A DNA stretch of 33,320 nucleotides from NCBI GenBank assembly GCA_013003535.1, contig JABDIY010000025.1, forward strand, positions 1 through 33,320. The letters are read 5' to 3'. The position numbers and the translations under genes were made by a program. This DNA is from Acidimicrobiales bacterium. GTDB lineage: Bacteria; Actinomycetota; Acidimicrobiia; Acidimicrobiales; SZUA-35. The notes below the pieces were generated by a model. That model saw only the letters and a program-made list of their open reading frames with translations. It ran no database searches and was not told the DNA's origin. Of this stretch, positions 1-33,320 are shown one piece after another (positions within the stretch are counted from its first letter, which is position 1; every line of letters starts with the position of its first letter).

Positions 1-66
1 CTGATCGGAATGTTCGCCTACGAAGACGCCTTTGTCCGTGCCGGACAAAGCGTGCCGCTCTCCTGA
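1..66 (+). CDS. C-terminal end of an upstream gene (partial)
   Basis: Frame 1 is open from the first base and stops at TGA 64-66, giving a 21-residue tail that ends in VRAGQSVPLS. It lies 120 bases upstream of the molybdenum oxidoreductase on the same strand. In enzymes of that family the preceding gene is often the iron-sulfur subunit or the NrfD/PsrC-type membrane anchor, and the tail would suit the anchor, but 21 residues are too few to identify it. An 8-bp inverted repeat lies inside this coding end. Confidence 0.6.
   Translation: MIGMFAYEDAFVRAGQSVPLS
30..50. promoter_or_regulatory. Inverted repeat CTTTGTCC-N5-GGACAAAG
   Basis: Two perfect 8-base arms (30-37 and 43-50) surround GTGCC. 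The inner part TTGTCC/GGACAA resembles the palindrome in the promoter of the GntR-type regulator at 4049-4060. It could be an operator for the molybdoenzyme module, but it sits inside the end of the upstream gene, so a transcript hairpin or chance are alternatives. Confidence 0.35.
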
Positions 67-119
67 TGACTCCGCTCGATCAGCGCGGCAGATCCGCTCT
101 GCTGCTCCGTCCCTCCGCC

Positions 120-142
120 GCCTCGCGAGGCTGGTACCAGCC
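120..142. promoter_or_regulatory. Overlapping palindromes upstream of the Mo oxidoreductase
   Basis: GCCTCGCGAGGC (120-131) and GGCTGGTACCAGCC (129-142) are both perfect palindromes and share three bases. They lie in the 120-base intergenic stretch, ending 44 bases before the ATG at 187. An operator or an mRNA hairpin is possible; no -10 box is convincing here. Confidence 0.35.
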
Positions 143-186
143 GTCTGACTCTGCTTCTGGTTCTTTGTTGAAAGGTTTCACTTCAC

Positions 187-3054
187 ATGACTGATTTGGC
201 TAAGTATCCGCCGTTTGCGCAGTGGCACAACTGGACCGAACTGGATGCCAAGGCGTGGCCCACCAGAGTGGAGCGCAACTATACCCTTGTCCCAACGACC
301 TGTTTCAACTGCGAGGCCGGTTGTGGTTTGGTGGCGTATTTCGACAATGCGTCGGGGGAGATCGCCAAAATCGAGGGCAACCCCGAGCATCCCGGTAGTC
401 GTGGTCGCAACTGCGCCAAGGGACCGGCCACGCTGAACCAGACCTATGACGTGGAACGGGTGATGCACCCGATGAAGCGCAAGGGAGCACGCGGCGGTGG
501 TGAATGGGAGCGCATCTCGTGGGAGCAAGCGCTCACCGAGGTAGGTGAGAAGATCCGTACGGCGTTCGTTGAGGACCGCAAGAACTCGGTCATGTACCAC
601 GTCGGTCGGCCCGGCGAAGACGGCTACACCGACAGGGTCTTGAAAGCGTGGGGTGTGGACGGGCACAACTCCCACACCAATATCTGCTCCAGTAATGCTC
701 GAATCGGCTATCAGTCATGGATGGGTCATGACCGTCCCAGCTCAGACTTCGCCAACGCCAAGGTCATATTCCTGATCAGTGCCCATCTCGAGGCTGGCCA
801 CTATTTCAATCCTCATGCCCAACGGATCATGGATGCCAAGGCCCAAGGGGCCAAGATCATCGCTGTAGACCCGCGTCTGTCCAACACCGGCGCCAAGGCA
901 GACTATTGGTTGCCGACCTGGCCAGGCACCGAGCCGTTCCTCCTCCTGGCGATCGCCAGGGAACTCATCGAGGCCGAAACCTGGAACGCCTCCTTCATGA
1001 AACGGTGGACAAATTGGGAGACCTACCTCGAGAACAAGCACCCCAATCGTCCGGTGAAGTGGGAAGAATTTCGGTCGGCGCTCTTGGAGGAATACGCTGA
1101 ATACACCCCCGAAGCCGCTGAGCAGAAGAGCGGCATTGCCGCCAGCACGATCAGGGAGATCGCCGAACTGATCGGGCAGCACCCCACCAAGTTCGCTTCG
1201 CACAATTGGCGCGCCGCCGGTGCTGGGAACATGGGCGGCTGGCAGGTGGCGCGATGCCTGTTCTTCCTCAATGTGCTCACCGGTTCAGTCGCCACCAAAG
1301 GTGGTACCGCCGGCAACGGCATGAACAAGTTCAAACCCGCTGCGCCTTTTGGTGGTCCCACCATCCAAAGCTGGAATGAATTGGAATGGCCGGTGGAGTT
1401 CCCGCTGGCCTACCACGAGATGTCCATTCTTCTGCCGCATTTCCTCAACGAGGGACGGGGCACGCTCGACGTCTACTTCTCGCGGGTCTACAACCCGATC
1501 TGGACCAACCCCGACGGCTTCAGCTGGATGGAGGCACTGACCGACGAGGAGAAAGTGAAGTGCCATGTTGCGCTCACCCCTACGTGGTCGGAGACGGCGT
1601 GGTTTGCCGATTACGTGCTGCCGATGGGCGTTTCCACCGAACGCCATGACGTTCACTCGTACGAGACCCATGCCGGTCGCTGGATCGGTTTCCGCCAGTC
1701 GGTCTTCCGGCGGTATGCAGAACTCCGTAAGGAAGCCGAGACCGGTGACGGCTCCTTGGGTCCCGACGCCCGAAGCTATGACTACAACCCCGGTGAGGTT
1801 TGGGAGGAAAACGAGTTCTGGATCGATCTGTCCTGGCGAATCGACCCTGATGGTTCTCTAGGAATTCGAAAATACTTCGAGTCCAAGAAGTATCCAGGCA
1901 AGCCGGTCACGGTGGATGAGTACTACGGCGAGATGTTTGGCGAAAACGTGCCTGGCCTGGCCCAGGCCGCCGAAGCGGCTGGCCAATCTCCGCTCGAGTA
2001 CATGCGGGACCGTGGCGCCTATGCCGTTCCAACCGATCCGTATGAACCCTATGAACGGTCGGTTGCCGCAGACGCGCTGGAGGGTTGTGAACTGGATGCC
2101 CATGGCGTGTACCGCAAGGCGGGAACCCCCGGGGCCTGGGATGGTCAACTGTCGGGTCTCGACCAGCTCAAGCTCTCTCCTCTTGGCGACGGTTCCCCTG
2201 CGGTTCAGATCGATGGGGAAGCCAAAGAGGGTTTTCCAACACCGTCGAAGAAGCTTGAACTCTTCTCCACCACCCTGGCCGAATGGGGCTGGCCCGAGTA
2301 CGCCACCCCAAAATGGATCCCCAGCCATGTCCATTGGGAAGACCTCGACATGGCCGGAAACGAGAGAATTCTTCTCCCGACCTTCAGGATCCCCACGCTG
2401 ATCCACACCCGTTCGGCAAACTCCAAATGGCTCAACGAGATCAGCCACCGGCATCCACTGTGGGTGCATCCCTCCGACGCCGAGCAGTTGGGGATCGAGG
2501 AGAACGGTCTCGTTCGGGTCAGTACCCGGATCGGTCATTTTGTGATCGTGGCGTGGCGTACCGAGGGCATTCGTCCCGGAGTCGTTGCCGCATCTCATCA
2601 CATGGGCCGGTGGCGCCTAGAGGAAGATCAGGCGAGAAACTGGGGGTCTGGAAAGGCCGGAATCACCCACGAGAAAAACACCGGCCCCGACGGCGGCACC
2701 ACATGGAAGTTGAAGCGGGAGCACGGTAACGAGCCGTATAAGTCCAGCGACAACGACACCACGCGCATCTGGTGGAATGACACCGGTGTGCATCAGAACG
2801 CTACGTTCTGTGTGCAGCCCGATCCCATCAGCGGGATGCAATGCTGGCATCAGCGGGTCCGGGTCACACCAGCCCAGGCCGGTGATGAGTACGGCGACGT
2901 GGTGGTGGACACCGCCAAGTCCCGAGAGGCCTACTTGGACTGGCTCACGAAGACCCGGCCGGCGGGAACCAACAACTCTGGCCTGCGGCGCCCGCTGTGG
3001 TACGCCCGCCCCCTGAAGCCGGTTCCATCCGCCTATAGATTGAATGACGAGTAG
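187..3054 (+). CDS. Molybdopterin (bis-MGD) oxidoreductase catalytic subunit, sulfur-compound type suspected
   Basis: This 955-residue protein belongs to the DMSO-reductase superfamily. The N-terminal Fe4S4 binding pattern is visible as C39-x2-C42-x3-C46-x29-C76. It is followed by the molybdopterin domains and a C-terminal dinucleotide-binding domain (about residues 735-900). Cys167, in NICSSNARIG, sits where the protein ligand to molybdenum is expected, as in PhsA/PsrA-like enzymes. There is no twin-arginine signal at the N-terminus, so the subunit is probably cytoplasmic, as in the sulfite dehydrogenase SoeA. GAAAGG about 8 bases before the ATG is a plausible ribosome binding site. Two sulfur-transport proteins, a regulator and a rhodanese follow, which points to sulfite, thiosulfate, polysulfide or tetrathionate as substrate. 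The substrate itself is inference; the superfamily assignment is firm. No electron-transfer partner gene is seen downstream, so it is presumably upstream of the window. Confidence 0.9.
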   Translation: MTDLAKYPPFAQWHNWTELDAKAWPTRVERNYTLVPTTCFNCEAGCGLVAYFDNASGEIAKIEGNPEHPGSRGRNCAKGPATLNQTYDVERVMHPMKRKGARGGGEWERISWEQALTEVGEKIRTAFVEDRKNSVMYHVGRPGEDGYTDRVLKAWGVDGHNSHTNICSSNARIGYQSWMGHDRPSSDFANAKVIFLISAHLEAGHYFNPHAQRIMDAKAQGAKIIAVDPRLSNTGAKADYWLPTWPGTEPFLLLAIARELIEAETWNASFMKRWTNWETYLENKHPNRPVKWEEFRSALLEEYAEYTPEAAEQKSGIAASTIREIAELIGQHPTKFASHNWRAAGAGNMGGWQVARCLFFLNVLTGSVATKGGTAGNGMNKFKPAAPFGGPTIQSWNELEWPVEFPLAYHEMSILLPHFLNEGRGTLDVYFSRVYNPIWTNPDGFSWMEALTDEEKVKCHVALTPTWSETAWFADYVLPMGVSTERHDVHSYETHAGRWIGFRQSVFRRYAELRKEAETGDGSLGPDARSYDYNPGEVWEENEFWIDLSWRIDPDGSLGIRKYFESKKYPGKPVTVDEYYGEMFGENVPGLAQAAEAAGQSPLEYMRDRGAYAVPTDPYEPYERSVAADALEGCELDAHGVYRKAGTPGAWDGQLSGLDQLKLSPLGDGSPAVQIDGEAKEGFPTPSKKLELFSTTLAEWGWPEYATPKWIPSHVHWEDLDMAGNERILLPTFRIPTLIHTRSANSKWLNEISHRHPLWVHPSDAEQLGIEENGLVRVSTRIGHFVIVAWRTEGIRPGVVAASHHMGRWRLEEDQARNWGSGKAGITHEKNTGPDGGTTWKLKREHGNEPYKSSDNDTTRIWWNDTGVHQNATFCVQPDPISGMQCWHQRVRVTPAQAGDEYGDVVVDTAKSREAYLDWLTKTRPAGTNNSGLRRPLWYARPLKPVPSAYRLNDE

Positions 3055-3078
3055 CTTCCGCCTCTGAGAGGAGATCAA

Positions 3079-3561
3079 GTGTTTGACGTATTACCCGACA
3101 GGGTTCCCTGGTTCCTCGCCGGGCCTGCCCTGGGACTCCTCATCGTGGGACTTTTCGTCCTCGCCAACCAGCCCCTCGGGGCGAGTGGCGCCTATGTGCA
3201 AACCACCGGCTTTCTTCGTAAACGCGATGGCGTCGTCATGTGGCGGGTCTTCTACTTCGTTGGCATGTTCATCGGTGGTCTCCTCGTCACCCAGGTCCTT
3301 CGCACCAGCGGGGGCGACATCCGTTCCGGCTATGACGCTCTACGAGCCGATTTCCCGTTGGCGCTGGTCATCCCCATGGTGTTCGCCGGCGCCACCCTTC
3401 TCGGTTACGGAGCCGCAGTGGCAGGTGGTTGCACTTCGGGCCACGGAATGTGCGGCACGGCCCAACGTTCGCCGGCAAGCGTGGCGGTCACCGCCACATT
3501 CATGACCACAGCGATCATCACCACGTTTGCTCTTGGACTCGTTGTAAAGGCCGTGGCATGA
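3079..3561 (+). CDS. YeeE/YedE family sulfur-transport protein, first half-protein
   Basis: A 160-residue membrane protein with about four hydrophobic segments (near residues 11-30, 55-73, 93-116 and 134-155). The conserved GGCTSGHGMCG motif carries Cys118 and Cys125. This is the signature of the DUF395/Sulf_transp family, whose longer members (TsuA) take up thiosulfate through conserved cysteines. The GTG start is preceded by GAGGAG with good spacing; the site overlaps a small palindrome CCTCTGAGAGG (3061-3071). The gene overlaps the next one by ATGA, so the two products are probably made together and pair in the membrane, like the PmpA/PmpB half-transporters. A role in moving a reduced sulfur compound for the adjacent molybdoenzyme is inferred. 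Confidence 0.85.
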   Translation: MFDVLPDRVPWFLAGPALGLLIVGLFVLANQPLGASGAYVQTTGFLRKRDGVVMWRVFYFVGMFIGGLLVTQVLRTSGGDIRSGYDALRADFPLALVIPMVFAGATLLGYGAAVAGGCTSGHGMCGTAQRSPASVAVTATFMTTAIITTFALGLVVKAVA

Positions 3562-4034
3562 GTCGGCTCGCCAGGCAGAAGAACAACACCCTGAACGCCG
3601 TCGGCCTCCTCTTCGGGATCCTTTTCGGCGCCGTCCTCGCCGGTGCTCGGCTGCATGAGTACGACACGATCCACAACATGCTGAGCTTCGAGGAATACGA
3701 CGTTTTCTTGTTCATGGCCTCCGCTATCGCGGTCTCGGCGCCACTTCTCTGGCTCCTGGAGCGGAAAGGTTTCACAACGCCACTGGGCGGTCAGTTCTCC
3801 TTGTCACGATCCAAGCCCGAAGCCCATCACATCAAAGGCGGTGCGATCTTTGGTATTGGGTGGGCGATCGCTGGTACGTGCCCGGCGCCGGCTCTTGTGA
3901 TGGTGTCCTCGGGTGCAATGCTCGGGCTGGTGGCCATCCCAGGAATCTTCCTCGGTCTGCATTTGCGGGAACGTCAGGTGATGAGCGCCCTCACCGCCGG
4001 AGACGGCGAGCACCGGATTCTCGAAAAGGTCTGA
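3558..4034 (+). CDS. YeeE/YedE family sulfur-transport protein, second half-protein
   Basis: This 158-residue protein starts at the ATG that overlaps the stop of the previous gene (ATGA). The same frame is open further upstream, but the coupled start is preferred. About four hydrophobic segments are seen (near residues 12-30, 47-66, 94-112 and 115-135). AIAGTCPAPALV, with Cys108, matches the GxCP motif of the second half of YeeE/YedE proteins. Together with the previous gene it would make one complete two-half transporter. It is followed after 44 bases by the promoter and gene of a GntR-type regulator. Confidence 0.83.
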   Translation: MSRLARQKNNTLNAVGLLFGILFGAVLAGARLHEYDTIHNMLSFEEYDVFLFMASAIAVSAPLLWLLERKGFTTPLGGQFSLSRSKPEAHHIKGGAIFGIGWAIAGTCPAPALVMVSSGAMLGLVAIPGIFLGLHLRERQVMSALTAGDGEHRILEKV

Positions 4035-4048
4035 CCATCGGTCGCCTT

Positions 4049-4072
4049 TTGTCCAGACAATTGGACTACAAT
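4049..4072 (+). promoter_or_regulatory. Promoter with operator palindrome of the GntR-type regulator
   Basis: The -10 box TACAAT (4067-4072) lies seven bases before the ATG at 4079, so the mRNA would start at the start codon. The perfect palindrome TTGTC-CA-GACAA (4049-4060) lies immediately upstream of the -10 box, and a second inverted repeat GTCCA-N6-TGGAC (4051-4066) overlaps it. GntR/HutC regulators commonly bind such sites, so autorepression is likely. Confidence 0.6.
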
Positions 4073-4078
4073 GGCCAA

Positions 4079-4837
4079 ATGTCTGTGCGGCAACTCGATC
4101 GAAACAACCCGATGCCCCTGTGGGCGCAGCTCGAGGTGGAGCTCCGGCGCCGGCTGGAAGCTGGAGAGTTCAATGAGGCATTCCCCACCGATCTTGACCT
4201 CACCACGTCGTATGAGGTGAGCCGTCACACGGTTCGTGAAGCGGTTCGCCATCTGAACAAGACTGGTCTCCTGAAACGGGAACGAGGCCGGGGTACGGTG
4301 GTCAACAAGGCGGAGTTCGAGCAGTCCCTCGGCACGCTGTACAGCCTTTTCCAATCCGTGGAATCCACAGGGGTAGAGCAGACCAGCGAGGTTCTGGAGC
4401 TCACCATCGTTCAAAATGCCGAAGCCGCGATGCATTTGGAGTTGGAAGAAACCGTTTCCTTGGTGCACCTGTCTCGTCTGCGCCTGGCGGCCGGGTCACC
4501 CTTGGCGGTCGATCGGATATGGCTTCGGGCCGACACCGCAACTCCACTTCTGGAGGCCGACTGGTCCCATACTTCGCTGTATGGCGAGTTGGCCAAGATC
4601 GGCGCCCCTTTGCCGAACCAGGGTTGGGAGCGGCTCATGCCGGTCATCCCGTCCGCCGGCGATCGCACCAAGCTGGGCCTCACCAAGTCCGATGCTGCGT
4701 TCTTCCTCGAACGGCTTGGAACCAAGGACGGCACGCCCGTGGAGTGGCGGACCACGGTAATCCGGGGCGACCGCTATCGATTCGTAAGCGACTGGTCAGC
4801 GGGCCACTCAATTCAACTCCGGCCGTCTGCGGCCTGA
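4079..4837 (+). CDS. GntR family (HutC subfamily) transcriptional regulator
   Basis: This 252-residue protein has an N-terminal winged helix-turn-helix (about residues 8-75) containing SRHTVREAVRHLNKTGLL and a basic wing RERGRGT. A UTRA-type effector domain follows (about residues 95-245), which in HutC-subfamily members senses a small molecule. The frame stays open upstream into the previous gene, but ATG 4079 is preferred because it begins the family's N-terminus and sits seven bases after a clear -10 box. The gene lies within a sulfur-redox module and the rhodanese follows after 21 bases, so the ligand may be a sulfur metabolite; that is inference. The promoter palindrome suggests autoregulation. 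Confidence 0.88.
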   Translation: MSVRQLDRNNPMPLWAQLEVELRRRLEAGEFNEAFPTDLDLTTSYEVSRHTVREAVRHLNKTGLLKRERGRGTVVNKAEFEQSLGTLYSLFQSVESTGVEQTSEVLELTIVQNAEAAMHLELEETVSLVHLSRLRLAAGSPLAVDRIWLRADTATPLLEADWSHTSLYGELAKIGAPLPNQGWERLMPVIPSAGDRTKLGLTKSDAAFFLERLGTKDGTPVEWRTTVIRGDRYRFVSDWSAGHSIQLRPSAA

Positions 4838-4858
4838 TCCATCCAGAAGAAGAGAATC

Positions 4859-5155
4859 ATGACGTTCAAAGTTCACCCTGTAGCCGCCTATGAGAACATT
4901 CTCCACAGCGGAGCCCAACTCGTGGACGTTCGCGAACCGGACGAGGTAGCAGCGAGCACGCTCCCGGAAGCGGTCAACATTCCCCTCAGCGAATTTGCTG
5001 ATCGATACACCGAACTAGATGCGGCGCGCCCGGTCGTGCTGTTGTGTCGCAGCGGGGCTCGCAGTGGGCAGGCGGCGGGGTTTCTTGCGGCCAACGGCTT
5101 CCATGACGTCACCAACCTTGAGGGCGGAATGCTCGCGTGGGCCGACCGCGACTGA
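4859..5155 (+). CDS. Single-domain rhodanese (sulfurtransferase)
   Basis: A 98-residue single rhodanese domain. It shows the characteristic LVDVREPDE stretch (residues 21-29) and the active-site loop CRSGARS with catalytic Cys63. Such proteins carry sulfane sulfur as a cysteine persulfide, moving it from thiosulfate or polysulfide to acceptors such as cyanide, glutathione or other proteins. The C-terminal NLEGGMLAW is also typical. The gene begins 21 bases after the regulator, with a purine-rich stretch AGAAGAAGAGA before the ATG, so it is probably cotranscribed. It supports a sulfur function for the module. Confidence 0.9.
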   Translation: MTFKVHPVAAYENILHSGAQLVDVREPDEVAASTLPEAVNIPLSEFADRYTELDAARPVVLLCRSGARSGQAAGFLAANGFHDVTNLEGGMLAWADRD

Positions 5156-5269
5156 TCATGCCAGCCCCGCGGCACGCTGCCTTCGATTGACAGAAGAACA
5201 GAGGGTTCCTCGACGCTGAACCGAGATTCTCTGCAACAATCGGTGGCTTTGGTGCATCGTTGGTAGTAG

Positions 5270-5752
5270 ATGGAAAAGTTCTCGTCGTCTCCCAATCTCA
5301 CAGACTCCGGGTTCTCGACACTGTTCGAAGCTGAACGGCTGGCGATGCTTCGGATGGCTACGCTCATGGTTGGATCAGGGGCAGTGGCCGAGGAGGTCGT
5401 TCAAGACGCGTTCGCCGCAGTCAGTGAGCGCTGGGACCGACTAGAACGTCCAGGAGGCTATCTGCGGACCGCGGTTGTGAACGGGTGCGCTCAGGTGCTC
5501 CGTCGTCGCGCAACGGAGTCACGGGCGAAACAACAGGTGCCAGTAGAGACGACGACTGAGCTGCCAACTCGGCTTCTGGAGCTGCGAGATGCCTTGGATC
5601 GTCTCAACGAGCGTCAACGAATCGTTATTGTGCTTCGCTACTTCGTGGACATCAGCGACGAGGAAATCGCCCAGGTTCTTGGTGTTCGACCCTCCACCGT
5701 CCGGTCATTGGCCCACCGTGCTTTCTCGGTTCTGCGAAAGGAACTTTCATGA
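5270..5752 (+). CDS. ECF (extracytoplasmic function) RNA polymerase sigma factor
   Basis: A 160-residue sigma-70 family protein. Region 2 spans about residues 17-82 (VAEEVVQDAFAAV, then WDRLERPGGYLRTAVVN) and region 4 about residues 103-158, with the helix-turn-helix DEEIAQVLGVRPSTVRSLAH. The size and the short linker are typical of ECF sigma factors, close to the SigE-like group of actinobacteria. Its last codons overlap the next gene by ATGA. That gene encodes a membrane protein with a short cytoplasmic N-terminus, the usual arrangement for a sigma/anti-sigma pair. No ribosome binding site or fixed-distance -10 box is evident before the ATG. Confidence 0.9.
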   Translation: MEKFSSSPNLTDSGFSTLFEAERLAMLRMATLMVGSGAVAEEVVQDAFAAVSERWDRLERPGGYLRTAVVNGCAQVLRRRATESRAKQQVPVETTTELPTRLLELRDALDRLNERQRIVIVLRYFVDISDEEIAQVLGVRPSTVRSLAHRAFSVLRKELS

Positions 5753-7029
5753 ATGATCTAGAAGATCGGTTGCGCACCGAACTTGTCGAACTCGCCGACG
5801 CTCTCCTGAGGGATGAGAAGACTATGGGCGTTCCGATCCACCGGGGCCGGGATGCTGAAGTCGCACTGCACCCCTTCGAGGAGTCACAACTCCCAGCCGG
5901 ACCGCACTGGTGGCGGTTGGCCGCAGTCGCAGCCAGCATCCTCGCCATTACAGGGCTTGGATATCTGGCAATCGGCCTTACCAATTCCGGGGACGAAGTG
6001 CTCGTCCAGCGGCCTGCGGTAACGCCGAGCAGTTTCGGCACGTGGGAAACGATCGCTGAAGCCCCGATCGAGCCGCGGCCCTACGCCATGACCGCATGGA
6101 CGGGCTCCGAGGCAGTGTTCTGGGCGGGTTCGAGTCTGACACGAGGGTTCGCGTACAGCGACGGGGCCATTTACAACCCTGATACCGACTCGTGGGAGGC
6201 GATGGTTGTGCCCGGTTGGGGACATCCCGGGTTGAGCAGCGTGTTCTTCGATGGCGAGCTCTACGCCCTCGCCAAGGGTGGTGGTACCCGATTCGATCCG
6301 ATCGCCGGTCAATGGATCGACCTTCCGCCGACGGAGGGGATGTATCTCGCCTCAACGGTGGCCACCGATGAAGCGGTGTACGGCCTGGGCCCGGTCACTA
6401 TCACCACTGTCGGTCAGCCAGACCTCGCAATCGCCCGGTATGACCCGGAATCGGACAGCTGGCAGTACGGACCGGTATTCGAGGGAACCGATGACCAGGC
6501 CGAGATTGTTGCAGGGCTCGCCCGGCTCGAGAGTACGACGGTCTGGACTGGCACTGAGATCGTTGTCTGGCACAGCACCGACGGCGGGATCGCGTTCAAT
6601 CCTGTCACCGAGTCGTGGCGCACGATGCCACATCCTCAGTCACCGTCCGGTTTGATTCACGGCAGTGTCGCCGTCGAAATCGATGATGGCATGGCCGTCC
6701 TCGCCGAGGTTGAGAACAGCGACGGCGTTGCCGTGGATGTGGCGGTCCTCCGAGACGAAGACTGGCAGTGGCACGAGACCGGGATCGACATTCCGGGCTT
6801 CGAGTCCGTAACTGTCGCCGGAGCCGGCGAGTGGATCGTCGCATTTACCGCAGATCAAGCCCCCGTGGTAATCCATCTCCCGTCCGGTGCATGGCAACGA
6901 ACCGGGGGCCCGCTCAGCGGAATTGACGCCCCCAACACGGCATGGACCGGAGATCAACTCATTGTTTGGGGAGGCGTCAAAGCCGATGCCGACGCTCCAA
7001 ATGGAGCTCGATGGACGGCACCTCGCTGA
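5749..7029 (+). CDS. Membrane-anchored Kelch-like beta-propeller protein, putative anti-sigma factor
   Basis: A 426-residue protein whose ATG overlaps the stop of the ECF sigma gene. Residues 1-55 are charged and probably cytoplasmic, one hydrophobic segment spans about residues 57-77, and the rest would lie outside the membrane. The outer part repeats a Kelch-like pattern: MTAWTGSEAVFWAG with a following YNPDTDSWEAM, then TTVWTGTEIVVWH with FNPVTESW, then TAWTGDQLIVWGG. This predicts a beta-propeller. No zinc-binding HxxxCxxC anti-sigma motif is seen. From the context I infer that the cytoplasmic part holds the sigma factor and the propeller senses an outside signal; the anti-sigma role is unproven. 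Confidence 0.75.
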   Translation: MNDLEDRLRTELVELADALLRDEKTMGVPIHRGRDAEVALHPFEESQLPAGPHWWRLAAVAASILAITGLGYLAIGLTNSGDEVLVQRPAVTPSSFGTWETIAEAPIEPRPYAMTAWTGSEAVFWAGSSLTRGFAYSDGAIYNPDTDSWEAMVVPGWGHPGLSSVFFDGELYALAKGGGTRFDPIAGQWIDLPPTEGMYLASTVATDEAVYGLGPVTITTVGQPDLAIARYDPESDSWQYGPVFEGTDDQAEIVAGLARLESTTVWTGTEIVVWHSTDGGIAFNPVTESWRTMPHPQSPSGLIHGSVAVEIDDGMAVLAEVENSDGVAVDVAVLRDEDWQWHETGIDIPGFESVTVAGAGEWIVAFTADQAPVVIHLPSGAWQRTGGPLSGIDAPNTAWTGDQLIVWGGVKADADAPNGARWTAPR

Positions 7030-7074
7030 GGGTGACCACCAAGGGTCGGAGCACGTTTCGGCGGCACCCTCAGA

Positions 7075-7848
7075 TCATGTTCCGGTCCATTCCGGAGAGC
7101 GCTTCTGGGCAAAGGCCCGGGGCCCCTCCTTGGCGTCGTTCGAAGAGAAGACCTTGCTCTGCAAACTCTTCTGGAGTTCCCAAAGCTCACCCTCGTCATA
7201 CCCCTGGCTGGCCGCTCGGACCAGCTGGGCTGATGCCGCAACGGCCAGTGGTGCATTCACAGCCACCCGTTCCGCCAGCGCCATTGCGGCGGCCACCGCT
7301 CCGCCAACCGGAGTGATTTCGGTGACCATCCCACGATGAAATCCTTCCTCGGCGGTGATCGGATCGCCCGTAATCGCCATCTCCATGGCCTTTGCGTAAC
7401 CCACCCGACTGGGAAGGCGCAGCACTCCACCGGCGGCTGCAAACAGGCCCACCTTTACCTCACGGATCCCCAGCTTGGCGTCGCTTGCAGCAACCAGAAG
7501 GTCACATGTGAGCGCCATCTCCAGGCCGCCCGCGACGGCGAAGCCCTCGATTGCTGCGATCAATGGTTTTTCTGCCCCTCGACGGGTAAAGCTGAGAAAC
7601 GATCCGATGTCCTCTCCATCCATGAATGCTTTGAGATCCATGCCGGCACAGAAGCCTTTCCCGGCTCCAGTGAGCACACCGGCGGTCAACCCGTCGTCGT
7701 TGTTCAACACCTGGATCGCGTCGATGAGTCCGTTGGCCAGCGCGCCATTGATGGCATTTCGGGCCTCGGGCCGGTTGAGCGTTATGAGAAGGATTCGACC
7801 CTTCCGTTCGGTGAGCACGGCGGGCGTTTCCGTCACGTTGTCAGGCAT
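7075..7848 (-). CDS. Enoyl-CoA hydratase/isomerase family (crotonase) protein
   Basis: A 257-residue protein of normal crotonase length. It shows the substrate-entry pattern LNRPEARNAI, the oxyanion-hole segment GKGFCAGMDLKAF, the second oxyanion segment IEGFAVAGGLEMALTCDLLVA, and REVKVGLFAAAGG, whose Glu is at a catalytic-Glu position. The C-terminus EGPRAFAQKRSPEWTG is typical. Family members hydrate or isomerise enoyl-CoA esters in beta-oxidation and related acyl-CoA breakdown; the substrate cannot be read from sequence. It stands alone and is transcribed away from the helicase. A -10 box TACAGT lies exactly seven bases before the ATG, so the mRNA is probably leaderless. Confidence 0.9.
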   Translation of the reverse strand: MPDNVTETPAVLTERKGRILLITLNRPEARNAINGALANGLIDAIQVLNNDDGLTAGVLTGAGKGFCAGMDLKAFMDGEDIGSFLSFTRRGAEKPLIAAIEGFAVAGGLEMALTCDLLVAASDAKLGIREVKVGLFAAAGGVLRLPSRVGYAKAMEMAITGDPITAEEGFHRGMVTEITPVGGAVAAAMALAERVAVNAPLAVAASAQLVRAASQGYDEGELWELQKSLQSKVFSSNDAKEGPRAFAQKRSPEWTGT

Positions 7849-7854
7849 TGTGGA

Positions 7855-7860
7855 ACTGTA
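7855..7860 (-). promoter_or_regulatory. -10 box (TACAGT) of the crotonase gene, leaderless start
   Basis: Read on the minus strand, TACAGT occupies -12 to -7 relative to the ATG at 7848, placing the transcription start on the start codon. No good -35 box is seen. The same spacing recurs at other genes in the window. Confidence 0.55.
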
Positions 7861-7931
7861 GGTGACCTCCGGGCTTGGTCGAAATTCGCTGTCGCCTCTG
7901 TCACATTCCGCGGATTCGGCGCGAGAGGGCC

Positions 7932-7937
7932 TACGGT
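7932..7937 (+). promoter_or_regulatory. -10 box (TACGGT) for the helicase leader
   Basis: TACGGT fits the TANNNT pattern. It would start transcription at about 7942-7944, at the base of the first stem of the structured leader. The -35 region is not recognisable. Confidence 0.4.
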
Positions 7938-7940
7938 TAG

Positions 7941-8043
7941 CACTGCCTCGGTAACACCTTGTTGCCGTTGGGTTCGCAGGCAGTGAGTCTTTCTCTCGGC
8001 GTTTCGTGAGCCGCAGTGCTGGCGAAAGCCGGCCAGAGAGAGA
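7941..8043 (+). ncRNA. Structured 5' leader of the DEAD-box helicase mRNA, possible SD-sequestering element
   Basis: The leader can form three nested elements. An outer stem CACTGCCT (7941-7948) pairs perfectly with AGGCAGTG (7978-7985). It encloses CGGTAACA (7949-7956) paired with TGTTGCCG (7960-7967), leaving a 10-base bulge. A second domain pairs TTTCTCTC (7990-7997) with the purine-rich ribosome-binding stretch GAGAGAGA (8036-8043), eight pairs with one G-U. That helix encloses a GNRA-tetraloop hairpin GCTGGC-GAAA-GCCGGC (8018-8033). Pairing the Shine-Dalgarno region would lower translation until the RNA is opened. Folding was done by eye. Confidence 0.55.
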
Positions 8044-8052
8044 TTGAGTTCC

Positions 8053-9537
8053 ATGTCAACATCCCCTTCTTTTGCCTCTTTGGGCGTGCCCGCGTTCATA
8101 TGTAACGCCCTCGCCAAGCGAGGTATTCACGAACCGTTCGAGATCCAGGCAGCCACGATCGCCGACGCCCTCGCCGGCAGAGACGTTCTTGGTCGCGCCC
8201 CCACCGGCTCGGGCAAAACGTTGGCCTTCGGCATCCCGATGGTCGCCAACGCCACCAAGGCTCGTCCCAAACGACCTACTGCCCTTATTTTGGCTCCCAC
8301 GCGGGAACTGGCCGATCAAATCCATACCGAGTTACGCACGTTTTCCGGCGACACGCGTATCGGGGTTGTCTACGGCGGGGTCGGTTACGGTCCCGCCAAT
8401 ACCGCACTGCGAAAGGGTGTTGAAATCCTCGTCGCCTGTCCCGGCCGACTGGAAGACCTGATCGACCGGGGCGATGTCACGCTCAACCAAGTGGATCACG
8501 TGGTGTTGGACGAGGCCGACCGGATGGCAGACATGGGTTTCATGCCGGCCGTGCGTCGGATTCTCGACCAAACTGCCTCGGGCCGGCAGACCGTCTTGTT
8601 CTCCGCCACTTTGGATGGAGACGTCAAGAGACTCACCCAGCAATACCAGAACAACCCGGTTCGCCACGAGGTTGGCGAGGAAACACCAGACATCACCGCA
8701 GCCAGTCACCGATTCTGGAAGACGGAGAAGACCGAGCGAATCGGCGTCACCGCTGACGCCGTGAACGCGGTATGGCCGGCAATTGTGTTCTGCCGAACCC
8801 GCCACGGATCTGACCGCCTGTGCAAGCAACTATCACGTCTGGGTGTAGAAGCGGCCGCCATCCACGGAGGCCGGAGCCAAGGACAACGGACGCGCGCATT
8901 GTCGGCATTCGCTGACAACAAGGTGCAGGCGCTGATTGCCACCGACGTGGCCGCTCGCGGTATTCACGTTGATGGCGTGGCGTTGGTGGTTCACTACGAT
9001 CCACCCGAAGATCACAAGACCTATGTCCACCGTTCCGGCCGTACGGCACGGGCCGGCGAGGGAGGAGTTGTGGTCTCGTTGCTCATGCCCGAGCAGCTGA
9101 AGGATGCACAAAAGGTGCAGCGCCAGATCGGCCTTAGTGAGCCGGTCACCACGCCCGATGCTGCCGTGCTCCTGGAGCTTTCACCAGGGCCGATCAAAGT
9201 CAAGCCGAAGCCTCGTCCCGTGCAGGAACACACCCGTCCTCAGGGCAAGAAGCAGCATGGAAATCGCCGCGGAAAGCCGGGCGCGAGCAAGAACGGATCC
9301 TCCCGTGGCGCCTCTGGTGGCTCCAAGTGGGAGACGAAAAAGCCCACCGGAAAGGCCGGTTCTTCGAACGGAGTCACGCGTTCATCAAACGGGGCCACGC
9401 GTTCCTCAAACGGAGGAGCGGGTTCGAATGGAAGCAAGGGGCGCTCTAATGGATCGGCCGGTCGACCAGGCGCTGCCCGCAAGGCCGCCGCCAACCGGAA
9501 ACAGCGCCGACAACATCTCCAGCGCGACGCCTCCTAG
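8053..9537 (+). CDS. DEAD-box ATP-dependent RNA helicase (RhlE/DeaD-like)
   Basis: A 494-residue helicase. Visible motifs in order are the Q-motif region GIHEPFEIQ (24-32), motif I APTGSGKT (49-56), Ia PTRELADQ, motif II DEAD in VLDEADRMADMGF, motif III SAT, motif V ATDVAARGIHVDG, and motif VI HRSGRTARAG. It unwinds RNA duplexes in ribosome assembly, RNA decay or cold adaptation. After about residue 380 comes a basic, low-complexity tail with five 7-residue repeats, typical of nonspecific RNA-binding tails. A TTG at 8044 is in frame, but ATG 8053 is preferred because the purine-rich site 8036-8043 has normal spacing to it. The foldable leader suggests post-transcriptional control. Confidence 0.93.
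   Translation: MSTSPSFASLGVPAFICNALAKRGIHEPFEIQAATIADALAGRDVLGRAPTGSGKTLAFGIPMVANATKARPKRPTALILAPTRELADQIHTELRTFSGDTRIGVVYGGVGYGPANTALRKGVEILVACPGRLEDLIDRGDVTLNQVDHVVLDEADRMADMGFMPAVRRILDQTASGRQTVLFSATLDGDVKRLTQQYQNNPVRHEVGEETPDITAASHRFWKTEKTERIGVTADAVNAVWPAIVFCRTRHGSDRLCKQLSRLGVEAAAIHGGRSQGQRTRALSAFADNKVQALIATDVAARGIHVDGVALVVHYDPPEDHKTYVHRSGRTARAGEGGVVVSLLMPEQLKDAQKVQRQIGLSEPVTTPDAAVLLELSPGPIKVKPKPRPVQEHTRPQGKKQHGNRRGKPGASKNGSSRGASGGSKWETKKPTGKAGSSNGVTRSSNGATRSSNGGAGSNGSKGRSNGSAGRPGAARKAAANRKQRRQHLQRDAS
9361..9465 (+). repeat. Five 21-bp in-frame tandem repeats in the helicase tail
   Basis: Units at 9361, 9382, 9403, 9424 and 9445 are each exactly 21 bases. They encode SSNGVTR, SSNGATR, SSNGGAG, SNGSKGR and SNGSAGR. 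The first three are the most alike in DNA (TC[TA]TC[GA]AACGG core); the last two have shifted to SNGS[KA]GR. Recent duplication followed by drift fits this pattern. Confidence 0.75.
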
Positions 9538-9623
9538 TCCTGCATCAACCTTTCAAAACTTGGTGTCGGGCACCCTCTCACCGTTGGTTTGACACCCCAA
9601 GATGCCGGATAGCGGCGCGGTTC

Positions 9624-9639
9624 TGACCGGCTTCGGTCA
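9624..9639 (+). terminator. Hairpin downstream of the helicase
   Basis: TGACCG-GCTT-CGGTCA is a perfect six-pair stem with a four-base loop, 87 bases after the helicase stop. It is followed only by AATT, so it is a weak terminator candidate. Confidence 0.35.
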
Positions 9640-9668
9640 AATTGGCTGACGACGTTCGCGGCGAGGCG

Positions 9669-9701
9669 TATGTTCGGGTTGACGGGGCCACTCCGGGCCC
9701 C
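9669..9701 (+). promoter_or_regulatory. Candidate promoter and 5' hairpin of the SnoaL-like gene
   Basis: TATGTT (9669-9674) fits a -10 box and would start transcription near 9681. The hairpin GGGGCC-ACTCCG-GGCCCC (9684-9701) would then be at the 5' end of the mRNA. The ribosome binding site AAGGA (9714-9718) follows. Confidence 0.35.
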
Positions 9702-9723
9702 CCAAATCATTTCAAGGATCGTC

Positions 9724-10545
9724 ATGTCGAACGTCGAAACACTCCACCAGGACATGTTGAGAACGATCGAGACGCGCAACTGGAGCGATCTCGAAGCCTC
9801 CCTTCACGCCCGTTACACCTACACCTCCGCCGAAGGTGCGGACCAACCACGGGAGGCTGCACTTGCAGTCGCCCAAACCTATACCGCAGCATTTTCGGAC
9901 CTGAGGTTCGAAGTGCTCAATCAGTTCACCGTCGGATCAACGTCGATCATTGAGTTTCGCGCCACGGGCACCAACGATGGCGAACTCATGGGCCTCCCGC
10001 CCACCGGCCGGCGGGTCCAGATGGATGTCTGCAACGTGATCGAAGAGCGAGACGGCAAAATCTTTGCCGAGCGCGAGTACTACGATTCGGCATCGCTGAT
10101 GGCACAATTGGGCTACGAGGGAACACCTACGAGCGCTAGCCATCGCAGCACCGTTGCCGCGATGTACGAGGCTTTCGGCCGTGGCGACATCGACTTCATT
10201 CTGGCCCAGCTCAGCGAAGACGTTGCCTGGGACGTTGAAACCCCCAACTGGGGTATCCCCTGGTATGAGCCTCGCACCGGCAGGTCCGGGGTCGCCGACT
10301 TCTTCGAAGTGATCGGCCGGGAGCTGCACTTCAGGGCATTCGAACCGGTAGCCATCCTTGCCAATGACCGGGATGTGGCCTCTGTGATCCGGGTTGATCT
10401 GGAAGTCAAGGCCACCGGCAATACAGTTCAGGACACAGAGGTTCATCTCTGGAAATTCGGCGAGGACGGTTTGATCACCGAATTCGCCCACGTCGTGGAC
10501 CAGCATGCGCAGCTGATGGCCTACAAGGGAACGGTCGACGCCTGA
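9724..10545 (+). CDS. Tandem SnoaL-like / NTF2-fold protein
   Basis: This 273-residue protein is made of two NTF2-fold domains. Residues about 5-125 resemble SnoaL-type polyketide cyclase/ester-cyclase proteins (TYTSAEGADQPREAALAVAQ, then GLPPTGRRVQMDVCNVIEERDGKI). Residues about 138-265 are a second SnoaL-like domain (VAAMYEAFGRGDIDFILAQL, then HLWKFGEDGLITEF). Such domains bind small hydrophobic ligands and occur in cyclases, isomerases and dehydratases; many have no known function. ATG 9724 is chosen because AAGGA lies five bases upstream; an in-frame ATG at 9670 lacks such a site and adds residues unlike the family start. It stands alone between the helicase and the sarcosine oxidase operon, so no pathway is suggested. 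Confidence 0.75.
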   Translation: MSNVETLHQDMLRTIETRNWSDLEASLHARYTYTSAEGADQPREAALAVAQTYTAAFSDLRFEVLNQFTVGSTSIIEFRATGTNDGELMGLPPTGRRVQMDVCNVIEERDGKIFAEREYYDSASLMAQLGYEGTPTSASHRSTVAAMYEAFGRGDIDFILAQLSEDVAWDVETPNWGIPWYEPRTGRSGVADFFEVIGRELHFRAFEPVAILANDRDVASVIRVDLEVKATGNTVQDTEVHLWKFGEDGLITEFAHVVDQHAQLMAYKGTVDA

Positions 10546-10571
10546 TCTCGAGCACGAGAGGCACTCGAGAT
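10545..10571 (+). terminator. Hairpin after the SnoaL-like gene
   Basis: ATCTCGAG (10545-10552) and CTCGAGAT (10564-10571) form a perfect eight-pair stem starting at the last base of the stop codon. There is no T-run, so terminator function is uncertain. Confidence 0.4.
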
Positions 10572-10587
10572 TCAATCCCGCCGCTGG

Positions 10588-10625
10588 GAGTGGACCGGCA
10601 CTGACGGAAGTCGTGTCGGTCCACT
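10588..10625. terminator. Strong 14-pair hairpin between the SnoaL-like gene and soxB
   Basis: Bases 10588-10601 pair with 10612-10625 (GAGTGGACCGGCAC with GTGTCGGTCCACTC, one G-U pair), leaving an 11-base loop. It is followed by ATTCCC rather than a T-run. It may end transcription from the upstream gene or be an operator for the sox promoter; it lies upstream of the proposed sox transcription start, so it is not part of a sox leader. Confidence 0.5.
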
Positions 10626-10666
10626 CATTCCCGGCGTGGTTGTCGCCCGAGAACGCTGGACCGACG

Positions 10667-10672
10667 TAGAGT
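10667..10672 (+). promoter_or_regulatory. -10 box (TAGAGT) of the sarcosine oxidase operon
   Basis: TAGAGT occupies -12 to -7 relative to the GTG start at 10679, so the mRNA would begin at the start codon. The identical hexamer is at the same distance from the MFS gene start. The -35 region is poor. Confidence 0.5.
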
Positions 10673-10678
10673 TTCGGC

Positions 10679-11980
10679 GTGGGTGTTCTGCAGAAGTCAA
10701 AACCGGCTCGATACTCCGCTGTCGGGCTGGTCCGCAGGGGCCTGAGAGGTGATACTTGGCCTCGCGTTTGGCGCGAGGTGCCGCTGAAGAAGTCCTATGA
10801 TGTGGTGATCATCGGGGGCGGTGTGCACGGGCTGGCCACTGCGTACTATCTCGCTACCAATCACGGCATCACCGACGTTGCCGTTCTGGACAAGGCGTAC
10901 TTGGGGAGTGGCGGTTCGGGTCGCAACACCGCCATCGTCCGGTCCAACTACCTCACCCCTGAGGGGGTGGCCTTCTACGATCGATCGCTCCAGCTCTACA
11001 AAACCATGGCCGCGGATCTGAACATGAACGTGATGTTTTCCGAACGAGGCCACATGACCTTGGCCCACACCGACGGCGCCCTTCGCACCATGCACTGGCG
11101 GGCCGAGGTCAACAAGCTTCAGAACATCAACTCCAGCGTGATCGACCCGGCCGAGGTCAAGAAGCTGGCCCCCAGCCTGGATACATCAAGCCATCCTCGC
11201 TATCCGATCCTGGGGGCGCTTTACCATCCGCCAGGCGGCACGATCCGCCACGATGCGGTGGTATGGGGCTACGCCCGCGGCGCCGATGCGCGGGGTGTGG
11301 AGATGCATCAGAAGACCGAGGTGCTGGACATCACGGTGGAGGGCGGATCTGGTCCAGACGGCAAGGGGCCGGGAGGAACGGTCACCGGTGTCCGCACGTC
11401 GAAGGGCGACATCTCGGCTCCGATCGTGGTCAACTGCACTGCTGGATGGGCCACCCTCATCTCAGATATGGCTGGCGTCAGGCTTCCAATCTCCACCCGA
11501 CCCCTGCAGGCGGCGGTCACGGAACCGGTAAAAGTGTTTCTCCCAACGGTTGTGGTCTCAGGCTCCCTTCACGTCTACGTGAGCCAGACCGACCGGGGCG
11601 AACTGGTCTTCGGTGCGTCGGTTGACCCGTTCAACAACTATTCGGTCCGGGGGTCGCTGGACTTCACCGAGGAGTTGGCCAGTCATGTACTGGAATTGAT
11701 GCCAGGTATTTCGCGAATGCGGCTACTCCGACAATGGGCCGGCCTGTGCGACATGACGCCCGACTACTCACCGGTCATGGGCTTCACGCCCGTTCAGGGC
11801 TTCCTTTGCGATGTTGGTTGGGGCACCTACGGATTCAAGGCTGGCCCCGTGAGCGGTGAACAAATGGCCTACTGCATCGCCACCAACGAAACCCCCGAGC
11901 TCATTTCCGCTTTCAACCTGTCCCGATTCGCCGCCGGCGAGCTCGTCGGCGAAAAAGGCGCAGCGGCCGTCGGCCACTGA
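10679..11980 (+). CDS. soxB: Sarcosine oxidase, beta subunit
   Basis: A 433-residue FAD-dependent oxidoreductase. The dinucleotide-binding motif IIGGGVHGLATAYYLA follows KKSYDVV, as in heterotetrameric sarcosine oxidase beta subunits. His191, in IRHDAVVWGYAR, corresponds to the histidine that covalently holds FMN in the Corynebacterium enzyme. The C-terminal part includes WGTYGFKAGPVSGEQMAY. The enzyme oxidises sarcosine, passing the one-carbon unit to tetrahydrofolate and making glycine and hydrogen peroxide. The GTG at 10679 is preferred over internal starts because residues 11-24 (RYSAVGLVRRGLRG) and the following W-P-R-V-W match the N-terminal stretch of known SoxB proteins, and a -10 box sits at the leaderless distance. 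It heads the soxBDAG operon. Confidence 0.93.
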   Translation: MGVLQKSKPARYSAVGLVRRGLRGDTWPRVWREVPLKKSYDVVIIGGGVHGLATAYYLATNHGITDVAVLDKAYLGSGGSGRNTAIVRSNYLTPEGVAFYDRSLQLYKTMAADLNMNVMFSERGHMTLAHTDGALRTMHWRAEVNKLQNINSSVIDPAEVKKLAPSLDTSSHPRYPILGALYHPPGGTIRHDAVVWGYARGADARGVEMHQKTEVLDITVEGGSGPDGKGPGGTVTGVRTSKGDISAPIVVNCTAGWATLISDMAGVRLPISTRPLQAAVTEPVKVFLPTVVVSGSLHVYVSQTDRGELVFGASVDPFNNYSVRGSLDFTEELASHVLELMPGISRMRLLRQWAGLCDMTPDYSPVMGFTPVQGFLCDVGWGTYGFKAGPVSGEQMAYCIATNETPELISAFNLSRFAAGELVGEKGAAAVGH

Positions 11981-11994
11981 GTTCAGGAGAAATC

Positions 11995-12267
11995 ATGCTC
12001 TTAGTACCTTGCCCCAACTGTGGGCCCCGGAACTCTGCCGACCTACGCTATTTCGGCGAATCCCACGAACGGCCCAACCCTGCCTCGGCCAGCCCGCACG
12101 AGTGGCGGTCCTACCTCTACCTAGAGGACAACCCTGCGGACTGGCTGAAGGAGAGCTGGTTTTGTCGGTCGGGCTGCCGTCGCTACTTCACGCTCGAACG
12201 GCATACGGGGACCAACGAGTTCCGTAGCCCGCCGATGCCGGGAAACAAAGTTGGGGGGAAGGCATGA
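11995..12267 (+). CDS. soxD: Sarcosine oxidase, delta subunit (zinc-binding)
   Basis: A 90-residue protein with the SoxD start CPNCG (Cys6, Cys9) and the later WFCRSGCRRYF (Cys57, Cys61). In the family the zinc site is usually Cys-Cys-His-Cys, with a WxHxxxC pattern in this second part; here the histidine position holds Cys57, giving four cysteines. GGAG lies shortly before the ATG, 14 bases after soxB, and the last bases overlap soxA by ATGA. It is a structural subunit of the heterotetramer, placed as in other soxBDAG operons. Confidence 0.92.
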   Translation: MLLVPCPNCGPRNSADLRYFGESHERPNPASASPHEWRSYLYLEDNPADWLKESWFCRSGCRRYFTLERHTGTNEFRSPPMPGNKVGGKA

Positions 12268-15110
12268 CCCGGCGGTTACCGGCCCAGGCCGGCGAGGTCA
12301 TCAACCGCTCAACGCCCTTGTCGTTCAAGTGGGACGGTGGGAACCTGTCTGCATTCGAGGGTGACACGATCGCATCAGCTTTGTTGGCCAACGACAAGCG
12401 GATTGTCTCCCGCAGCATGAAATACCACCGACCCCGCGGGTACCTGACCGCCGACTTCTGGGATCCCAACGGTTTCGTGCAGGTCGGTGACGATCCCAAT
12501 GTTCGGTCTGGTCACCGGTTGGTGGAGAATGGCATGACGATCGACCCGCAGAACGTTTGGCCTTCGCTCGACTATGACATGAAGGCAGCCAACGGTCTGG
12601 TTGGTCGTTTTCTCACCGCGGGGTTTTACTACAAGACGTTCATCAAACCCCAGGCAATGTGGCCGGTGTATGAGAAGGTGTTGGCCCGGTTTGCTCCCGG
12701 CGGAACGGTGGACCTTGACACCCCGCATGGATACCACGACAAGCGGTATGCCCACCCAGACGTCGTAGTGGCCGGGGGAGGACCAGCCGGCATGGCCGCG
12801 GCGATTTCGGCAGCATCCTTGGGGGCGCGAGTGATGCTGGTGGAACACGAACATGCATTGGGTGGGCACCTGCGATGGGGAAACGCCGAGGACCGGCGGT
12901 TGCTTGACGAACTCCGTGGCAAAGTGGAAGGCGCCGGGGTGGAAATTCTCACCAACTCCACAGTGACTGGACGTTACGAGGACAACTGGACGGCGATCGT
13001 TCAGCGGAGCCACCCCATAGCGGTGGAACGGCTCATCAAGGCTCGCGCCAAAGTGTTGGTGGTGGCGCCGGGACTGATCGAACGGCCCTACGTGTTTACC
13101 GGCAACGACAAACCCGGCGTGATGCTGTCCGGGGCGGTACGGCGCCTTATCAACATGTACGCCGTGAAGCCAGGGGAACGGGCCGTGGTCTTCACCGGCA
13201 ATGCCGACGGCGATGCGGCCATCGTCGATCTCGAACGAGTGGGTGTGACGGTCGCCCGAGTTGTCGATGCCCGTCAGGGCGAGAACATCGTGGTCGCCAA
13301 AGGCGGTGCAAAGGCACTCGATAGCGTTGAGCTGAGCGATGGTTCCGTCATCGAGGCCGACCTGTTGGTTACTGCAGTTGGCTGGACCGCACCCACATCA
13401 CTTCTGAACATGGCTGGGGATCGACCGGTCTACCACGCGGGTTCGGCCCGGTTCTACCCATCGGCGGAGATCCACAACGTTCTGGCAACCGGCGGCATCG
13501 CTGGTGACGGTGACGCCGATCAGCTGCTGGCCCACGCCGAGGCCACGGGACGGTTGGCCGCCAACCGCGCCGCCGCAGTAGCTCATCGAGTCCAGGATCT
13601 CACCGCTCGGGCGCTACCGGTCCAGGGTCCCGAGCCCACGTGGCCCGAAGACGATCGGCAGTCCCTGCCGCGTGACTCCCATCCTGCGCTTTTCCGTTCC
13701 ACCACCCATGGGATTGTGGACTACTCCGAGGACGTGGATTCCAAAGACCTGGTGGCCGCCGCCAAGGAGGGGTACGACTCCGTTGAGCTGTTGAAGAGAT
13801 ACACAACTGCCACCATGGGTCCTTCGCAGGGAAAGCTGGAAACGGTGAATACTGTTGCTGTTCTGGCCGAAGCGCGGGGCGAGACCATCCAGGAGGTCGG
13901 CACAACCGTATGGCGGCCGCCGTATGCGCCTATCACGCTCGGGGCCCTGGGCGGGCGGGTCTTCGAACCCGTCCGAGTGTCGTCAATCCAGTCATGGCAC
14001 GAGGCCAATGGAGCAACTCCGATTCTCGCCGGCGCCTGGGTTCGGCCCGATCACTACGGCGATCCGGCTGCCGAGGTCACGAACACCCGTACCAACGTTG
14101 GCATCATCGACGTGACTCCGCTGGGCAAGCTCGACCTTCAGGGTCCGGACGTTCCCAAACTGCTCAACCATCTCTACACCAACAAGTGGTCGCAGCTGCC
14201 CGTGGGATCGGTGCGCTACGGGATCATGTGCGCCGAGGACGGTGTGGTTCTCGATGACGGAGTGACGGGACGCCTATCCGACAACCGCTATCTCATGACC
14301 ACCACCAGCTCTGGAGCTGCCACCATCTGGGAGTGGGCCGAGAACTGGCTCCAGACCGAACACCCTGACTGGCAGGTGCACGTCACCCCGGTCACCTCCG
14401 GGTTCACCAGCATCAATGTGGCTGGTCCGAAGAGCCGGGCACTGGTGAGCCGCCTGGTCGACAACGTTGATCTCGGTCCCGACGCATTTGACTACATGCA
14501 GGTTCGGTCCGGAACCGTGGCCGGAGTTCCCAACTGCTTCATGTGGCGGATCGGCTTCACCGGGGAATTGTCCTTCGAGTTGCACGTTCCCTCCGGACAC
14601 GGGCTCCACGTCTGGACTGCACTACTGGAGATGGGGAACGATCTCGGCGTGAAGCCGTTCGGTTTGGAAGCCCAACGGATTATGCGTTTGGAAAAAGGCC
14701 ACTTCATCGTTGGTCAAGACACTGACGGGCTCACCAAAGCCCCCAGCCTCGGGATGAACGGGCTGATCAAACTGGACAAAGACGATTTCGCCGGCAAGCC
14801 GGAATTGGCGTGGGCGATGGAGCAATCACTCCCGTCGCTTGTGGCGATTCAGACAACCGATCCCGCAGAGGTGCCGACCGAGGCATCCCAGATCGTGCGG
14901 GCGGGAACCAACGAAATACTGGGGCGGATCACATCCTCACGCATGTCGCCCACCCTGGATCGATCCATCTGCCTCGGACAGGTGCTGCCCGAGGCCGCGC
15001 CAGCAGGAACCGAGCTGACGATCGTAATGATCGATGGTCGCAGGATCACCGCCCGGGTGATGGAACACCAGGCCCATTTCGATCCCGAAGGACAAAGACT
15101 CCGTGGTTGA
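12264..15110 (+). CDS. soxA: Sarcosine oxidase, alpha subunit
   Basis: A 948-residue subunit of normal length. The N-terminal domain (about residues 10-100) has the ferredoxin-like fold region seen in SoxA (FEGDTIASALLAN, SRSMKYHRPRG). A dinucleotide-binding domain with VVVAGGGPAGMAAAISAASL begins near residue 167. The C-terminal part (about 560-940) is a GcvT-like tetrahydrofolate-binding aminomethyltransferase domain (GIIDVTPLGKLDLQGPDV, LRLEKGHFIVGQDTDG as MRLEKGHF). It binds NAD and tetrahydrofolate in the complex. The symbol is that of sarcosine oxidase, not of the sulfur-oxidising SoxA. The ATG overlaps soxD, and the end overlaps soxG by eight bases, which favours coupled translation. 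Confidence 0.95.
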   Translation: MTRRLPAQAGEVINRSTPLSFKWDGGNLSAFEGDTIASALLANDKRIVSRSMKYHRPRGYLTADFWDPNGFVQVGDDPNVRSGHRLVENGMTIDPQNVWPSLDYDMKAANGLVGRFLTAGFYYKTFIKPQAMWPVYEKVLARFAPGGTVDLDTPHGYHDKRYAHPDVVVAGGGPAGMAAAISAASLGARVMLVEHEHALGGHLRWGNAEDRRLLDELRGKVEGAGVEILTNSTVTGRYEDNWTAIVQRSHPIAVERLIKARAKVLVVAPGLIERPYVFTGNDKPGVMLSGAVRRLINMYAVKPGERAVVFTGNADGDAAIVDLERVGVTVARVVDARQGENIVVAKGGAKALDSVELSDGSVIEADLLVTAVGWTAPTSLLNMAGDRPVYHAGSARFYPSAEIHNVLATGGIAGDGDADQLLAHAEATGRLAANRAAAVAHRVQDLTARALPVQGPEPTWPEDDRQSLPRDSHPALFRSTTHGIVDYSEDVDSKDLVAAAKEGYDSVELLKRYTTATMGPSQGKLETVNTVAVLAEARGETIQEVGTTVWRPPYAPITLGALGGRVFEPVRVSSIQSWHEANGATPILAGAWVRPDHYGDPAAEVTNTRTNVGIIDVTPLGKLDLQGPDVPKLLNHLYTNKWSQLPVGSVRYGIMCAEDGVVLDDGVTGRLSDNRYLMTTTSSGAATIWEWAENWLQTEHPDWQVHVTPVTSGFTSINVAGPKSRALVSRLVDNVDLGPDAFDYMQVRSGTVAGVPNCFMWRIGFTGELSFELHVPSGHGLHVWTALLEMGNDLGVKPFGLEAQRIMRLEKGHFIVGQDTDGLTKAPSLGMNGLIKLDKDDFAGKPELAWAMEQSLPSLVAIQTTDPAEVPTEASQIVRAGTNEILGRITSSRMSPTLDRSICLGQVLPEAAPAGTELTIVMIDGRRITARVMEHQAHFDPEGQRLRG

Positions 15111-15681
15111 TGTACTGAGGTTCGAGAGCCCCGTTACCACCATCTACCCCACGGGAGAGACGGAGGATTTGACGCTGGGCGATCTGTCCGAAATCACCAA
15201 ACAGATCGTGCGGGCCGATTCTAAAACGGCTGCTGCTGAACAGTTGGCCGTCACCTTCGGGTCCAGCCGTATCGATGGTGACGTGATCGTGCTCGGTCAA
15301 CGACCCGACGAATTCCTGCTCGTCGGCACACCGACCGCAACGGCCTCGCTGGTAGAAGGTTTGGACCGGTCCGGTCATGTGAGCGTGATCGACCACACCC
15401 ACAGTCGAGCGATGTTTCGCCTCACCGGTAGCAATGCTTCTGCGACGCTGGAGAAACTCTGCAGCGTGGACTGGAGCGAGCCAATGACGCCAAATGGCGC
15501 GGTAGTGTCGGCCAGTTTGGCCAAGGTCGGTTGCGACATCGCCAGGCTCGACCGCGGGCCTGACCGTTCCTATCTCATCGCCTGTGACCGGTCGTTCGCC
15601 CAATACCTCTTCGACGCCATCATCGACGCTGGTAATGAGTTCGACATCGCGGTTGTCGCTCTTGCCCCGACGCTGGTTTAG
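15103..15681 (+). CDS. soxG: Sarcosine oxidase, gamma subunit
   Basis: A 192-residue protein in the usual final position of the operon, starting with a GTG that overlaps the end of soxA by eight bases. HVSVIDHTHSRAMFRLTGSNA and the later CDRSFAQYLFDAIIDAG agree with SoxG, a GcvT-related subunit that completes the heterotetramer. The family is divergent, so the assignment leans on position as well as these segments. Its TAG stop is immediately followed by the CTA of the convergent gene's stop, with no intergenic base. Confidence 0.87.
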   Translation: MVDVLRFESPVTTIYPTGETEDLTLGDLSEITKQIVRADSKTAAAEQLAVTFGSSRIDGDVIVLGQRPDEFLLVGTPTATASLVEGLDRSGHVSVIDHTHSRAMFRLTGSNASATLEKLCSVDWSEPMTPNGAVVSASLAKVGCDIARLDRGPDRSYLIACDRSFAQYLFDAIIDAGNEFDIAVVALAPTLV

Positions 15682-16494
15682 CTAGAGGTACACGCCGGCG
15701 ATTTCCGGGAGATCGTGAACGATGTCGAAATGGTTCCGGCCGGTAATCTCTCGCAGTTCCACGGCGGCACCGCGCTCCTCGAGAGCGGCGGCGAACACGC
15801 GGCTCTGCTGTTTGAAAGCTTCGGTTTCGATCTCGCCCCAGACGATGGTGAATGCTGGGTCTCGCTTCACGGGTGGGAGAGCGAGAAGTGGGCTGGCGCT
15901 CCGGGCCGTCTCGACGTCCATACCCAGCTCATCGTTGATGTAGGTGCCAACCAATGGCTGCAGGTCATACACCCCAGACAGGAGGACGGCGCGGTGCACC
16001 GATTCACGCAATGCCACCCATGCAGCCAAATGGGCACCGGCCGAGGAGCCCGAGACCGTTAGTCGGGAGGCGTCGCCGTTACAGACGTTGACGAGAACCC
16101 ACCGCGCCGCGGTGCGAGCCTGATCGATGATCTGAGGGACGGTGGCATGGGGCGCCAGGGTGTAGCCGGCGGCCACGTAGGTGACGCCCGTGGAAGAAAA
16201 GCTGATCGCCGGGAACGACGCCTCGGCCTTGGAGAGTTCCTGCCAGTAGCCGCCGTGGAAGAACAGGTGGACCGGGCCCGAGTTGAGGGGATTGGCGGGT
16301 TCGAAGATGTCGAGAGCCTCGGCGTCGCTGGAGCCGTATCGTTCTGTTCGGTAGGGGATCAAGTCCCGTGCTCCTGCGCTTTCTGCGACGTACCTGGCGA
16401 TGAACGGTGCTATGTCATAGATACAGCTGCTGGGCGAATAGGCCCGCTCTCGCTCAGCCCGCCCGGCGGGAAAGATGATCTCAGAAGCGGGCAC
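15682..16494 (-). CDS. Kynurenine formamidase, alpha/beta-hydrolase (AFMID-like) type
   Basis: A 270-residue alpha/beta hydrolase. The oxyanion motif HGGYW (80-84) and the nucleophile motif GSSAG with Ser151 match arylformamidases of the AFMID/esterase group, and the C-terminal NHFDIV supplies the catalytic histidine. It would hydrolyse N-formylkynurenine, the product of the adjacent tryptophan dioxygenase, to kynurenine and formate. The GTG at 16494 is chosen, giving a 14-base overlap with the dioxygenase gene; a longer reading from 16554 would run deep into that gene. It is the last gene of the operon. It is unrelated in fold to the cyclase-type KynB of pseudomonads. Assignment rests on motifs plus context. 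Confidence 0.85.
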   Translation of the reverse strand: MPASEIIFPAGRAERERAYSPSSCIYDIAPFIARYVAESAGARDLIPYRTERYGSSDAEALDIFEPANPLNSGPVHLFFHGGYWQELSKAEASFPAISFSSTGVTYVAAGYTLAPHATVPQIIDQARTAARWVLVNVCNGDASRLTVSGSSAGAHLAAWVALRESVHRAVLLSGVYDLQPLVGTYINDELGMDVETARSASPLLALPPVKRDPAFTIVWGEIETEAFKQQSRVFAAALEERGAAVELREITGRNHFDIVHDLPEIAGVYL

Positions 16495-17290
16495 GAATAT
16501 CCCAAAGATCGGGGAAGGCCGGCTTGAAAAGCGTGGTCTGGAGGTAGGCCGCACCCAAGGAGCCGCCGGTCCCCATCTTGGTCCCGATCGTGCGCTGCAC
16601 CATCTTCACGTGCCGGTATCGCCATTCCTGCAACCCTTCGTCCAGATCGGTGAGGCTTTCGCAGAACTCGGCTAGCGCCGGATCATTCAAATAGATATTG
16701 ATCAGTGTTTCCTGCACTTCCTCTGAGGCTGTCACCGGTTGCGAAACATCACGCTCGAGAACGTACGAAGGGATTGGGTGACCCGAGCGATCGAGGTAGG
16801 CCAGGAACCGATCCCACGCTGACGGCGCCTCGAGGCGCCGGAGCAAGCGGGCATGCTCGGTCGGATTGTGCGCGAACCGTTCCACATGAGCAGGATCTTT
16901 CATACCCAGGAGAAACTCCAACTCCCGGAACTGAACACTCTGAAAGCCGCTGGCGTTGGCCAGGAAGTGCCGGAACGAATCAAACTCCAAGGGCGTCATG
17001 GTTTCCAGAACATCCAATTGCGCAACCAAGATCTTCAGGATTTTCAGAACACGCTTCAGCTGATGTCCTCCCCGGTGGGGCGCATCGTTGTCGAGGTGGT
17101 CCACCATGTGATCCAGTTCGTGCAAGACCTGCTTGAACCAGAGTTCGTACACCTGGTGGATGATGATGAACAACGTCTCGTCATGTTCAGGCGGATCGGA
17201 GGCAACCTGTTGGAGCGACAGCAACTCCGGGATCTTCAAGTAGGACCCGTAGGTGACTTCCGGGCTCATCTCGTTTTCATAGCTGGTCAC
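16481..17290 (-). CDS. kynA: Tryptophan 2,3-dioxygenase
   Basis: A 269-residue haem protein that opens the indole ring of L-tryptophan to N-formylkynurenine. Clear family blocks are YGSYLKIPELLSLQ (14-27), FIIIHQVYELWFKQ with His45 (the substrate-contacting histidine), SGFQSVQFRELEFLLG, and RYRHVKMVQRTIG with His227 as the axial haem ligand, followed by GTGGSLGAAYLQ. The length is close to that of bacterial enzymes. Its GTG start overlaps the stop of the monooxygenase gene as GTGA. It catalyses the first step of the pathway although it is sixth in transcription order. Confidence 0.96.
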   Translation of the reverse strand: MTSYENEMSPEVTYGSYLKIPELLSLQQVASDPPEHDETLFIIIHQVYELWFKQVLHELDHMVDHLDNDAPHRGGHQLKRVLKILKILVAQLDVLETMTPLEFDSFRHFLANASGFQSVQFRELEFLLGMKDPAHVERFAHNPTEHARLLRRLEAPSAWDRFLAYLDRSGHPIPSYVLERDVSQPVTASEEVQETLINIYLNDPALAEFCESLTDLDEGLQEWRYRHVKMVQRTIGTKMGTGGSLGAAYLQTTLFKPAFPDLWDIRARF

Positions 17291-18699
17291 GAGACATCTC
17301 CTGCTGTTGGAGCGGCGGGGAACTCGGCCGCCGGTAGCGGAGCCAGTTGCGACACAAGGGACGCGGCACGCTCAAAATCCACTTCGTCCACGCTGCTGAT
17401 GCCATCGGTGAGGGTGTTGAGAATCTGCGCTTGAGCGGCGGCACGGGCCGCTACCTCGGCATACGGGATGGTGGAGAACATCACCATTCCGTAGCGGGCG
17501 GCATATCGGTTCGGATGGCGTTGCTGCAACTCCAGTGCCAGCTCCCGCTTGAGAAGATAGGACGGGTCCACAACACCGGCCCGCATCTCCACGTAGTTGT
17601 CCAGGGCCATGTCTGCGATCGCGTCCGCATCAGGCTTGCGTTGAGCTGAGAACGCCGCCAGGGCCCCGGCCAGATCCTGGGATTCCTTGTCGAGGTGGCG
17701 GACAAGTTCGGCTGCAGATTCCATAGCAGCGTTCATGCCCTGTCCGTGGAAGGGCACGATCGCATGGGCCGCATCGCCCAGGATCACCGATCGATCAGCG
17801 TGGCTCCATGGGCGACACCGGATAGTTGAGAGCGTGCCGGTTGGATTGGTGATGAACTGTTCAACAAGGTTCGGGACCAAGGCCGCAAAGGTCGGGAACT
17901 CGCGGTTGAAGAACGTCTCGATCGACACCGGCGAATCGAGTTCGGCGAAGCTTCCGCCCGCGGCAGCAATGCCTGGCTCGTTGGGGAGGAAAAGCGTGGC
18001 GGTGAAGTCCTTTTGGGGGTTGGCCAGTGCGATCAACATGAAGTCGCCCCGGGGCCATATGTGGAGTGCGTTGGGGTCGAGCCGGAACTCCCCGTCGTCG
18101 CCCGCCGCGATAGTGAGCTCCTTGTAGCCGTGGTCCAGAGGTTGTTCGCTAACCACACCGTCGTTTGCGGCGATGGTTGCCGCCCGCACCAACGAGTTGG
18201 CTCCGTCGGCTCCCATCACCAGCCCGAATTGTCGGTCGATCGTCTCCTCACCAACGGTGAACCGGAGCGAGCCACCGTCGAGGTCAACTTCTCGCAGGCG
18301 GTGTTCGAAGTGAAACCTCACCCTCCCGGTGTTTTCGGCGGCGTCGAGCAGAATGGCGTTGAGATCCCGGCGGTTGACCGAGTGGATGACCTCGTGATCC
18401 TGCAGCCCGTACCGCTGCAACGACGGCTTCCCGTCGCTGTGCACCATGCGGCCGATCATGCGGATCGTGATCCCAGCGACCTCATTCTCGATTCCGGCCT
18501 CGCGAAGGGCCACGATGCCTCTGGTGGCAAGGGCGAGGTTGATGGACCGCCCGCCGTCGAAGCTGTGCGTTCGTAGGTCTGGTCGGCTCTCGTACACCTC
18601 TACCTGATGCCCTCGTTTGGCAAGGTACAACGCCAGCAGCGAACCGGCCGGTCCCGCCCCCACCACAACCAGCGGTCCGACGGTGCGGAGGGTGCTCAC
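17287..18699 (-). CDS. kmo: Kynurenine 3-monooxygenase
   Basis: A 470-residue FAD-dependent aromatic hydroxylase that converts kynurenine to 3-hydroxykynurenine with NADPH and oxygen. The N-terminal FAD motif VVVGAGPAGSLLALYLAKRG (12-31), the DRSVILGDAAHAIVPFHGQG block that contacts FAD, and the HSFDGGRSINLALATRG stretch are characteristic of KMO. The GTG start overlaps the kynureninase stop as GTGA, and its own stop overlaps the dioxygenase start in the same way. The C-terminus may carry the membrane-associating helix known in KMOs, but a long hydrophobic segment is not obvious. Confidence 0.95.
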   Translation of the reverse strand: MSTLRTVGPLVVVGAGPAGSLLALYLAKRGHQVEVYESRPDLRTHSFDGGRSINLALATRGIVALREAGIENEVAGITIRMIGRMVHSDGKPSLQRYGLQDHEVIHSVNRRDLNAILLDAAENTGRVRFHFEHRLREVDLDGGSLRFTVGEETIDRQFGLVMGADGANSLVRAATIAANDGVVSEQPLDHGYKELTIAAGDDGEFRLDPNALHIWPRGDFMLIALANPQKDFTATLFLPNEPGIAAAGGSFAELDSPVSIETFFNREFPTFAALVPNLVEQFITNPTGTLSTIRCRPWSHADRSVILGDAAHAIVPFHGQGMNAAMESAAELVRHLDKESQDLAGALAAFSAQRKPDADAIADMALDNYVEMRAGVVDPSYLLKRELALELQQRHPNRYAARYGMVMFSTIPYAEVAARAAAQAQILNTLTDGISSVDEVDFERAASLVSQLAPLPAAEFPAAPTAGDVS

Positions 18700-19988
18700 G
18701 GGAGCAGATCCTTCAGGATTGCCACGAACCGGTGGATATCGACAAATGTGTTGTAAAGGGGGACCGGTGCCACTCGAATCACGTTGGGATAGCGCCAGTC
18801 ACATCGAACCCCGGCCGTCTCGAGGGCTTCATAGACAGCTCGGCCGTCCACCCCTGGCATGGTGATGCTGAGCGCAAACTGGGCACCCCGATCGGCCAAT
18901 TCAGTGGGCGTAAGGTTGAGGATCTTGGTGTCAAGCTCTTCATTCAGGAGGTAGTCGAGGTAACGAATTTGCCGCTCCGATTTGTGTCGTAAGACGGTGA
19001 TCCCGCCGGCCTCGTCGATCAACTCGAGACTGCCTCGGAGAGCGGCCATGGACAAGATCGGGGCATTGGACAGCTGCCAGGATTCCACGGTGGGGATCGG
19101 TTCATAGACCGTCTCCATTTGAAACCGCGTGTCCTTTCTGGTGCCCCACCAGCCCAGAAACTTCGGCAGATCCGGGGTCCGGAGATGGCGTTCGTGCACG
19201 AATGCGCCGCCAACCCCGCCCGGTCCGCTGTTGAGGTATTTGTAAGTGCACCAGGCGGCGAAGTCGGCCCCCCAATTGTGAAGATCCAAGGGCACATTGC
19301 CAACCGCATGAGCGAGGTCGAAACCGACCTTCGCGCCAACCGCATGCCCGGCTGCCACGATCCCGGCCATGGGGAGAACCTGACCGGTGTAGTACTGAAC
19401 GCCGGGTAGCATCACAAGCGCCAATTCGTCGCCGCATTCGGCGATTGCGTTGAACAGGTCATCCGGATCGATGGTGGCTGCACCTTGGCGGGGACCCACC
19501 GTGACGAGACATTTTGCGGGGTCACCACCGTGAAATCGAATCTGAGACTCGACAGCGAAGTGATCCGAGGGAAATGCGTGTTCTTCGATCAGGATTTTGC
19601 GACGTGTTCCCTCCGGTCGGTAGAAGCTGACCATGAGGAGGTGTAAGTTCACCGTGAGCGAATTCATCGCAACCACCTCCTCGGGTCGGGCCCCCACGAT
19701 TCGGGCCAACGGTTCTGTGAGCAGCTCGTGGTAGGGCTCCCAGGCCAGTTCGCCGGTGAAGTGTCCCTCCACTCCCAGGGAACCCCAGCGCTCCATTTCA
19801 GTTGTCACATAGTTCCGGGCTCTGTGCGGCATCGCCCCCAGCGAGTTGCCGACGAGATAAATCGTTTCGTTGCCGTCAGCGTCGGTCGGGATAGCGAACT
19901 CGGCCCGGTAGCGGGCCAAGGTATCGGCTGCGTCAAGCTGCTCGGCGCACGCCAGTGAGGCATCGAATACCACGGATTCTCCGCTCAC
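18696..19988 (-). CDS. kynU: Kynureninase
   Basis: A 430-residue pyridoxal-phosphate enzyme that cleaves 3-hydroxykynurenine (or kynurenine) to 3-hydroxyanthranilate (or anthranilate) and alanine. YLVGNSLGAMP near the N-terminus, VGFDLAHAVGNVPLDLH with its cofactor-binding Asp, and CTYKYLNSGPGGVGG with Lys250 as the PLP lysine are diagnostic. RVAPVPLYNTF near the C-terminus also fits. The GTG start overlaps the decarboxylase stop as GTGA. The presence of the monooxygenase and the 3-hydroxyanthranilate dioxygenase suggests that 3-hydroxykynurenine is the main substrate. Confidence 0.95.
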   Translation of the reverse strand: MSGESVVFDASLACAEQLDAADTLARYRAEFAIPTDADGNETIYLVGNSLGAMPHRARNYVTTEMERWGSLGVEGHFTGELAWEPYHELLTEPLARIVGARPEEVVAMNSLTVNLHLLMVSFYRPEGTRRKILIEEHAFPSDHFAVESQIRFHGGDPAKCLVTVGPRQGAATIDPDDLFNAIAECGDELALVMLPGVQYYTGQVLPMAGIVAAGHAVGAKVGFDLAHAVGNVPLDLHNWGADFAAWCTYKYLNSGPGGVGGAFVHERHLRTPDLPKFLGWWGTRKDTRFQMETVYEPIPTVESWQLSNAPILSMAALRGSLELIDEAGGITVLRHKSERQIRYLDYLLNEELDTKILNLTPTELADRGAQFALSITMPGVDGRAVYEALETAGVRCDWRYPNVIRVAPVPLYNTFVDIHRFVAILKDLLP

Positions 19989-21019
19989 TGGAGGCCACCG
20001 GCGTTCAGAGAGAAGAAGGCGTCGGCGTTGGTAAATCGCAATGCATCCCGGGTGGGTTCGTCCAGGAAGGCTGCCCTATCGATCACTGCACCAGGATCCT
20101 CTTCCCCGAGGGGAAAGGGATAGTCCGACCCCATCATGATCCGTTCGGTTCCCATCACAGCCGCCAGGTGAGCTAGCGCCGGTTCGTCGAAGACGGCGGA
20201 GTCAACACAGAAACGGTCGGTGTAGGACGACGGGGGATTGGGGCAGTCCGTGCGGATGATGTCTCGGCGACGCCAGGCGTTGTCGACCCGGGCGATCTGG
20301 GCGGCGAAGTTTCCGCCGCCATGGGCAAAGCAAATCTTCAAACTTCGGGGCAGACGCTCGAAGGCGCCAGAGAGAATGAGCGAAAGGATGGCAAGGTGCG
20401 TTTCAGCCGGCATCCCCACCAACCACTTCAACATGTATTTGGTCATTCGGTCCGGGGCCATGGTGTTCCACGGATGGACGAAAACGGCGATGTCCTCGGT
20501 GGCGCAGTGGTGAAGAAACCGCACCAGTTCGAGGTCATCGAGATTGCGGCCATCAATATGGTTCCCGATGTGCACGCCAACGTGACCGTTGTCCTTGGCC
20601 CGGCTCACCTCGCGGCAGGCGGCGTCGATGTCTTGGAGCGGCGCATGACTTAGCGGACGAAGCCGAACCGGATCGATCTCACACATCTCCGATGCCATGT
20701 CGTTGATTTTGGCGGCCCAGCGTTCGCCGATACTGGGAGCGCACGCATAGGAGAACAGGATCGGGGTTGCCGAGATCACTTGGATCGTGGTTCCCGTTCG
20801 GTCCATTTCCGCCAGGCGGGCGGCGGGATCCCAGAGCGGAGCCTCCACCGGTCGGTACTCGTGGTCCCCGCTCATCATGAAGCCGGTGCCGTCGCCGTTG
20901 TCCCGCAGCCACGGCGCATCGGGACTGCACAGAATGGCCGCATCCTCCTTGCTCAGCGCAGGGAAGAAGTGGGAGTGAACGTCGATCCGCCGAGCCCGGA
21001 CGGTCACTGCTTCGGTCAC
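19985..21019 (-). CDS. nbaD: 2-Amino-3-carboxymuconate-6-semialdehyde decarboxylase (ACMSD)
   Basis: A 344-residue amidohydrolase-fold decarboxylase. The zinc-binding HxH is seen in RIDVHSHFFP (His15, His17), further metal or active-site residues in FAHGGGNFAAQ, and the conserved aspartate in MGSDYPFPLGEE. It decarboxylates the ring-opened product of 3-hydroxyanthranilate to 2-aminomuconate semialdehyde, steering carbon away from quinolinate and NAD synthesis. The frame is open to 21058, but GTG 21019 is chosen because it forms the same GTGA overlap with the preceding gene as the other junctions and starts close to the family's N-terminus. Confidence 0.93.
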   Translation of the reverse strand: MTEAVTVRARRIDVHSHFFPALSKEDAAILCSPDAPWLRDNGDGTGFMMSGDHEYRPVEAPLWDPAARLAEMDRTGTTIQVISATPILFSYACAPSIGERWAAKINDMASEMCEIDPVRLRPLSHAPLQDIDAACREVSRAKDNGHVGVHIGNHIDGRNLDDLELVRFLHHCATEDIAVFVHPWNTMAPDRMTKYMLKWLVGMPAETHLAILSLILSGAFERLPRSLKICFAHGGGNFAAQIARVDNAWRRRDIIRTDCPNPPSSYTDRFCVDSAVFDEPALAHLAAVMGTERIMMGSDYPFPLGEEDPGAVIDRAAFLDEPTRDALRFTNADAFFSLNAGGLQ

Positions 21020-21543
21020 TTCTCCGGCCGAGGGTGGACGGTTCCGCAAAACGAACACGTACGGGCCGCCTCGTCTTCATAGAAGGCCTTGAACACCGGG
21101 GGGAGGTCGTCCACGATCGATTCCAGCTGCACCTCGGCCCGATGAATGAGCTGGTGGCAGTTGGGGCAGAACCATTCGAAACCGTCGACCTCGCCCTTGG
21201 GACGGGCGTATTCGATCACCATCCCGATGCTGTCTGGGTCCGGTCGTTGCGGCGAGTGGCGAACGTGGGGTGGCAGCAAGAAGACGTCACCTTCGGTGAT
21301 TGGCACGTCCCGTTCAGCGGCGCCCGGCCGGTCCCGGATCTTCAGGATCATGGTGCCCTTCAGTTGGTGGAAGAATTCGGGAAGTGGGTCGTCGTGGTAG
21401 TCGGTGCGTTCGTTGCCACCGCCGACGATCGTGACGATCATGTCGGAGTCCTCCCAGATCTGCTTGTTTGACACCGGTGGTTGGAGCGAGTCGGCGTTGT
21501 CCTCGATCCACTGCATCAGGTTGAACGGCATTTGCAGGGTCAT
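21016..21543 (-). CDS. nbaC: 3-Hydroxyanthranilate 3,4-dioxygenase
   Basis: A 175-residue cupin that opens the ring of 3-hydroxyanthranilate. Catalytic iron ligands are visible as His50, Glu56 and His96 (RTDYHDDPLPEFFHQLKG and PPHVRHSPQRP), with substrate-binding Arg46, Arg100 and Glu111. A second, rubredoxin-like iron site is present as C126-P-N-C129 and C163-S-F-C166, the bacterial two-iron form. The ATG lies one base after the RidA stop; AAGGAG, inside the end of ridA, is its ribosome binding site. The stop overlaps the ACMSD start as GTGA. Confidence 0.95.
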   Translation of the reverse strand: MTLQMPFNLMQWIEDNADSLQPPVSNKQIWEDSDMIVTIVGGGNERTDYHDDPLPEFFHQLKGTMILKIRDRPGAAERDVPITEGDVFLLPPHVRHSPQRPDPDSIGMVIEYARPKGEVDGFEWFCPNCHQLIHRAEVQLESIVDDLPPVFKAFYEDEAARTCSFCGTVHPRPEK

Positions 21544-21544
21544 G

Positions 21545-21943
21545 TCAGCTCCTTAGGGCAGCGATTGCCTTGATCTCGATGAGTAGGTAGGGGTGGGGGA
21601 GTTGGTGCACGGCCACCGTTGTACGAGCCGGTGCTTCGATGGCCGCGAAGAACTCCGCCCAGGCGAGGTTGTACGGACCGAAGTCGTTCATGTTGACCAG
21701 GAATGAGGTGACGTCGATCAGGTCGCTTCGGTCGAGCCCGATCGTGCTGAGGATCTGCTCGATGTTCTCCAGCACTGCTCTGGTTTGGACGGCGATGTCC
21801 AGTGCCGTCGTTCCCGTTTTGTCCACCTCGGCTCCGGCGAAGGTGTTGTCTGGCCGCCGCGAACTGGTGCCGGACACGAAGGCCAGGTTCCCCGCCACGC
21901 GTAGATGGGGGAAAGCGCCTCGGGGTGTTACAAGGTCAGCCAT
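21545..21943 (-). CDS. RidA family deaminase, probable 2-aminomuconate deaminase
   Basis: A 132-residue YjgF/YER057c/UK114 (RidA) protein with the catalytic arginine Arg107 in [12 protein letters not shown] and the family stretch [26 protein letters not shown]. RidA proteins hydrolyse enamines/imines. In 2-nitrobenzoate and tryptophan meta-cleavage gene sets (NbaF/AmnD) a member of this family deaminates 2-aminomuconate. As the first gene of this operon it probably does the same or clears a reactive enamine intermediate. A general housekeeping RidA is the alternative. AACAAT lies at -12 to -7 before the ATG, so the operon mRNA may be leaderless. Confidence 0.82.
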
Positions 21944-22093
21944 GGTGTGATTGTTGCAGATCGGCCGGACCGGAGCCTAAGGCTCGCCGCAGCAACACGG
22001 GTCGTGGCAGCCCGAAAGGGTTGAGGGTCCCGGCACCCGTCGCGGGACCGTCCCCAGAATTCCACTGTCACACCCCCTAGCGATAATATAAGC
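21944..22093. promoter_or_regulatory. Divergent control region of the kynurenine operon and HNH gene
   Basis: This 150-base stretch holds a candidate -10 box AACAAT for the minus strand (21950-21955) and GATAAT for the plus strand (22082-22087), each at -12 to -7 of its gene. Between them are GAGCCT-A-AGGCTC (21973-21985), TGTTGC/GCAACA arms (21952-21957, 21992-21997) and a seven-pair repeat GGTCCCG/CGGGACC (22026-22032, 22043-22049). These could be operators; no regulator gene is adjacent. Confidence 0.45.
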
Positions 22094-23557
22094 ATGACTT
22101 CCCCGGCGGGAAATACAGGAATCGGCTTGTTGGGGGCGGAGCGGAATGCGATCCATGTCGCCGCAGCAGGTTTGGTGAAGCTCGCTTCGATCGATCCAGA
22201 GACCATGTCCCGGGAGGACCTGGCCGATGCGGTGGCCGTTTTGTCGGCCGCCAGTGAGCGGGTAGCTATGATGGCCGGTCGATTCATGGATGTTGGCGAG
22301 CAGACGGCGGCATCGCTCACCAAAGGAGAGAGGTCCATGATTTCTTTGGTGTCTTCTCGTACGCATCTCTCCCGCCGGCGGGCTGGTCAACTGTTGCGGG
22401 CCGGAACCATCAAACACCGGTTCCGACACTTTCATGAGGCGTTGATGCAGGGCCGGATCACTACCGGTCATACCGATCTGATCGTGCGGTTGGCAAAGCG
22501 GTGCGATTCGGTTCAGTTGGCTCGGTCGGAGAAGGCGTTGGCTGCCCTCGCGGTGCTGTGCACGCCAGAGGAGTTTCAGGACAAGCTCGCCGTTTGGGAA
22601 GCGGCTGCGGACCCCACCGAGCATCTTGATAAATTCATTCGAGCGCAGGCTCGCCGGAACTTCAGCTGGGCCAAGGACGTGTTCGGCAATATCCACTTCG
22701 GTGGCACGTTCGAACCATTGGTTGGTGAGCAGATCGTTGACGCACTCCTGGACCGTCGAACTCAGTTGGTTGCGCAGGACCCCGAGTTGAAGGGAACGGC
22801 CGCCAATCACGATGCCCTCGTCAACCTCATCTTGGGGGACCCAGCGCCCAATGCTCACATCGAGATCATCTATCCCAAGACAAACGAAGAACCGCTGGCT
22901 CCACAGGCAGACCAGGCTTCGTATCAACCAGCGGACCTCGAAACTGACGAGGTTCCGGAAGCTGATGCCCGTGACCTCGCAGAGATCAACGAGGAACAGC
23001 AGCTGATCCACACCGCAATAGGGCTACTGGGTTGGCTCAACCATCTTTCTGGTCGGCCCGCCCCTACCGATACACCTTCGGTGCCCTGCTACCGGGACAC
23101 CACGTTCAAGTCGATCATCTATCCCACCTCGGCTGCTGGAGTACCGATCCCTCCGGCGATCGTCGAGCACATAGCCGCCACCGGCCGGGTTCGCTACCAC
23201 GCCCTCGATGCGGCGGGGAAGCTTGTTCATGACAGGTTGGCCGGCCGGCATTTCACCACGAATCAGCGCAGAATGATCCGGTTGCGAGACAACCATTGTC
23301 AACATCGCGGCTGCCGCATGCCAGCGCGATACTGCCACTACGACCACATCACTCCTTGGTCGGTCGGTGGGCCCACGCTGGTGTCCAATGGTCAGCTGCT
23401 CTGTGGTTTGCACCACCGCTGGAAACACCGATGTGATCCACTACCTCGCCACACAAGATCGTCGCAGTCGACGACTCCCCGGTACTGGCCAAATCACCCC
23501 CATAAGTCCTCAGGGAAACGTCCCGGATGGCCGGGGTCATTGTTCGCCCGGGGATAG
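22094..23557 (+). CDS. DUF222 / HNH endonuclease-domain protein (13E12 repeat family)
   Basis: A 487-residue protein with a long helical DUF222 region (about residues 20-330) and a C-terminal HNH nuclease domain (about 391-440): LRDNHCQHRGC, then HYDHITPWSVGGPT, then NGQLLCGLHHRWKH. The paired cysteines and the His/Asn/His set are intact. This family is abundant in actinobacteria, often in many copies per genome, and its biological role is not established; mobility has been suggested. The C-terminal 45 residues are Arg/Pro/Ser-rich and unlike the usual ending of the family. The start lacks a ribosome binding site and follows GATAAT at -12, so it is probably leaderless. Confidence 0.88.
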   Translation: MTSPAGNTGIGLLGAERNAIHVAAAGLVKLASIDPETMSREDLADAVAVLSAASERVAMMAGRFMDVGEQTAASLTKGERSMISLVSSRTHLSRRRAGQLLRAGTIKHRFRHFHEALMQGRITTGHTDLIVRLAKRCDSVQLARSEKALAALAVLCTPEEFQDKLAVWEAAADPTEHLDKFIRAQARRNFSWAKDVFGNIHFGGTFEPLVGEQIVDALLDRRTQLVAQDPELKGTAANHDALVNLILGDPAPNAHIEIIYPKTNEEPLAPQADQASYQPADLETDEVPEADARDLAEINEEQQLIHTAIGLLGWLNHLSGRPAPTDTPSVPCYRDTTFKSIIYPTSAAGVPIPPAIVEHIAATGRVRYHALDAAGKLVHDRLAGRHFTTNQRRMIRLRDNHCQHRGCRMPARYCHYDHITPWSVGGPTLVSNGQLLCGLHHRWKHRCDPLPRHTRSSQSTTPRYWPNHPHKSSGKRPGWPGSLFARG

Positions 23558-23609
23558 CTCGAGCCCAAAGATGCCCTAAGGCTCTGCTCGTTGATGGCTG
23601 ACTACCACA

Positions 23610-23615
23610 TACTCT
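23610..23615 (+). promoter_or_regulatory. -10 box (TACTCT) of the DUF2157 operon, leaderless start
   Basis: TACTCT is at -12 to -7 relative to ATG 23622. This spacing favours that ATG over the GTG directly before it. No clear -35 box is present. Confidence 0.5.
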
Positions 23616-23621
23616 GGAGTG

Positions 23622-24833
23622 ATGGAGGCAAAGGACGCGGTGTCGATGTGGCTGAGGGAGGGCCAGATCGATGGTGACCTTGCCGAACGGCTGCGCACCT
23701 CCCTGCAAGCCCACGAGGAACCGGAGCGGGCGAATAAACTGATTTGGATCCTTGTGTCGATCGGAGCCGTCCTGATCGGCGGTGGGCTGCTCCTGTTCAT
23801 CGCCAGTCAGTGGGACCAAAGCTCGCCAACTCGCCGGTTACTCCTTCTCTTTGGCATCTACGTTCTCACAGTTGCCGGTGCCGCGTTGGCCGATCGTCAG
23901 CACCTCGGGATCACGGCTCGCGGCTTGTGGTTTCTGTCGTCGATCGCCGTTGGGGTCAACATCTTTCTCATTGGCCAGGTGTTCAACCTCCCGTTGAACT
24001 ACTGGCAGGGAACCCTCCTGTGGATGATCGCCACGTTGGCGATGGGCTGGGCCTCGCCATCATCGGCACAGGGCTGGTTGGCGGTGCCGCTGGGGATCCT
24101 CACGCTCGGCTGGATATCGACCCCGTCGTCGCAATTCTTCGATCAGGGCGCATTCTTGTGGGACTCGGGAGGAATCCGTCCGCTGCTCCCGGTGATCGGT
24201 CTTGGGCTGGTGGCCCTTGGTCTGCTGCTGGAAGCGACTGATTTCGCCTTTCTGCGCCGACCTTCCACAGCATTCGGTGCACTGCTCGTGAGCGGCCCCA
24301 TCACGGTGTCGACCTTCCATCCCGATGCGTTCGCCTGGATCTTTCAGATCAACCTTCGCCCGTTCCACTTCATGGTGATCGTCATTGCGGTAGCGCTTGT
24401 CGCTGCGGTGTGGAACCGCTCGCCAGGATCACCCCTCGTGATGGCGTTCGTCGCTGTTACGGCGTTGCTGGTGGCGCTGCTGCCGCAGGTGGAGGGTGGC
24501 ACTCGCACCTTTGATGCTGAAACCGTCTCGTGGTTGGCGGACACCTTCCGAGATTCCGAGCTGGCCTTCGGGATCTACACGGCGTTGATCCTCGGTTTGG
24601 CGGTCGCCACGATCTTGGCTGGGCAACATTTTGCAGTGCGGGCTCTCGTGAACGTTGGATTCGCCATGGTCAGCGTGTTGCTCGTTGCCATTTATATCGG
24701 ACGAATAGCGGGCGAGCTACCAACGTCGGCCGCAGTGATCCTCGGCGGCCTCCTCTTGGTTGGTGGAGCGATCTTTCTCGAACGGAAGCGCCGAGAATTC
24801 ACCACCGAGGCGAAGGGGGGGGTGGCGCCATGA
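23622..24833 (+). CDS. DUF2157 domain multi-pass membrane protein
   Basis: A 403-residue protein. The N-terminal 40 residues are hydrophilic and helical (VSMWLREGQIDGDLAERL), matching the start of DUF2157 proteins. About ten hydrophobic segments follow, beginning with IWILVSIGAVLIGGGLLLFI and ending before a basic tail ERKRREF. The function of the family is unknown. The gene overlaps the next one by ATGA, and that product belongs to the GDYXXLXY family, a common genomic partner of DUF2157 proteins. GTG 23619 directly before the chosen ATG is an alternative start. The -10 box at a fixed distance supports the ATG. Confidence 0.8.
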   Translation: MEAKDAVSMWLREGQIDGDLAERLRTSLQAHEEPERANKLIWILVSIGAVLIGGGLLLFIASQWDQSSPTRRLLLLFGIYVLTVAGAALADRQHLGITARGLWFLSSIAVGVNIFLIGQVFNLPLNYWQGTLLWMIATLAMGWASPSSAQGWLAVPLGILTLGWISTPSSQFFDQGAFLWDSGGIRPLLPVIGLGLVALGLLLEATDFAFLRRPSTAFGALLVSGPITVSTFHPDAFAWIFQINLRPFHFMVIVIAVALVAAVWNRSPGSPLVMAFVAVTALLVALLPQVEGGTRTFDAETVSWLADTFRDSELAFGIYTALILGLAVATILAGQHFAVRALVNVGFAMVSVLLVAIYIGRIAGELPTSAAVILGGLLLVGGAIFLERKRREFTTEAKGGVAP

Positions 24834-25297
24834 GCCACCGGCACATGATCGCGGTCGGCGTCGCTGTCGCGGCGATGCTTACGGCCCTGGCGCAACCGTT
24901 GTGGATTCGGGCCAGCGGTGATGATGTAGCTCTGGCGATCCGACCGGTGGATCCGCTCTCGCTCTTTCGGGGGAATTACGTGGATCTCACCTACGACGTT
25001 CAGGTGGAGGTTCCCGCGACGATGGAGGGCGGCGACGTTGCCTATGTGGTGTTCGATGGCGCCCGGCCCGCCAACGCACTTCGAGTCTCAGCGAGTCGCC
25101 CGACATTGGCAGCGGGGGAGACCTGTGTCCGCGGCGAGGTTCTCGCAGGCGAACGCGTTGCGTTTCCGTCCCTCGAGCAATATTTCGTCACGCCCGAAGA
25201 GGGTGCTCGTCTCGAAGGTCAACTGTCCACGATGGTCAGCATCGTCAGAACCACCGGGTCGTGCCGTGCGATTCTCGTGGCCATCGAACCCCGCTGA
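24830..25297 (+). CDS. GDYXXLXY family membrane-anchored protein
   Basis: A 155-residue protein with one N-terminal hydrophobic segment (about residues 6-23), which may be an anchor or a signal peptide. The family's name-giving motif is present as G48-N-Y-V-D-L-T-Y55, just after PVDPLSLFR. Two cysteines follow (in GETCVRGEV and TGSCRAILV) and may form a disulfide outside the membrane. It is translationally coupled to the DUF2157 gene by ATGA. The function is unknown; the pair probably works together at the membrane. A terminator overlaps the stop codon. Confidence 0.8.
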   Translation: MSHRHMIAVGVAVAAMLTALAQPLWIRASGDDVALAIRPVDPLSLFRGNYVDLTYDVQVEVPATMEGGDVAYVVFDGARPANALRVSASRPTLAAGETCVRGEVLAGERVAFPSLEQYFVTPEEGARLEGQLSTMVSIVRTTGSCRAILVAIEPR

Positions 25298-25327
25298 TAG
25301 GTGGGGCCTATCGCGGTGGGGCGTTTT
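25289..25327 (+). terminator. Rho-independent terminator of the DUF2157 operon
   Basis: CCCCGCTGATAGG (25289-25301) pairs with CCTATC (25307-25312) and, after a two-base bulge, with the run ending in GGTGGGG at 25321, giving about 13 pairs. TTTT follows at 25324-25327. The stem includes the stop codon of the upstream gene. Confidence 0.7.
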
Positions 25328-25430
25328 GCGTGGCCCATCGCGTGCCCACACCTGGCAGTCCGAATTTTCGCTACTCGCCGATCTGGCGGCCTGAGCTCCG
25401 GTTTATCGAACCGTGACACAGCCGCGTCGG

Positions 25431-26597
25431 CTATTGCCGCTGCCTCTGGGCGGCGATTGCGGCGCTGGCCGAGGCGATGATTACCACTGATGCCCAGCGT
25501 CGATCGCCTGTCGCTTCTGCAATGAAACCCGTGAGGACAGGACCGGCGGATCCAACGAGCACGAGTACCGACCCGTAGAAACCCATGGTGGCGCCGAGCG
25601 TGTCTCGCTCGAAAAGCTCTTCAGCTTTCATGCCTTGCAGCGGGCTGAAGGCACCGATCCCGAAGCCGGCGACCAGTGCAAAGAGGATTGCCGTCGGAAG
25701 CGTTCCGGAGAAGGAGAGAAGGGCGCCGCCGACGCCGATAGCGGCAAAGGCCAGGATCAACGCCTGATCAATCCCGATGAGCTTCACGATCGGTGTGAGC
25801 GGTATGCGACCGCCGAGCTGGCTGAAGCCTCGCAGCCCAGCCACGGCGGCAGCGGTTGCGGCGGGTAGGCCAACGGCCGTCATGGTGGGAACTTGGTAGA
25901 CCAGCATCGTCGCCATGGCGATTCCACCGAAGCCAACGGCGATCGTGAAACGGCGAGCGTCCGGTCGGGCGACCATGGATCGAAGCACAGTGGTCAGGGG
26001 TGGTTGCACACCACCTTGAACAGCCTCGCCTTGGGGGAGCATGACGGCCGCCGACGAGTAGATCACGAACGCGGCGCCGGCGAGGAGCCGAGTGGTGGTC
26101 CTCCAACCGGTGGTCTCTTCGAGCCATGACGCCATCGGTAGGTAGATCGCTGACGCTGCGGCTCCCCAAATGGTGAGTATGGCGATCGCTCGGGCCGGTT
26201 GGTCGGGGTTGAGGCGCACTGCGGCGGTCATGGTCACGTGGTAGAAGCCGAGGGCGCCGAACGCTCCCGATCCGATCGCGGAAGCGACGAAGAACAGCCA
26301 GACCGAGGGAGCGATGGAAGCCAGCAGCAGAGCGCCCGGGCCTAGTATCGAGGCGAGTAGGAAGACGGTTCGGTGGCCGTACCGATCGAGGAGGCGGCCA
26401 CCGGAAAAGGAGCCCAGTCCGATGACCACGGTGCCGGCCGAGAATGACGCTGCCAGGGTCGATTCGCTCCAACTCTCAGTGAGTCGGATCGGGTCCAGCA
26501 GGACGCCAAATGCGTAGTACCAGGTGCCGTAGGAGCAGATGGTGACCACACCCAGGATTGCGACGGACCGATGATCGATCCTCGCCCGGTCCGACAT
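25431..26597 (-). CDS. MFS family transporter
   Basis: A 388-residue protein with about twelve hydrophobic segments. GGRLLDRYGHRTVFL, between segments 2 and 3, matches the conserved loop of the major facilitator superfamily, and the related GGRIPLTPIVKLIG lies at the start of the second half. The substrate cannot be inferred; monocarboxylate-type and drug-type carriers both look like this. It is a single-gene unit, converging with the DUF2157 operon and diverging from the UbiA gene. TAGAGT at -12 to -7 suggests a leaderless mRNA. Confidence 0.85.
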   Translation of the reverse strand: MSDRARIDHRSVAILGVVTICSYGTWYYAFGVLLDPIRLTESWSESTLAASFSAGTVVIGLGSFSGGRLLDRYGHRTVFLLASILGPGALLLASIAPSVWLFFVASAIGSGAFGALGFYHVTMTAAVRLNPDQPARAIAILTIWGAAASAIYLPMASWLEETTGWRTTTRLLAGAAFVIYSSAAVMLPQGEAVQGGVQPPLTTVLRSMVARPDARRFTIAVGFGGIAMATMLVYQVPTMTAVGLPAATAAAVAGLRGFSQLGGRIPLTPIVKLIGIDQALILAFAAIGVGGALLSFSGTLPTAILFALVAGFGIGAFSPLQGMKAEELFERDTLGATMGFYGSVLVLVGSAGPVLTGFIAEATGDRRWASVVIIASASAAIAAQRQRQ

Positions 26598-26603
26598 GTA
26601 CTG

Positions 26604-26609
26604 ACTCTA
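26604..26609 (-). promoter_or_regulatory. -10 box (TAGAGT) of the MFS gene, leaderless start
   Basis: On the minus strand TAGAGT is at -12 to -7 relative to ATG 26597. It is the same hexamer at the same distance as at soxB. Confidence 0.5.
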
Positions 26610-26678
26610 GAGACGATACGGGCTGAGTCCGAGTCGTCGAAGGCATCCCATGACCGCCCCGGTGAGTCAGAATGAGGA

Positions 26679-27539
26679 ATGCGAACCGTTTCGGCCTTCG
26701 TCCGGCTGAGCCGGCCCCACTTCCTCCTCGGCGGCGTCCTCCTGTTCGCAGTTGGCGCGTTCAGTGGCGAGAACGTCGACGCCGTTCGGTATGCGATTGC
26801 CCAGGTCATGGTGACCGCCGCCCAGATTACCGCTCACTACGTCAACGAATACGCCGACGTCGAAGTCGACAGTCATGTCACCAACCGCACCTTCTTCTCC
26901 GGTGGTAGCGGGGTGTTGACCGCAGACATCTTCGACCCACGAGTGGCCCGCCACGCCGCGAGTATCAGCTCGGCGGTTGCAGTTGGCACGGCTGCGATCG
27001 TTGCAACGTACAGCATTCCCGTGGCCATGCTTGGACTGGCCACTTTGGCCGTTTCGTGGGCGTACTCGATGCCGCCGGTGCGATTGCTCGACACCGGTCT
27101 CGGCGAGCTGGCCACCACCCTCGTGGTAGCTGCGGCTGTGCCATTGATCGGGTCGCTCGCACAGGGCGGGTCACCATCGGCTTCGCTCTGGTGGTCGATC
27201 GCGATCCTCGCTCCCATCCACTTCGCAATGATGCTGGCGTTCGAGATCCCCGATCTGGAGACCGATGCCGAGGCAGGGAAACGGGTGCTGGCTGTTCGCA
27301 TCGGACGTGCGAGCACTATTTGGTTGATGGTGTTGTTGGTTGTTGCCGCTGGCATCGTTGCGGCCGTGGCGGGGTTGACCGGAGCGATCACGGCGCCGGC
27401 GGCATGGGGCGTTCTCGCAGGGGGCGTGCCGGTACTGATCGCCGCCGCTGGCCTGAGGAAGAACAATTATCCGGTGTTGACCGCGGCAGCGGTGGCAACC
27501 CTCGTTGTTGCCGGGGTCGCACTTTTGGTAGGTAGCTAG
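26679..27539 (+). CDS. UbiA family prenyltransferase (MenA-like)
   Basis: A 286-residue multi-pass membrane protein with about eight or nine hydrophobic segments. The first aspartate-rich motif is N56-E-Y-A-D60-V-E-V-D64, preceded by RLSRPHFLLGG, and the second is DLETDAEAGKR at about residues 188-198. These bind magnesium and the prenyl diphosphate. Such enzymes attach polyprenyl chains to aromatic or quinone precursors, MenA (menaquinone synthesis) being the closest in style. No other quinone gene is nearby, so the acceptor is unknown. The ATG has only AGGA immediately before it, so initiation is not obvious. It is divergent from the MFS gene. Confidence 0.85.
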   Translation: MRTVSAFVRLSRPHFLLGGVLLFAVGAFSGENVDAVRYAIAQVMVTAAQITAHYVNEYADVEVDSHVTNRTFFSGGSGVLTADIFDPRVARHAASISSAVAVGTAAIVATYSIPVAMLGLATLAVSWAYSMPPVRLLDTGLGELATTLVVAAAVPLIGSLAQGGSPSASLWWSIAILAPIHFAMMLAFEIPDLETDAEAGKRVLAVRIGRASTIWLMVLLVVAAGIVAAVAGLTGAITAPAAWGVLAGGVPVLIAAAGLRKNNYPVLTAAAVATLVVAGVALLVGS

Positions 27540-27802
27540 CAGCAAAAGAGTCATTGCGGCTACCCCGATTTCACGTTGGGCTGCTGGAGAGCAGGCAAGG
27601 CCAGCGACGACGCCGTAGGTGTTGTGCCTTCGGAAGCTCCGAAGCTGCCTGTGAACACGGTTGATCCGATGACATGACATGTGTTCGAGGATGGGGGTCG
27701 GCCATGTGGTGTCCCTCGGCACCCATGTCGGTGGCAGTTCGGCACACTGACGAGGCGTAGTTGGGCCTGGAGTAAAAGCGGCATCTTCTGTATAAATAGG
27801 GC
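27540..27802. other. 263-base intergenic stretch with hairpin and promoter
   Basis: No convincing gene is seen. It contains a perfect hairpin CTTCGGA-AGC-TCCGAAG (27628-27644), possibly ending the UbiA transcript although no T-run follows. At its end is TATAAAT (27791-27797), a near-consensus -10 box whose first base is at -12 relative to the GTG at 27803. Confidence 0.5.
27791..27796 (+). promoter_or_regulatory. -10 box (TATAAA) of the propeller lipoprotein gene
   Basis: TATAAA/TATAAAT is the most AT-rich stretch of the area and sits at -12 to -7 of the GTG start; no ribosome binding site is present. A leaderless mRNA is likely. Confidence 0.5.
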
Positions 27803-28996
27803 GTGGTCCGCAAACTGCGTTGGCTGGTGGTGCTGGCGGTACTGGCCGCAAGCTGTTCCACAGCGGACCCGGTGACCCAACCAACACTGGCGCCTTCCTC
27901 TTCATCGAGCGCAACAACTTTGCCCATCTCGGAGTCCACCACCGCCACATCGGGTGTGACCACATCGACTGCCAATCCGAGTCCACCTGATACGGCTGGG
28001 CTGACACCGGCCGACTGCGTAGAAGACTGGCCACCGCTTACGGGAAGGACCCAGCTCACCTGGATCGAAAACGGCCTGATCTTGGCTGTCATCGATGGAG
28101 AATTGACCTGCTTGGGTACGGCGGTGGGGGACGGTTTCCAATGGGGTCCGCACGGCGATCGGCTGCTCGTTGATCAGAAAATTCGAGCCGAAGGAGGCAC
28201 TCTTCTCATTCGGTTGCCACCCGACACGGCGGAAACCGAGTGGACCAGACCCACTGGCCTGCGGATGTTGATCTCCGATGAGACAGGCCAGTTGGCCAAG
28301 GTAGAGCTGGACGGAACAGTGGATCCGGTCGACCTGTTCCCGGCGAAGTTGACCTCGTTTGCTTATCATCCCGATGGACTTCACATCGCGCTGGCTGAAG
28401 AGTTCGGGATAACCCTTGCCCGCAATGACGGCACAAATCCAGGTCTTCTAGTCGTGGCATCGGCACCGACGACGTTCTCACAAATCCAGTTTTCGGATTC
28501 GGGCACGCACCTGTGGTTTCTTGCCGAGCACGACGATACTCGCCACTTGCATGTGATTGACCTGGAGGCAGAGTCGAGGCCGCCTGATCCACAACTGGAT
28601 AGTTCCCTACTGCCGATGGACGAGGATCAACGAGCCATCATCATCGACGACGAACTGGCGAGCTTTGTGCTCGACCCGAACGATGCAACGCGTTCGGCGG
28701 TGACCTCTGGTGAATGTGATACCGCAACGACCCAGATAGTCACCAGTTCGGGACAGAAGGGGGACACCATCACGGGAGCTGGTGTTGGCTTCGTCGACTG
28801 GAACGGTGGCTTCGGATTGGCCCTCACTCAGGGATGCGGTGACTCCAAGACGCTCGTAGTAGTTGACGCGATCCAGGGAGTTCAGGCGGGAGCAATGACC
28901 ACGGTTGCAGACGGCATAACGGCCGCTGATGTTCGAGACCGCCTGCCCGATCCAACATTCACGCTCGATGGCGTCACGCTTGCTGGATTCACCTGA
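27803..28996 (+). CDS. Secreted lipoprotein with beta-propeller-like repeats
   Basis: A 397-residue protein beginning MVRKLRWLVVLAVLAASC: a signal peptide with a lipobox-like LAASC, so Cys18 would be lipidated and the protein tethered outside the membrane. Residues about 19-68 are a Ser/Thr/Pro-rich linker, common in actinobacterial surface proteins. The rest shows repeated strands of TolB/WD40 type, such as FAYHPDGLHIALAEEFGITL and IQFSDSGTHLWFLAEHDD. No enzyme motif is seen and the function is unknown. The start is GTG with a strong -10 box directly before it. A hairpin after the stop ends the unit. Confidence 0.72.
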   Translation: MVRKLRWLVVLAVLAASCSTADPVTQPTLAPSSSSSATTLPISESTTATSGVTTSTANPSPPDTAGLTPADCVEDWPPLTGRTQLTWIENGLILAVIDGELTCLGTAVGDGFQWGPHGDRLLVDQKIRAEGGTLLIRLPPDTAETEWTRPTGLRMLISDETGQLAKVELDGTVDPVDLFPAKLTSFAYHPDGLHIALAEEFGITLARNDGTNPGLLVVASAPTTFSQIQFSDSGTHLWFLAEHDDTRHLHVIDLEAESRPPDPQLDSSLLPMDEDQRAIIIDDELASFVLDPNDATRSAVTSGECDTATTQIVTSSGQKGDTITGAGVGFVDWNGGFGLALTQGCGDSKTLVVVDAIQGVQAGAMTTVADGITAADVRDRLPDPTFTLDGVTLAGFT

Positions 28997-29008
28997 TAAG
29001 CGAGAAAA

Positions 29009-29026
29009 GTTCCCCGGTCGGGGAAC
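29009..29026 (+). terminator. Hairpin after the propeller lipoprotein gene
   Basis: GTTCCCC-GGTC-GGGGAAC is a perfect seven-pair stem with a tetraloop, 12 bases after the stop codon. AAAA precedes it but only CTT follows, so it is a probable rather than a classic terminator. Confidence 0.55.
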
Positions 29027-29078
29027 GGTCTTCCCGATTCAAAGCTCGGTGAAAATTCCTGATCCCAACCACATGGCC

Positions 29079-29084
29079 TAGCCT
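29079..29084 (+). promoter_or_regulatory. -10 box (TAGCCT) of the alpha/beta hydrolase gene
   Basis: TAGCCT lies at -12 to -7 of the GTG at 29091, consistent with a leaderless mRNA. Confidence 0.45.
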
Positions 29085-29090
29085 CGACTC

Positions 29091-30059
29091 GTGACTATCA
29101 AGAGGTGGAAGGTTGGTCTTGGGGTGGTCGCCGCGGTTTCCGTGGCGGCAGTGATTGCAGGCCGCGTTCTGACGAGTCGGTGGGCCCGAAACCCGGATCC
29201 CCTGGAAGGTCAGGCCGTCGCATTTCCTCCGGCCGACGAGAGGCGTGTGGAACTGCCGGATGGGGCCACGATCGCAACCTTCACGCTGGGGGAGGGGCCC
29301 ACGATTGTCTGCGTGCACGGCCTTACCGGCTCGCACAATGACTGGGGACCCATGATCCCTGGGCTCGTTGCTGCGGGCTACCGGATCGTAGCCATAGATC
29401 AACGGGGTCACGGTGATTCCACGAGCGGAACGGCGGGCTACGGCTCCGCCCAGTTGGGCAGGGACCTACACGATGTCGTGGAGGAACTGGACATAGTTGC
29501 AATAGCCATGATGGGCCACTCCATGGGTGGGATGGCGGCCATGGCGTACGCCGTGGATCACGTTGTTGATTTCAACAAGCGTGTAGGTTCTCTCATCCTG
29601 CTGGGAACAGCTGCATCGCTGAAGATGCGCGGTTCAGCGGCGGCCTTTCGGGCAAGTCGGACGCAGATCCCCGGCTGGCTCAAGCCGTCGAATCGACGGC
29701 TCCGTATCGGGGCAGGGCTGAGCGTCTTCGGCGCATCTCCAAGTCTCCACATGATCGATCAAGCCATTGTCTCCGCCAGCCGACTGCCGGAGAGCGTGCG
29801 AGCTGCGGCCACATTCGCACTTGGGGATCACCATGTTCTCGACCGTCTCGAACAGGTTCGATGCCCGGCACTGGTAGTAGGCGGGATGCGAGATCGGTTG
29901 ATTCGTCCGTGGCAAGTTCGACAACTGGCCGAAGCAATTCCAAATGCTGAACTTCGCATGCTGCCCAAGGCAGGACACATGTTGATCTGGGAACGCCACG
30001 CCGAACTCGTTGCCGAAGTGACTGCGTTCCTGTTAGGCAAATTCCCTGACCAGAACTAG
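29091..30059 (+). CDS. Alpha/beta hydrolase with N-terminal membrane anchor
   Basis: A 322-residue protein. An N-terminal hydrophobic stretch (about residues 8-24, VGLGVVAAVSVAAVIAG) without a clear cleavage site suggests a membrane anchor. The hydrolase fold then shows VCVHGLTGSHNDW (oxyanion region), DQRGHGDS, the nucleophile elbow GHSMGG, a late aspartate in GMRDRLIRP and the catalytic histidine in KAGHMLIWERH. The lid region between strands 6 and 7 is long. Esterase or epoxide/lactone hydrolase activity is possible; the substrate is unknown. It starts with GTG at the leaderless distance from a -10 box and stands alone. Confidence 0.85.
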   Translation: MTIKRWKVGLGVVAAVSVAAVIAGRVLTSRWARNPDPLEGQAVAFPPADERRVELPDGATIATFTLGEGPTIVCVHGLTGSHNDWGPMIPGLVAAGYRIVAIDQRGHGDSTSGTAGYGSAQLGRDLHDVVEELDIVAIAMMGHSMGGMAAMAYAVDHVVDFNKRVGSLILLGTAASLKMRGSAAAFRASRTQIPGWLKPSNRRLRIGAGLSVFGASPSLHMIDQAIVSASRLPESVRAAATFALGDHHVLDRLEQVRCPALVVGGMRDRLIRPWQVRQLAEAIPNAELRMLPKAGHMLIWERHAELVAEVTAFLLGKFPDQN

Positions 30060-30123
30060 TCGGCCGAGCCCAGATTCGCCTGCGATCCATTCCTCGCCGG
30101 CGCGGTGGACGTCGGGTGAAACT

Positions 30124-30861
30124 ATGGTTCGGATCGTGGTCGCACCCGAAGATCTTTATGAGTTTCCGTACCCCTCGGCAGATCTCGAGTCCAAGTATCC
30201 GTTCGAGGAGATGGTGTTCACCCGGCTGGATCAACGGACCATGGTCGAACGGGCCGAAGAGTTCTACGCCCTGATGGATGGACGGCGAAGCCCTCGCATG
30301 TTTTCTCCCGACCCGGTCCCGAAGCGGCTGATCGAACTTGCCGTGGCGACAGCGTCAACCGCGCCGTCGGGAGCACACAAGCAACCCTGGCGATTCGTTG
30401 CCACCCAAAACCCGGAAGTGAAGCGGGCCATTCGGGCTGCTGCGGAGGAAGAAGAGCGAGTGAACTACCTGGAGAACCGGATGAACGAGGAGTGGCAGGA
30501 GGCGTTGGCTCCCCTCGGCACCGACCACCACAAAGAGTTCCTGGAAGTTGCGCCCTGGATCGTTGTTTTGTTCGAGGAGCGGTACGAGCTACGGCCTGAC
30601 GGTCAACGACGCAAGAACTATTACGTGAAGGAGAGTGTCGGCATCGCGGCCGGCATGTTCATCGCGGCGCTTCACAATTTGGGGTTGGCGACCTTGACTC
30701 ACACGCCAACCCCCATGAATTTTCTCACCCGACTCTTGGGCCGGCCCGAGAACGAGCGCCCATTTGTACTCTTTCCGATCGGGTTTCCGCTGCCCGGTGT
30801 GAAAGTTCCAGCTCTCAAGCGCAAACCCTTGGATGACGTGATGGTGATCGTTGGCGCGTAA
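30124..30861 (+). CDS. Nitroreductase-superfamily flavoprotein, iodotyrosine deiodinase-like
   Basis: A 245-residue FMN protein of the nitroreductase fold. FYALMDGRRSPRMFS, STAPSGAHKQPWRFV and the C-terminal LKRKPLDDVMV closely follow human iodotyrosine deiodinase (IYD) as I remember it. The residues that clamp the substrate zwitterion in IYD, Glu157, Tyr161 and Lys182, have counterparts here in Glu111, Tyr115 (EEEERVNY) and Lys137 (HHKEFL). IYD homologues reductively remove halogens from halotyrosines; bacterial members exist. The real substrate here is not known, and a general nitro or quinone reductase remains possible. It follows the hydrolase by 64 bases on the same strand. Confidence 0.8.
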   Translation: MVRIVVAPEDLYEFPYPSADLESKYPFEEMVFTRLDQRTMVERAEEFYALMDGRRSPRMFSPDPVPKRLIELAVATASTAPSGAHKQPWRFVATQNPEVKRAIRAAAEEEERVNYLENRMNEEWQEALAPLGTDHHKEFLEVAPWIVVLFEERYELRPDGQRRKNYYVKESVGIAAGMFIAALHNLGLATLTHTPTPMNFLTRLLGRPENERPFVLFPIGFPLPGVKVPALKRKPLDDVMVIVGA

Positions 30862-30933
30862 CAACGCCAGGCGAGGGTCTGACCTCCTGTGGACGAACGG
30901 TGACGGGCTGTTATGTGGCTGACGGTCTCCGTA

Positions 30934-30968
30934 GAGAACTGGTGCACCCCTTGGATGCACCAGCTCTC
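30934..30968. terminator. Bidirectional hairpin between convergent genes
   Basis: GAGA (30934-30937) and CTGGTGCA (30939-30946) pair with TGCACCAG (30956-30963) and TCTC (30965-30968): twelve pairs with one A/C mismatch and a nine-base loop. It sits between the flavoprotein gene and the convergent secreted-protein gene. T-runs are absent. Confidence 0.55.
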
Positions 30969-31017
30969 AGATTGCCTTCGTTGGCTCTAGGTTTAGTGGA
31001 CCTGCCGTGTGTCGTCT

Positions 31018-33018
31018 CTATTTAGACGGAGCCGCAGGCGCCCAGGACGCAACGGCTCCGGCGGGTGGCTGGTAGACGGTGAAAGGGCTTGGGTCGGAAC
31101 CCTGGGTGACCGTCTCGCCGACATCGGGATCGTGGACCTCATCGACGACCAGTGGTCGCGTCTTCAGGTTATAGGTGTGCGAGCCGACGGTGCCGCTGTG
31201 CCGGCCGAGCTCGAACCCGAAGCCGAACTCGAGGAAGTCGAGTGACCACGGACCTAACGTCCACTCGTCCTCGATGATGCCCACGTCGATGCCAACCCGC
31301 CCCTGTATCTTGGGTCGTAGGTTGATGTCGAAGCCGTACCTCGGGTCGCTGACCGTGAAGCCGTAGTCACCACCGGGGCTTGACCGCTCGGCGGTGAACG
31401 CAACCGGTTCCCGCCTGTCGAACCACACCATGCCTTCGCTTACACCGCCAGTGAGCTTTGTCGAATCATTGGCGTCGACACGCATGCCGATCTTCCCGTT
31501 CGTGATGTCGGCGTCCACACCGATGTCGAGGGCCGCGTAGGCGACGCCGACGTCGAGGATGAGGTTTGTCTCCTCGCCTCCCTTCAACCACCAACCATCG
31601 ATGCTGCTTCGCTCGTTCCCGATCACCGGGTCGATGTGCTCGCTGAACGACTTGTCGAAGCCGGGGCAGTTCCTCGTTTTCGGATCCGGTCCCGGAATCG
31701 AGATTTTCAGAGAGCAATTGGCCCGCGCTTCCAGGACAAACTCTTTACCGTCGAAGGTCTTGTCGCCGGGAAGGCCTGTTGCTTGATACGCCGGGCTCCC
31801 GTTGGCGGAAACGTTGACGGGTGCGACCGCCAGCTCCAGTTGCATCGGGCCCGATCCGCCGCCCGAACGATGGGTCACGTCGATCGAGAAGGGTGCCCGA
31901 ACTCCGAACCCGAAGGCGAACGAGTAGTCGAATTTGATGTAGTAGCGACCGTGCCACCACGTCTTCTTCGCAATCGTGTACTCCCATGTATCCTCGTGGG
32001 CCTTGCCGTAACTGAACCCGGTCAGGAAATATTTGGTGTTGAACTTCGGAGCACCGCCCCAGTAATCGATATTCGATCCAGGCGGCAGGAATTCTGGGCC
32101 CAGCACCAGGGGCGCCACCGTTTCTGTTGCGTCATAAGCACCAGCAGTGATACCGGCGGTGTGTGCAACGAGCGGCGCGGCAGTCACACTATTCGGCCCG
32201 GTGATTCCGTTCGGACCAGTGATCGGTAGGACTGTCACACGACGGATCGACCGCTCGCCACTGTTGACCAACAGGTTGAGAAGTTCAGCGTCGTCCATGG
32301 CCAATGCGTGACGAACCCGTACGTTGCCCGAAACCCGCCTGCCGGGACCCTTCTGGGCGAGCTGCTTTCGGATCTTGTCCAGGTTCTTGGCCAGGCCAGG
32401 ACTGGGCTCCTCGTCGCTGTTGATCGTGACGCAGAAGTCATGAAGGGCCCGGTCCCGTTGCGGGCCGCACGGGTTCTGCAGTGGTTTCACAGTGACCTCC
32501 CGGTCGATCACGATTCGGTCCTCGAGCTCGATAATGGTCTCTTCGTACTTTGGTGCCGCGCCGATCAAGCGCTGGAACTGCGGTTCGAAGAGCTGATCGA
32601 CCTCCGGTGCGTGGCGCAAAGACGTCGCTTCTACAAAAGCGGCAAGGTCGAGCTTGCCGCCGGGAGCAACGCGGACTGTGTCGAGTCCTGCGTTCTCGAG
32701 CTCGCCGGCTCCGACCGCCTGAACGAATTGTGGTGATGCCAAAGCTTCGTTCACCACTTCCTCGGCTGGCCGCGTGTCGGGTTGTGGCGGCGGCTGCTCG
32801 GGATCAGCGGGTTGAGAGGGAGCAGTCGGGTCCAGTGTCGATCCGGACGAGTCCGATATTGGAATGCCGGGGACGTTCACCCCGACCGCCACTTCAGCCG
32901 CGCCCGCCGACTGAGAGCCGGTTATGAGGCTGAGGGCAACAGTGATAGCGGCGACCAATCTCATGGACCGGCCCCCTGTGGAACGATGCTTCTTGTGGAA
33001 GCTGCCTTGGTTGTTCAT
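31018..33018 (-). CDS. Large secreted protein of unknown function
   Basis: A 666-residue protein I do not recognise. The N-terminus carries a basic region and a hydrophobic core MRLVAAITVALSLITG with a probable cleavage after AGAA (near residue 41). A Pro/Gln-rich linker follows (about 58-83), then a mixed region with a CGPQRDRALHDFC cysteine pair, a short repeat ITGPNGITGPN, and a long aromatic, beta-rich part (about 320-620) with another cysteine pair. ATG 33018 has AAAGGAG at good spacing; a second ATG at 32964 has AGGGGG upstream and would give a normal-length signal peptide. It is probably an extracellular or surface beta-sheet protein. The gene follows a WD40-type gene on the same strand. 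Confidence 0.7.
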   Translation of the reverse strand: MNNQGSFHKKHRSTGGRSMRLVAAITVALSLITGSQSAGAAEVAVGVNVPGIPISDSSGSTLDPTAPSQPADPEQPPPQPDTRPAEEVVNEALASPQFVQAVGAGELENAGLDTVRVAPGGKLDLAAFVEATSLRHAPEVDQLFEPQFQRLIGAAPKYEETIIELEDRIVIDREVTVKPLQNPCGPQRDRALHDFCVTINSDEEPSPGLAKNLDKIRKQLAQKGPGRRVSGNVRVRHALAMDDAELLNLLVNSGERSIRRVTVLPITGPNGITGPNSVTAAPLVAHTAGITAGAYDATETVAPLVLGPEFLPPGSNIDYWGGAPKFNTKYFLTGFSYGKAHEDTWEYTIAKKTWWHGRYYIKFDYSFAFGFGVRAPFSIDVTHRSGGGSGPMQLELAVAPVNVSANGSPAYQATGLPGDKTFDGKEFVLEARANCSLKISIPGPDPKTRNCPGFDKSFSEHIDPVIGNERSSIDGWWLKGGEETNLILDVGVAYAALDIGVDADITNGKIGMRVDANDSTKLTGGVSEGMVWFDRREPVAFTAERSSPGGDYGFTVSDPRYGFDINLRPKIQGRVGIDVGIIEDEWTLGPWSLDFLEFGFGFELGRHSGTVGSHTYNLKTRPLVVDEVHDPDVGETVTQGSDPSPFTVYQPPAGAVASWAPAAPSK

Positions 33019-33103
33019 CGGTTTCTCCTTTGTTTTGAGTTACCGATGAGATGCACCTACTTGCTCGCGAGTTCGCGGCGATTCAACGTTTCTTTGGCTG
33101 GGG

Positions 33104-33320
33104 CTATTCGTTCTGTGGACAGACCGGTCGTGGTGCGATGTCGGGCCCGGCGTGTCGAGCCCATTCGTCGGCGGTCATGTCTCGGGCGGCGAGAGCGCAC
33201 ACAGCGATCGCCCATTGCGTGGGGCCAGGCCAGCGGATGATCTCGCCCGCATTCGATGCGGTGACGATGTGGGCACCATTGCCGATTCGGACCGAGCGGG
33301 TGTCGGCTTGGTGGACTTCG
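33104..33320 (-). CDS. C-terminal end of a probable WD40-repeat protein (partial)
   Basis: An open frame enters from the right edge and stops with TAG at 33104-33106, giving 72 residues. IVTASNAGEIIRWPGPTQW reads like the last blade of a propeller, and AVCALAARDMTADEWARHAG followed by VCPQ resembles the usual ending of large actinobacterial WD40 proteins (often BTAD or NACHT-type regulators): CxLAxRxLTxxEWxxY...CP. The N-terminal domains are outside the window, so the class cannot be fixed. The secreted-protein gene starts 85 bases downstream of its stop with its own good ribosome binding site. Confidence 0.7.
   Translation of the reverse strand, partial: EVHQADTRSVRIGNGAHIVTASNAGEIIRWPGPTQWAIAVCALAARDMTADEWARHAGPDIAPRPVCPQNE

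Follow-up and report, generated by a model that had tools for sequence, protein, structure and literature searches.

The window analysed here is a 33,320-nt stretch of DNA from an Acidimicrobiales bacterium (contig JABDIY010000025.1). It carries an intact open reading frame of 245 codons with an ATG start, encoding an FMN-type flavoprotein of the nitroreductase superfamily (Table 1). A gene convergent with it encodes a protein of 666 aa for which neither Pfam nor NCBIfam gave a match at the thresholds applied. About 8 kb upstream lies a tryptophan-to-kynurenine catabolic cluster, with genes for tryptophan 2,3-dioxygenase, an FAD monooxygenase, kynureninase, an amidohydrolase, 3-hydroxyanthranilate 3,4-dioxygenase, a RidA-like protein and a lipase-like hydrolase, some of which were assigned by Pfam alone or below NCBIfam cut-offs. 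Adjoining this cluster are genes for sarcosine oxidase-like beta, alpha and gamma subunits, both large subunits scoring below the NCBIfam subfamily cut-offs. Near the start of the window, a DMSO-reductase-type molybdopterin oxidoreductase of 955 aa, which reaches the cut-off of none of the NCBIfam models that it matched, is followed downstream by a sulphur-transport-like protein. Rfam models gave nothing above their gathering scores over the window, and a sigma-70 scan of positions 28990-31100 found no promoter-like site, a result that says little for Actinobacteria.

Table 1. Features of the window, with positions counted from its first nucleotide
Feature	Position	Strand	Basis
IYD-clade FMN flavoprotein, 245 aa (putative FMN binding)	30124..30861	+	PDB matches, tree, structure model
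R54, R55 and R58 (human R100, R101 and R104), probable FMN-binding arginines	30283..30297	+	Alignment, 167/167 bacterial rows
TAPSGAH, residues 79-85, with G83 and A84 (human G129 and A130)	30358..30378	+	Alignment
Predicted active-site lid region: helices 97-116 and 122-131	30412..30516	+	AlphaFold2 model
E111 codon (human E157), predicted substrate clamp	30454..30456	+	Alignment
Y115 codon (human Y161), predicted substrate clamp	30466..30468	+	Alignment
K137 codon (human K182), predicted substrate clamp	30532..30534	+	Alignment
T194 codon (human T239)	30703..30705	+	Alignment, invariant in 167/167 rows
Alpha/beta hydrolase	29091..30059	+	64 nt upstream of the window IYD gene
Protein of 666 aa, convergent with the IYD gene	31018..33018	-	
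Tryptophan-to-kynurenine catabolic cluster	15682..21943	-	
Sarcosine oxidase-like beta, alpha and gamma subunits	10679..15681	+	
DMSO-reductase-type molybdopterin oxidoreductase, 955 aa	187..3054	+	

The flavoprotein matches PF00881, the nitroreductase-type fold, at 80 bits. When all PDB chains were searched with phmmer, its best match was the iodotyrosine deiodinase (IYD) of Haliscomenobacter hydrossis (HhIYD; 5ko7) at an E-value of 6e-74. Human and mouse IYD ranked next (8e-54 to 3e-52), followed by the divergent IYD 6pz0 (1e-17) and by the remaining nitroreductases from 3e-15. Judged by these matches, the resemblance to IYD is far beyond chance, which bears out the likeness proposed in a first-pass annotation of this DNA. 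The best-scoring NCBIfam model was that of BluB (TIGR02476), whose cut-off of 150 bits the protein misses with 53.1; two IYD proteins were scanned in this way, and neither matched an IYD model. A phylogeny of IYD, BluB and nitroreductases, set beforehand as the refuting test, placed the window protein inside the IYD clade. In this tree of 137 proteins, all 119 IYD-like rows lay on one side of a branch of length 3.43 with support of 96/97, and 16 nitroreductase paralogues and two BluB rows lay on the far side; the bootstrap was not fully settled, and mouse IYD and several outgroup rows formed long branches. The IYD side comprised the window protein, HhIYD, mouse IYD and 116 further bacterial sequences (109 loci and seven plasmid-borne homologues). 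Before tree building we dropped 49 of the 158 loci, either because they nearly duplicated a row already chosen or because their ORFs fell outside 200-300 aa. Three rows with ORFs above 340 aa, one from a plasmid (L203) and two of BluB (L205 and L207), were also excluded, as was one of 17 paralogues, which was too short. By sequence and tree, then, the gene product is a true member of the IYD clade, a bacterial representative of a known family.

To compare active-site residues, we aligned 167 bacterial rows with human and mouse IYD; the bacterial rows were the 158 loci left once 16 duplicates had been dropped, plus seven plasmid rows, the window protein and HhIYD. Human residues are numbered on what we take to be the correct register, in which fixing Y161 gives E157, K182, T239 and R101. 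The title of PDB entry 5yak gives the same number for T239, and the R101W variant named in one abstract (PMC13171439) fits that of R101. The equivalents of human R100, R101, R104, E154, E157, Y161, W169, T178, K182 and T239 were identical in all 167 bacterial rows. These include the three residues that the first-pass annotation had singled out as a substrate clamp, E111, Y115 and K137, whose numbering proved exact and which align with human E157, Y161 and K182. The Glu/Tyr/Lys clamp was complete in none of the 18 outgroup rows, one of which carried the Lys alone. Threonine at the T239 position, presumably the residue that contacts flavin N5, also occurs in several outgroup rows and is therefore not diagnostic by itself. 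For 80 of the loci, the peptide patterns used in fetching them include no triad residue; the others were collected because their sequences as a whole resemble the window protein. In this alignment, the E/Y/K triad sets the IYD clade apart from BluB and other nitroreductases.

An AlphaFold2 model of the window protein, built on a 40-sequence alignment, reached a pLDDT of 90 and a pTM of 0.87. The top Foldseek match was 5ko8, HhIYD with iodotyrosine (TM-score of 0.95 by target length, 1.2 Å), and the next was 4ttc, human IYD with iodotyrosine (MIT; 1.3 Å). VIA-align 2 Z-scores were 27.6 for 5ko8 and 27.5 for 4ttc, compared to 18.6 for the first non-IYD structure and 18.1 for BluB. The model, with its two predicted lid helices, is closest to the substrate-bound forms of IYD.

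The closest homologues come from metagenome-assembled genomes (MAGs) labelled Actinomycetes or Acidimicrobiales, one of them (L003) at 84%; on these labels we take the window's class to be Acidimicrobiia. Comparison of the window gene with five close homologues gave a pN of 0.116-0.163 against a pS of 0.68-0.80, with synonymous sites almost saturated. Judged against these five sequences, purifying selection acts on the gene. The window genome (4.0 Mb, 221 contigs, 95.8% completeness) has the window gene as its single IYD; its other match, at 34% to residues 46-106, is a different nitroreductase. Two sequences elsewhere in the collection are irregular. One locus titled Acidobacteria (L009) has an IYD that branches among Acidimicrobiales and matches the IYD of a genome assigned to the window's class, with identity over the last 150 residues and a contig of equal length, a conflict of label or binning. 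Another genome (G200) has a second IYD-like copy running over two open frames (C1:7916-8604) and a full copy on contig C5.

Matches to IYD with E-values below 1e-90 were present in 15 of 61 genomes, the window's own genome counted. With E-values up to 1e-30, IYD was found in 45/197 genomes of the window's class and in 48/197 Acidobacteriota genomes; both sets are samples from larger groups, the second being the phylum of an Acidobacteria MAG. Ten records of a plasmid collection matched, one at 28% and nine at 48-56%, the latter from Streptomyces, Nonomuraea, Deinococcus, Persicobacter, Aureibacter and Paraburkholderia. The Nonomuraea record is 11.9 Mb long and looks chromosomal. A phage collection contained no IYD match, and none was confirmed on viral contigs. 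Among eight plasmid records examined, the five with a gene table all annotate the bacterial IYD as 'nitroreductase family protein'. Given this spread and these annotations, the window gene belongs to a family that is broad and under-annotated; as such it is an ordinary find, not unusual in its class. The frequencies in the two 197-genome sets suggest that dehalogenation of halotyrosine may be a common natural step that has been missed.

We called neighbouring genes in three rounds, covering 85, 119 and finally 159 loci without duplicates, with ORFs beginning at the first possible start codon and inter-gene overlaps and gaps therefore approximate. Synteny around IYD was lineage-specific, with no general partner gene; the annotated linked neighbours included DNA ligase, mannose-1-phosphate guanylyltransferase-like proteins, methyltransferases, aldehyde dehydrogenases and a protease. 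Aldehyde dehydrogenases lay near IYD in six loci (family name taken from L096 and L119), which we judged to be the coincidence of a common family. A conserved operon in the window was considered and rejected: no window gene within eight genes of IYD clustered with any such neighbour in the other 84 loci. With 159 loci, one window gene, of the alpha/beta hydrolase family by its cluster representative, fell into a loose group of four loci within five genes of IYD. One of the four lies on the IYD strand, and we take the group to reflect a common superfamily. The hydrolase immediately upstream of the window IYD gene was likewise rejected as a dehalogenase, scoring 37.9 bits with the haloalkane dehalogenase model against a cut-off of 241. 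It is probably functionally unrelated to IYD.

Four loci, chosen after the fact from the 159, place genes of aromatic amino acid metabolism beside IYD. In a locus of the window's class (L066), HPPD is encoded about 264 nt upstream of IYD on the same strand. In an Acidobacteriota locus (L157), homogentisate 1,2-dioxygenase (HmgA; 705 bits, cut-off 511) lies tail to tail with IYD, and HPPD follows 3.7 kb further on. Between HPPD and HmgA in that locus, a minus-strand gene (14372-14806) encodes a homologue of AAC(3)-I family aminoglycoside acetyltransferases, with 216 bits against an NCBIfam cut-off of 200. In two further Acidobacteriota loci (L059 and L179), a PLP decarboxylase gene directly precedes IYD, with overlapping called ORFs. 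These two decarboxylases are 57% identical; that of L059 has DOPA, tryptophan and tyrosine decarboxylases as its best PDB matches, and 2,4-diaminobutyrate decarboxylase, below cut-off, as its best NCBIfam match. Because the HmgA and decarboxylase queries were chosen as IYD neighbours, their own hits prove nothing. Beyond the query loci, the searches found the HPPD of L157 and decarboxylase-like genes in L179 and L184, of which that in L179 is an immediate neighbour. Judged by their neighbour genes, these 4/159 loci speak for an aromatic amino acid as substrate; the window's own locus adds nothing to this.

Co-occurrence of IYD with HPPD was examined in the two sets of 197 genomes. HPPD scored above cut-off in 40 genomes of the window's class and 74 Acidobacteriota genomes, together with IYD in 22 and 32 (raw odds ratios of 7.1 and 5.1, respectively). 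The control, kynureninase, was above cut-off in 53 and 41 genomes, together with IYD in 28 and 22 (raw odds ratios of 8.4 and 5.8). Since the control was equally associated, the raw association of IYD with HPPD is not specific to tyrosine. In a joint logistic model of HPPD and kynureninase, each kept its effect (5.4 and 6.8; 3.8 and 4.1). Stratification by family, with seven families of the window's class entered, five of them informative for HPPD and six for kynureninase, gave Mantel-Haenszel odds ratios of 8.8 for HPPD (p = 7e-4, genome size uncontrolled) and 2.1 for kynureninase (p = 0.16); the Acidobacteriota association is a raw one, without family labels. An exact within-genus test of IYD and HPPD gave p = 0.083 (12 genera, three informative). 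With this value, and with kynureninase equal in the raw odds ratios, we rejected the association as proof of a role. The association of IYD with HPPD within families is a lead. The window genome itself has no HPPD above cut-off, with one partial match of 41 bits, and HmgA had no match in this genome, in five close relatives or in an HPPD-carrying genome (G227). Any tyrosine made in this organism would therefore not be broken down through HPPD and HmgA, unless their genes sit in the few per cent of the genome that the assembly lacks.

Collectively, the PDB matches, the conserved residues and the model suggest, with a probability that we put at roughly 0.8, that the window protein is a bacterial IYD performing FMN-dependent halotyrosine dehalogenation, with an uncertain role in clearing or salvaging halotyrosines. 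In the IYDs that have been studied, the amino acid is gripped by residues of the lid, the phenol sits on the FMN, and the halogen is removed by FMN in its reduced state. As the residues important in those enzymes are conserved, similar chemistry is the best guess for the window protein. The IYD lid and the contact between FMN and phenol are described in PMC5499721, and mammalian IYD debrominates bromotyrosine too (PMC4708624). Reductive dehalogenation of free 3-halotyrosines is most likely the reaction of the window protein, by analogy with these relatives. FMN would be bound in the nitroreductase fold, and E111, Y115 and K137 would close over the zwitterionic end of the free 3-halotyrosine, as lid closure in studied relatives suggests. 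The phenol would stack on the flavin, T194 would support stepwise electron transfer from reduced FMN, and halide and L-tyrosine would be released. Bromo-, chloro- or iodotyrosine from halogenated protein may in this way reach the tyrosine pool, by clearing or by salvage. Tyrosine catabolism may follow in some lineages; in the window organism it apparently would not run via homogentisate. A broader role, with bacterial IYD as the entry to halotyrosine use and halogenated protein tyrosine passing through tyrosine to HPPD, to homogentisate or to decarboxylation by aromatic amino acid decarboxylases, is a tentative proposal that we would sooner bet against than for. It draws on the adjacent or overlapping genes of L157, L059, L179 and L066 and on the co-variation of IYD with HPPD inside families of the window's class. 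None of the open-access titles listed, which for the larger searches were a part of the hits, dealt with what IYD does in bacteria or with an IYD gene adjoining homogentisate genes; since most IYD papers lie outside that literature, this is weak evidence of absence.

Chance likeness to IYD in an ordinary nitroreductase, flavin reductase or BluB-like enzyme is scarcely credible. The superfamily fold PF00881 is common to all of these and there is a weak BluB score of 53 bits, but that score is far under 150, the tree places the protein elsewhere and the triad is incomplete in 18/18 outgroup rows. A more serious contender, though still an unlikely one, is that the clade keeps the zwitterion clamp for another main substrate, an amino-acid phenol such as nitrotyrosine or a modified tyrosine, or for a non-halogenated redox reaction, with halotyrosine turnover as a side activity. 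No halogenase scored above cut-off among the annotated neighbour proteins, which are part of all neighbours; in the 4/159 loci described above, IYD has enzymes of aromatic amino acid metabolism beside it and not halogen genes, and plasmids of soil bacteria carry the gene too. Against another substrate stand the invariant active-site residues, including the T239 equivalent, and the closeness of the model to the iodotyrosine-bound form.

The idea that IYD recovers iodide or bromide to supply halogenation reactions within the cell, as happens in the thyroid, appears quite improbable. Besides the vertebrate analogy, it could draw on 12 loci, mostly titled Acidobacteria, Holophagales or Thermoanaerobaculia, with a flavoprotein gene three to five genes upstream of IYD. 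The representative of this flavoprotein (L070:5564-7150, Acidobacteriota) was rejected as a halogenase: its PF04820 (tryptophan halogenase) score of 51 bits is above the Pfam gathering score, but by NCBIfam it is a generic flavin monooxygenase below every cut-off, with 68 and 58 bits against monooxygenase and halogenase cut-offs of 240 and 900. In one of these loci (L076), a DNA polymerase III delta-type gene sits between the flavoprotein and IYD. The matches of the window's upstream hydrolase include PDB entries named bromoperoxidase or haloperoxidase, the best at 9e-17; these entries are presumably esterase-like enzymes. Its matches to an abhydrolase (5e-20) and to an esterase (3e-17) are stronger, and the hydrolase is not kept beside IYD. 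We retain halotyrosine dehalogenation as the preferred reading. The breadth of the IYD family and the specific loci that tie IYD to aromatic amino acid metabolism are the points worth passing on, and the neighbour genes listed above mark loci where the role of bacterial IYD can be tested.

Among known systems, BluB (TIGR02476) has the nitroreductase superfamily fold in common with the window protein, but the two BluB rows aligned carry Arg, Ala and Glu at the triad columns. The 192-residue chain of 6pz0, presumably from Thermotoga, has the same fold, is named IYD and was solved with tyrosine, but is only 28% identical to the window protein. Mammalian IYD (DEHAL1; 4ttc and 3gfd) is 42% identical, has the triad and the threonine in common with the window protein, and lies within 1.3 Å of the model. 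It has TTTP where the window protein has THTP, and it carries a membrane anchor; in contrast, the window protein has no hydrophobic N-terminal stretch by eye. The nearest known system is HhIYD (5ko7, 5ko8 and 5krd), at 52% identity over 218 aligned residues. HhIYD is a bacterial enzyme crystallised with iodotyrosine. The window protein differs from it by a one-residue insertion in the lid and by about 20 extra residues ahead of the aligned part, and has Ala at position 230, where 136/167 rows have Asp. The triad, the THTP motif and the fold are alike in the two proteins.
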